From Trichococcus palustris (GTDB lineage Bacteria > Bacillota > Bacilli > Lactobacillales > Aerococcaceae), in assembly GCF_900114465.1 (NCBI RefSeq), contig NZ_FOTD01000001.1:124001-188000 (forward strand): DNA of 64,000 nt. The letters are read 5' to 3'. The notes beneath the pieces were generated by a model. It was not told the DNA's origin. It did no database searches and was given only the letters and a program-made list of their open reading frames with translations. Both the position numbers and the translations under genes were made by a program. Below are positions 1 through 64,000 of the stretch, piece after piece (position 1 is the first letter of the stretch; every line of letters starts with the position of its first letter).

Positions 1-184
1 CCAAGCCGTCTTTATGATTGAAGTTTGTGACATGCGTTTCAATGCCGAGGTTTGCATATTTCTGTAAGGCCGCTTCGCTGTACGCGCAGAAAATCAATTT
101 GTCTTTATCTACCAAATTCAAAAGATATTCCGCTGCCTGATGTCCAAGGTTTCCGTCCACGCCAGTCAATAATAATTTACCCAT
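1..184 (-). CDS. NmrA/SDR-type NAD(P)-binding oxidoreductase, N-terminal part
   Basis: Only the first 61 codons are inside the window; the gene runs off the left edge. The ATG at 182-184 (minus strand) follows an AGGGG ribosome site. Residues 7-14 read TGVDGNLG, the TGxxGxxG nucleotide-binding loop of a Rossmann fold, followed by a helix and a second strand, as in NmrA-like atypical short-chain dehydrogenases (quinone reductase QorB type). The LysR gene lies 84 bases upstream on the same strand, so the two may be co-transcribed and the regulator may control this enzyme; that is inference. The substrate cannot be told from the fragment. Confidence 0.75.
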   Translation of the reverse strand, partial: MGKLLLTGVDGNLGHQAAEYLLNLVDKDKLIFCAYSEAALQKYANLGIETHVTNFNHKDGL

Positions 185-268
185 ATTCGTATCGTCCCCT
201 ATCTGTTTTTTAACTATCTCTATCATATGTGAAATAGGGAGCAAACTCCAACGCGAAAATCGAATGGG

Positions 269-1168
269 CTATTCGGAAATCGAATGTTTCTCTTTGATCG
301 AGTGGATGAGTGAACGGATGGCCGTATTGGCATTCGTCGACAGATAACCCAGCTCGATTTGGAAAGTATGGAAGGATCCTTCAATCGGAATCATGCGGAT
401 CTCGCTGGCCGGATAAGTCAGATTATAATTATCGGGGAAGAACCCGATCAGTTTTTCAGTCCTGATGGCGAACAGCTCCGTCTCGACATCATCCACGGTC
501 TTGGCGATATGCGGTTGATAGCCGTCTTTTTGGGCATGCTGCTGCATTAAGTTGTACGATGCTCCAATGACAGAGGGATCCAGCATAACAAGCGGGTATT
601 GGTACAGTTCCGCAAGAGTTACCGCCTCTTTATCGAAGAGAGGGTGCCCAGCACCTACAACCGCCTGATATTTCCCGGCATATAACGGGATTGTCGTGAT
701 TTCCTTCTTATCTTGAAATTCGGAGTCGAAGGCAATCGCCACATCATAGATGCCTTTCGTAAGATATTCGGAAATATTCTTCAAGAGGACTTTCGTCAGA
801 TTCAGCTCAAGGTGCGGATTCTTTTCCTTAAAGGAAGGGGTGACGTTCAGGAGCGTCTGGATATCGGTCATCGCAGAATATTCGATCGTCACCGTTTCCT
901 GTCGATGCGCTTGGAAATTGCGCATCTTTTTTTGCATGCTTTGGTATTGTTTCCACAGGATCAGTGCTTCATCGTAGAAAAGCAGGCCGGCCTCCGTCGG
1001 CTCAATCGGTGTCTTCTTGCGGTTGATCAATTGAATCTGGAAGGTATCTTCCAGCGAAGCGATGGTCTGGCTGATGGTCGTCTGCGACACGTAGTTCATC
1101 TTAGCCGTCTCCGTAAAACTGCGGCAGTCTACCAGGTCAAGGTAGTATTTGATTTTTTCGATGTTCAT
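269..1168 (-). CDS. LysR family transcriptional regulator
   Basis: 299 residues. An N-terminal winged helix-turn-helix (about residues 1-60, with the typical pattern ETAKMNYVSQTTISQTIASL) is followed by a periplasmic-binding-protein-like effector domain of normal LysR length. The reading frame is open to a TTG at 1181-1183, but the ATG at 1168 is preceded by GGAGG eight bases upstream, so I start there. The stop lies 84 bases before the NmrA-like gene on the same strand, which is the likely target or operon partner. The inducer cannot be guessed. No clear terminator separates the two genes. Confidence 0.9.
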   Translation of the reverse strand: MNIEKIKYYLDLVDCRSFTETAKMNYVSQTTISQTIASLEDTFQIQLINRKKTPIEPTEAGLLFYDEALILWKQYQSMQKKMRNFQAHRQETVTIEYSAMTDIQTLLNVTPSFKEKNPHLELNLTKVLLKNISEYLTKGIYDVAIAFDSEFQDKKEITTIPLYAGKYQAVVGAGHPLFDKEAVTLAELYQYPLVMLDPSVIGASYNLMQQHAQKDGYQPHIAKTVDDVETELFAIRTEKLIGFFPDNYNLTYPASEIRMIPIEGSFHTFQIELGYLSTNANTAIRSLIHSIKEKHSISE

Positions 1169-1254
1169 GAGGCTTGCCTCCAATGTGCGTTCTTAATGAA
1201 TTAAAAGTACCATACTGCGGGAGAGAATGTGTGAGTAAATATATATGATTAATT

Positions 1255-1289
1255 GTAAAAAGCCCGCATCGTATTATCGTTGCAGGCTT
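1255..1289 (-). terminator. Rho-independent terminator of the GNAT gene
   Basis: A hairpin with nine-base arms (AAGCCTGCA / TGCGGGCTT on the minus strand) is followed by a run of five T on the minus strand. It lies just past the stop of the acetyltransferase gene. Confidence 0.7.
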
Positions 1290-1336
1290 AATAATGGGAA
1301 TAACACACCACAGAAATGACTTTCTTTCGCTTGTAT

Positions 1337-1774
1337 CTATTTTTGTAATTTCATTTCGACATGGGGCGTCCCTTCGAATTCAAAAATATCCCCAACTTGG
1401 ACGAAACCGTGTTTTCTGTAAAAATCGATGACTTGTTGCTGAGATTCGATCATAACTTCGGCATTGGGCCATTCTTCTTTGCAGACTTTGATGATTTCTT
1501 CGACTAAACGGTCGCCGAGCCCTGTGCCTCGTGACTCTTTAGAAACGACGACTCTGCCAAACGTTACATGATTGCCAGTTTTGAAAACCCTGGCATATGC
1601 TTCAACTAATCCGGTGCTCTCATCTTGAAAGAAAATATGGAAAGCGATCTTGTCGTTTGTATCTAACTCGTGATAGATTCTCTGTTGTTCAACAACGAAA
1701 GTATCTATTCGTAATTTCAAAATTTCATAAAATTCATTGCTGTACAGATCACTTAATTTCTTTATTTGCCACAT
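1337..1774 (-). CDS. ElaA-like GNAT family N-acetyltransferase
   Basis: 145 residues covering one complete GNAT domain. The order of blocks matches E. coli ElaA: an N-terminal 'LRIDTFVVEQ' segment, a central strand with 'AYARVF', the acetyl-CoA loop GRVVVSKESRGTGLG, then 'FYRKHGFVQVGD' and a C-terminal 'GTPHVEMKL'. It probably transfers an acetyl group from acetyl-CoA to a small molecule; the acceptor is unknown for the family. An AGAGGTG ribosome site precedes the ATG. It is divergent from a MarR gene, and a long palindrome between them suggests that MarR represses both. Confidence 0.9.
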   Translation of the reverse strand: MWQIKKLSDLYSNEFYEILKLRIDTFVVEQQRIYHELDTNDKIAFHIFFQDESTGLVEAYARVFKTGNHVTFGRVVVSKESRGTGLGDRLVEEIIKVCKEEWPNAEVMIESQQQVIDFYRKHGFVQVGDIFEFEGTPHVEMKLQK

Positions 1775-1802
1775 TTATTTACACCTCTTAATTATTATTG
1801 GT

Positions 1803-1836
1803 GTATACTATGGTTGTAAATACAACTATAGTATAC
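1803..1836. promoter_or_regulatory. 34-base palindromic operator between GNAT and MarR genes
   Basis: Two 16-base arms (1803-1818 and 1821-1836) form an inverted repeat with a single mismatch around a two-base centre. The inner core reads GTTGTAAATACAAC. It sits 13 bases before the MarR start and about 29 before the divergent GNAT start, exactly where an autoregulatory MarR dimer would block both promoters. The pattern is seen directly; binding by the adjacent MarR is inference. Confidence 0.75.
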
Positions 1837-1849
1837 AGGAGAAAGTCAT

Positions 1850-2269
1850 ATGAATCATACAAATCTATTCCGGTCGATTGGTTCCATTTCTCGTCAAGCG
1901 ACTACTGAAATGAATCAGCAAGTAGTGCATTTTGGTTTAGACAACAATCTTTTTATCTATCTTATGAGGATTGTTGAGAAGGAGGGTCTTTCCCAATCAG
2001 ATCTTGTCGAGGAAGCCAGAGTTGATAAAACGACGCTTAGCCGATCAATCAAAAAGTTGGAGCAATTGGGTTACATCAACAAAATTGCTGACGCAACGAA
2101 CCGAAAATTCAAACGGTTATATGCTACCAAAAAAGGGAAAGAAGTATATCCTGAACTAGCCAAGCTTGAGGAGAGCTATGTAAAGAACGCCCTTCAAAAT
2201 CTAACGAGTTCTGAAGCAAAAGAACTGATCAACTTGCTTTCTAAAATAGATTCTATCTTGACGAGATGA
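1850..2269 (+). CDS. MarR family transcriptional regulator
   Basis: 139 residues, typical for MarR. A winged helix-turn-helix lies at about residues 45-95 ('GLSQSDLVEEARVDKTTLSR' recognition region, then the wing 'RKFKRLYATKKG'), flanked by dimerisation helices. AGGAGA lies seven bases before the ATG. It is divergent from the ElaA-like acetyltransferase and preceded by a 34-base palindrome, so autorepression is likely. A shorter related palindrome lies downstream at 2289-2302, before the VOC gene, so that gene may belong to the same regulon. The effector is unknown. Confidence 0.92.
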   Translation: MNHTNLFRSIGSISRQATTEMNQQVVHFGLDNNLFIYLMRIVEKEGLSQSDLVEEARVDKTTLSRSIKKLEQLGYINKIADATNRKFKRLYATKKGKEVYPELAKLEESYVKNALQNLTSSEAKELINLLSKIDSILTR

Positions 2270-2288
2270 ATCTATTTTACCACGAATG

Positions 2289-2302
2289 GTTGCGAATGCA
2301 AC
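2289..2302. promoter_or_regulatory. Second, shorter MarR-like palindrome
   Basis: GTTGCGAATGCAAC is an inverted repeat and matches 11 of 14 positions of the core (GTTGTAAATACAAC) of the operator at 1803-1836. It lies between the MarR gene and the VOC gene and may be a second operator; it could also be chance, since no U-tract makes it a terminator. Confidence 0.4.
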
Positions 2303-2436
2303 TAAAGTGCTGAAAAAATATTTCCATGATTATTATTGAAGGGAACATCTAACGGATAAATTTTTTTCAACATGCTTATTTTACATTTTAATTTTTTCCA
2401 TTCACGTTATACTGACATTATCAGGAGGGTGAACAG

Positions 2437-2820
2437 ATGAAAATAGAACATATCGGCTTATGGACGGTGGACTTAGAGAAAATGAAGGAATTCTACTGTG
2501 ATTACTTCAAAGCCACAGCAGGAGAGTTTTACCACAATCAAAAAACGGGATTTCAGTCCTATTTCTTATCCTTCGCAGATGGTGCCAGACTGGAAATCAT
2601 GCATCGTGAGGATGTCAACGAAGGCACTCATAACAAAGAAAGATTAGGCTTTGCGCATTTGGCTGTTTCAGTCGGAAGCAAAGATTGTGTAGACGCATTG
2701 ACGGAGCTGTTGGCGAAAGAGGGTTATCCCTTATTGAGCCCGTGCAGAGTGACCGGCGATGGCTATTACGAATCCGTCATCGGCGATCCGGAAGGGAACC
2801 GGATCGAGATCACAATTTAA
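2437..2820 (+). CDS. VOC superfamily (glyoxalase/dioxygenase-fold) protein
   Basis: 127 residues forming two beta-alpha-beta-beta-beta modules. The four metal-ligand positions expected of the vicinal oxygen chelate fold are visible: H5 and E53 in the first module, H74 and E124 in the second. This matches a glyoxalase I-like protein (GloA2/YaeR type) that binds a divalent metal. A strong AGGAGGGTG site precedes the ATG. The HAD gene starts 21 bases after the stop and is probably co-transcribed. The true substrate is unknown; VOC proteins also include dioxygenases, epimerases and fosfomycin-resistance enzymes. Confidence 0.88.
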   Translation: MKIEHIGLWTVDLEKMKEFYCDYFKATAGEFYHNQKTGFQSYFLSFADGARLEIMHREDVNEGTHNKERLGFAHLAVSVGSKDCVDALTELLAKEGYPLLSPCRVTGDGYYESVIGDPEGNRIEITI

Positions 2821-2841
2821 ATAAATCACGGGGTGAATGGA

Positions 2842-3678
2842 ATGGATATAAAGGCAATTGTTTTGGATATCGATGGTACCTTATTGAATGATCAAAAAGA
2901 AATCAGCGAAAAAACCAAGGACTCCTTACTAAGAGCACAAGAATCTGGCGTGAAAATCGTGCTAGCCTCCGGAAGGCCATTAGCAGCAATGCTGAAGTTT
3001 TCAAAGGAACTCAATATGGAGCAACATCATGGTTTGCTTCTTTCCAATAATGGGGCTTGTGTGACGGATTGCTCTACGACTGAGACATTGTTCAGCCAAA
3101 GTATATCCCACGAAGTGGGCAAGGAAATTCTGGCGCATTTGGAGAATTTCGAAGTCAAACCGATGATTGCGAACAACGATTACATGTACGTGAACAATGT
3201 GTATGATTGCATGATCACCGCGCCACCGCACGGATTGAAGAATATCATCGAATATGAATCCAGAAGCGGCAATTTCAAATTGTGCGAAGTGGACAATCTT
3301 GCTGCATTCGTCGATTTCCCCTTGTATAAGATATTGATCGCGGGTGAACCGGACTACTTATCGCAAAATTGGAAAGAAATCATGCGGCCGTTTGAAGGTC
3401 GCGTCAATGGGTTTTTCTCTGCGCCGTTCTATTTTGAGTTCGCCGATAAAGGCATCGATAAAGCCTATGCTCTGGATAAATCCCTGCAGCCTTTAGGAAT
3501 CAAACCGGAAAATGTCATTTCTTTCGGTGACGGAGAGAATGATACGTCGATCATCGCATACGCAGGAATCGGCGTTGCGATGGGGAATGCAATCGATTCT
3601 CTGAAAGAGAGCGCAAATGAAATCACCTTATCCAATAACGTAGACGGCATCGCTCATCTGTTGGCGAAATACTTATAG
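2842..3678 (+). CDS. Cof-type HAD-IIB family phosphatase
   Basis: 278 residues from the ATG at 2842; a GTG nine bases upstream is also in frame, but GGGGTG then serves as ribosome site for the ATG. Motif I is DIDGT (D9 nucleophile, D11 acid/base). The cap domain of the IIB class follows, then the conserved lysine segment 'KGIDKAYALDK' and motif IV 'SFGDGENDTSII' with metal-binding acidic residues. The family dephosphorylates sugar phosphates, pyridoxal phosphate or flavin mononucleotide in the cytoplasm. It probably shares a transcript with the upstream VOC gene. A terminator follows at 3735-3785. Confidence 0.93.
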   Translation: MDIKAIVLDIDGTLLNDQKEISEKTKDSLLRAQESGVKIVLASGRPLAAMLKFSKELNMEQHHGLLLSNNGACVTDCSTTETLFSQSISHEVGKEILAHLENFEVKPMIANNDYMYVNNVYDCMITAPPHGLKNIIEYESRSGNFKLCEVDNLAAFVDFPLYKILIAGEPDYLSQNWKEIMRPFEGRVNGFFSAPFYFEFADKGIDKAYALDKSLQPLGIKPENVISFGDGENDTSIIAYAGIGVAMGNAIDSLKESANEITLSNNVDGIAHLLAKYL

Positions 3679-3734
3679 AATGCAGCCATAAGTATTGAGA
3701 TGATGTTTTTCTCAGCCGCCCCATAAAAATAGAG

Positions 3735-3785
3735 AATGGCAAGTTAGGGAAGCGTTTATTTCGCAAATCTAATTTGCCATTTTTT
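3735..3785 (+). terminator. Rho-independent terminator after the HAD gene
   Basis: Arms AATGGCAAGTTAG (3735-3747) and CTAATTTGCCATT (3769-3781) pair with one G-U, followed by a T-run. It ends the VOC-HAD transcript before the nitroreductase-like gene. Confidence 0.8.
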
Positions 3786-3842
3786 GATACTGCATATATG
3801 CAACTGCAGTGGTAAAATAGAGTATATTTGGAGGGATGAAAA

Positions 3843-4622
3843 ATGGCTAGATATGAAGAACAACGTAATTTTTTGAAATCCGATTTCAAGACGTTCAACA
3901 AGATAGAGACCGATAAACAAAAAGGCATTCCGCAGCCGTCGAATGTAAAGAGCTATGCCGCTGATGCGGTTATCGTGGATTTGCCGGAAGTCACTGGCGA
4001 TGTAGTGAAAAAGGAAAACATCTATGAAATCATCAAGGAAAGAAGAAGCGTCCGCCATTATGCGAAGGATGCACTATCTTTGGATGAATTATCCTATCTG
4101 TTGTGGTGCACGCAGGCAATCACTGGAACCAACAGATCCGGCATCACTTTCCGCACGGTTCCGTGCAGCGGTGGAACGCATTCCTTTGAGACGTATCTGT
4201 TCATCCTCAACGTGGATGGCTTAAAAAAGGGTGTATATCGTTATTTGGCGGATTGCCACAAACTGTTGTATTTGAGCGAAGTCAACGATATCGATGAACA
4301 GGTCGACAAAATGACGCTCGATCAGCCGTTCGTCCCAAATTTCGCGAAGCGGGCATCGGTCATCTTCTCATGGAGCTGCATCCCTTACCGTTCGGAATGG
4401 AAATACGACATCACCGCGCACAAAAAGATCCTGATCGACATCGGCGCGGTCGTGGAGAATCTTTACCTGACGAGCGAATCGATCGATGCTGGCACTTGCG
4501 CATTGGGCATATACGATCAAGAGATGGTGGATGAACTGCTGCATTTGGATGGCGAAGATGAATTCACGATCTTCTTGGCTGCAGTAGGCAAGAAAGTGCA
4601 TAAAAAAGAACGAGAACAATAA
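3843..4622 (+). CDS. SagB/ThcOx-type nitroreductase-fold oxidoreductase
   Basis: 259 residues. After a 60-residue N-terminal extension comes an FMN-binding nitroreductase fold beginning at 'IIKERRSVRHYAKDALSLDE', with 'RTVPCSGGTHSFETYL' (the phosphate- and flavin-contacting Ser/Gly block) and a C-terminal 'DAGTCALGIYDQEMVDELL'. This order is that of SagB-type dehydrogenases, which oxidise azoline rings in thiazole/oxazole peptides, but no precursor peptide, cyclodehydratase or transporter is nearby. A general flavin reductase role is therefore as likely. GGAGG precedes the ATG. Confidence 0.85.
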   Translation: MARYEEQRNFLKSDFKTFNKIETDKQKGIPQPSNVKSYAADAVIVDLPEVTGDVVKKENIYEIIKERRSVRHYAKDALSLDELSYLLWCTQAITGTNRSGITFRTVPCSGGTHSFETYLFILNVDGLKKGVYRYLADCHKLLYLSEVNDIDEQVDKMTLDQPFVPNFAKRASVIFSWSCIPYRSEWKYDITAHKKILIDIGAVVENLYLTSESIDAGTCALGIYDQEMVDELLHLDGEDEFTIFLAAVGKKVHKKEREQ

Positions 4623-4659
4623 TTAGAATAAGTAAGGCAGATGTATGCCATAGCTCAAG

Positions 4660-4691
4660 AAGAAACTCTTTCATTCAGGGTTTCTTTTTTT
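4660..4691 (+). terminator. Rho-independent terminator after the SagB-like gene
   Basis: AAGAAACTCT (4660-4669) pairs with AGGGTTTCTT (4677-4686), followed by a run of T. It resembles a family of terminators repeated at 9.2, 14.5, 17.7 and 21.8 kb. Confidence 0.75.
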
Positions 4692-4709
4692 AGGCGAAGG
4701 GACAAATAA

Positions 4710-5249
4710 CCCGGCGAGGAGTGCTTCGCCGGGAAAGAGAGCAACCAGATGAGACCAGATTTTCCGGCGGGGTGTCCCCCTCCCCTTATCGTGACGCTCC
4801 ATGGATTTGCAAACGATCCGAGATTACAGGGAGATACGGGCGGGTGGCCTGAGGGCCTTGGCGAATAGGGTATCATGAATTTGATCGAGGATCTGAAGGA
4901 GAAATATCCGCAGATCGATCCTTCAAAGATCTATATTACCGGGCTGTCCGCCGGCGGCTCAAAAGCGACGCTTCTCGGAATAAAACATCCGCATGTATTC
5001 GCAGCAGTTGCTGCTGTATCATCCCCCGGTGTGGCGTTGGATGACCAACAATGGTCAACCTTGGGGAATAAGCAAATGCTCTCAAGGACAGCATCGAATG
5101 AGAAGGGCGTCATGATGAAATTAGTGGCTGTCAAAGATTTGGCGCACTGGAATTACAAACCCGAAGCTGCACTGATCTGGGACTTCTTCAAAAATTATGA
5201 ACAGGATACAGAGAACGGGGAACTGATTGTTGAAGCAGACTCTGAATAA
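4710..5249 (+). pseudogene. Decayed esterase (PHB-depolymerase/LpqC-like alpha/beta hydrolase)
   Basis: Two pieces of one protein lie in the same frame. The first (to the TAG at 4866-4868) contains 'PLIVTLHGFANDP', the oxyanion-hole strand with HGF, and 'GDTGGWPE'. The second starts at the ATG at 4875 and contains the nucleophile elbow 'YITGLSAGGS' and the terminal helix with a candidate catalytic His ('KDLAHWNYKPEAALIWDFF'). Between them the 30-40 residues normally separating these blocks are missing and an in-frame stop is present, and no proper N-terminus is visible. The gene is therefore a remnant of a secreted or cytoplasmic ester hydrolase. The 124-codon downstream piece is unlikely to fold alone. 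Confidence 0.75.
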
Positions 5250-5290
5250 CCATTTCGAATAACGCATGTCCAAAGTCGGTTCAATAATAA

Positions 5291-5329
5291 AGGGTGTTGA
5301 TGAATAAAATTTCATCAGCACCCTTTTTC
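5291..5329 (+). terminator. Strong rho-independent terminator
   Basis: Fourteen-base arms (AAGGGTGTTGATGA / TCATCAGCACCCTT, one G-U) with an eight-base loop, followed by five T. It sits after the esterase remnant. Confidence 0.85.
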
Positions 5330-5433
5330 TGTAAAAATAGCCAAACAGCATTAAGCTTGTTGGCTTCGCATTAAAACTAGGCGTCAAGACTTCAACCGTT
5401 AAGCGCCGTAAGGATTAGGGAAGTAGGGGTAAT

Positions 5434-6069
5434 TCATTTGAAAAAGGATAACAGCAACGTGCTTACTAGTTGCAGGCCATAGGTGTATGCGAGCAACGAA
5501 GGAATTTTGCAGAGTATAATAACTAAAATATATTTTCGAGCCGTTATTTTAGTTATACCTGCTAAGTAGCATAGATAAGCGGACGGTGTAACCGGAGATA
5601 GAATCAGCAGACCAAACAATAAATCGAACTTGGGATTGTTTGTCAGTTTCTGATACTTGGCCTGTGCGTTTTCGCTGAACAATGCATTCATTATATGAGG
5701 ACCAAATTTTTTTGAGATGAAGAAAACGGCAATCGACCCAATAGTAATGCCGATATAGTTGTAAATAAAACCAAAGAATGACCCATACATTAACATTCCG
5801 CTTGCCATCCAGATATTACTTGGCAAGAATGGGATAACGACTTGAATCGCCATATATGCGATCAATATGACTGGCCCTAACATTCCAAATTGTCCAATAA
5901 AATGTTCCATGGCTGTCTTAGACGTCAATAGATTATATTTGAGGCATACATAAATTAGAGCGACAGTAGTAATGACCGAGATGACTTTGACTACATTGAC
6001 GATAATTTTACTGTTTTTACTTATTTTTGATTCAAGTGTTTGCGTGCTTGATGTTGGTGTCATTTCCAT
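5434..6069 (-). CDS. TVP38/TMEM64 family (VTT domain) membrane protein
   Basis: 211 residues and strongly hydrophobic, with about six membrane segments. The VTT/SNARE-associated core is recognisable from 'VVIPFLPSNIWMASGMLMYG' (compare the F.PG/S re-entrant segment of DedA proteins) through 'FISKKFG' to 'LLFGLLILSPVTPSAYLCYL'. The family is thought to move lipids across membranes. GGAG lies seven bases before the ATG. No partner gene adjoins it on the same strand; the PerM-like gene upstream ends with its own terminator. Confidence 0.87.
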   Translation of the reverse strand: MEMTPTSSTQTLESKISKNSKIIVNVVKVISVITTVALIYVCLKYNLLTSKTAMEHFIGQFGMLGPVILIAYMAIQVVIPFLPSNIWMASGMLMYGSFFGFIYNYIGITIGSIAVFFISKKFGPHIMNALFSENAQAKYQKLTNNPKFDLLFGLLILSPVTPSAYLCYLAGITKITARKYILVIILCKIPSLLAYTYGLQLVSTLLLSFFK

Positions 6070-6310
6070 GTTATGGCTCCTTCTTACTTATCTGTGCTCC
6101 ATTATATAGGGCAGCTTATAACATAGATAGTGTTTTTTCAAAGCAAAGCTTAAACTTTCAATAAGATTTTTCTATCCACTTGGGGAGCTGTTGTTTTGGG
6201 CAAACAACTCAGAACATTATGAATAGAAAAAGTATCTATGCCATACGCAACCGACACAAATAAAGGAAAGATATCGTCCCCAAAAAAATTTGAGTCTCTG
6301 AATGCAGTCA

Positions 6311-6357
6311 ACAACAAAAAAACATCCTGTATCCTCAAAAAAATGGGAATACAGGAT
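6311..6357 (-). terminator. Terminator of the AI-2E/PerM gene
   Basis: Arms ATCCTGTAT (6324-6332) and ATACAGGAT (6349-6357) form a hairpin; on the minus strand a run of seven T follows. It lies about 35 bases past the transporter stop. Confidence 0.8.
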
Positions 6358-6390
6358 ATTTTTCTGTGGTTTTGCAGCGCGTATTGTTGT

Positions 6391-7503
6391 TTAGAACTGT
6401 TTTTCCTTTGTTGGCTGTTCATGTTTTTTCCGGAGCATCACTGCATATCGGATATAGATGATTACCGTTTTTGTAACAGCATATGTCGGAACACCTAAAA
6501 CCATCCCCAATACCCCCGCCAGATTACCGGCAACAAGCAAAATGACAACAATGGTTAACGGATGGATTGCTAGTGTCTTTCCGATTACATTCGGCGAAAT
6601 AAAATTTCCGTCAATTTGCTGAACCATCAGTACGACAGTGATAACCAATAGTGCTTTTGTTGGAGAAATCGTCAGCGCGATGATTACAGCAGGAGCCGCC
6701 CCAATATATGGCCCCAGATAAGGAATGATATTGGTTACGCCAGCCACTAACCCCAGCAGCAATCCATAAGGCATACCGATGATCAAATAGCCCAAGAAAG
6801 TGAACACACCTACGAAAAGACAGACCAAAGATTGTCCACTGATATAAGAAGCGATAGTGTTATTCATTTGGCCTAACAATTCAATCATTTGTTCGCGGTA
6901 TTCTTTTGGCAAGAATTTAGCGACAGACGGCCGAAAGTTCTCTCCGTCTTTGAATATGTAGAATAGTATGATGGGTACCGTAAAAATGACTATAGTGGCA
7001 TTTGCTACAGTTCCTATAAGTTTCCCGAGACTCCCAGTGACTCCTGAAATAAGAGAATTCACGATATTTCCAATCGACAAATTCATTTTATTCAAGGTCG
7101 CTTGTACATCAATGCCCTTAAGCCAAGATTGAGCAAGGAGCTGTGCCGAATATTTTTGCAGTTGATTGACAAAATTAGGTATATCGTTGATCAATTGACC
7201 TATTTGGTTAAACAACGTCGGAAAAACGGATATGCCAAGAAAAACCAATACCCCAATAAGCAATACGAAAACGATGAGAATTCCATAAATTCTTTTGATA
7301 TTCATCTTTCCCAGCAGAGTGACGGCGGGATTCAATAAATAATACAAAAAGCCAGCAATGATCAGTGGCGTAAATAATGTCGAGACGAATGTACTGATAG
7401 GCTGGAAAATGAAACTAATTTTTGTTGAAACAAAAATTAAAGTGGCCGCCGCTAGAAGCCAAACCGTCCAGTACATTAACTTTGATTTTCGTAAATATTC
7501 CAT
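6391..7503 (-). CDS. AI-2E (PerM/YdiK) family transporter
   Basis: 370 residues with an N-terminal pair of membrane helices, a soluble amphipathic middle (about residues 100-150), and a cluster of five to six C-terminal helices. These include the family blocks 'PIILFYIFKDGENF' and 'GLVAGVTNIIPYLGPYIGAAPA'. Members include the TqsA autoinducer-2 exporter and Na+/H+ antiporter-like proteins, so the cargo cannot be fixed from sequence. AAGGAGGG precedes the ATG. It is monocistronic by its terminator. Confidence 0.92.
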   Translation of the reverse strand: MEYLRKSKLMYWTVWLLAAATLIFVSTKISFIFQPISTFVSTLFTPLIIAGFLYYLLNPAVTLLGKMNIKRIYGILIVFVLLIGVLVFLGISVFPTLFNQIGQLINDIPNFVNQLQKYSAQLLAQSWLKGIDVQATLNKMNLSIGNIVNSLISGVTGSLGKLIGTVANATIVIFTVPIILFYIFKDGENFRPSVAKFLPKEYREQMIELLGQMNNTIASYISGQSLVCLFVGVFTFLGYLIIGMPYGLLLGLVAGVTNIIPYLGPYIGAAPAVIIALTISPTKALLVITVVLMVQQIDGNFISPNVIGKTLAIHPLTIVVILLVAGNLAGVLGMVLGVPTYAVTKTVIIYIRYAVMLRKKHEQPTKEKQF

Positions 7504-7566
7504 AAGTTTTCCCTCCTTATCCTATTCGCCAATCAATTGGCTGAATAGTTAAATTTTTATTTGCTG

Positions 7567-7585
7567 ATCCGTTTCAGAAACGGAT
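7567..7585. promoter_or_regulatory. Perfect 19-base palindrome in a 526-base gene-free stretch
   Basis: ATCCGTTTCAGAAACGGAT is symmetrical around its centre and lies 64 bases upstream of the PerM-like start, so it could be an operator of that minus-strand gene. The rest of 7504-8029, between the divergent transporter and LCP genes, is AT-rich. It contains a short inverted repeat ACTTGA...TCAAGT (7617-7636) and no convincing coding frame. Confidence 0.4.
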
Positions 7586-8029
7586 ATCCCACTCATGCAT
7601 TCGAATGCCTGACTGACTTGAATGCACTCATCAAGTGGTATATTCTCTATTATTCCATTGTTGTCTAATAAAAACAAATAGTCTTTTTAATATGTATTTA
7701 CTGCTTTCAATAAAGTAATCCTATTCATCACTTTGCAAAATAGAGAAACTTTTTCCAATGGTATATGGACACATATAATTTTTATTTGGGAATTGATAAA
7801 CAAAATTATATATGGTATATTTTGAACGCTATTTGCGCTGCACATAAAATATACAGCACAAACTGACATAGGCAATGAACGTATTTATGTAAGTTTATGA
7901 GACCAGGCCCAATGGGGTGCTTATTTATTTGAAAGATACTCTATACCGTTAAAAATGAGTTTTGCTTATGCAACGCTACGTGGGATGAGAAGCAAGGATT
8001 TCAATTAGTCAGAAAGAGGAATTGCAAAT

Positions 8030-9061
8030 ATGAATGAAACTAACAGAAGCCAAAAAAATAAAAGCAAAAAAAATAAAAGAGTCCTCAAAATCGTTTTATC
8101 CGTTCTGCTGCTTGGCATAGTTGGAATAGCTGCTTATTTGGGCAAAGTTTATTCCGATGTTAATAGTGCAGCTGATTCCATCTATAATTCGGTAAGCACG
8201 GATAACTTGCGTGACAGTTCGGTAGATTTGGGACAGCAGAATCCGATTTCGATTCTGTTATTAGGAACGGATACAGGTTCCTTGGGCAGAACAGAACAAG
8301 GTCGAACCGATTCGATGATTCTTGCGACCATTAACCCGAATACGGAGAAGACTACTTTAGTGAGTATCCCGCGTGATACCTACGCAGAAATTGTTGGATA
8401 TTCAGACAATTATCCCTACTATGATAAGATCAATAGTGCCTATGCATATGGTGGAACGGAAATGGCAATTAATACAGTCCAAAATCTTTTGGGAATACCA
8501 GTTGATTATTATGTCACCGTGAATATGTCGGGCGTTCAGACGATTGTGGATAAAATAGGCGGCATTGATGTTGTGAGTCCAATGAGTTTTGCTTTTAGTG
8601 ATTGGAATCAAGACGGCTCCTCAACTAGCTACTCCTTTGCGGAAGGCCCAATTCATCTGGATGGTGCAAATGCCTTGGCTTTTTCCAGAATGCGTCATGA
8701 GGATCCGCAAGGCGATACAGGACGGCAAGGACGGCAACGTTTGGTCATTGAAGCTATCCTCAAAAAACTGATCTCTGCGAAAACAGTATTCAATTATCAA
8801 AATCTTTTGGATGCTCTTTCCACAAATGTAGAAACGAACTTCCAAATGGCTGATTATAAAAAACTGCAAAGCAACAATTATGTAGCGGCGTTGAAAAATG
8901 TTCAGCAGGAACAATTAGGCGGCACCAATGATACGCTGGATGGCATTTGGTATAACTTTGTGGATGACTCAGAAATAGCTCGTGTTCAAACCATATTGGA
9001 GTCAGAATTAGAGATAAACCAACCAACAAATCAGGGCAGTTCAACGGTAGAGAGTAAGTAA
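8030..9061 (+). CDS. LCP (LytR-CpsA-Psr) family cell-wall ligase
   Basis: 343 residues: a Lys-rich cytoplasmic N-terminus, one membrane anchor (about 18-38), then an extracellular LCP domain. Catalytic-site hallmarks are visible: 'ILLLGTDTG' with D81, 'GRTDSMILATINP' with R92 and D94, 'VSIPRDTYAEI' with R115, and the later 'FSRMRHEDPQGDTGRQGRQR' block. Such enzymes transfer undecaprenyl-linked polymers (wall teichoic acid or capsule) to peptidoglycan. An AGAGG site precedes the ATG, and the gene stands alone with a terminator at 9206-9250. Which polymer it attaches is not shown by the context. Confidence 0.95.
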   Translation: MNETNRSQKNKSKKNKRVLKIVLSVLLLGIVGIAAYLGKVYSDVNSAADSIYNSVSTDNLRDSSVDLGQQNPISILLLGTDTGSLGRTEQGRTDSMILATINPNTEKTTLVSIPRDTYAEIVGYSDNYPYYDKINSAYAYGGTEMAINTVQNLLGIPVDYYVTVNMSGVQTIVDKIGGIDVVSPMSFAFSDWNQDGSSTSYSFAEGPIHLDGANALAFSRMRHEDPQGDTGRQGRQRLVIEAILKKLISAKTVFNYQNLLDALSTNVETNFQMADYKKLQSNNYVAALKNVQQEQLGGTNDTLDGIWYNFVDDSEIARVQTILESELEINQPTNQGSSTVESK

Positions 9062-9205
9062 GGAAAAGTGATTTTTCTTCAGCGTTAGTTACAGGTGGAG
9101 CGGAATATTGAACGATACATGATATCCATACAGCATAGACAGATGGCCCCCTGTCAAACGGTATTGATGAGACATTTTATCTATTGAAATAAGAGAGCCG
9201 CCTTC

Positions 9206-9250
9206 ACAAACTCTAGAAGAGAATCGTCCTCTTTTGGGGTTTGTTTTTTT
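9206..9250 (+). terminator. Rho-independent terminator after the LCP gene
   Basis: ACAAACTCTAGAAGAG pairs imperfectly with CTCTTTTGGGGTTTGT and is followed by T7. It is one of at least four related hairpins in the window. The 35 bases before it also resemble the sequence before the hairpin at 14475. Confidence 0.75.
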
Positions 9251-9342
9251 AGAGGTTATCCTCAAAAAAAATTATGGTAATAAATTATGGTAATAAGATG
9301 GAGTGAATGATATAGTTTACCATTAGGATGAAGGTGAACTAA

Positions 9343-9483
9343 TTGAAATCTGATCGGCGGCAAGGCCAGATAAAAAATTTGGTTTTTCATTCTTTATCGC
9401 GCAATTACATAAGTGCCCTGGAGAATAGGTTGGAGAACCGGCGGATAAATTTCAACACCGCTTTATTGCTGTGTAATGCTTAA
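9343..9483 (+). CDS. Possible 46-residue basic small protein
   Basis: A reading frame from TTG (9343) to TAA (9481) follows AGGTGA at a suitable distance. The product is rich in Arg, Asn and Leu with a helical middle ('LSRNYISALENRLENRR') and no membrane segment. It sits in the otherwise empty 630 bases between the LCP and DedA genes. I recognise no family. It may be a real small protein, the tail of a lost gene, or chance. Between 9484 and 9693 I see only AT-rich DNA with a short GCCTGTGACAGGC palindrome. Confidence 0.25.
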   Translation: MKSDRRQGQIKNLVFHSLSRNYISALENRLENRRINFNTALLLCNA

Positions 9484-9693
9484 GGAAAGCCTGTCAGCGA
9501 GCTTTGATTGCAGAATTTATAAACTGTTTAGAATTTGTGCATGACATATTTAGAACTTTATTTTATAGTTGGTACATAGATAAGCAGGCGTTTGCCTGTG
9601 ACAGGCACTTCTTCACGCTGTAATTTTTTCGGAAATCCTATAAGGAATCGAATCATACAGCATCAGTATTAAAATTAATTATGGGAGGTTTTT

Positions 9694-10347
9694 ATGGATA
9701 TTATTATGGGCGTAATCAGTTTTATTTTACATATTGATCAAAATTTGGTTTTGATGGTCAACCAGTTCGGTTCATGGACTTATGTCCTTTTATTCCTGAT
9801 TGTCTTTATTGAAACAGGTGTAGTGATTTTTCCGTTCTTGCCAGGAGATTCATTGTTGTTTGCCGCAGGTGCAATGACTGCCTTGCATGGTTCAAAACTA
9901 AGTTTGCCGATCCTCATGCTTGTCACGGTGCTGGGGGCTATTTTGGGCGACTCTCTGAACTATGAAATCGGGAAAAAAATCGGCCATCAATTAGTGAAGT
10001 ACCCGCGTTTGTCAAAATTAATCAACCAAGAGAAGCTGGAGAAAGCGGAAGAGTTTTTTAATACCCATGGTGGCAGCACGATTTTCCTTGGCCGTTTCAT
10101 TCCGTTCATACGGACATTCATTCCGTTTACTGCGGGCGCCAGCAGCATGCGTTATTCTCATTTCGCGATGTTCAATGCCATTGGCGGAATTTGCTGGGTC
10201 GCTGTAGGGACACTTGCCGGATTCTTCTTTGGGAACATACCATTCGTTGCTGCTCATTTCTCTGTTGTTGTTTTAGGGATTGTGGCTGTCTCATTAATAC
10301 CTGTATTTATTACAGCCATCAAAAGTAAAAGAGTACCTACCAACTAA
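9694..10347 (+). CDS. DedA family membrane protein
   Basis: 217 residues. It has the DedA signatures 'FLPGDSLLFAAGAM' (re-entrant loop), 'GDSLNYEIGKKIG', and 'GRFIPFIRTFIPFTAGASSM' (the conserved Arg-Pro loop), with four to five membrane helices and a basic C-terminus. DedA proteins are undecaprenyl-phosphate or phospholipid flippases needed for envelope homeostasis. GGGAGG precedes the ATG. It neighbours the LCP and MprF genes, in keeping with an envelope cluster, although each gene has its own terminator. Confidence 0.93.
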   Translation: MDIIMGVISFILHIDQNLVLMVNQFGSWTYVLLFLIVFIETGVVIFPFLPGDSLLFAAGAMTALHGSKLSLPILMLVTVLGAILGDSLNYEIGKKIGHQLVKYPRLSKLINQEKLEKAEEFFNTHGGSTIFLGRFIPFIRTFIPFTAGASSMRYSHFAMFNAIGGICWVAVGTLAGFFFGNIPFVAAHFSVVVLGIVAVSLIPVFITAIKSKRVPTN

Positions 10348-10476
10348 AACATGACTCTGCGACAACAATTTTGGAGTCGGATAAGACTTTCCAGGAAAAG
10401 TGTACCCATAAAGTATGTCGTCGATAAATGTATTATTGCAATAAGTCAACATGAAGGTTCCCATAATAAGTATATG

Positions 10477-10519
10477 AAGCATTGATTATTTCCGCTGAAA
10501 TTAAAAATCAATGCTTTTT
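10477..10519 (+). terminator. Rho-independent terminator after the DedA gene
   Basis: Arms AAGCATTGATT (10477-10487) and AATCAATGCTT (10506-10516), then T. The arms are perfect. Confidence 0.8.
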
Positions 10520-10686
10520 AAATTTGAAATCTATTTTTGTAAAAATAAGCTGTTCCCAAGCACATAACAAAAATTTTGTGTATTCTTATGAAGTATAGCC
10601 TTTAGAAATTATGGGATGGTCAGATAACTAAAATGGTGTTATGGAATAACATTGTATGCTTTTTATCAAGTAAACGAGGTGAGTAT

Positions 10687-13200
10687 GTGCGGAAAATAAT
10701 GGGTTTTGTGGAAAAATATAAGCGTTTTTTTCAATACGGTTTCATGATTTTGATGATTATTCTGGCTAGTTATGTCATCTATTCAGAAACGAAAGATATA
10801 AAAATTGAAAATCTGCAAAGTTTAGCGGCAGGGTTAAGCTTCAGCAAAAAATTAGAAATAACGGTTGCTGGATTAGTTGCGTTCGCTTTTGTGACTTGCT
10901 ACGATTTTATTTTTGCAAACTATTTCAAATTGAAAATTCCAAAACAAGAGTTGTTTAAGATTGGTTGGATTTCGCAATCCTTTAATAATTTTATTGGGTT
11001 CGGCGGTATTACAGGGGGAGCCATTCGGAAAAAAATGTATGAAGAAAATGGCACCGACAGTAAAACTTCCTGGAAAATTACCCTGGGAGTCGTGTTGGTC
11101 GATTTCATGGGGTTGTTGGTATTAGCTGTCCCGTCTATCGGTGGGCTTGTACAGGTTCGCCAATATGTTTATATTCCAATATTATGTTTGCTTTTTCTGG
11201 TTATTCCCTTTTTCCTGTTTGGAGATAAATTGCCAATTAAGTCATTTAAAAATGAGAATTCGCCGTTGGCTTATTTTGATTTGCCTGTGAAATTTAAGTT
11301 AGTAGTGTGGTCGACAATAGAATGGCTGGTGGCGGCTTTGTTCTTTACGTATACCGTGAAAATTTATCAACCTGAAGTAAGTTGGTCTGTCGGTATCTTG
11401 GTTTACGTCATCGGCACAATTGTAGGTGTACTCAGCATGGTACCTGGAGGATTTGGAACTTTTGAAGGAACTTGCCTTTTATTGTTTCAATTAATGGGAT
11501 TTCAGACGCCGAACCTGTTGCTCAGTCTATTGATCTGCCGGATTGTGTACACTCTCGTGCCGTGGTTGATTGGATTCCTTTTGCTTTGTGCGGAATATAT
11601 GGGGAATTTTTTTGAAGAAACAGGGGATGCTAATTTTTCAAAAATTCTTTCTGACATACTTGCGGCCGGCGTCTTTTTAAGCGGCCTCGTCTTGCTCATG
11701 TCGGTAGCGACGCCCGGGATTTTGACACGGATGCATATTTTGCAGCATATTTTCCCGAAGATTGTCATCATTATTTCAACCAGAATAACCTTAAGCCTAG
11801 GCATTTTGCTGATCATCTTATCGCGGGGAATCCGTCTGCGTGTAAAAAAGGTCCACCATGTTACGACTGTAATCCTGATTCTGGCTGCATTCACATGTTT
11901 GCTGAAAGGATTGGACTATGAAGAAGCTGTTTTTATGCTGGTTATCACAATTGGATTGCTTTTGACGCATGGCAATTTTCAAAATCCAAATATCCCGTTG
12001 AAGTTCAAATCGGTGGCTGCCATATTTTGTACGGGTATGGCTTTATTGGCAGGCTATGTCGGCATCTATAATCATAGCCATCGCATTGCCTTTTTTTCTG
12101 GATCGCATCGTTACTCACTGGCTTACTTGCAGACGCACTGGGTTGACGTTGTTTTAATGGCTTTGGTTGCCGTAGTTATCGGTATTTTGATCCAATTCAC
12201 GAATCGCAAATATCACGTATTTCATGACAACACAGCTGAGGATGACGAAAAATTCAGCTCTTTCATGAAAAATTATCAAGCGAGTGAATACAGCCATTTA
12301 TATTATATGAATGATAAAAACGTATTTTATAATCAGGCAGGAACGGTTCTATTCCTTTATCGTCCATATAAAAACCATATTTTAGTTTTGGGTGATCCAA
12401 TTGGCAAGCCGGCTGATTTCGAGGACGCTATCGATGAGCTTCTGATTTGGGCTGAAAAAAAAGACATGTTGGTCACCTTTTACCAAATATCTAAAAATTA
12501 TATAGCCGATTTTATTGAAGAAGGATTCCATTTTTTAAAGTTGGGCGAAAGTGCTTTGGTCGAATTGGAAAATTTCACGATAGCTGGAAAGGTAAATAGG
12601 GCGCTGCGCAATACGTTTAACAAGATGAATGAAGAACATTTTACTTTTGAGGTTGTTAAGCCTCCGTTCTCAGATGGATTTATCGAAGAGATACGGCAGA
12701 TTTCCGATGAATGGCTGAACGGCCGCAGCGACATGCAGTTTTCACTGGGGGGATTCAAAGAGAGCTATATTCGTCTGACCCCCATTTTTGTCATACACGA
12801 TGAGAATGGCGTCATTCAAGCATTTGCCAATTTGTTCCCGGAAGAGGATCAAACGTTGTCGATTGATTTGATGCGCCACCGTAAAAGTGCTCCGAACGGG
12901 ACCATGGATTTCCTATTCATCTCGATCATGAACTGGGCGAAAGAAAACCATTATGCCTACTTTGATCTTGGACCGGCTCCGCTTTCAAACGTCGGCAACA
13001 AATTATATTCTGATAAAAAAGAAAAGCTCGTCAAATTAGCTTATCAATACGGCAATAAAATTTATGGTTTTGCTGGTTTGCGCAGCTATAAGCAAAAATA
13101 TCATCCAACTTGGAACAGTGTTTATCTTGCCTATAAAGACGATGGTGATTTATTGAATATTTTGTTGGCGCTCGTCGCAATCACTTACGATAAGGATTAA
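10687..13200 (+). CDS. mprF: MprF bifunctional phosphatidylglycerol lysyltransferase/flippase
   Basis: 838 codons from the GTG at 10687, which has GAGGTG five bases upstream; an in-frame ATG at 10633 lacks a good ribosome site. The N-terminal two-thirds holds about 14 membrane helices, including the flippase-domain block 'SFNNFIGFGGITGGAIRKKM'. The cytosolic C-terminal DUF2156 domain (roughly residues 520-837) carries 'LYYMNDKNVFYNQAGTVLFL', 'LSIDLMRHRKSAPNGTMDFL' and 'YFDLGPAPLSNVG', the aminoacyl-transferase fold. It adds lysine (or alanine) from tRNA to phosphatidylglycerol and flips the product outward, lowering the membrane's negative charge and giving resistance to cationic peptides. 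A terminator follows. Confidence 0.96.
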   Translation: MRKIMGFVEKYKRFFQYGFMILMIILASYVIYSETKDIKIENLQSLAAGLSFSKKLEITVAGLVAFAFVTCYDFIFANYFKLKIPKQELFKIGWISQSFNNFIGFGGITGGAIRKKMYEENGTDSKTSWKITLGVVLVDFMGLLVLAVPSIGGLVQVRQYVYIPILCLLFLVIPFFLFGDKLPIKSFKNENSPLAYFDLPVKFKLVVWSTIEWLVAALFFTYTVKIYQPEVSWSVGILVYVIGTIVGVLSMVPGGFGTFEGTCLLLFQLMGFQTPNLLLSLLICRIVYTLVPWLIGFLLLCAEYMGNFFEETGDANFSKILSDILAAGVFLSGLVLLMSVATPGILTRMHILQHIFPKIVIIISTRITLSLGILLIILSRGIRLRVKKVHHVTTVILILAAFTCLLKGLDYEEAVFMLVITIGLLLTHGNFQNPNIPLKFKSVAAIFCTGMALLAGYVGIYNHSHRIAFFSGSHRYSLAYLQTHWVDVVLMALVAVVIGILIQFTNRKYHVFHDNTAEDDEKFSSFMKNYQASEYSHLYYMNDKNVFYNQAGTVLFLYRPYKNHILVLGDPIGKPADFEDAIDELLIWAEKKDMLVTFYQISKNYIADFIEEGFHFLKLGESALVELENFTIAGKVNRALRNTFNKMNEEHFTFEVVKPPFSDGFIEEIRQISDEWLNGRSDMQFSLGGFKESYIRLTPIFVIHDENGVIQAFANLFPEEDQTLSIDLMRHRKSAPNGTMDFLFISIMNWAKENHYAYFDLGPAPLSNVGNKLYSDKKEKLVKLAYQYGNKIYGFAGLRSYKQKYHPTWNSVYLAYKDDGDLLNILLALVAITYDKD

Positions 13201-13295
13201 TTTCCTGCTTGAAATACAAATTATTTCCAATAGAAACAATGGAAGCACCATATTTGCTAAATGGATTTGGAACGATGTAAAATGGCGTTGACGAT

Positions 13296-13334
13296 AAATA
13301 GAGGGGAAATCCTAGCGGGTTTTCCCTCTATTTT
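13296..13334 (+). terminator. Terminator between mprF and the convergent hydrolase gene
   Basis: AAATAGAGGGG pairs with TTTCCCTCTATTT, followed by T. The A/T-rich ends may let it act in both directions, serving the convergent hydrolase as well. Confidence 0.75.
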
Positions 13335-13396
13335 GGTGCGCCCGGCACATTCAGAAAAATGATGTGAGCCATTCACGAAATTTTTCTGGGAAATAG

Positions 13397-14065
13397 CTAA
13401 CTCTGATTGTTTTCAATAAAGGCCTTAATGATTTTGTATAGTTTTGGACTATTCACAACATAGCTGCTGTGGGTTTCCCTGTCTAAAATAGTCAGGGTGG
13501 AATTTGGAATATTATTGGCGATATATTTTGTATCTTCTACTTTTATTAAGTCGTTCTTTCCTGCCAAGACGAGTACGGGTATGTGTATTTTTTTCAAATC
13601 TTCTTTGCTGATGTTTGGTTCTTCCAACGTCATTTTCATTTTCTTGCTTCTTGTAAGAAGATAATAGAGTTGGGATAACATTGCCCAGCTCTTCTTTACG
13701 CCATTAGGCTGGGTATTAGCCCCGCTGATGATTAATTTTGACAGCATGTCCGAATATTTGGATGCCAATAACAAACCGATGATGCCGCCATCACTGAATC
13801 CATAGAGCAGGGGTTTTTCCAATTTCAATTCTGTGATGAATGAAGCGACATCTTCCATCATCAGCCCATAACTCAATTGGTTTGTTTTACTGCTTTTTCC
13901 ATGGCCGCGGCTGTCTATTGCGTAAACAGAAAAGTTTTTTGACAATTCAGTAATCAAAACAGTGAATATTTCACGGCTTTCGCCATTTCCGTGCAATAAA
14001 ATAAACGGCTGTCCTGTTCCTTTTGTCTCATACCATAAATTAGTATCGTTTACTCTTATATACAT
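13397..14065 (-). CDS. Alpha/beta hydrolase
   Basis: 222 residues from the ATG at 14065, which has GGAG nine bases upstream; the frame is open further but without a ribosome site. The catalytic triad is visible: S91 in the elbow 'YGFSDGGI', D172 in 'LAGKNDLI', H199 in 'RETHSSYV'. The oxyanion loop is HGNG (25-28). 'AIDSRGHGKSS' is typical of esterase/lactonase/haloperoxidase-like hydrolases. It is cytoplasmic, and the substrate is unknown. It is convergent with mprF. Confidence 0.88.
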   Translation of the reverse strand: MYIRVNDTNLWYETKGTGQPFILLHGNGESREIFTVLITELSKNFSVYAIDSRGHGKSSKTNQLSYGLMMEDVASFITELKLEKPLLYGFSDGGIIGLLLASKYSDMLSKLIISGANTQPNGVKKSWAMLSQLYYLLTRSKKMKMTLEEPNISKEDLKKIHIPVLVLAGKNDLIKVEDTKYIANNIPNSTLTILDRETHSSYVVNSPKLYKIIKAFIENNQS

Positions 14066-14142
14066 ATGAAAAAACTCCTTCGTTATTCCCTTTACTGTAC
14101 TCGCTTCAATCGAAGGCTTCGATTTTCTACATCCGCAGAATT

Positions 14143-14307
14143 TCAACGCCAGTGGAAAACCTTCCTTGCGTTATTACTATTTTGAATGGATAGACCTCTA
14201 TGCATGCTTGTCATCTTCAACATCATGATGCCCTGACAGAGTACCATTGAAACGGTAAATAGGATCATCTGCATTCTTTCCGGAGTATTTTTTTGCTCCA
14301 CAGTCAT
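14143..14307 (-). CDS. Possible 54-residue Met-rich small membrane protein
   Basis: The frame runs from ATG (14307) to TGA (14143). The product begins with a polar stretch ('MTVEQKNTPERMQ'), has one hydrophobic segment ('MILFTVSMVLCQGIMML') and a basic tail. It lies just upstream of the hydrolase on the same strand. No convincing ribosome site precedes it, and I know no family, so it may be chance. The remaining DNA to 14460 shows nothing else. Confidence 0.2.
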   Translation of the reverse strand: MTVEQKNTPERMQMILFTVSMVLCQGIMMLKMTSMHRGLSIQNSNNARKVFHWR

Positions 14308-14474
14308 AGAATATCAGGTAATTATGAAGATTTATAATAAATTTGAATAATTCAGGTTTATTTTTTCTTATTAAGCTTTAGAAGACTAGAAGATGTTCCG
14401 TTAAATGTAACTGATCAAATATCAAATGGTGTTGATCAAGCATTTGATTTGTTGAAATAAGGGAGCTGCATTCA

Positions 14475-14514
14475 AAAACTCTAGAAGAGAAGTTTCTCTT
14501 TTGGGGTTTCTTTG
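14475..14514 (+). terminator. Terminator-like hairpin (dispersed family)
   Basis: ACTCTAGAAGAGAA and TTCTCTTTTGGGGT pair around GT, followed by TTCTTTG. It is close in sequence to the hairpin at 9206, including the flank upstream, yet no gene on the plus strand ends just before it. Confidence 0.55.
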
Positions 14515-14680
14515 TCGTATCATTAAGACTTTTCAAACCGATTCGCACATGCGTATCACAAGTAAATGAGGTTTTTTAATAGATTGCCAATTGGGCAATA
14601 TAATAAGAACTATCATTTTAGATCGTTCCGTGGTATTTTTAATTGTAAATAACAAATTTTGAGTATAATATGAAATGAAG

Positions 14681-14696
14681 TTTAGGTATACCTAAA
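14681..14696. promoter_or_regulatory. DtxR/MntR-type metal box before the iron locus
   Basis: TTTAGGTATACCTAAA is a perfect 16-base palindrome of the kind bound by manganese/iron-dependent repressors of the DtxR/MntR/SloR family (TTAGGnnnnCCTAA-like). A TATAAT -10 lies just upstream at 14674-14679. It precedes a broken DtxR-family gene and then feoAB, so it is the likely metal-responsive operator of this transcript. Which repressor binds it now is unknown. Confidence 0.75.
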
Positions 14697-14709
14697 AAGG
14701 AAATAGCGC

Positions 14710-15341
14710 ATGACACCCCATAAAGAAGGTTATCATGGAATTTGGTGGGGAACAGCAAATGATCAAAAACAGATAGGTAAGGCTTGATCTATTTCCGCCA
14801 CATCATTTACTGAAATGTCGGCAAAGTTGCTTAAGGATGGATTAATCAGTCATATTCCTTATCAGGGTGTACAGATAACCGAAAAAGGCCAACTGATTGC
14901 TAATAAATTGATAAGGAAAACATCGCTTATGGAAAGTTTTTCTTGCTGATAAATTAGGCTTTAGCTGGGGTGAGTTAAATGACGAGGCAGAAATGTTGGA
15001 GCGTGTGTCCTCGGAGCGATTGATCAATAGCTTAGATGCCTATTTAGGTTTTCCTAAATATGATCCTCATGGGGGCGTGATACCCGTCAAAGAGGGGCGG
15101 GATTGAAGTTTCCGAAAGCAAACCTTTAATCGAACTTGAAGTCGGAAGCCTCTTTGCCATCCAAGATGTTGATGGCGATCAGGAATTATTGGCGTATCTG
15201 CTCAATAAGGACGTAAAATTAAGCGTGCCCTATCTGTTGACGAACGTGGAACCGTACGAAGGCCCGGATACCTTTGAGTCGCAGAATCAGCAATCCTGCC
15301 AAATCAGCTTCAAAGCGGCAAGCAAGATTTATGTTCAATGA
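14710..15341 (+). pseudogene. Broken DtxR/MntR-family metalloregulator
   Basis: From ATG 14710 the frame starts 'MTPHKEGYHGIWWG', close to the usual start of this family, but meets stops and frame changes. The pieces 'FTEMSAKLLKDGLISHIPYQ', 'ITEKGQLIANKLIRK', 'FLADKLGFSWGELNDEAEML' and 'SLDAYLGFPKYDPHGGVIP' cover the DNA-binding domain and the metal-binding dimerisation domain. A third stretch ('LIELEVGSLFAIQDVDGDQE' to the stop at 15339) matches the C-terminal SH3/FeoA-like region. At least two frameshifts and an early stop make it non-functional. It was probably the local repressor of feoAB. Confidence 0.85.
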
Positions 15342-15425
15342 ATCAGGGTAGGAAAAAAGAGCCAGCATGTAAAGGCCGTACTGAAAAACGGACAGGGTAG
15401 CCTAAAAATGAAGAGAGGTTTTTTG

Positions 15426-15659
15426 ATGGAACTATCAAAATTAAAAAGAAACGAGTCAGCAGTGGTGACGGAAGTTGCCCATCCTGATCCAAAAATGCAG
15501 CAACGATTATTGGATTTAGGTTTTTATCCAGGAAAGACAGTTAAATTGGTGTTGATCAGCCCTAAGGAAGATCCTAAAGCCTACGAAGTAAGAGGGACAG
15601 TTATCGCAATCCGCGATGAAGATGCAAATTATATACAGGTAAAAACAGAGGAGGGATAG
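15426..15659 (+). CDS. feoA: FeoA ferrous iron transport protein A
   Basis: 77 residues from the ATG at 15426 (AGAGAGG seven bases upstream; an in-frame ATG at 15408 overlaps that site). It is a small SH3-fold protein with the FeoA pattern 'QQRLLDLGFYPGKTVKLV' and 'YEVRGTVIAIRDEDANYI'. It assists or regulates FeoB at the membrane. It is one base from feoB and clearly in the same operon, under the metal box at 14681. Confidence 0.95.
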   Translation: MELSKLKRNESAVVTEVAHPDPKMQQRLLDLGFYPGKTVKLVLISPKEDPKAYEVRGTVIAIRDEDANYIQVKTEEG

Positions 15660-15660
15660 T

Positions 15661-17559
15661 ATGCCGGATGAATTTGTATTGCAAAATGAAAAAAACGGCC
15701 ATGTGATTTCCGTAGCAGGCAATCCTAACGTTGGGAAAAGTACGGTTTTTAATAAGTTGACTGGTTTAAAACAACATACAGGCAATTGGCCTGGAAAAAC
15801 CGTAGGCTTAGCGGAAGGGACAACGGAGTATCAAGGTAGCTACTATTGCTTGGTGGATTTACCCGGGACATATTCGCTTTCGTCTAACTCAGAAGAAGAG
15901 GAAGTAGCGCAAGCATTTATTCAATCGGATCTATCAGAAGCTACTATTTGTGTGTGTGATGCAACCTCATTGGAACGTAGTTTAAACTTAGTGTTACAAA
16001 TTATGCAACTATCAGATAACGTAGTCGTTTGTGTTAACTTAATCGATGAAGCACGTCAAAAAGGAATAAAGATTGATATTGAGAAACTCCAATCTTTATT
16101 GGGGGTGCCTGTAGTTGCCACTGCGGCACGTCAAAATGAAGGATTAGATGATTTAATGTCCGCTTTAGCGAAAGTTGTCTCTGGGGAAATTAAAATGAAT
16201 CCTTATATGAAGGAAGCTTTAGAAAGTCTAAAAGGAAATCAGGAAGAAAATACTATCGCACTGTTAGATCGCGCCACAGTTATCGCAAAAGATACAGTGG
16301 TGTTTACCGATGAAGATTACAATCGTCGTGACCGTAAACTGGATATGATTTTAACGCAAAAATCGACAGGGATTCCGATTATGATTTTGTTATTAATCAT
16401 CGTTTTCTGGTTAACTATCCATGGAGCCAATGCACCATCAGATGTTTTAGCTAATATATTCGCGATCATAGGTGACTATTTGAATCAATTTGCTCATTAT
16501 ATTCATATGCCCGAATGGCTGCGAGGGGCATTAATTGATGGGGTTTACAATGTGCTATCAACTGTTATCTCAGTTATGTTACCGCCAATGGCAATTTTCT
16601 TCCCATTATTTACGCTGCTGGAAGATTTTGGCTATCTGCCACGTGTAGCCTTTAACTTAGATAAATATTTTGCAAATGCGGGGGCTTGTGGGAAACAAGC
16701 GCTGACTATGTGTATGGGATTCGGTTGTAATGCGGCAGGTGTAATCGGGACACGAATCATCAATTCGCCAAGAGAAAAATTAATTGCTATCGTTACCAAT
16801 AATTTTGTTCCATGTAATGGACGTTTTCCAATCTTAATTTCAATTATTACGATGTTCTTTGTAGGGAGTTCCGTGAGTTTAGGGAGTGGTTTGCTTTCTG
16901 CTGTTCTATTGGCTGGCACAGTCATTTTAGGGGTATTAACCACTTTTTGGATTTCTCAATTGCTCTCCAAAACAATCTTAAAAGGAATCCCTTCATCATT
17001 CACGCTGGAATTACCCCCTTATCGTAAGCCACAAATTGGCTCGGTTATCGTTCGCTCTATTTTTGATAGAACTTTATTTGTTTTATGGCGTGCTATCACA
17101 ATAGCAGCGCCAGCTGGATTAGTTATTTGGATGATGGCTAACATCATGATTGGTGACAACAGCATATTAACTTGGGCAACAGATGTGATTGACCCATTTG
17201 CTCGTTTAATGGGTCTGGATGGAACCATTTTGATGGCCTTCATTTTGGGGTTTCCTGCGAATGAAATTGTCATTCCGATTATGATAATGGGGTACTTGAG
17301 CAAATCAACACTCTTTAGATTTGAGTCGTTAGATCAATTTAAGAATCTTCTTTTAGATAATGGGTGGACGTGGTTAACAGCAACGAATATGATTCTATTT
17401 ACGATTTACCATTGGCCATGTTCTACAACATTAGTCACAATCTATCAAGAAACTAAAAGTAGTAAATGGACATGGGTATCCTTCATAATACCTACCGTGA
17501 TGGGGATTGTAACATGCATGATTACTACCTTATTGGCTCACCTATTCCGTTTGGTATAA
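15661..17559 (+). CDS. feoB: FeoB ferrous iron transporter
   Basis: 632 residues. The N-terminal G domain shows G1 'GNPNVGKST' (20-28), G3 DLPG (66-69) and G4 NLID (126-129), then a helical GDI-like spacer. From about residue 235 there are two Gate and Core membrane regions, with the conserved Cys segment 'GKQALTMCMGFGCNAAGVIG' and 'GFPANEIVIPIMIMGYL'. It is shorter than the enterobacterial FeoB (about 770), as is common in Gram-positive bacteria. It imports Fe2+ driven or gated by GTP hydrolysis. No feoC is seen. GAGGAGGG precedes the ATG. Confidence 0.97.
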   Translation: MPDEFVLQNEKNGHVISVAGNPNVGKSTVFNKLTGLKQHTGNWPGKTVGLAEGTTEYQGSYYCLVDLPGTYSLSSNSEEEEVAQAFIQSDLSEATICVCDATSLERSLNLVLQIMQLSDNVVVCVNLIDEARQKGIKIDIEKLQSLLGVPVVATAARQNEGLDDLMSALAKVVSGEIKMNPYMKEALESLKGNQEENTIALLDRATVIAKDTVVFTDEDYNRRDRKLDMILTQKSTGIPIMILLLIIVFWLTIHGANAPSDVLANIFAIIGDYLNQFAHYIHMPEWLRGALIDGVYNVLSTVISVMLPPMAIFFPLFTLLEDFGYLPRVAFNLDKYFANAGACGKQALTMCMGFGCNAAGVIGTRIINSPREKLIAIVTNNFVPCNGRFPILISIITMFFVGSSVSLGSGLLSAVLLAGTVILGVLTTFWISQLLSKTILKGIPSSFTLELPPYRKPQIGSVIVRSIFDRTLFVLWRAITIAAPAGLVIWMMANIMIGDNSILTWATDVIDPFARLMGLDGTILMAFILGFPANEIVIPIMIMGYLSKSTLFRFESLDQFKNLLLDNGWTWLTATNMILFTIYHWPCSTTLVTIYQETKSSKWTWVSFIIPTVMGIVTCMITTLLAHLFRLV

Positions 17560-17689
17560 GCACTAGTGTTGCATGAATTTTCGTAAAACTGTCTGCCCTT
17601 TGTTTCCTGGGAAAAAGAAAAAAATTATTAGTGAATCGCGATCCTGAATGATTCATATCCGATTAAATTAATTGAATCGAATTTACACA

Positions 17690-17739
17690 CTTCAGAGGAG
17701 AAATTTCGGATGAATTTTCTCTTCTGGAGTTTCTTTTTT
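17690..17739 (+). terminator. Terminator after feoB
   Basis: ACTTCAGAGGAGAAATTT pairs with AATTTTCTCTTCTGGAGT (a few mismatches, mostly G-U), followed by TTCTTTTTT. It belongs to the same repeated terminator type as 9206, 14475 and 21806. Confidence 0.75.
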
Positions 17740-18143
17740 ATCAATAGGCAGGTAACCGGCTGAACTGAATGAAGATATTATTACGGAAGTTGTTGAAATT
17801 TCTGTACCCAGGGGGACAAACCATTTGATGATTGTAATGTATGATTGATACCCCTCAATCACTACGTTGGAGTAGGTTGTAGGACAGTCTGTTGAGGACA
17901 TATTCCTGTGACTTTTTCCGTGTTTTTAGGGGTTTTTGAATATTTTGGGATAATCCTTCGTATGCTTTGTTCAGGTTTCTTGTTCTTTCAAATCAAAATT
18001 ATTGTTGATTTGTTATTTTGCTTGCGACGATTATTTATTAGAAACATATGAATATAATTAGGAATCATCAAACTATATTCACATGGTTTTCATAATCATA
18101 AGCTATGATAACAAAGTGCTTAATATATTAGGAGGTAGCAATC
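17740..18143. other. Gene-free stretch upstream of the ABC exporter
   Basis: AT-rich DNA. On the plus strand a short frame around 17763-17850 reads like protein ('NEDIITEVVEISVPRGTNHL') but ends at a stop after 'MIVMYD' and has no start or ribosome site, so it is at most the remnant of a lost gene. The last 100 bases should hold the promoter of the exporter operon; I could not pick one with confidence. Confidence 0.3.
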
Positions 18144-19634
18144 ATGAATTTCATAAAACGTGCTTGGTTAAGTACGAAAGCTAAAAAAGGACATTCGTTT
18201 ATCCTTTTCTTAGTATTCTCAGCAATTTTAATTTTTGTTTTGGCTGGGTTGACCATTCAAAACGCTTCAAACCAATCTATGGTTCAAGCAAGACAAGCAA
18301 TGGGGGGGACCGTTACCTTATCTGTCAACCGCGAAGCAACTATGGAAAAAGCTGTAGCATCTGACAGTGCTTCAAGCGGCAGCAGCGGAAAAATCGATCC
18401 GAGCTCATTCAAAGCGACACCAGTATCTTTGGATCAAGCGAACCTGATTACAGGATTGGATCACGTTAAGAGTTACAACTATTTATCTGAAACTTCTGCT
18501 GGTGCAGAAAACTTCAAGCCAATCAGCAGTTCAAACTCTACAAGCTCTACAAGCTCAGACGCTGCATCTGGTAAAATTCCAACAGGTGGGAGAATGCAAG
18601 CTGCAGGTGACCTAGCAGTTGAAGGTGTGCTATCAACGGAAAACTTGAGCGATTTCACTGCAGGCACAAACACATTTACTGAAGGGAGCGGCATCACAGC
18701 TGATGATGTGAATACAAATAACGTAGTGATTGAATCAAGCTTGGCGGATGCAAATAACTTGAAAACTGGAGACACTATCACAATTTCTAATCCGACCGAT
18801 AGTACAAAAACATACAATTTAACTATCAAAGGGGTTTATAAAACAACTGCCACTACAGATCCTATGGCAGAACATTTCAGTTTCCTGAATGCATCTAACA
18901 AAATCTATGTTTCTTATACTTTGGCTGATGAAATGAAAGGTTCAGATTACAGTAATGCTGTTGACTCTGTTGTCATCAACTTGGATGACCCGCAAAATGT
19001 GGATGCTTATGTTACTGCCGCTAAAGCAACCGGCTTGGATACAGAAACATATTCTCTGCAAACGGATACTGCTTTATATGAACAAATGATTTCGCCACTT
19101 GAAAATGTTGCTAACTTTGCCCAAAAGATTGTCATTTTGGTAGCTGTAGCAGGCGTTATCATCCTTTCCTTGATTGTCATCATGTCTATCAGAGAACGAA
19201 AATTTGAAATGGGTGTCTTGCTTTCATTAGGTGAAAGCAGATGGAAACTAGTTGCGCAGTTCTTCATTGAGCTGATTATCGTTTTTGTTGCGGCTCTTGT
19301 AGTTGCTGGTTTCAGCGGAAAATATGTCGGGAATGTGCTAGGACAACAATTATTGGATCAACAAACAACGGCTCAAACAACTTCTATGACGGCTCAAGGC
19401 GGCCCTGGTGGAAATTTCCCCGAAGGTGGTATGGGCGGTTTCAGGGGCCCTTTCAGGAACTTCGGTGCATCAAGCTCTGCATCTGCAAAAGAAATCGAGA
19501 ACTTGCACATCGCACTTTCTGTCAGTGATCTTGTTGAATTAGGTGGTATCGGATTGGGAATCTGCTTCCTATCTGTTATCATCTCATCTGTTGGTGTCAT
19601 CCGCTTGGATCCAAAGAAAATCTTAACCATGTAA
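18144..19634 (+). CDS. ABC transporter permease, FtsX/MacB-like
   Basis: 496 residues. The first membrane helix (about 17-38) is followed by a large extracellular domain, about 290 residues and rich in Ser/Thr/Asn, and three C-terminal helices (about 330-350, 373-392, 468-490) in the FtsX arrangement. A low-complexity Gly/Pro/Phe-rich stretch ('GGPGGNFPEGGMGGFRGPF') links helices 3 and 4 on the outside. The C-terminus 'IRLDPKKILTM' is typical of MacB-type permeases, which act as mechanotransmission exporters of peptides or lipoproteins or as sensors. AGGAGG precedes the ATG, and the ATPase gene follows after 42 bases. Confidence 0.92.
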   Translation: MNFIKRAWLSTKAKKGHSFILFLVFSAILIFVLAGLTIQNASNQSMVQARQAMGGTVTLSVNREATMEKAVASDSASSGSSGKIDPSSFKATPVSLDQANLITGLDHVKSYNYLSETSAGAENFKPISSSNSTSSTSSDAASGKIPTGGRMQAAGDLAVEGVLSTENLSDFTAGTNTFTEGSGITADDVNTNNVVIESSLADANNLKTGDTITISNPTDSTKTYNLTIKGVYKTTATTDPMAEHFSFLNASNKIYVSYTLADEMKGSDYSNAVDSVVINLDDPQNVDAYVTAAKATGLDTETYSLQTDTALYEQMISPLENVANFAQKIVILVAVAGVIILSLIVIMSIRERKFEMGVLLSLGESRWKLVAQFFIELIIVFVAALVVAGFSGKYVGNVLGQQLLDQQTTAQTTSMTAQGGPGGNFPEGGMGGFRGPFRNFGASSSASAKEIENLHIALSVSDLVELGGIGLGICFLSVIISSVGVIRLDPKKILTM

Positions 19635-19676
19635 TCCTTAAAGCGAAAAAGAATATTATAGAAATCAGGTGAAGAA

Positions 19677-20336
19677 ATGCTAGAAGTAAAAGATTTAGGC
19701 TATAGATACGAAAAAGCGGAGCATGCCCTTTATGAACACGTTAATCTTCAGTTTGAAAAAGGCAAAATGTACAGCATTATCGGGGCCAGTGGATCCGGAA
19801 AGACAACATTCCTTTCTCTAATCGCCGGTTTGGACAAGCCGACAACGGGTGAAATTTTATTCGATAGCGAACCATTGAGCAAAATTGGGCTGACGAATTA
19901 CCGTAACCAAAAAGTTTCCATCGTGTTCCAAGCATACAATCTTTTGCCTTACATGACTGTTATGCAAAACATCCAAACAGCCATGGAAATCACAGGTTCA
20001 ACAGTGAAAGACAAAAAAGACTACATTTTAAAAATGCTGGATAAAGTAGGCATTGCTGAAGAATTAGCTAATAAAAACATCAAATTGTTATCCGGCGGTC
20101 AGCAGCAGCGTATTGCTATCGTCAGATCTATGTGCTGCGACCGTGATTTGATTGTTGCCGATGAACCAACCGGTAACTTGGATGAAGAGACAACGAAGGA
20201 AATCATCAGCTTGTTCAAAGATTTGGCACACAATGAGAACAAATGTGTCATCATCGTCACTCATGAAAAAGAACTTTCGGACCAATGCGATATTTCCTTA
20301 GAGTTGAAGAATCGCGCGTTCCATCGTATTAAATAA
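19677..20336 (+). CDS. ABC transporter ATP-binding protein (MacB/LolD type)
   Basis: 219 residues. Walker A 'GASGSGKTT' (36-44), Q-loop 'VFQAYNLLPYMTV', signature LSGGQ (138-142), Walker B 'LIVADEP' (158-164), D-loop 'GNLDEET' and H-loop 'VTHEK' are all intact, so it should hydrolyse ATP. It pairs with the FtsX-like permease just upstream as a complete exporter; the cargo is unknown. AGGTGA precedes the ATG. The strong terminator at 20453 ends the operon. Confidence 0.95.
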   Translation: MLEVKDLGYRYEKAEHALYEHVNLQFEKGKMYSIIGASGSGKTTFLSLIAGLDKPTTGEILFDSEPLSKIGLTNYRNQKVSIVFQAYNLLPYMTVMQNIQTAMEITGSTVKDKKDYILKMLDKVGIAEELANKNIKLLSGGQQQRIAIVRSMCCDRDLIVADEPTGNLDEETTKEIISLFKDLAHNENKCVIIVTHEKELSDQCDISLELKNRAFHRIK

Positions 20337-20452
20337 CCCTTAGCTGGATTTGATATACAAGCATAAATAAGGATCTCTATCAGGGACAGTGTGATTCCTG
20401 AAAAAATCCCAATTTGAAATATATGTTTTATCCATGAATCATCAGAAAATAA

Positions 20453-20494
20453 GATAGGCCCAGATTCCAAATTGGATCTTGGCCTATTCTTTTT
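20453..20494 (+). terminator. Strong terminator after the ABC operon
   Basis: GATAGGCCCAGATTCCAA and TTGGATCTTGGCCTATTC form a long GC-containing hairpin followed by T5. The remaining DNA of 20337-20683 shows no coding frame that I trust. Confidence 0.85.
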
Positions 20495-20683
20495 GCCTTC
20501 CAGATCAGTCAAGGTTTCAAACGGATGAAGATCCAAACGCTTTTTTTGATTAACTAATATAGAAGCAGTACAATACAGTTGTAGAACAATAGAGCGAGTT
20601 TCTTGATGCCAATACAATTTCCTATTACATTTCTCCCTGACCAGTGTCAGTACTGATAGGTTCGGAAAAAGAGGGTGAGGATT

Positions 20684-21781
20684 ATGCTCGTTTATATACA
20701 AGGAATGCGCAAATCGGCTGTTGCTGTTCTTTTTTCAGTGTTGTTTCTTTTCGGCATTTTTTCGACAAACGCCATTGCCGCTGATTCACAGATGGCAGTC
20801 CAAGGAAATATAGCATACATAGTCAAAGCAGGAGATACGCTATATGGAATTGCCCTCAGATATGGTGTGACCGTTCAACAGCTAGTGGCGTCCAACAATA
20901 TTGCTAATCCAAACTTGATTTTTAGCGGGCAGCAGATTATAGTCCCAGTCAGCAAAACGTCAACTGCATTATCGCCGATTGATGATACCTATATAGTCAA
21001 AGCAGGAGATACGCTATATGGCATTGCCCTCAGATATGAGGTGACCGTTCAACAGCTTGTGAAAGATAATAGCATCGTTAATCCTAATCTGATTTTGATT
21101 GGTCAAAAAATTATTATCTCACAGGGAGCGAAAACGGTGCAGACAACCGGAGCAATGTTGCATCAAATAGCAACTGTTTTGGGTGAGAGTCCGGATAATT
21201 TGCCATCCATGATTCCCCTGGAGGCGGGTTATACCTCTGCTAGTGCTGCTACCGAAAGGACGGAATATGGCTATTTTGTTACTTTCTACGAAACAAAGGA
21301 GCCTGTTCCGATAAATGATTCGGCGTTGCATAATCAGGATATAGCCCGCCAAATAGCTACTTTTGAAGCCATTGTTTATGTCGATAAAGCAGCTGCAGCG
21401 AAAGCTATTGACCACCACGATGCCGCTGAGGGATTTTCTCCAGATGCTCCCACTATCGATTTGGGGTATGGAATAGCCGGCTATCAAAATTCGGGAATGG
21501 GCAAAACGTTGCTGGGATGGAATGAAGGCAACTGGTTATTGGAAGTGCTGTATCCTATCGGAAACCAAATGGGTATCGATTTGGCAAAAAATAGTGTAAA
21601 TGAATTAGAAACCGTCTTTTTGCCGCCCCCAAATGATACGGGGCGTATCCGAGTCGATGTTACCAACCCTTCGCAAATGGAAACGATGATTATGTGGCAG
21701 AAAAATGAAGTCGTTTATCGGATCGATAGCACAAATAATCCGATAGACATCCTGGATATGACGGCGAGTATTAAGAACTGA
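20684..21781 (+). CDS. Secreted protein with two LysM domains
   Basis: 365 residues from the ATG at 20684, which has GAGGGTGAGG upstream; an in-frame GTG nine bases earlier overlaps that site. A signal peptide ends near 'TNAIAAD' (about 31-33). LysM repeats occupy about 45-88 and 103-146, each beginning '[16 protein letters not shown]', so it should bind peptidoglycan outside the cell. The remaining 220 residues form a domain I do not recognise; it has no Cys/His pair or NlpC/P60 motif. The DNA of the two LysM repeats is nearly identical over about 65 bases (20812 and 20988 onward), pointing to a recent duplication. Confidence 0.88.
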
Positions 21782-21805
21782 CAGCTATTGGAATCAATCA
21801 TTCAC

Positions 21806-21843
21806 AAACTCTTGAAGAGAAACTTCTCTTCAAGAGTTTTTTT
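21806..21843 (+). terminator. Perfect-stem terminator after the LysM gene
   Basis: Sixteen-base arms AAACTCTTGAAGAGAA (21806-21821) and TTCTCTTCAAGAGTTT (21824-21839) match perfectly, followed by T. It is the best member of the dispersed terminator family. Confidence 0.9.
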
Positions 21844-21870
21844 AGAGCTATAGCTGGAATGTCGATCTGC

Positions 21871-21912
21871 GTTCCCGAATTATTATGACGAGAAACATTA
21901 CCTCGTTATAAA
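21871..21912. repeat. Short inverted-repeat element related to the 60.7-kb element
   Basis: The run TTCCCGAATTATTAT followed by GACGAG nearly equals the left end of the MITE-like element at 60707. Eight bases on, CTCGTTATAA mirrors the inner part. It looks like a very short internally deleted relative, or a shared protein-binding site. Confidence 0.45.
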
Positions 21913-21983
21913 AAGATGAAACTTTTCAATCTGCTGGGATTTGAATCGTTGCAGCAGTATGCATCATTCCCGAAATTCTTTTT

Positions 21984-22040
21984 TTCACAAAGAAAAAGAA
22001 GTGATATAATAATATTTATTTCTTTCGTAATATTACGAAA
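21984..22040 (+). promoter_or_regulatory. Promoter and 18-base palindromic operator of the prenyl-synthase gene
   Basis: A TATAAT at 22005-22010 with a weak -35 (TTCACA, 21984) is followed at 22023-22040 by TTTCGTAATATTACGAAA, a perfect 18-base palindrome at about +6 to +23. It ends 23 bases before the start codon. The position suggests a repressor site; no dedicated regulator is adjacent. Confidence 0.55.
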
Positions 22041-22062
22041 TTGAGCTGGAGGAGAGGTGTCT

Positions 22063-24447
22063 ATGAATAAGGAGCTGGCAATAAATCCCGCTGCTTGTTA
22101 CGCGCGTGCCGAGCAGCAAGCAGCAGATTATTTTCAATCGCTTTATGATCAAGTCGAACAAAAGAGCTATCTGACTCCGCTGACAAAAGATATGGAGAGC
22201 TGGAAAGAGAAGCATATTCATCATCATTCCCTATCAGCCTTTTTTTCGCGCGGCAAGAAGAAGCCCAAATCAAAGAATTATCGTGAGTATATCAAGTGGT
22301 TGGACTACACAGGAAAACTAGATGATTACTTGGATCGCAGCATCGCCTATATTTATATGCGGGACATGGGCAAATCTTTGGTTGAGGCTGACGTCCAGTC
22401 CAGTGTTCAGCAAACGGTGGAAAGGTTAAGGAAGCAACTGCAAGAGGCCACCGCAACGAAGCAAGGGGCAGAAATGGATTGGCTTGGCATGGACCGATTG
22501 TATCGGTTGGCTCAGGAGTATCATATTGAAGCGACCATGATTTGGCTAATGGGAAAATTAAAAAGCATCACACCCAACCTTCCAAAAAAGCTGGATGCGG
22601 TATCAACGCAACGGAAACTGCTCAAAATCATTGTCGGGGTCCTGATAAACGAGCTGGAAGGCATAGGGACCGAAATAACGACTGAAGAACGTGCGCAAAA
22701 GCTTGATGTGGCCATTCGGCTGGGCTATGCTTACGGGCTGACGTATCCCTTCATCGATGATCTGCTCGATGCCAAAGTCTTATCCGTTGAAGAGGAAGCG
22801 TGCTATTCCGACTTGATAGGCACCACGCTGACGACAGGGTCTGTACCGGAACTGGGAGAATGGGCGGGAGAGCATGCTGATTTGATCGGTTATGTCCATG
22901 CGGAATTGAAGGATGCGTTCGAGTATATCCGGGACCACCAACCGGAAGCGTCAAGAAACGATTTTTTGGAGCAGGCCTATGTATTTTTTCGTTCCCAGGA
23001 AGTGGATCGCGCCAAGGATCTATCCAATGGCGACTACACAAATGAAGAACTGTATATACCGGTTATCTTGAAATCGGCCTCGTCGCGCTTGATTGTCCAC
23101 ACCATCAGCGGTGCCATCAATGATGAGGGTTTGTCCAAGCGCACTTTCTATTACGGCATCTATAACCAGCTTGCGGACGATTTGAGCGATATGTTCAGCG
23201 ACAGGGACGAAGGTGCCGTAACACCGTATACCTATTATTTGGCCCATCACGATCAGCGGCCGGATTTGATTAATCCTTTCGAATTATATTGGACGGTCGT
23301 TTCCAATTTGATCCACAACGTCTATGCTTCAGAAGCCAAGGCCCAGGAAGTGCTGTTGGATCGGGCAATCAATGGCTTGAAGCGCTTGAAGGAAAAGTTG
23401 GGAACGGAAAAATACAATGATGTGATGGCTGTTTTCACTGCGGGCATGCCGACGCTCAATGATGTGATCCAAACGTTGGTCCGCAAAGCCGATGATGTGG
23501 ATTTCATCGATAAATTGATACGGGATCAGTTGATTCTAAATTTGGAAAAGGAAGACGCAGAGCAAGCGGAATTTTCAGATAAGGTTGAAAGCGTGCGGCA
23601 GCAAATCAATGCCAGCTTGCTTATAGCTAAAGGTGACAATGTACCTTTCTTGGATGAGTCCATCATCGACGCAGCCAATTACAGCCTAAACAACGGTGGC
23701 AAAAGACTCCGTCCAATTGTGGCGTGGATGATGGCTGTTGACGGATATGGATTAAAAAGTCCAGCCATCCTACCACTCATAAAATCACTGGAATATATGC
23801 ATACCTCATCGCTCATTTTTGATGATCTGCCCGCCCAGGATAATGCGGCTATCCGCAGAGGTGTGCCAACCGTCCATCAGGCGTATGACACAGCCACAGC
23901 CGAGTTGACCGGCCTCTTTTTGAGCCAAAAAGCCATTGAGGAACAGACGAAGCTTGTTGCGTTCGAATCGGAAACAGTCCTGCGCTTGATTCAATACACA
24001 ACGCAAGTGACCGCGGATATGTGCAAGGGACAAGTGATGGATCTGAAAGCTAGAGGGAAACAGTTAACGCTGGAGCAACTGAACATGATCTGCTTCTACA
24101 AAACGGCTATTGGATTCGAAGCTTCCGTAGTGATGCCTGCCATTCTCGCCCATGCAAAAGAGGAAGAAATGACAGCCTTGAAGAAATTTTCTCGGCATTT
24201 TGGGATAGCCTTTCAGATTAAGGATGATTTGCTGGATGTGGAGGGGGAGCTTGAACTGATCGGGAAAGCAACCGGAAAAGATGCTGAGAACAACAATGCA
24301 ACGTTTGTGTCCATCCTCGGTGCAGCGGAGGCCCGAAAAATGATGTGGGAACATTATTGCCTTGCAATGGAAACTTTACAGGAAGTACCGCGCAACAGCT
24401 CATTTTTGAAGCATTTATTAAACTACAGTATTGGCCGGGACCATTAG
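22063..24447 (+). CDS. Polyprenyl synthetase fused to a second isoprenoid-synthase-like half
   Basis: 794 residues from ATG 22063 (GGAGGAGAGG upstream); numbering here counts from the GTG two codons earlier. The C-terminal 280 residues are a trans-isoprenyl diphosphate synthase: GGKRLRP (547-553), first Asp-rich motif 'DDLPAQD' (589-595), 'IRRGVPT', and second motif 'DDLLDVEGE' (723-731) followed by 'GKATGKDAENN'. The N-terminal 500 residues are helical and unlike a normal synthase (about 290-320 residues total). They carry 'YPFIDDLLD' (230-238) and 'LADDLSDMFSDRDEG' (372-386), which resemble diphosphate-Mg2+ motifs of terpenoid synthases. This suggests a chain-building half joined to a second isoprenoid-processing or degenerate half. 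Product unknown; no carotenoid or squalene genes adjoin. Confidence 0.85.
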   Translation: MNKELAINPAACYARAEQQAADYFQSLYDQVEQKSYLTPLTKDMESWKEKHIHHHSLSAFFSRGKKKPKSKNYREYIKWLDYTGKLDDYLDRSIAYIYMRDMGKSLVEADVQSSVQQTVERLRKQLQEATATKQGAEMDWLGMDRLYRLAQEYHIEATMIWLMGKLKSITPNLPKKLDAVSTQRKLLKIIVGVLINELEGIGTEITTEERAQKLDVAIRLGYAYGLTYPFIDDLLDAKVLSVEEEACYSDLIGTTLTTGSVPELGEWAGEHADLIGYVHAELKDAFEYIRDHQPEASRNDFLEQAYVFFRSQEVDRAKDLSNGDYTNEELYIPVILKSASSRLIVHTISGAINDEGLSKRTFYYGIYNQLADDLSDMFSDRDEGAVTPYTYYLAHHDQRPDLINPFELYWTVVSNLIHNVYASEAKAQEVLLDRAINGLKRLKEKLGTEKYNDVMAVFTAGMPTLNDVIQTLVRKADDVDFIDKLIRDQLILNLEKEDAEQAEFSDKVESVRQQINASLLIAKGDNVPFLDESIIDAANYSLNNGGKRLRPIVAWMMAVDGYGLKSPAILPLIKSLEYMHTSSLIFDDLPAQDNAAIRRGVPTVHQAYDTATAELTGLFLSQKAIEEQTKLVAFESETVLRLIQYTTQVTADMCKGQVMDLKARGKQLTLEQLNMICFYKTAIGFEASVVMPAILAHAKEEEMTALKKFSRHFGIAFQIKDDLLDVEGELELIGKATGKDAENNNATFVSILGAAEARKMMWEHYCLAMETLQEVPRNSSFLKHLLNYSIGRDH

Positions 24448-24612
24448 CGAACAACAGACTCCAAGACTAGGCATATGACAAATTAGGTGGAACACAAAAC
24501 AGAAAAAGAATTAGGCATCGGAACGAATAAGCGCTGTAAAAAAGATTCGTTTTGGTGGTACAAGACTATGATTGTATCTAATGGAAAAATGATAATCAGA
24601 CAGAACCTAAAT

Positions 24613-24658
24613 TAAAAGCGGAACTACTGTGTATGTTGAAACAGTAGTTCCGCTTTTA
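24613..24658. terminator. Bidirectional terminator
   Basis: Perfect 18-base arms (24613-24630 and 24641-24658) with A-rich and T-rich ends around a ten-base loop. It lies between the prenyl-synthase gene and the convergent acetyltransferase gene and can serve both. Confidence 0.8.
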
Positions 24659-24761
24659 TGCGGTCTTCAATTTTCCCATCGATCTTCCTGAGGGATAGCG
24701 GCTTCATAGAAACCGAATCCATCCTTGTAGCAGATTTTTTAGATTGAGCGAGGGGAAAATC

Positions 24762-25037
24762 TTATCTCATTACATCGGCATAAAGTGTGGTATTTCTTTC
24801 GAACATACCCTTAGCGAAAGGGCAAAGAGGGATGATTTTCTTGTTTTCATCCCTGGCCATTTCCACCACGCGATCGACAAGTTGCGCGGCAATTCCCTGA
24901 CCGCGGTAGTCGTCATGCACAAAGGTATGGTCGATGATGATCATGCTGCTGCCTGCAACTGAATAAGTGATTTCGCCGATTAAATTTTCGTTATCGTCAT
25001 TTTTATAGAAACGTGATTCACCAATATCAAATATCAT
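24762..25037 (-). CDS. YjdJ-like small GNAT family acetyltransferase
   Basis: 91 residues, the compact GNAT_2-type fold: 'GEITYSVAGSSMIIIDHTFV' strands, then the acetyl-CoA loop 'HDDYRGQGIAAQLVDRVVEM' and 'KKIIPLCPFAKGMFERN' containing the Cys-Pro-Phe of the YidJ/YjdJ group. A GGGG-containing ribosome site precedes the ATG. The gene directly upstream encodes a YjdI-like iron-sulfur protein, the same pairing as E. coli yjdI-yjdJ. The function of the pair is unknown. Confidence 0.87.
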   Translation of the reverse strand: MIFDIGESRFYKNDDNENLIGEITYSVAGSSMIIIDHTFVHDDYRGQGIAAQLVDRVVEMARDENKKIIPLCPFAKGMFERNTTLYADVMR

Positions 25038-25052
25038 AGTATGTTCCCCTTT

Positions 25053-25286
25053 TTATCTTTTGATATATTTCAAAGCTCCGCTTGGGCAAGTATCGATGAC
25101 GCGGACGACCTCATCACTGGAACCGTTATCCGGCAGGATCCAAGGACGGCGTTTGGTATCGAAAATGTCAGGATTCCCTCTGACGCAATTTCCGGCATGT
25201 GCACAAATGTTTGTGTTGAAGAATACATCGACATCCGTACCTTCGTATTTCCGGTAACCTTTTTCTGACAATTCTGTCTCATTCAT
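25053..25286 (-). CDS. YjdI-like divergent 4Fe-4S mono-cluster protein
   Basis: 77 residues from the ATG at 25286, which has AGAAGG seven bases upstream; the frame is open for six more codons. The pattern 'NTNICAHAGNCVRGNPDIFD' supplies two cysteines and 'VIDTCPSGALKYI' a third with the CPxGAL end typical of ferredoxin-like Fer4_19 domains. It probably carries one iron-sulfur cluster and moves electrons in the cytoplasm. It is 15 bases upstream of the GNAT gene in an operon conserved elsewhere as yjdI-yjdJ. Confidence 0.88.
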   Translation of the reverse strand: MNETELSEKGYRKYEGTDVDVFFNTNICAHAGNCVRGNPDIFDTKRRPWILPDNGSSDEVVRVIDTCPSGALKYIKR

Positions 25287-25304
25287 TAAAATACCTTCTT
25301 TCAT

Positions 25305-25714
25305 TTGTCAGCTATAAAAAATGTAAAACTTTACAGAAATCTGTACTATCAAAAATCAATATAATTTAACAGGATTCTACTTCATATTATTACCGAGGTT
25401 GTGACTAGTCAAGAGATTAGCCTTGAAAGCACTATCTTTTCACGGATGTAAAGACAAGTTTATGGCCTTAGCCACCAGTTGTTGACTTGAATACTCAATC
25501 ATTTTAGAAATATTGAAAAGATAGTCTGGATATAAAGAAACTTCTTCTTGTAAATCATCAATGTAAAGGTATACAATCTAAGAATATTGTACTGAAAATC
25601 AAATGTTTGAATCGCTGAGACCTCAGTTAGGTATAGCTCTATTCAGAATTTCTTAATTCGTAGCGTGACCGACCATCCATGGTCGATTTATGATAGAAAG
25701 AAAGGGGAAATAAT
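25305..25714. other. 410-base intergenic region upstream of the subtilase
   Basis: No coding frame is convincing. It must hold the promoters of both divergent units. A short inverted repeat CGACCATCCATGGTCG lies at 25670-25685, 29 bases before the subtilase start, and could be an operator or an mRNA leader hairpin. Confidence 0.35.
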
Positions 25715-27610
25715 ATGTTTTTGAAAAGATTTTATGCAGTTGTATTAACATTTTTGTTCATTTTTAGCTATACATCAATAACCACTGAGGCAATGGCATC
25801 CCAATCGCCAGCCCAGACAGCAGCAACCTCGCATAACTCGGCCGATTTTGAGGATGTTATTGTAAGATTTAAGGACAAACCGGGTCAGGCGGAATTGAAT
25901 GCATTCAAGGGCATGGGTGGTGACGTCAAAAATGTCTTCACCATTATTCCTGCGATTTCCGGAAAACTGCCATCAAAAGCCATCGAAGCGCTTAAGAAAA
26001 ATCCTCAAGTGGAAGTAGTCGAATTGGATTACGCTGTACAAGCTCTTGAATACTCGTCAGAAAACGAGCTTGGCAATAGTTGGGGTGTAGATCATATTAA
26101 CGCCGATACAGCTCTTGCAGCTGGTTATTCTGGCGAGGGAGTCAAGGTTGCCGTTTTGGACTCCGGAGTGAATTTCAATCACTTTGACCTTCGAGATAAC
26201 TTTGACTTTTACGCAAATGAATTAGGATACGATTTTGTTTCGGATGATTCCTTCCCAGAGGATGTTTATGGGCACGGCACCCATGTAGCAGGCATAATTG
26301 CTGCAGCAAGCAATGGATTTGGGGTTGTCGGCGTTGCGCCCAACGCACAGATAGTAGCACTCAGAGTTCTGGATGACAATGGGGGAGGCACTTCAAGCAG
26401 AATCATTGAAGCTTTGCAGTGGATTCAGAATTATAATGCCGCACATCCTAATTCTCCCATACGCATCACAAATAATAGTTATGGCACAGGATCATATTCA
26501 TCACAGCTTGGAGCAGCTTTTGATGCGTTGGCTAAGTCCGGGGTTCTGAACATAGGCTCTGCAGGAAACGACGGGAGTGCTGCTGGCAATGGTAATAATG
26601 TCAGTTATCCTGCTAGGTACGAATCGGTAGTAGCTGTAGCAGCTGTCGACAAAAACAATCAGAGGGCCAGTTTTTCCAGTACGGGATCAGCCGTTGAAAT
26701 AGCTGCGCCTGGGGTATCCGTTCTGTCGACATGGAAAGACAGTGCCAACATAGGGGGCCCACAGCCGTTTTCGTTTGTAGGTTACCCAGGCGAGTACTTC
26801 ATAGAAGCAAGCGGAACATCAATGGCTTCGCCACATGTTGCAGGTGTCGCGGCGTTGCTGATGGCATCTAATCCGAGCTATACTGCGGAGGAAGTCCGCA
26901 ATAAAATGAATGAGACCGCCCTGGACTTGGGGACTGCTGGTAAGGACAACCTATATGGTTACGGATTGGTAGACGCTTCTTCAGCGTTGGGGATTGTGCC
27001 TGCTACAAATAATCCCCCTATCGCGTATGACCAGGCTGTTGACACAACGCAAAACAACTCTATAGCTATCACACTTAACGCTACAGATCCAGAAGGTGAC
27101 CCGCTGACTTATACGATACTTGCAGGTCCGGCAAACGGAACAGTGAGTGGTACAGTACCAAACATCACTTATACCCCGAGCGCTGAATTCACAGGAGCGG
27201 ATACCTTTACGTATGAAGTAAAAGACAGCGCAGGCGCAACAGCAACTGCAACAGTGAATATAAATGTTACATCTACAGTCGTACCTACAAGGAATGTGGA
27301 TCTCGTTGTCCAGATGAGCGCGACAACCAGAAAAATAAGCAAAATAAATTATGTGTGGGCTACAGCCAAAGTGAAGGTCATGGAATCGGGTGCACCAGTA
27401 GCTGATGCAACTGTCACCGGCCACTGGGAAGATGCAACAACAGGGATTAATTCCGGAAAAACTGGAAAAACCGGGACTGTATCATTCACATCCGAAAAAT
27501 TAATACAGTCGACTGGACAACGAACTTTCATTTTTGTTGTCGATAGTGTGGTAATAGGAGACGTTAACTGTGAGCTTAGTGGTCAGACGACAAGTACTAT
27601 AATGAAATGA
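25715..27610 (+). CDS. Secreted S8 family serine peptidase (subtilase)
   Basis: 631 residues. A signal peptide (1 to about 28) and an inhibitor-I9-like propeptide (about 45-108, 'VIVRFKDKPGQAELNAFKG') precede the S8 domain with an intact triad: D149 in 'VAVLDSG', H187 in 'GHGTHVAG', S369 in 'SGTSMASPHVAG', and oxyanion N285 in 'GSAGNDG'. After residue 435 comes a cadherin/Ig-like module ('NATDPEGDPLTYTI', 'ADTFTYEVKDSAGA') and a final 100-residue beta domain. No LPXTG anchor or membrane tail is present, so it is released or bound non-covalently. AGAAAGGGG precedes the ATG, and it is monocistronic. Confidence 0.95.
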   Translation: MFLKRFYAVVLTFLFIFSYTSITTEAMASQSPAQTAATSHNSADFEDVIVRFKDKPGQAELNAFKGMGGDVKNVFTIIPAISGKLPSKAIEALKKNPQVEVVELDYAVQALEYSSENELGNSWGVDHINADTALAAGYSGEGVKVAVLDSGVNFNHFDLRDNFDFYANELGYDFVSDDSFPEDVYGHGTHVAGIIAAASNGFGVVGVAPNAQIVALRVLDDNGGGTSSRIIEALQWIQNYNAAHPNSPIRITNNSYGTGSYSSQLGAAFDALAKSGVLNIGSAGNDGSAAGNGNNVSYPARYESVVAVAAVDKNNQRASFSSTGSAVEIAAPGVSVLSTWKDSANIGGPQPFSFVGYPGEYFIEASGTSMASPHVAGVAALLMASNPSYTAEEVRNKMNETALDLGTAGKDNLYGYGLVDASSALGIVPATNNPPIAYDQAVDTTQNNSIAITLNATDPEGDPLTYTILAGPANGTVSGTVPNITYTPSAEFTGADTFTYEVKDSAGATATATVNINVTSTVVPTRNVDLVVQMSATTRKISKINYVWATAKVKVMESGAPVADATVTGHWEDATTGINSGKTGKTGTVSFTSEKLIQSTGQRTFIFVVDSVVIGDVNCELSGQTTSTIMK

Positions 27611-27651
27611 TAAAATATAAAGATATAATGATTTAAAAAGTTAATCGTTTG

Positions 27652-27689
27652 AGCGGAAGCCTATAATAACGGGCTTTCCGCTTTTTTTG
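27652..27689 (+). terminator. Terminator after the subtilase gene
   Basis: AGCGGAAGCC and GGCTTTCCGCT pair with one bulge, followed by T7. Confidence 0.82.
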
Positions 27690-27807
27690 TTTTCCGGATC
27701 ATCTGCGGTTTTAACGCAAATGTCATGTTTGCTGATGAGGGGGATATTTTTACAATGAAAAATATGCGCCGTATAATAAACTTGTGAAGCAGTGAACGAT
27801 TTCTGTT

Positions 27808-27954
27808 ATGAGCGCAATGAAACATACAAACCGGATTAATAAATCAGATGAAATACACGAGCGCATTTAAGAATTGGTTGAAAATATAAACGGGTTCAAC
27901 AGAGGCGCGCGTGCTGTAAATTCTAGAATAGTGATGAAAATTGCAGAGGTTTAA
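27808..27954 (+). pseudogene. Possible remnant of a small protein gene with an internal stop
   Basis: From ATG 27808 a frame reads 'MSAMKHTNRINKSDEIHERI', meets TAA at 27868-27870, then continues in the same frame with 'ELVENINGFNRGARAVNSR' to TAA at 27952. Both halves have a protein-like composition (charged helices), which suggests a 48-codon gene broken by one mutation. I do not recognise it. Confidence 0.3.
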
Positions 27955-27986
27955 TAAAAATCCAGAGAATAGAGGAGGAGAATGAA

Positions 27987-29045
27987 ATGAAAAAAATCAT
28001 GAGCCTATTGTTTGTTTGCTCCTTTTTATTAACAATCAATGTCGGATGCAGTGCTGATAACACAAGTAGTAACACCGGCAGCGATACAAGTAATAATACA
28101 AATAGCACTCCAGCCTTAAACACAATCGGGAATACAAATGCAAATATTGTTAATGGCGGATATGCCGCACAGCAGGGGAAATGGATTTATTATAGCAGCA
28201 ACAGTGGCATATATAAGGTGAAAATGGATGGTACAGAAACAACCAAACTTGGCGATGATCAGGCAAAGTATATAAATGTTGTAGGCGACTGGATTTATTA
28301 CACCTATTACACCAATCACACCAGCCAAGGCATCTACAAAATGAAGCTTGATGGTACTGAAAAAACCATTCTGTACAATGATACAATTAATGATACATCT
28401 AATATAATAAATACAGAGTTCATTTATGTTTCAGGGGATTGGATTTACTTTACTAACGGGATGTATTTTGGGAATTTATACAAGATAAAAACAGACGGCT
28501 CAGAAAAAACTAAAATAAGCAGCAATCTTATTGGCTACATGAATATACAGGGAGACTGGATTTATTATAGAGATGGAATAAATAAAGAAGACATCAATAA
28601 TGGGGGGCGCAATCTGTACAAAATGAAACTGGACGGCTCGGAAAAAACCAAAATAAGTGATGAGGGTTCGGGCTGTATAAATGTTTCAGGGGATTGGATA
28701 TATTATTGCAGTGCTTCATATGAACCGTCTGGGCTAGACGGAATATACAAGATAAAAACAGATGGAACAGAAAAAACTAAGTTGAGCGATGAAACAGCTG
28801 GTATTAATGTCGTGGGCGACTGGATTTATTATTCCAATGGTAGTGATTCGGGCAAACTATACAAAATGAAAACGGATGGATCAAACAATATGAAGGTCAG
28901 CAATGACTCTATAGACCCTGAAATAAATATTGCAGGAAGCTGGATTTATTATAAAGTTTATTACACGGATTTTAAGAGCATGAATTATAAATATAAAATA
29001 TACAAAATTAAAACGGATGGTACTGGAAAGACTGAATTAAAATAA
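27987..29045 (+). CDS. DUF5050 repeat lipoprotein (first of two)
   Basis: 352 residues. A short signal peptide ends at a lipobox-like NVGC with Cys21, so the protein is probably lipid-anchored outside the membrane. After a Ser/Asn/Thr-rich linker come about seven repeats of roughly 40 residues built on 'GDWIYYSN...LYKMKTDGSEKTKIS', the DUF5050 unit thought to form a beta-propeller. Such proteins are found on Firmicute surfaces and their ligand is unknown. A paralogue follows 155 bases downstream. AGAGGAGGAG precedes the ATG. Confidence 0.9.
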   Translation: MKKIMSLLFVCSFLLTINVGCSADNTSSNTGSDTSNNTNSTPALNTIGNTNANIVNGGYAAQQGKWIYYSSNSGIYKVKMDGTETTKLGDDQAKYINVVGDWIYYTYYTNHTSQGIYKMKLDGTEKTILYNDTINDTSNIINTEFIYVSGDWIYFTNGMYFGNLYKIKTDGSEKTKISSNLIGYMNIQGDWIYYRDGINKEDINNGGRNLYKMKLDGSEKTKISDEGSGCINVSGDWIYYCSASYEPSGLDGIYKIKTDGTEKTKLSDETAGINVVGDWIYYSNGSDSGKLYKMKTDGSNNMKVSNDSIDPEINIAGSWIYYKVYYTDFKSMNYKYKIYKIKTDGTGKTELK

Positions 29046-29200
29046 GGGTTATGTCATATGAAAATCGAATTGATAGAGACTAGGAGTCCATTATTATTAA
29101 TAACAGAAGGGAACATCATGAGATGCAGAAAGCTGATTTATTTGTTGTTGCCACTTTACAAACTTTCTCATCATTCAGGTCGTAAAAAGGAGGAATTAAT

Positions 29201-30226
29201 ATGAAAAGATTTAAGGTATACAGTCTTTTGATTTCTCTCGTTCTAGTCACCCTTATTCTTTACGGATGCAGCCTTTTTAAAACTAGTATGGATACAAACA
29301 CTAACCTAGAGAGCAGTGCGAGTAATAATGCAGCAGTCAATATAATCGGGAATACAAATGGAAATATAATAAATGGCGGGTATGCCGCACAACAGGGTGA
29401 CTGGATCTATTACAGCACCAAGGGCATATATAAGATAAAAATGGATGGGACAGAAAAAAACAAGATTGGCGATGATCAGGCAAAGTATATAAATGTTGTA
29501 GGAGACTGGATCTATTACACAAGTCAAGGCATCTACAAAATGAAACTTGATGGAACAGAAAAAACCATGCTATACAATGATACAGTGCCAGATTTCATGT
29601 CTGTTTCTGGGGATTGGATTTACTTTACTAACGGGATTTACTCTGGAAATTTATACAAGGTAAAAACAGACGGTTCAGAAAAAACTAAAATAAGCAGCGA
29701 TCCTATTGGCTATATGAATATACAGGGAGACTGGATTTATTATAGCAATGGAACAAGAAAAGAAGACTTCAAAATGGGGAATATCTATGTGCCTGGCTTT
29801 GGTAATCTCTACAAAATGAAACTGGATGGCTCGGAAAAAACCAAAATAAGTGATGATATTTTGGGCTATATAAATGTTTCAGGGGATTGGATATACTATG
29901 TTGATAGTGTAACTACTGAGAATTCTAGTGGCATTGCCAACCTTTACAGAATAAAAACAGACGGTACTGAAAAAAACAAGCTGAATGATGATGAAACACC
30001 TTTTATAAACGTAGTGGGTGACTGGATATATTATTCCAATGGTGGTGATTCGGGCAAACTATACAAAATGAAAACGGATGGCTCTGGAAACACAAAAATA
30101 AATAATGATTCTTCAGGTTCTATAAATGTGGTTGGTGACTGGATTTATTATACTTATTATAGTTTATTCGGCCAAAAGGAATATAAAATAAAAACCGATG
30201 GGACTGGAAGAACTGAAGTCAACTGA
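29201..30226 (+). CDS. DUF5050 repeat lipoprotein (second of two)
   Basis: 341 residues with lipobox LYGC (Cys23) and the same propeller-like repeats as the gene upstream. Long stretches are nearly identical at both DNA and protein level, for example around 'GGYAAQQG' and 'QAKYINVVGDWIYY', so the pair arose by tandem duplication. Differences cluster in the loops between repeats, as expected if ligand contacts vary. AAAGGAGG precedes the ATG. The two genes are probably transcribed together, with no terminator visible between them. Confidence 0.9.
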   Translation: MKRFKVYSLLISLVLVTLILYGCSLFKTSMDTNTNLESSASNNAAVNIIGNTNGNIINGGYAAQQGDWIYYSTKGIYKIKMDGTEKNKIGDDQAKYINVVGDWIYYTSQGIYKMKLDGTEKTMLYNDTVPDFMSVSGDWIYFTNGIYSGNLYKVKTDGSEKTKISSDPIGYMNIQGDWIYYSNGTRKEDFKMGNIYVPGFGNLYKMKLDGSEKTKISDDILGYINVSGDWIYYVDSVTTENSSGIANLYRIKTDGTEKNKLNDDETPFINVVGDWIYYSNGGDSGKLYKMKTDGSGNTKINNDSSGSINVVGDWIYYTYYSLFGQKEYKIKTDGTGRTEVN

Positions 30227-30358
30227 ATGTGAAAATATGAGAGAAGCGTTTATTGTATTTTTATGCACTCAGGGTGTTAAAAGTTGCAAAGTATGCGCTT
30301 ATAATTTTAAGAATGCCCGTAGTTTCTCCGCACCAACCCAGGGGGCGGGGAAGCCAAC

Positions 30359-30701
30359 GGGATAGAATTGTATCAATTTGAACTGTTGGCCGTATAAAAA
30401 AACACAGAAACTTTCCAAGCGTTATTGGATGGCCCGCGGTGCTGCCTTGGCACACGACAATACCCTGATCTTCGGATGGATCAAAGATAATCTTGGATTT
30501 GTCGCAAGGGTTGAAGCGATCGGAAACCAAGATACCATCGCACCGGCAGTAGCAAAAGGCAACACCGCACTTTTGGAATGGGTGAATGAAGAAATTGACA
30601 CGTTGAATAATGATGGCTTTATCGCAGATGCATACAAGAAGACATTAGCGCCAGCATTCAGCTCCAATATTGATCCTGCATCTGTCCTTATCAATCCATA
30701 A
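30359..30701 (+). pseudogene. Truncated amino-acid ABC transporter substrate-binding protein
   Basis: The last third of a family-3 solute-binding protein. One frame gives 'GIELYQFELLAV' then a stop, and 'KNTETFQALLDG' in the same frame; a frame change then leads into 'ARGAALAHDNTLIFGW', 'GNQDTIAPAVAKGNTALLEW' and 'DAYKKTLAPAFSS', ending at 30701. The N-terminal two-thirds and signal peptide are absent. Normal length is about 270 residues. The remnant marks the left edge of the defence island that follows, so the island may have replaced the rest of a transporter operon; that is inference. Confidence 0.82.
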
Positions 30702-30762
30702 CAACAAGAATGGCACCTATCCGCTTGAGTCAAAAAAAACAGTATCCTCGTTAAAGTAATAA

Positions 30763-30790
30763 GGTCGGGACTTCGGTTCCGGCTTTTTAT
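30763..30790 (+). terminator. Terminator after the binding-protein remnant
   Basis: GGTCGGGAC TTCG GTTCCGGCT hairpin with a stable TTCG loop, followed by T-rich DNA. Confidence 0.75.
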
Positions 30791-30968
30791 TTTTTACGGG
30801 TTTTTAATGAATAGACTGGGACAAATGCTTTAACGGAATTTAATATATCCACATGAATGATATTGATTCGCACTCTTATAATGGTACAATTATATTAAAA
30901 TAAAATTAAAAATATTTTGTGATTAAAATGCTATCTGAAAAAAATAAAAATTTGTCAGGAGGTTAATT

Positions 30969-33515
30969 ATGCAAGGGAATGTAATTCCGTTATCACAGTT
31001 AATGCAAGGCGGCGGTGCTCGCTTTATCATCCCTGTTTATCAGAGAAATTATGATTGGAAGAAAGCCAACTGCAAAAAACTGTATGATGATTTGATCGAT
31101 GTATCAAAGACTAATAAGAATAAACATTTTTTCGGCAGTATCGTTTATAAGCCCAGCGGAATGATGAGCGAGGTAGTTGTTATTGATGGACAACAGCGCT
31201 TGACTACAGTTTCATTACTGTTGTTGGCAATGATGAATCTTTTGTTTGAAGGTAAGGTGACTTCTAATGAGGAAAGTACGGCTGAAATGATCAAGGACTT
31301 ATATTTGACGAATCCTTTTAAAAAAGGTGATGAGAACCTGAAATTAAAGCCAATAAAAAAGGATAATATCGCTTTTCACAAGTTATTTGGGGATCCAGAT
31401 GACTTTATCATGTCATCGAATATGACGGTAAATTATCTATACTTTTATAATCGTATCCAGGAAAAGAATATCAGTATCGATGAGCTATTTAAAGCCATAC
31501 AAAAACTTGAAATTATGCAGGTCAGTTTAGACGCACAGGATGATGATCCTCAATTAATTTTTGAAAGTTTAAATTCAACTGGACTGGATTTAAGCGAAGG
31601 CGACAAAATCAGAAACTTTATTCTGATGGGGGAATCCCCTGCGCATCAAGAAGAGTATTACGATAAGTATTGGAACGTTATTGAAGAAAAAACAGCGTAC
31701 GATGTCAGTGATTTTATCCGTCATTACTTAACGCTGAAGCAAAATAAGATTCCTAATTTTTCGAATATCTATTTTGATTTTAAAGAATATGTAACAGCCA
31801 ACGCGATTTCTATTGAATCGCTGCTGATCGACTTGTTGGCTTATGCTAAACGCTATGAGCAAATAAAGAAAGCCTCTACAACGATAAAAGGCGTTAACGA
31901 GGTATTAAAGCGCATCTATGTATTAGAAATGAGCGTCACGACGCCTTTCTTTCTTGAAATCCTGAAAAATTACGAAGCTGAAGTTTTTTCGGCAGATGAA
32001 ATTATAAACGTTTTCCAAGTAATCGAAACCTTCCTTGTGAGAAGATCCATCTGTGATATTCCTACAAGTTCCTTGAATAAAATATTTTCAACCCTCAATA
32101 GAGATGTCTTAAAACTTAAAACGAGTCAAGACGATTATGCGGAAGTGATGAAATATTTCCTTCTTACTAAAACCGGCACTTCAAGGATGCCAAAGGATGA
32201 AGAGTTTAGAGAGGCAATCAAGACTAAAGACTTTTATCATATCAATAATAAATGGAGAGCCTATATATTTAATCGTCTAGAGAATGGAAATAGTAAAGAG
32301 ACCACGGAGATAGTCGATGGCTTGCTTAATGCAAAGAAATATAGCATTGAGCACATCATGCCCCAAACACTATCTAAAGAATGGCAGAAAGAGCTGGGAG
32401 AAGATTTTGAACAGGTACATGAAATCTGGTTAAATCGTTTAGCTAATCTTACTGTTACCGGATACAATTCCAATTACAGTAATCGGGTATTTTCCGCTAA
32501 AAGAGACATGCCAGATGGTTTTAAGAACAGTCCGTTCAGGTTGAATGACCATTTAAAAAAAGCAAAACAATGGACAGAACAAGAGCTTGAGGAAAGATCA
32601 AAAGATATGGAAAAGAATGCATTGGGTTTATGGAAATACCCAAGCACTTCCTTTGAACCGATTGCTATTGACGTGGGTTTCGCTCCCTTTGATTCTGAAC
32701 AAGATTATACCGGGATGACGATTGCAGCTTTTGACTTTTTAGGGAGCGGAAGGATTCCGGTCAAGTATTGGAAAGAAATGATAATAAATATTATCAAAAT
32801 GCTATTTGATAAGGATCCGAGCATCCTCTATCAATTGGCTGCAGCTGAAGAACCTGGACTGGCAATATCTTTCATAGAAGATGAACGAGACGGATACGTG
32901 AAAATTGCAGAGCGTTTATATTTCTATGGAGAGACAAGTACCTGGGCCAAAGAGAATAGTCTTAAAAAATTATTTGAATTATACAAAATAGCGGAAGATG
33001 ATCTCATGATAGAGTTCAAAGATGACGGGAAAAATAAAATCCATAAAGCAGTGGTCGAGACAATCAAAAGCGTACTGGATTCAAATCCGGAAGTCATTAG
33101 AGATAGCAAAATGAACTTCAGATACATCCGGTTTACAACCCAGATATTGGATGACTTGATTGAGAAAAGCGGGATGGGTTGGACCTCTTCAGGAAGGATC
33201 CTTTTGTATGAATGCGACATAAAAAGTGGCAAAATAGGTTTCACGCTATATGTGGGGCCCGGAGAAGAAAGCGTTAGACAAAAAATCTTAAATATTGTCG
33301 AAAAGAACCAGTCTCAGGGCATTTTTTCTGAAATAGGCAGTGGCAAAAAATGGACCCAAATCTATAGGAAAGATATCTTGCCTAAAAATTACATTGACCA
33401 ATACGACGATGTAGAAGATATCAAGAATGACATTAAGGCTAAGTTAGATAAATTTTTCAATACTGACATGATTCAAATAAATGAAGCCATTGCGAGAGAA
33501 TATCAGGTTGGATAA
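30969..33515 (+). CDS. GmrSD-like DUF262/DUF1524 restriction protein
   Basis: 848 residues. The N-terminal DUF262 (ParB-like) domain has 'IPVYQRNYDW' (21-30) and the nucleotide-hydrolysis motif DGQQR (73-77). The DUF1524 HNH-type nuclease domain has 'EHIMPQ' (461-466) and 'RLANLTVTGYNSNYSNR'. The final 280 residues form an additional domain I do not recognise. This layout matches single-chain GmrSD type IV enzymes, which cut modified phage DNA, and related DGQQR proteins such as SspE and BrxU. AGGAGG lies before the ATG. It opens the defence island. The modification it senses cannot be told from the sequence. Confidence 0.9.
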   Translation: MQGNVIPLSQLMQGGGARFIIPVYQRNYDWKKANCKKLYDDLIDVSKTNKNKHFFGSIVYKPSGMMSEVVVIDGQQRLTTVSLLLLAMMNLLFEGKVTSNEESTAEMIKDLYLTNPFKKGDENLKLKPIKKDNIAFHKLFGDPDDFIMSSNMTVNYLYFYNRIQEKNISIDELFKAIQKLEIMQVSLDAQDDDPQLIFESLNSTGLDLSEGDKIRNFILMGESPAHQEEYYDKYWNVIEEKTAYDVSDFIRHYLTLKQNKIPNFSNIYFDFKEYVTANAISIESLLIDLLAYAKRYEQIKKASTTIKGVNEVLKRIYVLEMSVTTPFFLEILKNYEAEVFSADEIINVFQVIETFLVRRSICDIPTSSLNKIFSTLNRDVLKLKTSQDDYAEVMKYFLLTKTGTSRMPKDEEFREAIKTKDFYHINNKWRAYIFNRLENGNSKETTEIVDGLLNAKKYSIEHIMPQTLSKEWQKELGEDFEQVHEIWLNRLANLTVTGYNSNYSNRVFSAKRDMPDGFKNSPFRLNDHLKKAKQWTEQELEERSKDMEKNALGLWKYPSTSFEPIAIDVGFAPFDSEQDYTGMTIAAFDFLGSGRIPVKYWKEMIINIIKMLFDKDPSILYQLAAAEEPGLAISFIEDERDGYVKIAERLYFYGETSTWAKENSLKKLFELYKIAEDDLMIEFKDDGKNKIHKAVVETIKSVLDSNPEVIRDSKMNFRYIRFTTQILDDLIEKSGMGWTSSGRILLYECDIKSGKIGFTLYVGPGEESVRQKILNIVEKNQSQGIFSEIGSGKKWTQIYRKDILPKNYIDQYDDVEDIKNDIKAKLDKFFNTDMIQINEAIAREYQVG

Positions 33516-33646
33516 GTGCTATAGGATGACCAAGGCTAAGGCTCCAATAGGCATTTTTGCAAACGTTTTTTCCTAGGGTTTGGATTATTAATTCTTAATA
33601 CAACATCAGTGAAATATGTTACTAAATGGATTTGGGAGGTTTTGAA

Positions 33647-34399
33647 ATGGTTTCTGTAACGAATAGAATAGCGCAAGTAAAACAGCCAAGAGGTGGGTAT
33701 ATCAAGCCAAAGGATTTTAAGCTCATTGAACTGAATGACAGCAAAGAACTGTATCCAGATGAGAATACGCACAGTACTATCGTTGGTTTGGCCGTTGATT
33801 ATCTGACTAGATTTACGATGGGAACACCTGCTAAAGAAGCATTCAAAATTTCAATTCTCGGTTCCATGCTTGTTCATGAGAGTGATCATGCAATGGCACT
33901 TGTGGATGCTGTTATTGGACTTGACGATAGTTCCATTATCAATGCATGCAAGCTAGCTGGATTCGATGTAGCCCGCAGAGCGGGTGTTGCAGCTTATAGG
34001 CCTGTTGGAACTATTCTGCCGGATTATGAAACCATTTCAAACATACGGATTATGGTTGAGAGAGGCACTGCTTTCCTAAAAGAATTCGGCCCAATAGTGA
34101 AAGATGGCTTTACTTTTGAAGGCGGGTACACGCAGACAGTCTCCAGTGGCGATGGTGATTTTTTAACGGAGTCCACTCTCTGGGATTTCAAGGTTTCGAA
34201 GAAGGAACCCACTAATAAGCACACCTTGCAACTCCTCATGTACTATTTAATGGGCTCTCGTTCTATCCATGAAGAATTTCAGAATGTAGAAAAATTGGGG
34301 ATTTTCAACCCGAGATTAAATAAGGTGTACCTATTGAACATCAATGGAATTCCGTCTGAGGTCATCACTGAAGTGGCTAGTGATGTTATTGGTTATTGA
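33647..34399 (+). CDS. PD-(D/E)XK nuclease superfamily-like protein
   Basis: 250 residues from the ATG at 33647 (GGGAGG seven bases upstream; the frame is open for seven more codons). The C-terminal half has the pattern of a PD-(D/E)XK core: 'GDGDFLTESTLWDFKVSKKE' (acidic residue, then D-F-K) followed by 'HTLQLLMYYLMG', the Q/Y helix seen in this superfamily. The N-terminal 130 residues are helical and unknown. It follows the GmrSD-like gene and precedes another nuclease-like gene, suggesting a defence role, but I cannot name the system. Confidence 0.6.
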   Translation: MVSVTNRIAQVKQPRGGYIKPKDFKLIELNDSKELYPDENTHSTIVGLAVDYLTRFTMGTPAKEAFKISILGSMLVHESDHAMALVDAVIGLDDSSIINACKLAGFDVARRAGVAAYRPVGTILPDYETISNIRIMVERGTAFLKEFGPIVKDGFTFEGGYTQTVSSGDGDFLTESTLWDFKVSKKEPTNKHTLQLLMYYLMGSRSIHEEFQNVEKLGIFNPRLNKVYLLNINGIPSEVITEVASDVIGY

Positions 34400-34524
34400 C
34401 TAGAATAATTCATTCAACCATAAACCATAAAAATATGAATAGACTAAATTAAAAGTGGCGTAGAATTACATGAACTGATTCTAAATGGATATTATTCGAA
34501 TTTCTTGGAACTCAAGGCGACAAT

Positions 34525-35415
34525 GTGTCCTTAGGGGCGGACAACTTGCTTATCCAAAATATTTGGGACATGGCGAATCAAAGTATCCGGATAAAAATAC
34601 ATCATACTGGATTGGTGAAATCGAGAGGGGATGCAAATGTGATTGCTGAAATTAAAGGCAAGCTGAATCAAACAGGCTATAATTTGAATGACAGATTAGA
34701 AGATAATTTAACCGGGAATTTTTTTGGAACATTGAGGTACATCCCGTTTGATTTAGCTTTGCGAAAGATATTGTCAGGTGGAGTGTATCCAAGCGAAACA
34801 GGCGACAAAATTGGGGGAATTAGCGCTGACTTTTGGGGCGATAAAATAGAATTTTGGCCGTACGATACAGAAGGCGAAATTGATGCTTTGCTGCATTTTG
34901 ACGATACGATAATCGGTATCGAAGTAAAGTATGCAAGCGGACTATCATCCGATGATGATATAGATAACTCTGCTAAAATAGACGAGCAATCCATAGAAGA
35001 ACAAAGCAGAAATCAGCTTTCGCGAGAGTCCAGGATCGTTTCAAGACATGGTGCAGGTAAAACCAAAATTTTACTTTTCATAGCAAACAGCGACTCCTGC
35101 CGCACTGTTTATGATGATGTATTAAACCGCAAGATTATCAGTAATGATGTTACACTGGCGTACATTTCCTGGCAAAGCATTTTGGTGGAACTGGAAAAAT
35201 TGAAACTTGATAATCGATATTACCAAGTTATTATCGACGATTTAATTTCCTTGTTGAAGAAAAAAGGATTCGAAAGTTTCAAAGACATGAATGTACAGTT
35301 TGATGTGGATATTGATCAAACAAGTTTTTATTCATTCGGTGCAACAGACTCTTTAGATTTTAACATTAAAATGGATAGTACGATCGAGGGAGACTTACAC
35401 TATGAATTCAGTTGA
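34525..35415 (+). CDS. PD-(D/E)XK nuclease-like protein (possible broken 5' end)
   Basis: 296 codons from the GTG at 34525. The nuclease core is well defined: 'LEDNLTGNFFGTLRYIPFD' (59-77), then 'EGEIDALL' with D120 and 'GIEVKYASG' with E133 and K135. Many defence-associated nucleases share this E-D-x-L-T-x-N...FG start. The start is doubtful: no clear ribosome site is present, the same frame continues upstream as 'KWILFEFLGTQGDN' without an ATG, and another frame just before it reads 'GVELHELILNGYYSNF'. A frameshift near 34500 may therefore have cut off the N-terminus. It overlaps the next gene by 14 bases. Confidence 0.7.
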   Translation: MSLGADNLLIQNIWDMANQSIRIKIHHTGLVKSRGDANVIAEIKGKLNQTGYNLNDRLEDNLTGNFFGTLRYIPFDLALRKILSGGVYPSETGDKIGGISADFWGDKIEFWPYDTEGEIDALLHFDDTIIGIEVKYASGLSSDDDIDNSAKIDEQSIEEQSRNQLSRESRIVSRHGAGKTKILLFIANSDSCRTVYDDVLNRKIISNDVTLAYISWQSILVELEKLKLDNRYYQVIIDDLISLLKKKGFESFKDMNVQFDVDIDQTSFYSFGATDSLDFNIKMDSTIEGDLHYEFS

Positions 35416-35998
35416 AGAAAATATCCGGAATGCCTTTATTGCAGTACACAAAACTCATGAAAATGTTAATAAACTTATGGAATATTGCCGTACCATTGCG
35501 AATGAGAAAACAAACTACAATACTGCCAATGGAAAGATTTTAAGGTGGCAACCGGAAAGAGATTATTATTCGTGGTGTATGGATGATTTTATCCTTTTGT
35601 TCCAAAGAAAAACGGATACAAAGCTAACGAACGAATGGCGCGATGGTCCAGTATATGCCGTGGAAATCATGTTAAGTAACTATGAAAATCCCGAACAGAT
35701 GCCCACCATTTATTTGTCTAAGTTCGAGTATGAAGATATCGCTTCATGGGATAAGGGTTTTTCACAGTCAAATTTTTGGTCATTCTATTATCCATTGAGA
35801 GACGAGGACACTATGGTGTACCAACCGAATGTAGAAGGAATAACCCAAGCTACTCCAAAAACAAAAGAAATAGCGGATCTAGAATATCGGGGACTCAGCA
35901 AGGTGAGTTTCATGGATTTACCAATGATGAATGTAAATGCTGAAAATGTAGAAGATAAAATATTTGGTAACTTTGAGAAATTGTATCACTCCAAGTAA
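35402..35998 (+). CDS. Hypothetical protein in the nuclease cluster
   Basis: 198 residues with no recognised domain. It is acidic and rich in Tyr, Trp and Asn, with no signal or membrane segment. The N-terminus is helical ('SVEENIRNAFIAVHKTHENV'), and the middle is predicted mixed alpha/beta with 'PERDYYSWCMDDFILLFQRK'. It overlaps the preceding nuclease-like gene by 14 bases, so the two are translationally coupled and probably act together. A role as partner, inhibitor or specificity subunit of that nuclease is a guess. Confidence 0.7.
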   Translation: MNSVEENIRNAFIAVHKTHENVNKLMEYCRTIANEKTNYNTANGKILRWQPERDYYSWCMDDFILLFQRKTDTKLTNEWRDGPVYAVEIMLSNYENPEQMPTIYLSKFEYEDIASWDKGFSQSNFWSFYYPLRDEDTMVYQPNVEGITQATPKTKEIADLEYRGLSKVSFMDLPMMNVNAENVEDKIFGNFEKLYHSK

Positions 35999-36097
35999 TA
36001 CAGCCGCTCCAGTGAGACGATGGGAAGATCAATTATCAAAAACACAAAATTAATGTGGAACAGGGGAGCGTAAACATATGAGGGAGTGCATGCTAGC

Positions 36098-38344
36098 ATG
36101 AAAAAAGCACCTGCTGAATTATATAAAACTGTAATAAATGAAGTGACCTATTTGATAGATTCACTTGGTGAACCAACTGAGGAAAAAGAAATTTTAGAAC
36201 AGCAAAACGAAGCAAAGAAAAAATTAAATGGCGTACATAAGGAATTGCAAACATCCCTCGAACATCTTGCAAAAAATGCTGAGTGGGATGTATTTACGAT
36301 AGCCTTTTATGGGGAAACCAATGCTGGGAAATCTACGCTTATTGAAACATTGAGAATATTGCTATCTGAGCCTTCTAAGACAGAAGAACGAAAAATGTTC
36401 TATAGTTCTTCTCAAGCAATTGATCAAAGTGAGACCATCCTCAGACAATTCGAAGAAGACTTGAATCAAGTTAATATTAGCTTTGAAAAAAATATTGTAC
36501 AAATTAATGAAAAACTGGAAACCGCAGTTTCTCAAAAAACGAAGTTAATTGCAGAAAATAAATTGGAACATTGGAAAGTAGATGTCTTGGGGGCTTTGAT
36601 TTTTGAAAAGCGTCGTTCAAGTTTTTGTTACTTTATAAAGAGTTTCTTTAATCGTATGTTTGAACAGAAGGAAATGATCAAAGCTAAAGAGAGGATAGTA
36701 CTACTTGAAACGGAAACGTCTATTACGAATCAAGAAATCGATAAGATACAACGAGAATTAGACGAGACAAACTCAGAATGGCATAAAAAAATTGAGATGT
36801 TTTCCCCGGAAATCTCAAAATTAGAGGAAATCTTATCAAACCAAAATGATGAGATCCTGAAATATACTGATGGGAAAATTGTTGGGGACGGTCGTTCTGA
36901 TTACACACAGACAGTTGGTCAATATACATTTCGATATGAGAATCAGAATTTTGTAATTCTAGATTTACCAGGGATTGAAGGCAGAGAAGAAATTGTCATA
37001 GATGAAATTAATAATGCAGTTGAAAAAGCACATGCAGTTTTTTATATTAGCGCAAAGCCAGCACCACCACAAAACGGTGATGAGAAAACTGAAGGAACTA
37101 TTGATAAAATAAAGCACCATCTTTCACAGCATACAGAAGTCTACTTTGTTCATAACAAGCGTATCAAGAACCCAAAACAACTCAATAAAACGTTGATCGG
37201 TGAAGATGATAAGGTGGCTTTAAAGGAAGTTGACGACGTTCTAAATAAGGTTCTATCAGATCAATATGAAGGGCATAAAGTTCTTAGCGCTTACCCTGCA
37301 TTATTATCGGTGGGAAATTTTTGGAAAGACAAATTATGTAAGAATCAAGAAAAGTTTATCGAGCAGTTGGAGTCGGCTGATAATATACTAGAAGACAGTG
37401 GTGTCAAAGATTTTAGTGACTGGTTAAGAACCTCACTGGTAGATGAGAGCAAATCTAAAATAATCAGATCGAATTATCGAAAAATATCTTTCGCAATTGG
37501 TCATACTCAAGGGAATATTTCAGAAATTCAAAAACAATTCAATAACCTTGAAAAGAAATTTACACTAAATGAAAAATATACAAATCGGAAATTGGATGCA
37601 GAGTCGGAGATGCTTATACAAAATTTGAATAATGAAGAGATTAAGGTAATTGGAAAGTTCAAGAATAGGCTTCGGAAACAAATGTACAAGGAAATCGAAA
37701 AGGAGATTGATAAAGATGTATTTAAAGTCACTTTCGAAAAACAGATAAATATTGCGATAGATGAAACCAAGCATCTGCTGGAAGAGGGAATGAAAGGGGT
37801 CTCAAAGGAATTTGAGAAGGAAATCAAAGAAATTGTTAACAAGGAAGAAAGGTACACTGCTGAGTTACTACAATCTTTTGATGATTCTGCAAAATTTGAT
37901 TTTGAGTTCGAGCCGATCCTGAATATAAAAAATAGTGGTAGCATTGCTAGGACAATTTCATCCCTTGGATTCGGGGTATGGGGTATTATAATATCCAGTG
38001 GTCCGTTAATAACTGCCTTGGCTGTGGTTAGCATGATCATTAGTGTTGGTAAGAATATTTTAGGCTTCTTCAATCATGAGTATCGTGCTTCGCAGCAAAA
38101 AAAAGCAACTGATGAGAACATTGAAAAAATGGCTATTCAATTATCAGAAAGTATACGCGAAAATATCAAGAAAGCTCATGATCCATTAATGGAAGGAATT
38201 GAGAAAGTTAAAGGAAATTTGAGCTTCAAGATTAAGTATGTAAATAATATGAATCAGGTATTCCAAGAAGCAGAAAGAAAGCTGAAGTTACTATCATGGG
38301 AAATAGAGCAAGAAGGGATGGGCAAGCCAAATGGAAACAATTGA
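36098..38344 (+). CDS. Dynamin-like GTPase with coiled coil (Leo-type partner)
   Basis: 748 residues from the ATG at 36098 (GGGAG 11 bases upstream; an in-frame GTG lies at 36086). G1 is 'GETNAGKST' (72-80) and G3 'LDLPGIEG'. Between them is an unusually long insertion (about 180 residues) that is largely coiled coil. The C-terminal half is again helical with a hydrophobic pair ('GFGVWGIIISSGPLITALAV', 'VSMIISVG'), as in membrane-remodelling bacterial dynamins. Its end overlaps the start of the LeoA-like gene by 14 bases, so this is probably the LeoB/LeoC-type partner. A G4 motif is not obvious ('VHNKR'). Confidence 0.8.
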   Translation: MKKAPAELYKTVINEVTYLIDSLGEPTEEKEILEQQNEAKKKLNGVHKELQTSLEHLAKNAEWDVFTIAFYGETNAGKSTLIETLRILLSEPSKTEERKMFYSSSQAIDQSETILRQFEEDLNQVNISFEKNIVQINEKLETAVSQKTKLIAENKLEHWKVDVLGALIFEKRRSSFCYFIKSFFNRMFEQKEMIKAKERIVLLETETSITNQEIDKIQRELDETNSEWHKKIEMFSPEISKLEEILSNQNDEILKYTDGKIVGDGRSDYTQTVGQYTFRYENQNFVILDLPGIEGREEIVIDEINNAVEKAHAVFYISAKPAPPQNGDEKTEGTIDKIKHHLSQHTEVYFVHNKRIKNPKQLNKTLIGEDDKVALKEVDDVLNKVLSDQYEGHKVLSAYPALLSVGNFWKDKLCKNQEKFIEQLESADNILEDSGVKDFSDWLRTSLVDESKSKIIRSNYRKISFAIGHTQGNISEIQKQFNNLEKKFTLNEKYTNRKLDAESEMLIQNLNNEEIKVIGKFKNRLRKQMYKEIEKEIDKDVFKVTFEKQINIAIDETKHLLEEGMKGVSKEFEKEIKEIVNKEERYTAELLQSFDDSAKFDFEFEPILNIKNSGSIARTISSLGFGVWGIIISSGPLITALAVVSMIISVGKNILGFFNHEYRASQQKKATDENIEKMAIQLSESIRENIKKAHDPLMEGIEKVKGNLSFKIKYVNNMNQVFQEAERKLKLLSWEIEQEGMGKPNGNN

Positions 38345-40004
38345 AGTATTTAAAAAGCGACAGGCGGAGACGATTGAAGTCTTAAAACGATTGCTGAAAT
38401 TTCTTAGAGAAGCTGAACAGTTCGGGATCGACATTGATCCGAAATTTATGATTAAAGTGGAGAGCGCGATTAATCAAAAAGAGGAAGAAAAATTGAAAAT
38501 TGCACTTGTAGGTGGTTTCTCTGAGGGGAAAACATCTATCATTGCAGCCTGGGCAGAAAAATATGATAAGGATAAAATGAAAATCAGCCAAGCCGAATCT
38601 TCTGATGAAGTGGCGATTTTCGATTTTGATGATTTTGAATTAATCGATACACCTGGGCTTTTTGGATTTAAGGAGACAGCGAATAAAGAGAAATACATGG
38701 ATATCACAAAAAAATATGTTAGTGAAGCGAATTTACTTCTATATATCATGAACCCAAATAATCCGATCAAAGAAAGTCATAAAGATGAATTGATTTGGTT
38801 ATTCAAAGAATTGAATCTACTTTCCCGAACCGTATTCGTATTGAGCCGTTTCGATGAGGAAGTTGATATCGAGGATGAGTCTGACTACGAAGAAGGACTG
38901 CGTGTTAAGAGGGAAAACATTCGTAACCGTCTTATTGACTTTGGAATAATCGATTCATCTCAAGAATTAAGTATTATTGCTGTTTCAGCTAATCCATTTG
39001 AACAAGGTATCGATTATTGGCTTCAACACATGGAAGAGTTTAAGAAAATCTCTCATATAGGTGATCTTCAATATGCAACAACTGAAAAAATCGAAAAAGC
39101 TGGTAGCACAGGAGCCTTCTTTTTAGAATCTCAACAAAGTATTATCCGAGATATTTTAGGAAGAGAATTGCCGTTAGCAGAACAAAGAGTTCAGGAAGCA
39201 ACGGGGGAGTTCCAAAAGTTCAGTGAGGCATGTGAAGATATTCAAGCAGATATAGCTAAGACTGACCGCAAAATCAGCAATGCCAGATTAACTCTGCGGG
39301 AATTCGTGATGGATTTATTTACTGATTTGATTCTCCAAGCTGAGGGAACTGATATGGAGACTATTGGCGCGTTTTTCCAAAGAAATATTGGTGATGAAGG
39401 AATTGTACTTGAAACGAGAATCCAAAACGAGTTTGAACGCCAATTGGGTAGCATGGCGCATGAAATTGGGAAGATGGAAACAAGTTATAATGCAAGTTTC
39501 AATCACTATAACAGTATGGTTGGAGATCTTGCTTTCAAAGGGGTCAAAGCTGGTAGTAATTTCTTGAAAAACGGAGGGGTAACACTTACTAACAAAGGGA
39601 TTTTAGCTGCAAGAGATTTTATCATGCCGGCATTTAAATTTAAACCATGGCAGGCAGTAAAAATTGCCGATGGTGCAAACAAATTTATTGGTGGGGCTGG
39701 AGTTGGATTAGGAATTGCTGTTGAACTTTGGGATAGCTGGAGTAAAAAAAAGCAACAAGAGGAATTCGCCCAAACTATACGGGAAATGGTTGAGAGTTTT
39801 AATAAACAAAGAAAAGAGTCTTTAGAATTTATTAATGATCAAAATACTTTCGTTACTCAGTTTTTCCCAGGGTATACCGAATTACAGGATAAGTTGCAGA
39901 TGATGAAGAATGAAATGAGTGACAAGGAGAAGCTTCAGTCAGATTTTCAAAAATGGTGCTATGATGGGGAGATTATTGAGGCAGATTTTGAGGTGATTTC
40001 ATAG
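38331..40004 (+). CDS. LeoA/HP0731-family dynamin-like GTPase
   Basis: 557 residues, about the length of E. coli LeoA. G1 'GGFSEGKTS' (61-69), G3 DTPG (107-110) and G4-like SRFD (173-176) are present. Long helical stalk regions follow, with 'KFKPWQAVKIADGANKFIGG' and an amphipathic glycine-rich segment. Overall order and many phrases ('VGGFSEGKTSI', 'KKYVSEANLLLYIMN', 'TVFVLSRFDEE') match the LeoA family as I remember it. It overlaps the upstream dynamin gene by 14 bases. Leo proteins were first linked to toxin export in enterotoxigenic E. coli; bacterial dynamins are also linked to membrane repair under phage attack. Here it sits in a defence island. Confidence 0.88.
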   Translation: METIEVFKKRQAETIEVLKRLLKFLREAEQFGIDIDPKFMIKVESAINQKEEEKLKIALVGGFSEGKTSIIAAWAEKYDKDKMKISQAESSDEVAIFDFDDFELIDTPGLFGFKETANKEKYMDITKKYVSEANLLLYIMNPNNPIKESHKDELIWLFKELNLLSRTVFVLSRFDEEVDIEDESDYEEGLRVKRENIRNRLIDFGIIDSSQELSIIAVSANPFEQGIDYWLQHMEEFKKISHIGDLQYATTEKIEKAGSTGAFFLESQQSIIRDILGRELPLAEQRVQEATGEFQKFSEACEDIQADIAKTDRKISNARLTLREFVMDLFTDLILQAEGTDMETIGAFFQRNIGDEGIVLETRIQNEFERQLGSMAHEIGKMETSYNASFNHYNSMVGDLAFKGVKAGSNFLKNGGVTLTNKGILAARDFIMPAFKFKPWQAVKIADGANKFIGGAGVGLGIAVELWDSWSKKKQQEEFAQTIREMVESFNKQRKESLEFINDQNTFVTQFFPGYTELQDKLQMMKNEMSDKEKLQSDFQKWCYDGEIIEADFEVIS

Positions 40005-40005
40005 A

Positions 40006-40155
40006 CTCGAATATGAGTTAGTCTTCCTCCCGCTATACAGTCCGGAGCTAAATCTGATGGAGGGAATCTGGAAGCGGCTCAAAGAAACCGCCTTCAACAA
40101 TGTGTTATTTGGAACTAAAACTTCGCAGTTGCAGATAGGCCTAAATTTCGCTTAG
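40006..40155 (+). mobile_element. C-terminal remnant of an IS630-family transposase
   Basis: Immediately after the LeoA-like stop a frame reads 'LEYELVFLPLYSPELNLMEG' and continues 'IWKRLKETAFNNV', the C-terminal DDE region of IS630-type transposases (PxYSPELNxxExxW). It ends at TAG 40153. The rest of the transposase and both IS ends are missing. It marks an old recombination point between the dynamin pair and the riboswitch-restriction part of the island. Confidence 0.8.
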
Positions 40156-40257
40156 TAGCGCACTTCAAAAGCATAAAAAGGTACAAAACTACAAGTTCGC
40201 TTCGCGGACAAATCCATGACAGAAATGGAAAATCCTCGAATTGTTAGTCTAAAATGC

Positions 40258-40286
40258 TTGAAAAAGAAACGCTATCATGTAATAAT
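40258..40286 (+). promoter_or_regulatory. Likely promoter of the SAM-riboswitch transcript
   Basis: TTGAAA (40258-40263) and AATAAT (40281-40286) are 17 bases apart and end 20 bases before the riboswitch P1 stem. The assignment is by position and consensus only. Confidence 0.5.
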
Positions 40287-40305
40287 ATAGTCGAAAACTA
40301 AATAA

Positions 40306-40420
40306 CTTCTTTATCAAGAGAGATTGAGGGACTGGCCCTATGACATCTCAGCAACCGACTTGTGTGTGACTCACAGAAGTACGGTGCTAAATCCTGCAGA
40401 GAAATCTGAAAGATAAGGAG
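40306..40420 (+). ncRNA. SAM-I (S-box) riboswitch aptamer
   Basis: The conserved S-box core is present in order: P1 5' strand CTTTATC, AAGAGAGATTGAGGGACTGG, CCCTATGACATCTCAGCAACC with the kink-turn and pseudoknot bases, a P3 arm, GGTGCTAAATCCTGCAG, P4, and the P1 3' strand GATAAGG (40412-40418). It binds S-adenosylmethionine and turns expression off when SAM is plentiful. Its 3' strand continues into an antiterminator: AAGGAGAGT (40415-40423) can pair with ACTCTTCTT (40439-40447), which otherwise forms half of the terminator. It precedes a 94-residue protein and the hsdR gene rather than a methionine or cysteine gene. Confidence 0.95.
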
Positions 40421-40430
40421 AGTAAACGTT

Positions 40431-40467
40431 AAATCCCAACTCTTCTTGTTTAAAGAAGGGTTTTTTT
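40431..40467 (+). terminator. Riboswitch-controlled terminator
   Basis: CTTCTT (40442-40447) and AAGAAG (40453-40458), extended by outer pairs of AAATCCC with GGGTTT, followed by T7. The 5' half overlaps the antiterminator partner, so the two are mutually exclusive. Confidence 0.85.
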
Positions 40468-40499
40468 GTTTTCAAAAAAACAAAATGGAGGGAAAGATG

Positions 40500-40784
40500 A
40501 TGAAATTAACAAAAGAACAAATTTCAACATGTAAAAAAATGGAAGAAAATGGTGGCCCAAAAAGTTATGCTGGGGCTATGCTGTACCATCAATACAAGTT
40601 ACAAAAAGAGCAGATCATAATCGCAAAAAATACTGGTGAAGAGAAATTGAAAGACCAGCTTGTCCAAAAGGTACAGGACATTCAAATGCTGGGAAATGAG
40701 ATAGAAGACAAACACCAACAATTGGGAAAGAAAAAAATTGAATTAGAGGCGCTGATTGAAGCGATCGGGATGCTCAATGACTAA
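40500..40784 (+). CDS. 94-residue coiled-coil protein under the SAM riboswitch
   Basis: Starts at ATG 40500 with GGAGGG seven bases upstream (an ATG directly before it is also possible). The first 35 residues are mixed ('KLTKEQISTCKKMEENGGPK'). From about residue 40 to the end it is a single charged helix with heptad spacing ('EEKLKDQLVQKVQDIQMLGN'), likely a coiled coil. No membrane segment or known domain was seen. It is the first gene after the SAM-I riboswitch and is 212 bases before hsdR. I do not recognise the family. It may be a small regulator or assembly factor for the restriction system, but that is speculation. Confidence 0.7.
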   Translation: MKLTKEQISTCKKMEENGGPKSYAGAMLYHQYKLQKEQIIIAKNTGEEKLKDQLVQKVQDIQMLGNEIEDKHQQLGKKKIELEALIEAIGMLND

Positions 40785-40996
40785 CCTGCAAAAATCTACG
40801 ATATACTGGCCTGTAACAAGAAGCAAAGCCATCACCCGGCATTGTCTAGTTCAAATTCATCTCTTTTTTTTCGTTCTAGTAGATTCAACATCCGAAAATG
40901 CTTTGTAGTCAGAATTAGATTGAATAACTGGCGGAATATTGAGATAATGAAAAAAAGGAAATTAAGCGATATTGCGTACCGAATGGGAGGGCTAGC

Positions 40997-43771
40997 ATGG
41001 CCTATCAAAGTGAATCAGCATTAGAAAACAAACTAATCGAACAACTAGTCTCAAAAGGCTACCAATGGGTACCGGAAGTCAGAAGCGAAGCAACGATGAT
41101 TGCAAACTTCCGAACCATTCTGGAAACACGAAACAGCGCCAACATAGGGGATGAACCCCTTACCGATAAAGAATTTGACCGTCTGATGACACAGATCAAC
41201 GGCAAGAGCATCTTCGACAGCGCCAAAATTCTACGGGACAAGGCGCTGCTCAAACGCGACAACGGCAAGAACCTCTATCTGGAGCTGTTCAACACAAAAG
41301 AATGGTGCAAGAACACTTTTCAGGTCACCAATCAGATCAGCATGGAGGGGAAATACGCCAACCGCTATGATGTGACCATCCTGATCAACGGTCTGCCGCT
41401 CGTGCAAGTGGAACTGAAACGAAGCGGCGTAGACATGACGGAAGCATTCAACCAAATCATGCGCTACCGCAAGCACACCTACACCGGACTGTTCCGCTAC
41501 ATCCAAGTCTTCGTCATCAGCAATAGCCAGGAAACCCGCTATTTCTCCAACAGCGACGGGGAAATCCTGAAGAGCCAGATGTTCTACTGGTCCGATGTGG
41601 ACAACAACCGGATCAATTTGCTGAATGAATTTGCGGACAGCTTCATGGAGAAATGCCATTTGGCGAAGATGCTGGCACGCTACATGGTGCTGAACGAAAC
41701 AGACAAAATCCTCATGGTGATGCGTCCTTATCAGGTCTATGCGGTGGAAGCGTTGGTGCGGCAAGCTTTGGAAACAAGGAACAACGGCTACATCTGGCAT
41801 ACGACAGGCAGCGGGAAGACGCTAACCTCTTTCAAGGCCAGCCAGATCATCGCACAGGAAGAAGGCATAGAAAAAGTGTTTTTCCTGGTGGACAGAAGGG
41901 ACCTGGATTCCCAAACATTAGCGGAGTTCAACAAATTTGAAGCGGATTCCGTGGACATGACCGACAACACCTACACACTGTTGAAGCAGATGGGTGACAA
42001 GACCAAACCGTTGATTCTGACGACCATCCAGAAGATGGCTAATGCCGTCAAGTCCGGCCGTAAGGTGATCGACAGCTATCGGGAAGATCGCGTTGTTTTC
42101 ATCATTGACGAATGCCACCGGACCCAATTTGGCGAGATGCACAAACTGATCCGTAAGCACTTCAAGAATGCCCAGTATTTCGGCTTCACGGGGACCCCTC
42201 GTTTTCCGGAGAACCCTAGTCAAGACGGCCGTGTGACAGCGGACATTTTCCAAAGATGTCTGCACAGCTACCTCATCAAGGATGCCATCCGGGATGAGAA
42301 TGTGTTGGGCTTCTCGGTGGAATACATCAGCACCTTCCGGGGCCAGTTCGACGAAGAGGACCAGGAACGGGTGGCAGGCATCAACACGAATGAAGTGTGG
42401 ATGGCAGATGAACGGCTGGAGGACATCACCCAGCATATCCTGAAAAACCACCGCAAGAAAACCAAAGACCAGCAATACACCGCCATCTTCACCGTCCAAA
42501 GCATCAAGATGGCGATCAAATACTATGACCTCTTCAAGCAATACGCAGAAGGGATCAATGTATCCAGCATCTTCACCTATGGAGCGAACGAACCCGGCAA
42601 TGAAGACATCACAACGGAGCATTCAAGGGACAGCCTAGAACGGATCATGAAAGACTATAACGAAACCTTCAACACGAATTTCGCAACGGATAATTTCAGC
42701 GGCTACTTTGCTGATGTGTCCAAACGCATCAAGAAAGGCGTGTCCGGCGAAAAACTGGACATCCTCATTGTGGTGGACATGTTCCTGACGGGCTTCGACA
42801 GCAAACCACTCAACACCTTGTACGTGGATCGGAACCTGAAATACCACACCTTGCTACAGGCCTATTCCCGGACGAACCGGATCGAAAAAGAAACCAAACC
42901 ATACGGGAACATCGTGTGCTACCGCAACCTGAAGTACCAAACCGATGAAGCTATCAAGCTGTACTCACAGACGAACGACACCGATACCGTTCTGATGGCC
43001 AGCTATGACGAGTACTTGGCTGAATTCCGTACCGCGTTGGCGTCCTTACTGCAGCTTTCCCCGACACCGGAATCGGTCGATCAACTAGAATCCGAAGAGG
43101 AACAGTATCAATTTGTAGTACTCTTTAGAGAACTGTCAAAACTGCTTTTGAAGATGCGGACGTTCGATGAGTTTGAGTTTTCGGAAGACGCCATCGGGAT
43201 GGTGGAACAGAACTACCAGGACTTCAAGAGCAAGTATTTCGCCATCTACGAGAAGGTGAAAAAGAAAAAGAAGGGCGAAGAAGTTTCTATCCTCGACAGC
43301 ATCGACTTTGCGATTGAAGTCATCCAAACAGATACCATCAATGTCAGCTACATTCTGAATCTCATCCGCAACATCAATCTGACGGACGACGCCGAGCGCG
43401 AGAAAGATGTTGCGACCATCCACCGCCTTTTGAATCAAGCGGACAATGAAGACCTACGCCTGAAAGCGGATCTGATCCGCAAGTTCCTGGACACCGTTTT
43501 ACCAGCGCTTGAAAAGGACTGCAATGTTGACGAAGCGTACAACGCCTTCGAAGAAGAGGAACGTGAAGGGGAAATCTATGACTTTGCCAAAAATGTGGAG
43601 CTGGAGCCGCTAGTGGTCAACGAATTTTTGGCGGAGTACGAATACAGCGGCAGTCTGAATAGGGAACGGGTTTCCGACCAGATCAACGGCAGTTTCATCA
43701 AAAAACGCAGGAAAATCGACCGCATCTTTGATTTTGTCTTGGAAAACACACGCAAGTTCATGTCTGTTTAG
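40997..43771 (+). CDS. hsdR: Type I restriction enzyme subunit R
   Basis: 924 residues. The N-terminal PD-(D/E)XK nuclease has D125 ('YDVTIL') and 'VQVELKRSG' with E139 and K141. The SF2 translocase has Walker A 'TTGSGKT' (269-275), DECH (371-374), motif III 'GFTGTP' and motif VI '[13 protein letters not shown]'. A helical C-terminal region should contact the methylase. It is the motor that translocates and cuts unmethylated DNA. GGGAGGG lies five bases before the ATG. Its base composition is visibly GC-richer than the genes downstream (43.8-51.4 kb). hsdM and hsdS follow only after a 950-residue insertion. Confidence 0.96.
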
Positions 43772-43829
43772 AATTCCGAATATTTGATGCGGAACTATGA
43801 TTGAATAATATTTTTAAAAGGAAGAGATT

Positions 43830-46682
43830 ATGGATATTTTAGCCCCTATTTTTGAGCAAATCAAAAAGAAAGAAAAGCGGCATAAAGAAAAAATATTAGT
43901 CGGGCTCATCGATGTTACCGCTGAAGAATATGCCTCATTAGAAAAAAAAGCCAAAGAGATAATGGTAAGTTACAAGCACCATCCCTACATTTATCCAGCA
44001 CAATGCGACATTTTGTCTATCTATGCTATTCTTTTTGATATGTATAAATATTCTGGCGATCGCTTTTGGGAGTCTTTGGCGATACATGTTGGGTTGGATG
44101 AAAAATTCGTGCGGGATATCATCATAGAAGCAATGAAAACAACCTTCGAGAGCCGATACTGGAGTTTTTATCAAACAACCAGAAATGAGTATGTCGAAAC
44201 AATCCGAATGCATGGAATAATCGGAAATGACAGCTCAGGAGACAAGATTATCTATGCGCTCTATGTCATCTATCTAAAAGATTTTGAAAAAGAAATAACC
44301 AGCGAAAAGCTGGATCTATTCTTTCCTTATTTACGAAAAATATTCAAAAAGTATGAGGGCAGCGCGGATGAGAATGCCACTACATATGATGTAAATGGCA
44401 TTACGTACATTCGCGGACAGATACCAAAGTCCTTTATGCATGCCTTTTTGCTCAATCCTTCTGCGGTCGCTACCGTGCTGAAGAATATTTTTTATTACTT
44501 TGAAGATATGGAGTGCGGAAAGAGCGAACGTTGTACAATCAATGAGCGATTCGAAAACAAGATTAATGTCAGCTTTAAAAGAAACGATGCCTTTGAAAAT
44601 GAATATACAAGGGCGTACATTCATAAAAAGCCAAAGAGAATTCCGCAGAAGGATAAAATTGAGTATCAACAAAGAGCGGTCCGACTGCATGTGCCAAGGC
44701 ATTTTATCGATTTCCAGTCGAATGAAGATCAGAATGTAGTGCTTAAGGTATTCAACTTCCAGCATTTGTTGAAAACTACCCCGATGAATATATCTTCTGG
44801 GGGCATTGGTTGGAAAAGTGATCCCATTGATTTAACTTTTGCAAAGCAATATAAAAATATACGCTATACAATAGAGAAGAAAAAGACAAAAGAAATAATT
44901 TATGACAGTAAGAAAGAGCTTTATCAAGAGAGTGTAAATGAGAGCAAGAAGTTGAAAACGAAAGAAACATCACCTATACCAGATACGAAAAAAGAGCCTC
45001 TACCGTTGAATACAAATGTATTCACCCTGCATCCAAACGGGGAGAGAATCGAGACTTCATTGAATGAGTTGAAACCAGGGTATGTTTATGAAATTTCACC
45101 GCCGAATGGATTCAGTATTGATAAGGCCGATCACAAAAAAACAAATGAAAGTCTTTTTGTTTTAGCAATGAATCGTACTGAAGTGTATGACGGGGAAATG
45201 AAATACTGTATTCGGCCACACAAACGGATGATTACTTTTTCTCGTGAGCAATACATCCCTAGACTGAGTGTAAGTGTTGACGATATATCATATGATATTT
45301 TGACGGGCACAAATAGAGTCGGTATTGTGATGGGATTTCCGTATTCATTGAATGAGTTGCAGCTAAAAGTGAATGACGAAATCTATGGTGGATTAGCCAT
45401 TCGAAAAAAACTACTAAAAGAAGTAAAACTAATGGATAATGGCGATTTTTTGTATGTCATGGAAATATCAGAAGGATTGAAGAAACAAGACACAAATATG
45501 CTTCAAGCCTATATAAACATAAAAGGTTTACAGTTGAAATACGTCCAACAGCGTTTCTATTACGATCCGGAGTGGTCATTCAGCTATCAACACGTGCAGT
45601 TTCAAAACAAGGAGTACATCCAAATAGACAATGTTTCTCAGTTGGATAGTAGCAAAGAAATAACCAACATGGACGATACCAAATTGTCGCTATTCCTCAA
45701 ACAACAAGATAAACCGCTCCAAGTTATTCTTAATAAAGGGAAGGCGAAAAAAGAGAATAGGAGCCTCTCGATTAAAGAGATTGAAACGGCGTACTTGTAT
45801 GATCCAGATTCGAAGCGGACAGTGACGGATGATGACAAGGGAAGAATTTTATCTCAACTTCATGATGAGTGGAATGAGATCATAAAGGAATTAATTAGCC
45901 TTTTACTCAAGGACACAAGTGCTGACAGCTTCATTGACAATCTCATGAATAACTATCTCAGTTTCAGGGATACGTTTGCTGGTTGTCTACTTGAAGTAGA
46001 TGACGAATTTACAGATCATATATTGTCCGGACTAAGTAATGCACTATTTGGCGAAGCCACTGCGGATGGTAAATACAACAAATATGTTAAAGAGCTAATT
46101 AGAATCTTAGCTGCCAAACAATCAGAACCAGCGACACAACGACATATTGCGACTGCATTGAGAGCTTATCAGATACCAATCGAGGATGAGAAGCTTCACG
46201 GGAATATTAATAATGTTCTACATTATCACGCACCAGTTTCTGCCAGAAAAAATGAGCTATTTTCAGGAGAGATTTTGCTGAATGATATTTCACCGGAAAA
46301 CCAGAAACTTTCGCTTAGGCTTTATAGATTGGCTACCAACCCGACATTAAGTGAGTTTGATACGATACTAGAAGTTAAAGATATTCAGGCAGAGTACCCT
46401 GATAAAGATGCCATGTCCTATTATGAATTGATAATTACCTTCAAGCTCTTTATATCAGATAAGCAGCTTGCCAACAGCATTGTCGATAGGCACTTGTTTA
46501 TGGCCATGTTTTATCAATTTGTAATTGAATACAACAGAGAGACCATCTGTGAGTTCATGAATGAATTGGAGAAACACATAGACAAAAAAGTGAATGAGCA
46601 AGAAAATCTTCTCATTCGGGAACGTCTAATTCGGGTTGCGAAAACTTTGAATCTGGATGTACTAATCACAAAAACGGTGTAA
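43830..46682 (+). CDS. Large protein of unknown function inside the restriction locus
   Basis: 950 residues, no recognised domain. There is no Walker A, helicase motif, obvious nuclease motif, signal peptide or membrane helix. The N-terminal 230 residues are helical with repeated aromatic blocks ('HHPYIYPAQCDILSIYAILF', 'YSGDRFWESLAIHVGL'). A Lys/Glu-rich linker near 360-400 leads to a beta-rich middle (about 405-610) that could be Ig-like strands, and a helical C-terminal part from about 690. AAGGAAGAG precedes the ATG. The gene is AT-rich compared with hsdR and ends in its own perfect terminator, so it looks like a cassette inserted between hsdR and the methylase genes. A defence role is inferred from position only. 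Confidence 0.8.
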   Translation: MDILAPIFEQIKKKEKRHKEKILVGLIDVTAEEYASLEKKAKEIMVSYKHHPYIYPAQCDILSIYAILFDMYKYSGDRFWESLAIHVGLDEKFVRDIIIEAMKTTFESRYWSFYQTTRNEYVETIRMHGIIGNDSSGDKIIYALYVIYLKDFEKEITSEKLDLFFPYLRKIFKKYEGSADENATTYDVNGITYIRGQIPKSFMHAFLLNPSAVATVLKNIFYYFEDMECGKSERCTINERFENKINVSFKRNDAFENEYTRAYIHKKPKRIPQKDKIEYQQRAVRLHVPRHFIDFQSNEDQNVVLKVFNFQHLLKTTPMNISSGGIGWKSDPIDLTFAKQYKNIRYTIEKKKTKEIIYDSKKELYQESVNESKKLKTKETSPIPDTKKEPLPLNTNVFTLHPNGERIETSLNELKPGYVYEISPPNGFSIDKADHKKTNESLFVLAMNRTEVYDGEMKYCIRPHKRMITFSREQYIPRLSVSVDDISYDILTGTNRVGIVMGFPYSLNELQLKVNDEIYGGLAIRKKLLKEVKLMDNGDFLYVMEISEGLKKQDTNMLQAYINIKGLQLKYVQQRFYYDPEWSFSYQHVQFQNKEYIQIDNVSQLDSSKEITNMDDTKLSLFLKQQDKPLQVILNKGKAKKENRSLSIKEIETAYLYDPDSKRTVTDDDKGRILSQLHDEWNEIIKELISLLLKDTSADSFIDNLMNNYLSFRDTFAGCLLEVDDEFTDHILSGLSNALFGEATADGKYNKYVKELIRILAAKQSEPATQRHIATALRAYQIPIEDEKLHGNINNVLHYHAPVSARKNELFSGEILLNDISPENQKLSLRLYRLATNPTLSEFDTILEVKDIQAEYPDKDAMSYYELIITFKLFISDKQLANSIVDRHLFMAMFYQFVIEYNRETICEFMNELEKHIDKKVNEQENLLIRERLIRVAKTLNLDVLITKTV

Positions 46683-46706
46683 TTTATATAAATTACACCG
46701 TTTTTT
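46671..46706 (+). terminator. Perfect terminator overlapping the stop of the 950-residue gene
   Basis: AAAACGGTGTAATT and AATTACACCGTTTT are perfect complements around TATATA, followed by T. The TAA stop lies in the 5' arm. It separates hsdR and its neighbour from the hsdS/hsdM transcript. Confidence 0.9.
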
Positions 46707-46708
46707 GG

Positions 46709-46737
46709 TTGACTTTGTATATATTAATCGGTAAGAT
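46709..46737 (+). promoter_or_regulatory. Promoter of the hsdS'-hsdM-hsdS operon
   Basis: TTGACT (46709-46714) and TAAGAT (46732-46737) are 17 bases apart, immediately after the terminator and 48 bases before the start codon. Confidence 0.6.
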
Positions 46738-46784
46738 AGATAAATAAGGATGAAATTTCAAGAAATTACAAAGGAGATGAGGGG

Positions 46785-47375
46785 ATGAGGTATCAAATAG
46801 ATGAGATAGCCAAGCTCCAACCAGGACAATTGCTGACTCGTATCACAGAAGTGAATGACCCGAATGCCATTGGTTATGTAGTGTACTCCGGAAAGCATTT
46901 TTTAACCGATTCATTTCAGCACGAGTCGGATGACGGAAAACAAGATAAAATCATCCGAACAGATGAAACCGTGATGCTTGCCGAACAAGGTATGCTCCTG
47001 ATTAGCCTGACAACGAACAAGGCGGCCATTGTCAGCACCGAACATGAGGGACACCTACTGACTTCAAACTATGTCCGGGTAGCTTACGATGCCAACAAAA
47101 TAGATCCGAATTATTTTTGCTATGTCTACAATGAGTCGGATGAAGTAAAAAAGCAAATTGCCATGAATGAACAGGGAGCAAGTCTTGTATCCCGATTAAG
47201 CCTGCAGCAATTACGCAAGTTTGAACTTTTTTGTCCCCCTTTAGAGGACCAGCATAGAGTAGGTGCGATATACCGTCTCCAGCAAAAAAGAGAGCTGCTG
47301 AAATTAGAAAAAAGCAAGCTAGAAAAATTGGCAGTGCATGCTTTACTAAATAAATACCTACAAGGGAGAAAATAA
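46785..47375 (+). CDS. Half-size HsdS-like protein (single target-recognition domain)
   Basis: 196 residues. It has the form of one target-recognition domain plus one conserved helix: 'GMLLISLTTNKAAIVSTEHE', 'SNYVRVAYDANKIDPNYFCY', 'VSRLSLQQLRKFELFCPPLE', then 'DQHRVGAIYRLQQKRELLKL' as the spacer helix. Full HsdS proteins have two such units and about 400 residues. It starts two bases' distance before hsdM and is co-transcribed with it. It might dimerise to give a second specificity, or act as an adaptor; the full-length HsdS downstream makes it non-essential for ordinary activity. GGAGATGAGGGG precedes the ATG. Confidence 0.8.
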   Translation: MRYQIDEIAKLQPGQLLTRITEVNDPNAIGYVVYSGKHFLTDSFQHESDDGKQDKIIRTDETVMLAEQGMLLISLTTNKAAIVSTEHEGHLLTSNYVRVAYDANKIDPNYFCYVYNESDEVKKQIAMNEQGASLVSRLSLQQLRKFELFCPPLEDQHRVGAIYRLQQKRELLKLEKSKLEKLAVHALLNKYLQGRK

Positions 47376-47377
47376 AA

Positions 47378-49003
47378 ATGAGTACATCAGCAAAACAAAA
47401 GGTGCAACAAACAGAACTACATAAGAAACTATGGTCCATCGCCAACGATCTGCGCGGTACAATGGACGCCAGCGAATTTCGTAACTATATTCTAGGACTG
47501 ATCTTCTACCGCTACCTATCTGAAAAAACGGAACAACGGGTAGCTAAGCTGTTGGAAGAAGATAACATCACCTATGAAGAAGCATGGAATGATTTCGAGT
47601 ATCAAGAAGGCCTGAAGGAAGAATTGATAGCCCAAATCGGGTATGTCATCGAGCCTCACGACCTATATTCAGCAATGGTGGCGGAAATAGAAAAGGGTGA
47701 ACAAGGGAATTTCGACGTCGAAGTACTCGAAAAGGCCATCAATAAAATTGAAGAATCCACTTTAGGTCACGCTAGCCAAGAGGACTTCAATCACCTGTTT
47801 GATGACATGGATCTATCTTCATCCCGATTAGGGAATTCCGTTAAGGCACGATCCAGTCTGATCGCGAAAGTCATCATTAACCTCAATACCCTAGATTTCA
47901 TGCATGAAGATGCGGAAATTGATGTGCTAGGGGATGCCTATGAATACTTGATTGGACAGTTTGCAGCGAATGCAGGCAAGAAGGCAGGAGAGTTTTATAC
48001 ACCTCAACAAGTTTCCAAGATTCTGGCTAAAATCGTAACACTCAACAAAACCGACCTGAAAAATGTCTATGACCCGACTTGTGGATCCGGTTCGTTGTTG
48101 CTTCGCATAGGGAATGAAGCGAATGTCCGCCATTACTATGGACAGGAGCTCAACAGTACCACCTACAACTTGGCCCGCATGAATATGCTGCTGCACGAAG
48201 TATCCTTCCAAGATTTCGATATAGAAATAGGTGACACCTTGGAGCATCCACATTTTGATGACATGCGTTTCGAGGCCGTTGTTGCCAATCCGCCATACAG
48301 CGCGAATTGGAGTGCCGATGCGAAATTCCTGGATGACGAACGTTTCAGTAGCTACGGCAAACTGGCACCGAAATCGAAAGCAGACTTCGCCTTTGTCCAA
48401 CACATGATCTATCATCTGGATGACAACGGCACAATGGCGGTTGTATTGCCGCACGGCGTCCTATTCCGTGGAGCGGCTGAAGGAACTATTCGCCAATATC
48501 TCATCGAAGAAAAGAACTATTTGGATGCGGTCATCGGGTTGCCCGCCAATGTATTCTACGGAACCAGCATTCCGACCTGCATCCTGGTTTTCAAGAAATG
48601 CCGCCAAAACGACAATAGTGTTCTCTTCATCGATGCATCAAATGAATTCGAAAAAGCGAAGAATCAAAACAATCTGACCGATGCGAACGTGGAAAAGATC
48701 GTGACTACCTACAAAAATAGGGAAGCAATCGAAAAATACAGCTATGTGGCTACTTTGGATGAAATCAAGGAAAACGACTACAACCTAAACATTCCGCGCT
48801 ACGTGGATACGTTCGAGGAAGAAGAACAAATCTCGCTTGAGGAAGTTGCAACCGCGATTCAACATACCCAAAAAGAAATCATGCAAGCAGAGAAGGAATT
48901 GTTTGCGCTGTTTGGAGAATTGCATGGAACAACCAAAGAAGCGGAACGAGAATTGCAGAATGCGCTAGCGAAATTGATGAATGTTGGTGATGGAAATGAG
49001 TAA
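47378..49003 (+). CDS. hsdM: Type I restriction-modification DNA methylase subunit M
   Basis: 541 residues. The N-terminal HsdM helical domain ('ANDLRGTMDASEFRNYILGL') is followed by the N6-adenine methylase domain with motif I 'DPTCGSGSLL' (232-241) and motif IV NPPY (304-307). A C-terminal helical tail contacts HsdS. It uses S-adenosylmethionine to methylate host sites, and the SAM riboswitch 7 kb upstream lies on the same strand. GGGAG precedes the ATG. The 3' end overlaps hsdS by eight bases, so M and S are translationally coupled. Confidence 0.97.
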   Translation: MSTSAKQKVQQTELHKKLWSIANDLRGTMDASEFRNYILGLIFYRYLSEKTEQRVAKLLEEDNITYEEAWNDFEYQEGLKEELIAQIGYVIEPHDLYSAMVAEIEKGEQGNFDVEVLEKAINKIEESTLGHASQEDFNHLFDDMDLSSSRLGNSVKARSSLIAKVIINLNTLDFMHEDAEIDVLGDAYEYLIGQFAANAGKKAGEFYTPQQVSKILAKIVTLNKTDLKNVYDPTCGSGSLLLRIGNEANVRHYYGQELNSTTYNLARMNMLLHEVSFQDFDIEIGDTLEHPHFDDMRFEAVVANPPYSANWSADAKFLDDERFSSYGKLAPKSKADFAFVQHMIYHLDDNGTMAVVLPHGVLFRGAAEGTIRQYLIEEKNYLDAVIGLPANVFYGTSIPTCILVFKKCRQNDNSVLFIDASNEFEKAKNQNNLTDANVEKIVTTYKNREAIEKYSYVATLDEIKENDYNLNIPRYVDTFEEEEQISLEEVATAIQHTQKEIMQAEKELFALFGELHGTTKEAERELQNALAKLMNVGDGNE

Positions 49004-50213
49004 TAAAAAGCAGCAAATTCCTTCCATTCGTTTTGAAGGTTTTATTGACGCTTGGGAACAGCGTCAGTTAGGTGAGGCATTGGTGGAAATGAAGAGTGGA
49101 CTATCACGATTGCTTTCAAATGAAGATATAGGTCTTCCTGTTATTAGAGCAAATAACATAAATAATGGGAACCTTGATTTAGTTAATGATATAAAGTACT
49201 GGTATGTTAATGATCCTCAAGGAGCAAATACTAGAAATTATTTAGTTCATAAAAGTGACATATTAGTTAATTTTATTAATAGTGAAGCAAAGATGGGAAC
49301 AGCGACAATTGTTACTATAGAGCCTATTAGAGATACTATTTATACTACTAATGTTTTAAAACTTAAAACTAATGAAAACAATAATCCATATTTTATTTTC
49401 TCTTTAACCATGACAGGTAGTTATGATAAATATGTAAAAATCATTACAAAACCAGCGGTAAATCAAGCAAGCTTTACCACGGTAGATTTTAAAAAATATG
49501 AATTTTTTGCTCCTAAATTAGAGGAACAAACCAGAATCGGGAATTTATTTAAGCAACTGGATGATACTATCGCTCTTCATCAGCGTCAACTGGATAACTA
49601 CAAACAACTAAAGAAATCCATGATACAAAAGATCTTCGACCAAGAGCTTAGGTTCAAAGACGTAGATGGAAATGATTATCCCAAATGGAAAAGAGGTACC
49701 CTTGGAGAAATTTCAGAAATAATCATGGGACAATCTCCAGATAGTGCTAACTATACATCCAATGAGCAAGATACAGTTTTAATTCAGGGAAATGCAGATT
49801 TAAATGGAGGCAAAATCACTCCTAGGATTTACACTACTCAAATAACCAAAACATGTGAAGCAGGAGACATTATATTAACCGTTCGTGCTCCAGTGGGGGA
49901 TCTGGCCATTGCTAATACAAGGGCATGCATTGGGCGTGGCGTGTGTGCTATAAAAGGAGACCCGTATATTTTTCACTATTTAGAAATGATACGTGATACT
50001 GATGGATGGCGTAAAATAATACAAGGGAGTACCTTTGAGTCAATTAATTCTAATGATGTTAAAGATCTACTCATAGATGTTCCAAGTAGCGAAGAGCGAA
50101 AAAAAATTGCTATCTTTCTTTCTGCGTTAAACAAGAAAGTCGAAAATCAAGAAAATATGATTACCTTACTGAAAGAACAAAAAAAAGGATTTATGCATCA
50201 ACTGTTTATATAG
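48996..50213 (+). CDS. hsdS: Type I restriction enzyme specificity subunit S
   Basis: 405 residues from the ATG at 48996, in frame with an earlier ATG at 48981. The layout is the classic two-fold one: 'IRFEGFIDAWEQRQLGEALV', target-recognition domain 1 (about 20-165), conserved helix 'QTRIGNLFKQLDDTIALHQR', domain 2 starting 'DYPKWKRGTLGEISEI', and a final helix 'ERKKIAIFLSALNKKVENQE'. The first recognition domain is markedly AT-rich compared with the start of the gene, as expected for exchanged recognition modules. It overlaps hsdM by eight bases. The recognised DNA sequence cannot be predicted here. Confidence 0.95.
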   Translation: MSNKKQQIPSIRFEGFIDAWEQRQLGEALVEMKSGLSRLLSNEDIGLPVIRANNINNGNLDLVNDIKYWYVNDPQGANTRNYLVHKSDILVNFINSEAKMGTATIVTIEPIRDTIYTTNVLKLKTNENNNPYFIFSLTMTGSYDKYVKIITKPAVNQASFTTVDFKKYEFFAPKLEEQTRIGNLFKQLDDTIALHQRQLDNYKQLKKSMIQKIFDQELRFKDVDGNDYPKWKRGTLGEISEIIMGQSPDSANYTSNEQDTVLIQGNADLNGGKITPRIYTTQITKTCEAGDIILTVRAPVGDLAIANTRACIGRGVCAIKGDPYIFHYLEMIRDTDGWRKIIQGSTFESINSNDVKDLLIDVPSSEERKKIAIFLSALNKKVENQENMITLLKEQKKGFMHQLFI

Positions 50214-50342
50214 ATATGAATACATATTCACATAAAAATTATTGGCGTTTCCAATGATAAATTAATATAGGAATTATTCTATTTGACTAAATGCTTAGTG
50301 GGTCAGATAATACTGGATAAATACAGTGGAAGGTGATTTCAT

Positions 50343-51395
50343 ATGAATGGACATAAAACTATAAACGAGCTATATTACCCAACTGTTGAAGTATATGATA
50401 ATGATGAGTGGATTAATCTATCATTACTTTATAAGGATAGCATAACCTTTATCTTGCCCGAGGGCACTAGGAATCATTTATCCGATATTGCATTGAAGAT
50501 ACAGAGTTCTGGAATAATAGATTATTATGAACCAAAAAAAAGTGATATTAACAGGATTTCGACTGACTTTAAAGAGACTGTTGATAATATTTTAGAGTAT
50601 TGTGAAAACAGTTGGTTGAAGAATGAAATATTATGTGGAGAAAAGAATAATTTAATTTTAAAAGGTAAAATTAATGGTGATATATATGAGTATTTGTGCA
50701 GTAAGAATCTTGTAATCCCAACCCATTCAGGTTTAATGACCTCTAAATGTTTAGGAGCAATTTTCATGGAATTTTTAGCTGAAAATATTGCGGAAAGGTC
50801 ATATGTAGGCAAAGAAAGTGAGCAAAAAAAATATATTTTAACAACAGATGATACAAATTTTAAATATATTAATAGTATTTTTGAGGAGTTAGAATCCTAT
50901 TCCAAAACTACAAGAGATTGTGCGATGGAAAATGCGAACTTTGAATATGTTAAAACGTTCCTATTAAAGCGTTGGCTGCCTGATAGAGAAGTAGATTTAG
51001 ATAAATTGATAGATTTGAGAAGAAATAACAGGACTTTTGAATTATCTAGAAAAGCGTTTAATGATGGTATAACCAATTTGCCAGAAGAGTTAATAAATGG
51101 AAATGAATTAAAAGCACGAACTATTACGAGCGAATTAATAGATATTCAAAGTGAAATAAAAAGTTTAATTGAAGGACTAGGAGCAGGATCAAGACAAGAA
51201 TTTGTGAGCTATTGTTTGGATGCAGTAGCAGAAAGCGTTATACCGGGGTACCCTTTGATTAGAAATATTAGTAATGTTGTTTGTGGGAAATATGAGAACA
51301 GAAATGAGGGCGCTAAAAAAATATATTATGCTACAGAGAATTATAAAAATAAAAGAAAAATCAAGAAATATATCGAATTTGTCAAGCGGGTGTAA
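50343..51395 (+). CDS. Hypothetical protein at the end of the restriction locus
   Basis: 350 residues, strongly AT-rich gene, preceded by GGAAGGTG. No known motif was found. It is soluble and mostly helical in the second half ('ELIDIQSEIKSLIEGLGAGS'), with a basic C-terminus ('NYKNKRKIKKYIEFVKR'). A small hydrophobic patch ('AESVIPGYPLIRNISNVV') is too short and polar to be a clear membrane segment. Its place directly behind hsdS and before a terminator suggests an accessory defence gene, such as an abortive-infection protein; this is a positional guess. Confidence 0.7.
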   Translation: MNGHKTINELYYPTVEVYDNDEWINLSLLYKDSITFILPEGTRNHLSDIALKIQSSGIIDYYEPKKSDINRISTDFKETVDNILEYCENSWLKNEILCGEKNNLILKGKINGDIYEYLCSKNLVIPTHSGLMTSKCLGAIFMEFLAENIAERSYVGKESEQKKYILTTDDTNFKYINSIFEELESYSKTTRDCAMENANFEYVKTFLLKRWLPDREVDLDKLIDLRRNNRTFELSRKAFNDGITNLPEELINGNELKARTITSELIDIQSEIKSLIEGLGAGSRQEFVSYCLDAVAESVIPGYPLIRNISNVVCGKYENRNEGAKKIYYATENYKNKRKIKKYIEFVKRV

Positions 51396-51470
51396 AAGTT
51401 TCAAAAAATATCATTAACAAATGATACGCACATGCATATCTCTTATGCGGTCATTTTTCGTAATTGTATT

Positions 51471-51511
51471 AAAAAAGCAAAAATCCTAATTTTGAGGATT
51501 TTCGCTTTTTT
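51471..51511 (+). terminator. Terminator at the right edge of the defence island
   Basis: AAAATCCT and AGGATTTT plus flanking AAAAAAGC/CGCTTTTTT form a hairpin followed by T. It separates the AT-rich island from the GC-rich rexBA operon. Confidence 0.8.
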
Positions 51512-51591
51512 ATTTACCCTTAAACCCAATGTTTCACCATCCCCTTATGGTAAAATGGTCTTATTGATTCAAAGGAACAGGAGGGGATCCG

Positions 51592-54500
51592 ATGGGGTTA
51601 CAGTTTACATTAGGCAAGGAATCAGCGGATAAGAAGCAGGCGATCTACCAGAAGATTTCACGGATAATGGCGGAGGAGCCGGATGCAAATATATTTGTGC
51701 TGGTGCCGGAGCATGCGAAGTTTGAGGCGGAGATGTCCATCCTGGACAAGCTTTGGGAACTGAATGGTTTCAAAGGCCAGGACATGATGGGTTCGATGAA
51801 TCTGCAGACGTTCAGTTTCAGCCGGTTGGCATGGTATCTACTGAAGAAATCGCCGATTTTCCAGCAGCAGCAATTGACCGAAGCAGGTTTGAGCATGCTG
51901 GTCCGGAAGATCCTTTTGGAGAAGGAGAACGACCTGGTCTTATTCCGGCGCGAGGCCAACAAGGAAGGCTTCATCCAACAGCTGACGGACTTGTTCCTTG
52001 AGCTGAGGAGCGGCCGGATCGAAGAGGAGGACCTGAAGGGCATCCTGGCGAAACAGGACGACTCTTCCAACGGAACGGATTTCCAGCTCAAGCTGGAGGA
52101 ATTGACGGCCCTTTACCATGCCTTCAACGCGGCGCTCTTGGACAAGTATCTGGAGAAGGAATCGATCCTCGAGGCGCTGGCCGGCGTCATCGCAACGATG
52201 GATATGCAGGACACCTATATCTTCATCGACGGCTATTACCGCTTCACGGCCCGCGAACTGCAGATCGTCACGACCCTTCTGCGTGCAGCGAAGCAGGTGA
52301 CGATCACATTGGCGCTGGATAAGGCGTACGTCAGCGAACCGCCGGCCATGCACCAGCTGTTCTACACGGCCGGCTCGACCTACCATATGCTGTACCATCT
52401 GGCGCGCGGCATGGGTGTGCACGTCATGAAGGACGAATGGATCGCGAAGGATACGGACGGCTACGGCGCCGGCATCCTCCGCTTGGAGGAATATTGGATT
52501 GCATCTTCCGACGTGAACGGCAACAAGCTTCAGGATTCGTTTGCATTGACGGAGGAGCAGCAAGAAAACATCCAGATCTGGGGATGCGAAACGAAGCAGG
52601 CGGAAGTCTTCCATGTGGCGAACCACATCAAGAAACTGGTCGCCGAGGAAGGATACCGCTACAAAGACATCCTGATTCTGGCACGGACGGTCGAGGAATA
52701 CGAGACAATCGTGAAGCCGATCTTCGACCAGTCCGGGATGGACGTCTTCTACGACAAAGCCGACGCCATGAAGCACCACCCGTTCATGGATTTCATCGAT
52801 GCATTGTTCCGCATCCGCCAAAATTATTGGCGCTATCCGGACATCATGCGCTTGCTGCGGACGGAATTGCTGACGCCGGCAGCGCACGGCAATCCGGAAG
52901 CGCTGGAGGCGACGCTGAAGGAAATCCTGCAGTTCCGCGAAAAGGTCGATGTGACGGAGAATGTGCTGCTCGCTTACGGTTATGAAGGCAACAGCTGGAT
53001 GTCGAAACAGGACTGGTACTTCGCGACCTTCGCCGACGAAAACGGCAACGCCAACCAAAGTGCGGAGGACAAGAAGATGCAGGAGACCGCAAACGAGGTC
53101 CGCAACTTCCTGAAAGATCTGCTGATCCCGTTCTACCAGAAGATGGTGAAGGCCAAGACCGGCCGCGAAGCCGCGACGGTGCTGTACCATTTCCTCATTG
53201 CGGCCAAAGTCGACAAGCAGATGATTTTCTGGCGTGATGAGGCGCTGGCGCAGGAGGATTTGACGCTGGCGCGCCAGCAGGAGCAGATCTGGAAAGTGTT
53301 CCTGAATCTGCTGGACGAATACGTCGAACTGCTGGGGGACAGCCCCTTCAACGCGGCGGCCTTCCATGAAATCCTGTTGACGGGATTCCAGAACGCGACG
53401 TTCAGCCTAGTGCCGCCGAGCATCGACCAAGTCGTCTTCTCGAGCATCGAGGGGGCGCGTTTCGAGCCGTCGAAGGTGGTCTTTTTGATGGGGATGACCC
53501 AGGACCACCTGCCGGCCCAGAAGGAGACCAAATCCCTCCTGACGCAAGAGGACCGGGAGCAGCTCAGCGGCTCCTTGAGCGAGGAGAAGTATCTGCATCC
53601 GACGACCGCCGAATCGATGGCAGCCGAACCCTACGTCGCCTATCAGGCGTTCCTGTCGGGCACGGAGAAGGTCATCTTCAGCTATCCGATGAGTTCGGAG
53701 GACAGCAAAAAGTCGCCGAAGCTATCGCCCTATGTTTCGCGCATCGCCAACGCCCTGAACATCCCGGTCGTGGTGAAGCCGCAGGACATCGCAGACGCGG
53801 GCGACACGACCGCATTCCTGGGCACGAAGGAACAGAACGTCAGCCAGCTTGTCCATCTGCTGCGCAAACAGCGTTCCACGAACGAAACAATCCCGACGCT
53901 GTGGAAATACATTCTGGCGTACATTGCCAAGGATCCGGAAACGAAGGCAATCATGCAGCAGGTCTTCGCCAGCCTCTGGCACAAGAATGTGCCGAGCAAG
54001 CTAACGGCGCCGGTCGCCGAACAGCTATACGGGAAAGACCTCTATCTGTCGGTCTCGCAGCTGGAACGCTATTTCGAAGATCCGTACAGCCACTTCCTAC
54101 AATACGGATTGAAGCTGAAGGAACGGGCCAAATACGAACTGTCCGCGGCCGGTACGGGCGAATTCTTCCATGAAGCCTTGGAACAAATCGTCAACCAGCT
54201 GAAGAGCAAACTGATAGATACCGATAACCTGACCGAGGAGACGGTGCAGCACATCGCCGATGAAGTCCTGAAGATCCTCTACGGGAAGGAGAAATACACA
54301 ATCCTGTCCACCTCGAACCGGATGGCCTTCATCCGCGACCAACTAGGGGAAACAATCCAGAAGATGGCGTGGGTCATCAACCAGCACGGCAAACGGACGG
54401 CCCTGAAGAATGTCAGGACCGAAGCGGTATTCGGCCAGATGGGCGGCGAAGCGATGCTGGAAGGCCTGCATATGCCGCTCAAAAACGGCGGCACGCTGCA

Positions 54501-55266
54501 CATCCGCGGCAAAATCGACCGGATCGACTTGGTCAATGCCGGCAACGAGAACTACCTGACCATCCTCGACTACAAATCGAGTGCGCACAGCTTCAATTTC
54601 TCCGATGCCTACTACGGCTTGGCGATGCAGATGATCACCTATCTGGATGTGGCGCTGTCGAACGCGGACAAGCTGCTGGCCGGGAAAACTTTGCCGGCGG
54701 GGGCGTTCTATCTGCACGTCAAGAATCCGTTCATCAAGCAAAATTCCTTCCTGACGCTCGAGGAATACCAGCAGACGATCATTTCCGACTACAAGCTGAA
54801 AGGTCTGCTGTTGAGCGACCCGGCCGTCTTGGATACGATCGACCCGGCCGTGGAAAGCGGCCAGTCGTCGGAAGTGTTCCCGTTCAACAAATTGAAGGGC
54901 GGCAACCTGGGCAAGAAGAACGAATTGATCACGCTGGATGAATTCAATCGCCTGATCGGCAAAAACCGGGCGAATATGGTGGAAGCCGGCGAGAAGATCC
55001 TGTCCGGCGACCTGAAGCTCGATCCGATCAAGGACCGGCCGTATACGCCGTCCGTCAGCGGGCCGTACCGTGCCATTTCGCAGTTCGACAACACCCTGCC
55101 GGAGAACCGCTACCGCAAGTACATCAAGCTGTCGAAGGAAGAAGTGCTGGCGAAGATCAAAGAAGAGCAGGATAAAGAGCAGGATAAAAATCAAGATGAA
55201 CAACACGAACCGAACGGCGCGAATCATTTGAACGAAGAAACCAAGCAGGAAGGGGATGAGCGATGA
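51592..55266 (+). CDS. rexB: RexB (AddB-type) subunit of the recombination helicase-nuclease
   Basis: 1224 residues, the normal size. The N-terminus is a degenerate UvrD-like fold without a working Walker A, as in Lactobacillales RexB. The C-terminal nuclease has 'GKIDRIDLVNAGNENYLTIL', 'DYKSSAHSF' and the QxxxY helix 'LAMQMITYLD'. In AddB a cysteine in a (C)PxxHF segment helps hold a 4Fe-4S cluster; here the segment reads 'RYFEDPYSHFLQYG' with Asp in that place, consistent with the cluster-free RexB type. The C-terminus ends in a Gln/Glu/Asp-rich tail. GGAGGGG precedes the ATG, and the stop overlaps rexA. Confidence 0.95.
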   Translation: MGLQFTLGKESADKKQAIYQKISRIMAEEPDANIFVLVPEHAKFEAEMSILDKLWELNGFKGQDMMGSMNLQTFSFSRLAWYLLKKSPIFQQQQLTEAGLSMLVRKILLEKENDLVLFRREANKEGFIQQLTDLFLELRSGRIEEEDLKGILAKQDDSSNGTDFQLKLEELTALYHAFNAALLDKYLEKESILEALAGVIATMDMQDTYIFIDGYYRFTARELQIVTTLLRAAKQVTITLALDKAYVSEPPAMHQLFYTAGSTYHMLYHLARGMGVHVMKDEWIAKDTDGYGAGILRLEEYWIASSDVNGNKLQDSFALTEEQQENIQIWGCETKQAEVFHVANHIKKLVAEEGYRYKDILILARTVEEYETIVKPIFDQSGMDVFYDKADAMKHHPFMDFIDALFRIRQNYWRYPDIMRLLRTELLTPAAHGNPEALEATLKEILQFREKVDVTENVLLAYGYEGNSWMSKQDWYFATFADENGNANQSAEDKKMQETANEVRNFLKDLLIPFYQKMVKAKTGREAATVLYHFLIAAKVDKQMIFWRDEALAQEDLTLARQQEQIWKVFLNLLDEYVELLGDSPFNAAAFHEILLTGFQNATFSLVPPSIDQVVFSSIEGARFEPSKVVFLMGMTQDHLPAQKETKSLLTQEDREQLSGSLSEEKYLHPTTAESMAAEPYVAYQAFLSGTEKVIFSYPMSSEDSKKSPKLSPYVSRIANALNIPVVVKPQDIADAGDTTAFLGTKEQNVSQLVHLLRKQRSTNETIPTLWKYILAYIAKDPETKAIMQQVFASLWHKNVPSKLTAPVAEQLYGKDLYLSVSQLERYFEDPYSHFLQYGLKLKERAKYELSAAGTGEFFHEALEQIVNQLKSKLIDTDNLTEETVQHIADEVLKILYGKEKYTILSTSNRMAFIRDQLGETIQKMAWVINQHGKRTALKNVRTEAVFGQMGGEAMLEGLHMPLKNGGTLHIRGKIDRIDLVNAGNENYLTILDYKSSAHSFNFSDAYYGLAMQMITYLDVALSNADKLLAGKTLPAGAFYLHVKNPFIKQNSFLTLEEYQQTIISDYKLKGLLLSDPAVLDTIDPAVESGQSSEVFPFNKLKGGNLGKKNELITLDEFNRLIGKNRANMVEAGEKILSGDLKLDPIKDRPYTPSVSGPYRAISQFDNTLPENRYRKYIKLSKEEVLAKIKEEQDKEQDKNQDEQHEPNGANHLNEETKQEGDER

Positions 55267-58200
55267 TGACGGGCATTCCGGCACGCACACCGAACGAAAA
55301 ATTTACGGAAACGCAATGGCAATCGATCTACCAGACCGGCGACAACATCCTCGTTTCCGCATCGGCGGGGTCAGGCAAGACGACCGTGCTGATACAGCGG
55401 ATCATCGAAAAAGTGAAGGGCGGGACGAACGTCGACGAGTTGTTGGTCGTGACCTTCACCGAATCGGCCGCGAAGGAAATGAAGGAGCGGATGACGAGCG
55501 CCATCCAGTCCGCCATCAACCAGGCGGAGACGCAGGAACAGTATCTGCACCTGATCAAGCAGCTGTCGTTGATGCCGCAGGCGAACATCTCGACGATCCA
55601 CGCCTTCTGCCTGAAGGTCATCCAGCGCTATTTCTACCTGATCGATCTGGACCCGGTCTTCCGCTTGCTGGCGGACACGATCGAAGTGGAGTTGCTGAAG
55701 GAGGACGTCTGGGAAGAGGTGAAGGAGGAACTTTACGGCGAACCGGACACCTTCTTCAAGAAATTGGCGAAGGCCTATTCGAAGGACCGCAGCGACGAAG
55801 ACCTGATGAAGCTGGTCTTCTCGCTCTACGAGTTCTCCCGGGCGAATCCGAACCCTTACCGTTGGCTGGATTCCTTGCCTATGCTGTACAACACAGACGA
55901 AGGACTGGTGAACAGCCTGCTCTACAGGGAGCTGCTGAAGCCGCAGATGCTGAGCCTGATCGAAGGCATCCGATACGATGCCGAACAGGCCCTGCACCTG
56001 GCCGGTGAAGACAGCGAAACGGCACCGCAGCGGGAACTGTTGGAAACGGAGTGCGGCTATGCCGTCCAACTGCTGGAAGCGATCCAACAGGACGACTACG
56101 AAAAGGGCTACCGCATCGTGACGGAGCAGCTGAACTTCGCGCGCTGGACCGGCAGCAAGAAGGCCGACGACGATGAACTGAAGGAGCGCAAAGGCCAGCT
56201 GAAGGACCTGCGCGACAAGTACAAGGAAGATTTCGGCGCTTTGACGAAGCAATACTTCAACCGTCCGCTGGCGGAACAGGAGCAGGTACTGCAGGGCATC
56301 CGCCCTTACGCCGAAGAAATGGCACGCGTCACGAAGCGCTTCTCCGAAGCCTATTGGGAACGCAAACTGGCGGACAATGTGCTAGACTTCAACGACCTGG
56401 AGCATCTGACGCTGCAGATTTTGGCGCCCTTTGCCCCCAACGGCGAACGCCAGATGAGCGATGCCAGCGCTTATTACCGCAACAAATTCCAGGAAGTGCT
56501 GATCGACGAATACCAGGACGTGAACCAGCTGCAAGAAAGCATCCTCTATTGGGTCACGCGGCACCAGCCCGAAACCGAGAACTTGTTCATGGTGGGTGAC
56601 GTCAAACAGTCCATCTATGCGTTCCGCTTGGCGGATCCGAGCTTGTTCCTACGCAAATACGCGGCCTTCGCCGACAAGAACGGCGGGGAACGGATCATCC
56701 TGGCGGAAAACTTCCGTTCGCGCACAGAGGTCATCGGCTTCACGAATTTCATCTTCGAACAGCTGATGGACGAGCGGGTGGGGCAGATGGCCTATGACGA
56801 AGCCGCGAAGCTGCAGGCCGGCAACAAGTCCTTTCCGGAAAGCGAACGCAACCAGACGGAGCTGCTGATCTACCTGTCGGAGAATGCGGACAGCGATGAA
56901 GAAGTCCTCACCGAAGAGAACGATCTGGAGGCAGACATGACGATCGACGACAAGACCGCCGGCGAAGTCACGATGGTGGCGCAGAAGATCAGGGCTTTGA
57001 TCGACGAGCATTTCCCCATCTACGACAAGAAAACGAAGAGCGAACGGCCGCTGTCGTACCGCGACATCGTGCTGTTGACGCCGACGAAGAAGAACAATCT
57101 GGTCATCCTGGAGATCTTCAAGGACTTCCAGATACCGGTCATCTTGAACGACACGGAAAGCTATTTCCAGCGGACCGAAGTATCGATCATCCTGTCGCTG
57201 CTGAAGGTGATCGATAACCCGCGGCAGGACATCCCGCTTGCGGCCGTGCTGCGTTCGCCGATCGTCGGCCTGGACGAGAAGCAGCTGGCGCTGATCCGCA
57301 TCCATCACAAAAACGGCGACTTCTATGACGCCGTGCAGCATTTCATGATGCTGTACAATACCGGCGCCATCGGACACACCGCTGAATTCAAGGACATCCA
57401 CACGCGGCTGGAACGCTTCCTGGCGCAGTTGGCCGAATGGCGCAACCTGTCCAGACGGAGCAGCCTGGTCACACTGATCTGGACGATCTACAACGACACC
57501 CACTTCCTGGACTACGTCGGGGGGATGGTCGCCGGCAAACAGCGGACCGCCAACCTGCACGCTTTGTACGAGCGGGCCAAGAAATACGAGGAAACGAACT
57601 ACAAGGGTCTGTTCCAGTTCATCCGCTTCATCGAGAAGATCCAGCAGCGCGACAAGGATTTGGCGGAGCCGACCTCCTTCAGCGATGACGAGGATGCCGT
57701 GCGGGTGATGACCATCCATGCCAGCAAAGGGCTGGAATTCCCGGTCGTCTTCCTGATGGACCTGTCGAAGCGCTTCAACCTGAGCGACACCCGCAGCAGC
57801 TACATCTTCTCCGAGAAATACGGCCTAGGGACAGACTACTTCGATGTCGACCAACGGGTGCAGTACCCTTCCTTGGCGCGCCAGGCGCTCGCCATCGAGA
57901 AGAAGAAGAATCTGTTGGCCGAAGAGATGCGGAAATTGTACGTCGCTTTGACCCGGGCGGAACAGAAGTTGTTCCTGGTCGGCTCCTACAAGACGGAAGA
58001 GAAGCTGTGGGCCGATTGGCATGTGGCGGACGGCACGCGCGGGAAGATGCTGCCGGACTATCTGCGCCTGCAGGCCAGTTCGATGATGAAATGGCTGGGC
58101 ATGTGTCTCTACCGACATGAGGACGCCGAAAATGATTATTTCCACCGCGAATACAAAGGCGAATTGACGCATTATCCGGTCCATTTCGCCGTCAGCACCT

Positions 58201-59075
58201 TCCGCGAGGAGGATCTGCTGTCCTTCATTCCGGTCGCCTTGGAGGAGATCAACGAGTCCGAATGGAAGGATGAGATCGAAAAGATGGCGAACGGGAAAGT
58301 GGAGCCGCACGACCATTCCTTGGCGGAGGACATGCGCTTGGCCGTCGCGCTGATGGAAGCCAAATATCCCCACCAGGCTGCGACGACGACAACCAGCTAC
58401 CAGTCGGTGTCGGAGATCAAGCGCTTGTTCGAGGACCCGGATGAGACGCATATGCTGAAGCTCGATCTGGCGGACACAAAACGCGTCTCGCGCTATGTCG
58501 AGCCGGACTTCCCGCACCCGAAATTCATGCAGGAGACCGTGACGCCGACAAGCGCCGAAATCGGGACCGCAACGCATTTCGTAATGCAGTCGGTGGATTT
58601 GACGCAGGACATCACGGAAACGTATGTCGCGCAACTGTTGCTTGAATTGGTGGGTGATGGCCTGCTACAGGAAGCCGTGGCGGCAAAAATCAACGTGGAA
58701 CAGATCGCGTTGTTCTTCCAGACGGCATTGGGCCAGGAAATCCAGGTGAATGCCGACAAGGTGCGACGGGAAATGCCGTTTTCGCTCCTGATACCCGCCG
58801 GCAGGATCTTCGCGGAGATTTCGGAAGAGGACGGGGACAACCTGTTGATCCACGGTATCATCGATGGTTTCATCGAATACGAAGACAACATCGTCCTGTA
58901 TGACTTCAAGACCGATTTCGTCAGCGATCGGCCACCGTTTTTGCCGGAGAACATCGTCGAGAAGTACAAAGGGCAGATGAACCTGTATAAAAAGGGTCTG
59001 GAGACCATCCGCCACAAACCCGTCAGCGCGGTCTATATCTGTTTGCTGTCGAACAATACAAATATTTCCATCTAA
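55263..59075 (+). CDS. rexA: RexA (AddA-type) helicase-nuclease subunit
   Basis: 1270 residues. It is an SF1A UvrD-like helicase: Walker A 'SASAGSGKTT' (32-41), 'VVTFTESAAKEMKERM', DExQ motif 'LIDEYQDVNQLQ', 'GDVKQSIYAFR', 'VMTIHASKGLEFPVVFL' and 'KLYVALTRAEQKLFLVG'. The C-terminal nuclease has 'IIDGFIEYEDNIVLYDFKTD' and 'YKGQMNLYKKGLE'. With RexB it resects double-strand breaks for RecA, stopping at Chi-like sites, and degrades phage DNA. Its start overlaps the rexB stop by four bases (ATGA). The protein stops soon after 'VSAVYICLLSNN', and its last ~330 bases and terminator are duplicated at 60.2-60.7 kb. Confidence 0.96.
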   Translation: MMTGIPARTPNEKFTETQWQSIYQTGDNILVSASAGSGKTTVLIQRIIEKVKGGTNVDELLVVTFTESAAKEMKERMTSAIQSAINQAETQEQYLHLIKQLSLMPQANISTIHAFCLKVIQRYFYLIDLDPVFRLLADTIEVELLKEDVWEEVKEELYGEPDTFFKKLAKAYSKDRSDEDLMKLVFSLYEFSRANPNPYRWLDSLPMLYNTDEGLVNSLLYRELLKPQMLSLIEGIRYDAEQALHLAGEDSETAPQRELLETECGYAVQLLEAIQQDDYEKGYRIVTEQLNFARWTGSKKADDDELKERKGQLKDLRDKYKEDFGALTKQYFNRPLAEQEQVLQGIRPYAEEMARVTKRFSEAYWERKLADNVLDFNDLEHLTLQILAPFAPNGERQMSDASAYYRNKFQEVLIDEYQDVNQLQESILYWVTRHQPETENLFMVGDVKQSIYAFRLADPSLFLRKYAAFADKNGGERIILAENFRSRTEVIGFTNFIFEQLMDERVGQMAYDEAAKLQAGNKSFPESERNQTELLIYLSENADSDEEVLTEENDLEADMTIDDKTAGEVTMVAQKIRALIDEHFPIYDKKTKSERPLSYRDIVLLTPTKKNNLVILEIFKDFQIPVILNDTESYFQRTEVSIILSLLKVIDNPRQDIPLAAVLRSPIVGLDEKQLALIRIHHKNGDFYDAVQHFMMLYNTGAIGHTAEFKDIHTRLERFLAQLAEWRNLSRRSSLVTLIWTIYNDTHFLDYVGGMVAGKQRTANLHALYERAKKYEETNYKGLFQFIRFIEKIQQRDKDLAEPTSFSDDEDAVRVMTIHASKGLEFPVVFLMDLSKRFNLSDTRSSYIFSEKYGLGTDYFDVDQRVQYPSLARQALAIEKKKNLLAEEMRKLYVALTRAEQKLFLVGSYKTEEKLWADWHVADGTRGKMLPDYLRLQASSMMKWLGMCLYRHEDAENDYFHREYKGELTHYPVHFAVSTFREEDLLSFIPVALEEINESEWKDEIEKMANGKVEPHDHSLAEDMRLAVALMEAKYPHQAATTTTSYQSVSEIKRLFEDPDETHMLKLDLADTKRVSRYVEPDFPHPKFMQETVTPTSAEIGTATHFVMQSVDLTQDITETYVAQLLLELVGDGLLQEAVAAKINVEQIALFFQTALGQEIQVNADKVRREMPFSLLIPAGRIFAEISEEDGDNLLIHGIIDGFIEYEDNIVLYDFKTDFVSDRPPFLPENIVEKYKGQMNLYKKGLETIRHKPVSAVYICLLSNNTNISI

Positions 59076-59098
59076 AATGGTGTGGGTGGGATAAACAG

Positions 59099-59150
59099 AA
59101 AGAAGGTGGGGCAGCCCTAGATTTAGATCTAGGTTTGTCCCACCTTCTTC
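59099..59150 (+). terminator. Strong terminator of rexBA
   Basis: AGAAGGTGGG and CCCACCTTCT close a long stem containing an inner CCTAGATTTAGATCTAGG stem. A near-copy lies at 60635-60690. Confidence 0.88.
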
Positions 59151-59172
59151 TGTTATCTGTATATCTTGCTGA

Positions 59173-59436
59173 TGCTTTTTGGACACAACACCATTACCTT
59201 TGGTAGCCATCTTGTTTCCGCATGTAGATACTTTGATATATAATGAAGATGAGAGAGAAGTTGAACCAAAGGAGGACATGGGCGTAACAACTGCGTTAAG
59301 CATAGCTATATCTATGGCAATCCGTTAGAACAAGCCCGCCAACTATCTAGAATTGAAAAATTTAGCTGATAAAGGTATGAGTGAGGTCCTTAAACATCAC
59401 GTTGATGTATTTCACACCCAAGAATGTGATAAATGA
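59173..59436 (+). pseudogene. Remnant of an unrecognised gene with an in-frame stop
   Basis: An 87-codon frame is interrupted only by one TAG at 59326-59328. Before it come 'DTTPLPLVAILFPHVDTLIY' and 'ALSIAISMAIR'; after it come 'NKPANYLELKNLADKGMSEV' and 'HHVDVFHTQECDK', ending at TGA 59434, 12 bases before the isomerase start. Composition is protein-like. The N-terminus is missing and I do not recognise the family. A related fragment ('FSDTTPFTLAAI') occurs at 60887 after the second rexA end, which supports both being true coding remnants. Confidence 0.45.
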
Positions 59437-59448
59437 AAGGAGAAAATC

Positions 59449-60147
59449 ATGGCAAAAACTAATATCCGCACACCATTCTTTGTTTTTAACCCCAAATCCT
59501 ATTTGTTTGGAGAAGGCTTATTGGAACTAGTCAGAGAAGCAGACACACTAGCAGAAGAATTTCCGATTTCAATTTTTGTAACCGCTCCCTTCGCCGATAT
59601 TGCAGCTGTTTCATCAAATTCCAAAAATATTATTGTGACAGCTCAGCATTTAGATGGCATTTATCCGGATAAAGGAATGGGTCATGTGTTGCCCGAATCA
59701 CTTTATGAAGCAGGTGCACGTGCAGTATTTCTAAATCACGCTGAAAAACCCTTGACTCTGAATGGTCTAGCTAAAGCAATTTCGCGCGCAGCTGAACTTG
59801 AAATCATAACAATTGTATGTGCAGATTCGATTGCGGAGGCAAAGGCAATAACAATGCTAAATCCCGATATTGTTCTGTGCGAACCTTCAGAGCTAATTGG
59901 TACCGGTAAAACAAGTGATGAGAGCTATGTTAAAGAAACGATCGAGGCTGTTAAGAGTCTTAATCCGAATGTATTAGTTATGCAAGCAGCTGGAATCAGC
60001 ACGGCAGATGATGTCTATAGAACAATTTTGCTGCAAGCTGATGGAGTTGGATGTACCAGTGGTATAGTGAAGGCAAAAGACCCCAAAAAAATGCTAAGAG
60101 ATATGGTCCAGGCGACTGTAAAAGCATCAAATAAAAATAATAAATAA
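59449..60147 (+). CDS. Triosephosphate-isomerase family protein (sugar-phosphate isomerase)
   Basis: 232 residues forming a TIM barrel. Catalytic positions are kept: N14 and K16 in 'FNPKSYLFG', H97 in 'FLNHAEKP', E145 in 'LCEPSELIGTGK' (loop 6), and the phosphate loop 'GCTSGIVKAKDP'. It differs from housekeeping TpiA in several motifs (usual GHSERR, YEPVWAIGTG), so it is probably a paralogue acting on another sugar phosphate, such as erythrulose phosphate in alditol catabolism. It was probably once part of a sugar operon, given the gene remnants on both sides. AAGGAG precedes the ATG. Confidence 0.85.
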   Translation: MAKTNIRTPFFVFNPKSYLFGEGLLELVREADTLAEEFPISIFVTAPFADIAAVSSNSKNIIVTAQHLDGIYPDKGMGHVLPESLYEAGARAVFLNHAEKPLTLNGLAKAISRAAELEIITIVCADSIAEAKAITMLNPDIVLCEPSELIGTGKTSDESYVKETIEAVKSLNPNVLVMQAAGISTADDVYRTILLQADGVGCTSGIVKAKDPKKMLRDMVQATVKASNKNNK

Positions 60148-60227
60148 GGAAAGGAGACTCTATTAATGGAAGCGTAAAAAATAAATTATTAATGGAAGAA
60201 CTAATTTTACTCGATCTTGAAGCTGAA

Positions 60228-60606
60228 AATTCAGAAGTAGCCTTTTCAAAACGGGATTAGGGTAGGAACCCCAAGTGAATGCAGATAGGGGGTAAAACGG
60301 GAGATACCGTTCTCGCTGCTGATTTCGGCAAGTAAAATATTCACGGATATTCCCGAACATTTCGAAGAAAATCTTTTGGATCCACGGTATCATCGACGGC
60401 TTCATCGAATACGAAGAAAGCATAGTCCTGTATAAGTTCAAGACGGATTTCGTCGGCAATCGGCCACCTTTTTTGCCGGAGAACATCGTCGAGAAGTACA
60501 AAGGGCAGATGAACCTGTACAAAAAAGGGCTGGAGATCATACGGCACAAACCCGTCAGCGCGGTCTATATCTGCCTGCTGTCGAACAATACAAATATTTC
60601 CATCTA
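60228..60606 (+). pseudogene. Duplicated 3' end of rexA
   Basis: The 229 bases ending at the stop (60378-60606) match 58847-59075 at roughly nine bases in ten by eye, and weaker similarity runs back to about 60230. In the copy the frame reads 'IHGIIDGFIEYEESIVLYKF', so the Asp of the nuclease 'YDFKTD' is changed to Lys, and upstream the frame is broken. It has no start and is not functional. Confidence 0.88.
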
Positions 60607-60634
60607 AGCAGTGGTGCGCATGAGATAAACAGAA

Positions 60635-60690
60635 AGAAGGTGGGGCAATCCTAGGTCTAAATCTAGGATGTCCCACCTTCTTCTACTTTT
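60635..60690 (+). terminator. Second copy of the rexA terminator
   Basis: The same AGAAGGTGGGG / CCCACCTTCT stem as at 59099, with compensating differences in the inner stem (CCTAGGTCTAAATCTAGG). Confidence 0.82.
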
Positions 60691-60693
60691 TAT

Positions 60694-60875
60694 ATATATC
60701 CTACATTCCCGAATTATTATAACGAGGTATTGAAAAAGCCCATACCTACAGTCTTATCTAATAATCCACGTTATAAAAAATTATAACGTGGATTGCTTTG
60801 GAATACTCTGCAAATGTTGATTTATTAAACTTTTAAGGCTCCACGTTATAATTTTAGCGGGAATGCAGGATATAT
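60694..60875. mobile_element. MITE-like insertion of about 180 bases
   Basis: The ends are inverted repeats: ATATATCCTACATTCCCG (60694-60711) and CGGGAATGCAGGATATAT (60858-60875) differ at one position. Inside are a perfect 14-base-arm hairpin (60763-60794) and three copies of a TTATAACGWGG-like motif. The first rexA-terminator copy (59150-59180) has the flanks without this segment, so it is an insertion. No transposase is encoded. The outermost bases may include an ATAT target duplication. Confidence 0.7.
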
Positions 60876-60886
60876 GTTTCCGATGC

Positions 60887-61003
60887 TTTTCCGATACAAC
60901 ACCATTTACTTTGGCAGCTATTTCGGTCTCATCCTATAAAAGCACATCCTTCGCCCAATCTTCATATGAGCAAATCAAACAACTGAAAAATAAGGGCGTC
61001 TAA
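60887..61003 (+). pseudogene. Short coding remnant after the MITE-like element
   Basis: An open frame of 38 codons reads 'FSDTTPFTLAAI' then 'YKSTSFAQSSYEQIKQLKNK' and stops at 61001. Its start resembles the remnant at 59176 at DNA and protein level; after about 15 codons they diverge. It lacks a start codon. Confidence 0.35.
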
Positions 61004-61039
61004 CATACCATGCAAAAAGTGAATGAGGAGAATTGGCGT

Positions 61040-61082
61040 AAAAAACGGAACTGCTAAGATTCGCTTAGCAGCTCCGCTTTTC
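61040..61082 (-). terminator. Terminator of the 61-kb acetyltransferase gene
   Basis: Arms of about 17 bases (GCGGAGCTGCTAAG / CTTAGCAGTTCCG on the minus strand) followed by TTTTTT on the minus strand. It abuts the stop codon. Confidence 0.8.
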
Positions 61083-61639
61083 TATGACATTGGGGCGTTA
61101 TTCCATACTATGTCACCAATTTTTCGGTTATTTTCCCTATCTTCATACCGTATCACTTCAAAATTGTGATTCTTATAAAAATGTTCCAACCTATCCCAAT
61201 GGTCCCCATCAACATTGGATATCCACCCGGATATACGATTTATATTTCTTTTCTTTGCGATGTCAATAAGGGTAGAAAGAAGTATACCTCCATAGCCTTG
61301 GTTAACTAACTCTTTTTCCATTTCAATATCTTCTAAAGAAATGCTAGTAAAGTTTTCATTGAAGAACGCATTTAACATCGGATCTCGTCCAAGCTTCTTC
61401 CCCTTTCGGGTTATGACTCTAATTCCAAGGAAAATCCTCCTTTCTTCCTCTTTAGGAATATCGTCATAAAAGTGTCTGTATAGTATAAGACTGGACTTTT
61501 CTTTTGGGATTACAGAAACGACTTCAAAACCTTTATTTTTTAAACTTTCTGTGTGATTATTTAATATCTCTTCAATATCATTTTTTCGCCTTAATGGTGA
61601 ACTGTTGAAATTACGGAACAGCTGCTTAAGTATATCCAT
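61082..61639 (-). CDS. GNAT family N-acetyltransferase
   Basis: 185 residues. After a 75-residue N-terminal part comes a GNAT core with the acetyl-CoA loop 'VNQGYGGILLSTLIDIAKKR' (Q-x-x-G-x-G/G form), then 'FYKNHNFEVIRYED', the usual last strand pair. Mixed basic/acidic composition with no signal points to a cytoplasmic small-molecule or protein acetyltransferase of unknown target. AAGGTGG precedes the ATG. It is AT-rich and on the strand opposite its left neighbours. Confidence 0.8.
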   Translation of the reverse strand: MDILKQLFRNFNSSPLRRKNDIEEILNNHTESLKNKGFEVVSVIPKEKSSLILYRHFYDDIPKEEERRIFLGIRVITRKGKKLGRDPMLNAFFNENFTSISLEDIEMEKELVNQGYGGILLSTLIDIAKKRNINRISGWISNVDGDHWDRLEHFYKNHNFEVIRYEDRENNRKIGDIVWNNAPMS

Positions 61640-61869
61640 GGGTAACCACCTTTTATTTTTTACAAAAATGAGCTCGCGTTTACTATGTATTATTATATAC
61701 CTAATGTTACAAATATTTCTTCTTTAAAAAAATTCCCTATTGAGCGTGATCGAGGAGAGCGAAATAATGAAGGAGGATAGTGTTGCCAGTTTGCGGCATT
61801 ACTAACTTCCTTTTCTTATTTATGGGTAAATCTTCATGACATAGTCTACTTCAAAAAACTCACTTCCAT

Positions 61870-62016
61870 AAGTCTGCTATAGATATTCCCTTATCTCTAA
61901 TTACTATAGGAAAATCAAATGGAAGTTTAGCTTTATATCACAAGCCTTCAAAAGTCGAACCTTTATTTGAAACTCCTCCACCGATAGAGAGATTGTGCTT
62001 ACCATTGCCTTTTTAA
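61870..62016 (+). pseudogene. Possible coding remnant in a 430-base gene-poor stretch
   Basis: The region 61640-62072 has no full gene. One frame reads 'SAIDIPLSLITIGKSNGSLA' and 'YHKPSKVEPLFETPPPIERL' before a stop at 62014, protein-like but without a start. Directly after it GGTGTACCCAAAAATGACAC resembles an insertion-sequence end and adjoins the cut end of the antitoxin gene. The remainder shows nothing. Confidence 0.3.
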
Positions 62017-62072
62017 GGTGTACCCAAAAATGACACGGACAAGTATTTATTTTTTTGTATTCTTAGAGTAGA

Positions 62073-62300
62073 TTATAAGTGTCTAATAATTACTGCCATC
62101 ATCTCATCAAAAGAAAGGACTTGAGGGTTCTCATGGTGTTGCTTCATGGCGGCGTGGTAGAGTTCTAAGTCAGTTTCATCTTCAAATTTTTCCAATATTG
62201 CATTCCTGATGAGAGTGGATATCGTAATATTTTTTGCCTTCGCATATTCTCTGATCAATTTTTCTTCCTCTTCATCCAGATGCAATAATATGTTACTCAT
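62073..62300 (-). CDS. Ribbon-helix-helix antitoxin (RelB/DUF6290-like), orphan
   Basis: 75 residues from the ATG at 62300 (GGAG eight bases upstream; a GTG three codons earlier is also in frame). 'ILLHLDEEEEKLIREYAKAK' and 'ITISTLIRNAILEKFED' form a strand and two helices typical of a DNA-binding RHH dimer. The C-terminal tail ('SFDEMMAVIIRHL') should wrap a RelE-like toxin, but it ends abruptly and no toxin gene follows; the sequence beyond looks like an insertion-sequence edge. It is probably a left-over antitoxin, possibly with a changed C-terminus. Confidence 0.75.
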   Translation of the reverse strand: MSNILLHLDEEEEKLIREYAKAKNITISTLIRNAILEKFEDETDLELYHAAMKQHHENPQVLSFDEMMAVIIRHL

Positions 62301-62309
62301 TTTAACCAC

Positions 62310-62565
62310 TCCTTTATACGTACATTGTATTGAAAATGCAACTATCGTTCAAATGTTTTGGATGCCCTTTAGGGGTTATTTGCTTTCTTAATGAATAATC
62401 CCAAATGAAACATAGGGTGCGATGATTCCATAAAGGAAAAAGCTCGGCTGGGACAAAAAAACTGACATATTCAAGTTCCTAGTGCCTATCAGAATATGCC
62501 ACACCTTCTATTTTAATGAAAACGCTAAATAATTTATCTTGATTAAGTCGTTGATTATTGATAAT
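62310..62565. other. Intergenic DNA with a decayed terminator copy
   Basis: Between the antitoxin and the MarR operator no gene is seen. At 62448-62513 the phrase CTGGGACAAAAA and, further on, CACACCTTCTATTTT recall the two halves of the rexA-type terminator (gggacaaa...ccaccttct), now with poor pairing. It may be a decayed relative. Confidence 0.3.
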
Positions 62566-62589
62566 ATATACATGCGCATGCATGTATAT
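62566..62589. promoter_or_regulatory. Palindromic operator upstream of the second MarR gene
   Basis: ATATACATGC and GCATGTATAT are perfect inverted repeats around GCAT. The core GCGCATGCAT recurs at 63157-63166 before the next gene. Likely a MarR binding site. Confidence 0.6.
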
Positions 62590-62742
62590 GAACTTATTCA
62601 GTAATGATATCAGTCTTTGTGATTGTTAATTATTTGTTCCAATCATTCTAATTAGGATATACTGACTCATATACGAAAATGTTATATCGAAGAGACTTGC
62701 CTGTGAAATTTTTAGGCAGGGGATAACTATGGAGGACGTAAA

Positions 62743-63111
62743 ATGACCAGCTTAATTGAACGATGGATAGAATTCACGCGGATGCAAAGAAGTACTGCCG
62801 AGGTTTTAGAAAACAAATTACTGGAAAGCAGTAAACTGACTTTGAATGAGTACTATGTGTTGTATTTTTTAAACAAAGCAAAGAATAAAAAAATGCGATT
62901 AAATGATCTGCAAATTGAAATAGGCTTAAGTCAAAGTGCCATGTCACGGATGATTTCGCGTATGGAGGATAAAAATTGCGGGGTAATAGAACGCCATATC
63001 TGTTCGGACGATAAGCGCGGAGTCTATATCAGTCTTACTCAAAGCGGAATAAACATGCTTGAAAAAGGACAAATAATTGTGGATGATGTTTTACAAGATC
63101 TTTTAAAATAA
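62743..63111 (+). CDS. MarR family transcriptional regulator
   Basis: 122 residues. The winged helix-turn-helix is clear: 'LNDLQIEIGLSQSAMSRMIS' as the reading head, then the wing 'VIERHICSDDKRGVYISLTQ', with N- and C-terminal dimer helices. GGAGG precedes the ATG by seven bases. The downstream gene is an Old Yellow Enzyme on the same strand, and both are preceded by related palindromes (62566, 63149). It probably represses itself and the flavin enzyme until an electrophile or quinone-like effector binds, as known for several MarR-OYE pairs; that is inference. Confidence 0.92.
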   Translation: MTSLIERWIEFTRMQRSTAEVLENKLLESSKLTLNEYYVLYFLNKAKNKKMRLNDLQIEIGLSQSAMSRMISRMEDKNCGVIERHICSDDKRGVYISLTQSGINMLEKGQIIVDDVLQDLLK

Positions 63112-63148
63112 AACCTCCAATGAATTGACGAAAAATTTCCCCCTTTAT

Positions 63149-63172
63149 ATATGCACGCGCATGCATTCATTT
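63149..63172. promoter_or_regulatory. Second copy of the MarR operator, before the Old Yellow Enzyme gene
   Basis: ATATGCACGCGCATGCAT shares the ten-base core GCGCATGCAT and most of the left flank with the site at 62566. It lies about 90 bases before the OYE start, consistent with promoter control. Confidence 0.55.
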
Positions 63173-63262
63173 AAGCAGGAGGACAAAAGGGCGTTAAGAG
63201 GCACAACGGGCAAACACCGCTATTTGAGGCAGTGAAAAAATTAAAATTAGAGGAGCGGCATA

Positions 63263-64000
63263 ATGAATAATATTGATGATAGATTAGTGTTTCGAAGAGG
63301 ATTAGCGCTAAAAAACCGCGTCGTAATGGCGCCGATGACGACTAAGATGAGCTTTTTTGATGGTGTGGTCACAACGGATGAGCTACAATACTATGCCTTA
63401 CGTTCTGGCGAAGTGGGAGCTGTTATTACGGCCGCAGCAAATGTACAAGCCAATGGCAAAGGTTGGGAAGGCGAGTTAGGAGTTTACGATGACAAATTTA
63501 TCCCGGGATTAAGTAAACTATCTTCCGCCATTAAAAAAAATGGGACAAAAGCGATTTTACAAATTTTCCATGGTGGCCGAATGACCAACTCAACAGTTCT
63601 TCGTGGTGAATCCACGGTCTCACCGAGTGCTATCCCCGCAGAACGTCCTGGTTCTGAAACGCCCAGAGAGCTCGCTGACTTCGAAATCGTAGAACTGATC
63701 GAAGATTTTAAGAAGGCCACGGAACGAGCGATAAAAGCCGGATTTGACGGCGTTGAACTTCATGGGGCAAATACCTATCTTATTCAACAATTCTTTTCAC
63801 CTCATTCGAATCGAAGAGAAGATGAATGGGGAGGCACAATGGAAAGACGCTTCAAATTCATTAATGACTTGGTGGATGGCGTGACAGAAATTGTCGATGA
63901 TTCAGAAGTTTCCAATTTTATCGTTGGTTATCGTTTTTCTCCAGAGGAATATGAAAATCCGGGGATCAGATTTGCTGACACTTTGTATCTGGTAGATAAA
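63263..64000 (+). CDS. NADH:flavin oxidoreductase/Old Yellow Enzyme, partial
   Basis: 246 codons are visible before the window ends; family members have about 350-400. Start at ATG 63263 with GAGGAG upstream. Hallmarks: 'LKNRVVMAPMTTKMSFFDG' (FMN-contacting strand), 'ITAAANVQANGKG', 'AILQIFHGGRM', the catalytic-region 'AIKAGFDGVELHGANTYLIQ' and 'QFFSPHSNRREDEWGG' with the His/Asn and Arg of the OYE fold. It reduces electrophilic alkenes or quinones with NAD(P)H. It is preceded by a palindrome shared with the adjacent MarR gene. Confidence 0.93.
   Translation, partial: MNNIDDRLVFRRGLALKNRVVMAPMTTKMSFFDGVVTTDELQYYALRSGEVGAVITAAANVQANGKGWEGELGVYDDKFIPGLSKLSSAIKKNGTKAILQIFHGGRMTNSTVLRGESTVSPSAIPAERPGSETPRELADFEIVELIEDFKKATERAIKAGFDGVELHGANTYLIQQFFSPHSNRREDEWGGTMERRFKFINDLVDGVTEIVDDSEVSNFIVGYRFSPEEYENPGIRFADTLYLVDK

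Follow-up and report, generated by a model that had tools for sequence, protein, structure and literature searches.

The SAM-I riboswitch (S-box) that precedes hsdR in Trichococcus palustris very probably belongs to a self-contained, horizontally moving cassette that also carries a small gene and is switched on at low SAM, with hsdR as a neighbour. It lies in a 64-kb stretch of DNA (the window; contig C6, positions 124001-188000) of a draft assembly of 52 contigs that totals 2.93 Mb. Comparative sequence analysis documents the parts of the cassette (Table 1), the pairing of leader and small gene, the duplication of the cassette, the promoter-like site of hsdR and the constraint on leader and gene; the direction of regulation is one that we infer.

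Table 1. Features of the cassette and of hsdR (window coordinates)
Feature	Position	Strand	Basis
Presumed remnant of an IS630-type transposase, before the module	40015-40120	+	read from the sequence
Self-contained module: promoter, leader with the S-box, small ORF and first part of its own terminator	40256-40836	+	blastn to the C45 copy
Promoter-like site TTGAAA-17-AATAAT	40258-40286	+	promoter scan; also in the C45 copy
SAM-I (S-box) aptamer	40308-40419	+	RF00162, 87 bits (gathering score 44.4), E 3e-19
Predicted antiterminator helix, 40412-40423 pairing with 40439-40450 (12 bp)	40412-40450	+	MFE fold
Predicted intrinsic terminator (riboswitch platform): hairpin at 40438-40462, then a T-run	40438-40469	+	terminator scan
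Small gene, GGAGGG just upstream	40497-40784	+	95 aa from ATG 40497, 94 aa from ATG 40500
Remaining left arm of the terminator-like hairpin at the module's 3' end	40827-40836	+	cut at the junction
hsdR promoter-like site TTGAAT-17-GATAAT	40920-40948	+	scan; same hexamers and spacing before T. flocculiformis hsdR
hsdR, type I restriction subunit	40997-43771	+	HSDR_N, SWI2/SNF2 and EcoR124_C domains; Pfam and PADLOC

The SAM-I leader

A first-pass annotation of this DNA had described a complete S-box with antiterminator and terminator and had suggested a covariance search against Rfam SAM-I as a check. Both the description and the check hold. The aptamer is a full-length match to RF00162 (model positions 1-108) well above the gathering score, and it is the sole Rfam match at the gathering threshold in the 64-kb window. 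In the predicted fold the antiterminator takes up the 5' arm of the terminator, and the whole leader folds with z = -4.36. Since the three promoters and one terminator called by the scan are within the range of shuffled sequence, conservation weighs more for these calls. Among 13 distinct leaders, the pairs of aptamer and terminator hold in 91.6% of cells, with both-sided changes at three pairs, and the terminator helix is 100% paired, counting cells with letters on both sides. The antiterminator is paired in 92.9% of cells, compared with 44-73% when slid; the pair at its outer end is a standard one in no more than 4 of the 13 leaders, and a search of the leader alignment for compensatory change in this helix found none.

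Mean column identity across 14 leaders is 91%. The conserved SAM-pocket sequences GCAACC and GGTGC, which hold contact positions of the solved structure, occur in the window aptamer and in 13 related leaders. By sequence and folding, the leader has the terminator/antiterminator platform of SAM-I. We conclude that this is a real SAM-I riboswitch, of the transcription-terminating type as judged by its sequence. In terminating S-boxes, transcription stops when SAM is present, and the window RNA presumably binds SAM and switches off at high SAM. At high SAM, the aptamer would fold, the terminator would form and transcription would halt near position 40465; at low SAM, formation of the antiterminator would allow the small protein to be made.

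With classical SAM-I (RF00162) the window leader shares the full-length aptamer, the terminating platform and the GCAACC and GGTGC sequences. It differs in its client, a small protein outside the known families where classical S-boxes serve methionine, cysteine or SAM genes, and in the joint movement of leader and gene as one cassette. The draft genome contains two further SAM-I matches and one SAM-III element. An RF00162 search found matches at three places: in the window, on contig C45 with a score equal to that of the window, and at a third site with 43.7 bits. The latter precedes a decarboxylase-type gene (named by eye) and agrees with a spermidine-sensing variant of SAM-I, that of Trichococcus ldcC, which was tested for T. 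ilyis with a lacZ fusion in Bacillus subtilis (PMC10853860). The leader at this third site has an altered J1/2 and P3 (TTATTAATAG, GGCAAACC) and scores about 44 bits; by contrast, the window aptamer scores 87 bits and has a canonical core, with neither the changed J1/2 and P3 nor the polyamine gene behind that mark the variant. The other SAM sensor, an SMK box (SAM-III, RF01767, 61.1 bits), is a different aptamer and serves SAM synthase: a metK frame (by eye) stands directly behind it. Since metK is under the SMK box and the decarboxylase leader is a variant, the only canonical S-boxes found in the draft serve the small gene.

The small protein

The earlier observation that the S-box heads a small gene, and not a met, cys or metK gene, is confirmed: the ORF stands directly behind the leader, and its product is none of the usual methionine, cysteine or SAM enzymes or transporters, though it may still have a part in SAM metabolism. 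The protein, with the core motif GGPKSxAxAMLYHQYK, has no match in Pfam or PADLOC (E ≤ 0.01) or in NCBIfam (E ≤ 1), and matches to PHROGs are weak (best E 0.021). AlphaFold2 predicts a helix (residues 5-16), a loop and a long helix (residues 23-93) with a mean pLDDT of 93.3 and a pTM of 0.51; the conserved GGPKS forms the loop between the short and the long helix. A PDB fold search with this model returned no match at E ≤ 0.001 and 17 at E ≤ 10.

Small proteins from other genomes are 34-54% identical to that of the window (9 aligned). The comparison of substitution rates covers the 45 of 91 gene pairs with dS below 1.2: dN/dS is 0.14-0.51 in 42 of these, and the other three have zero synonymous change. 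Substitution patterns show both the leader and the small ORF to be under constraint. As to function, our guess is that the protein is a candidate helical regulator or adaptor made during shortage of SAM or methionine.

A duplicated cassette

The window module and its copy on C45 share 560 of 584 positions (96%; blastn, 581-bp block), and the DNA beyond this block is unrelated between the two; the 3.1-kb C45 locus has otherwise just two matches of about 50 bp elsewhere in the window. There is no hsdR at the C45 copy. Because the shared block starts at the promoter and ends inside a terminator-like hairpin, we define the cassette as promoter, S-box and small ORF. The 3' hairpin is whole in the C45 copy (positions 4226-4200 of the extracted locus L004, minus strand), and homology stops in its left arm, which argues that the window cassette was cut at its 3' end. 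Between the two copies, 189 of 190 aligned leader positions are identical, compared with 268 of 285 in the coding sequence, and dN/dS for the two small genes is 0.23.

Both copies lie near restriction-modification genes, namely hsdRMS in the window and an EcoRV-type endonuclease with a D12 methyltransferase on C45. A tblastn search with the small protein (E ≤ 0.01) found no homolog in 72,556 plasmid or 50,697 phage records, and none of the 118 stretches of viral contigs that fitted a sequence pattern encodes a relative. With no homologs in these plasmid, phage and viral searches, we rejected a phage or plasmid origin of the cassette.

Distribution of the small gene

A protein-first search of 76 genomes of the family located the small gene at 14 loci in 13 genomes. 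It is present in 12 of 13 Trichococcus genomes: T. palustris, with two copies, and 11 of the 12 others, the twelfth being a genome that is 51% complete. The remaining carrier belongs to another genus, and its copy is closest to those of T. palustris (58%). At all 14 loci an S-box of 71-87 bits lies directly upstream of the gene.

Extending the search by profile to 395 genomes of the order brought in four remote homologs, all from one genus of another family; profile comparison supports homology over the 27 columns that surround the GGPxS core (E 3e-9). These genes also follow an S-box in every case (4/4, 60-67 bits), which brings the pairing to 18 of 18 loci found by protein. They begin 9-10 nt past the aptamer, and the ribosome site falls on the aptamer's 3' edge. 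This arrangement suggests translational instead of transcriptional control. The remote homologs keep the S-box with a platform that seems altered, which suggests that the association of S-box and protein survived a shift in the mode of control.

A DUF488 gene follows the small gene at 36-1139 nt in each of the 11 other Trichococcus carriers (within 38 nt in six of them); one of these proteins was identified by Pfam and the others by matching its first residues. A PiT transporter frame lies near the small gene on the same strand in these 11 genomes, upstream wherever its position is listed. The genome from the related genus has a different DUF488 gene, located upstream of the small gene. A literature search on DUF488 gave nothing bearing on the locus among the matches listed. 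T. palustris has the PiT gene, with other genes behind it and no S-box at that place, so that both of its copies of the cassette look acquired; we infer a foreign origin for them.

S-boxes across Lactobacillales

Among the 395 genomes, 106 contain S-boxes, and we picked 40 of these for a survey. Set aside were 36 members of a single family, in which each genome has three to seven S-boxes (all four of the loci viewed there precede metE-like frames), the 11 genomes of the genus itself, the four genomes with remote homologs, the one from the related genus, 13 genomes with weak matches and one of two genomes of low completeness. The 40 genomes gave 48 matches, of which 47 were viewed and the other was below the cut-off. 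As sorted by eye, 34 of the 47 loci precede an intact small ORF, and six precede a broken-looking one (one broken only at its start), where sequencing errors in draft assemblies may account for some of the breaks. Four loci precede metK and one an amino-acid permease-like gene, all named by eye; at two of the 47, no ORF was seen behind the S-box.

Ten representative small proteins had no Pfam match above the cut-off (best sub-threshold E 0.00085). Since profile comparison joins only groups a and b, groups e and g and, marginally, c and d, there appear to be several unrelated families. A single superfamily of groups c, d, e and g was considered and rejected: the merged profiles gave E 0.089, and about 9 of 40 column shuffles scored at least as high, a count that rests on the top ten scores, eight of them above 13.9. 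A protein-first search of 390 genomes for the commonest other group, with one split match counted once, located it at 22 loci in 17 genomes; of these loci, 19 are beside a listed S-box and the other three are fragments. For four other groups, dN/dS is 0.12-0.50 in 19 of 20 listed pairs, the exception being 0.94 on five changes. A published description of this pattern of S-box and small ORF was absent among the matches listed by our search, which left most subscription journals outside.

In Trichococcus, and in most of the other surveyed genomes of the order, the retained S-boxes thus serve small proteins that belong to no known family. This points to an uncharacterized, fast-evolving protein layer in the response to SAM shortage, and it makes low SAM a clear handle for working out the roles of these proteins.

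hsdR and alternative explanations

HsdR, HsdM and HsdS are all encoded in the window (Pfam, PADLOC). The small ORF and hsdR are on the same strand, separated by 212 bp. The first-pass annotation saw no clear terminator between them, and our scan agrees in finding no terminator-like site there, because the module's own hairpin is cut at the junction. These three features favour the proposal that the S-box was recruited for hsdR and its restriction-modification operon and that read-through past the small gene raises restriction at low SAM. The wider comparison speaks against it. At the other 17 small-gene loci the S-box also heads the small gene, and an Rfam scan of other hsdR loci (20 of 24 retrieved, flanks up to about 1.5 kb) found an S-box at 0 of 20, so an S-box ahead of hsdR is not conserved in the relatives scanned. 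Relatives of hsdR at E ≤ 1e-100 occur in 71 of 295 genomes. The nearest, from T. flocculiformis (92% amino acid identity), matches the window DNA from position 40901 onward and differs from it upstream of this hsdR-proximal stretch; blastn found no cassette in the 494 bp upstream of hsdR on its contig, and the cassette that T. flocculiformis does possess is on a different contig. A separate hsdR promoter, which the earlier reading itself had named as evidence against riboswitch control, is recognizable at the sequence level in the form of the promoter-like site common to both orthologs. In addition, low SAM would raise the nuclease while methylation is limited, which we would expect to be hazardous. 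Based on the hsdR loci and the comparison with T. flocculiformis, we rejected S-box control of hsdR as the main reading and judge SAM-responsive restriction very unlikely. hsdR is most likely a neighbour and not a client of the riboswitch. With the terminator of the window cassette gone, transcription may run on from this copy into hsdR, and this could be selected in this one strain, but we see no sign that such read-through is conserved. Our favoured explanation, a mobile low-SAM cassette, would have the window copy inserted into a defence island just upstream of hsdR, losing its 3' terminator at the junction. As hsdR keeps its own promoter, from which it would be driven, any response of restriction to SAM would come from incidental read-through. 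That two elements are neighbours in one genome is therefore poor ground for inferring SAM control of restriction.

The presumed IS remnant just upstream could point to a leader left stranded after a met gene was replaced beside it, as the first-pass annotation had offered in second place. This idea finds no support, because leader and ORF move together and are both constrained: the two were duplicated as one unit and their pairing recurs at 18 of 18 loci. We regard it as scarcely credible. More serious is the thought that the active product is the terminated leader, an RNA working in trans, and that the small ORF is secondary. In Listeria, SreA and SreB are terminated leader RNAs acting in trans. 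Such a role would explain the many unrelated ORFs behind S-boxes. It agrees with the occurrence of several unrelated ORF families behind single S-boxes in the order, and with leaders that are far better conserved (91% mean column identity, 14 leaders) than the proteins (34-54%, 9 aligned). However, the ORFs have ribosome sites and are under purifying selection, both in the small-gene family (0.14-0.51) and in the four other groups, and in four genomes the homologous protein stands behind an S-box without a separate terminator leader. A leader RNA acting in trans is very improbable for these reasons. Also very improbable, by our estimate, is that in mobile defence islands the cassette is a SAM-depletion alarm: the small protein would come on when SAM falls and back the neighbouring restriction-modification system, and the copy in the chromosomal slot would serve ordinary SAM stress. 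A phage enzyme that destroys SAM to escape restriction is an example of such depletion. The view that the neighbourhood is coincidental has to accept that both T. palustris copies lie near restriction-modification genes.

In a small test for enrichment near restriction or mobile genes, 5 of 20 S-box loci had seed-like proteins (8 in all), as against 1 such protein at 1 of 20 same-contig control places. The test is biased toward a difference because all 11 seeds came from S-box neighbourhoods (window, C45 and survey loci), one of them from the very locus that it then matched, and we base no conclusion on it. The type I operon of the window also includes a 950-aa gene with no family match that is absent from the T. 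flocculiformis operon.

Neighborhood of the two cassette copies

The second copy of the cassette (promoter-like site, SAM-I leader and small gene), located on contig C45 of the same genome, lies less than 4 kb from genes for an EcoRV-family endonuclease and a D12 adenine methyltransferase. On its opposite side, this copy is flanked by two recombinase-like genes, one of which is confirmed by Pfam. The copy in the window neighbors defense-island genes (30969–40004). Behind the GmrSD-type gene of this island follow three ORFs; the two that were searched matched neither Pfam nor NCBIfam.

In the type I restriction operon, searches of the 950-aa ORF against Pfam, PADLOC and NCBIfam at E ≤ 0.01 returned no match. 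The operon of T. flocculiformis lacks this ORF, although the rest of it matches the operon in the window.

Features near the cassette copies, in the restriction operon and near an hsdR relative
Feature	Coordinates	Remarks
GmrSD-type gene	30969–33515	
LeoBC/LeoA-like dynamin pair	36086–40004	
950-aa ORF	43830–46682	after hsdR, before half-length hsdS-like gene
hsdS-like gene, half-length	46785–47375	upstream of hsdM
hsdS, full-length	48981–50213	downstream of hsdM
EcoRV-family endonuclease and D12 adenine methyltransferase	L004:817–2753	contig C45
c-di-GMP-I riboswitch	L004:18351–18436	minus strand, 58 bits
Azaaromatic (yjdF) riboswitch	L165:701–800	close to one hsdR relative

Related loci in other genomes

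The S-box aptamers of two loci (L124 and L126) contain GCAGCAG in place of the canonical GCAACC, and both precede members of one small-protein group. This change may alter ligand binding. A public record named "Sedimentibacter sp. SX930" contains the Trichococcus locus (L034) and is classed in the genus of the window; the name on this record is probably wrong.
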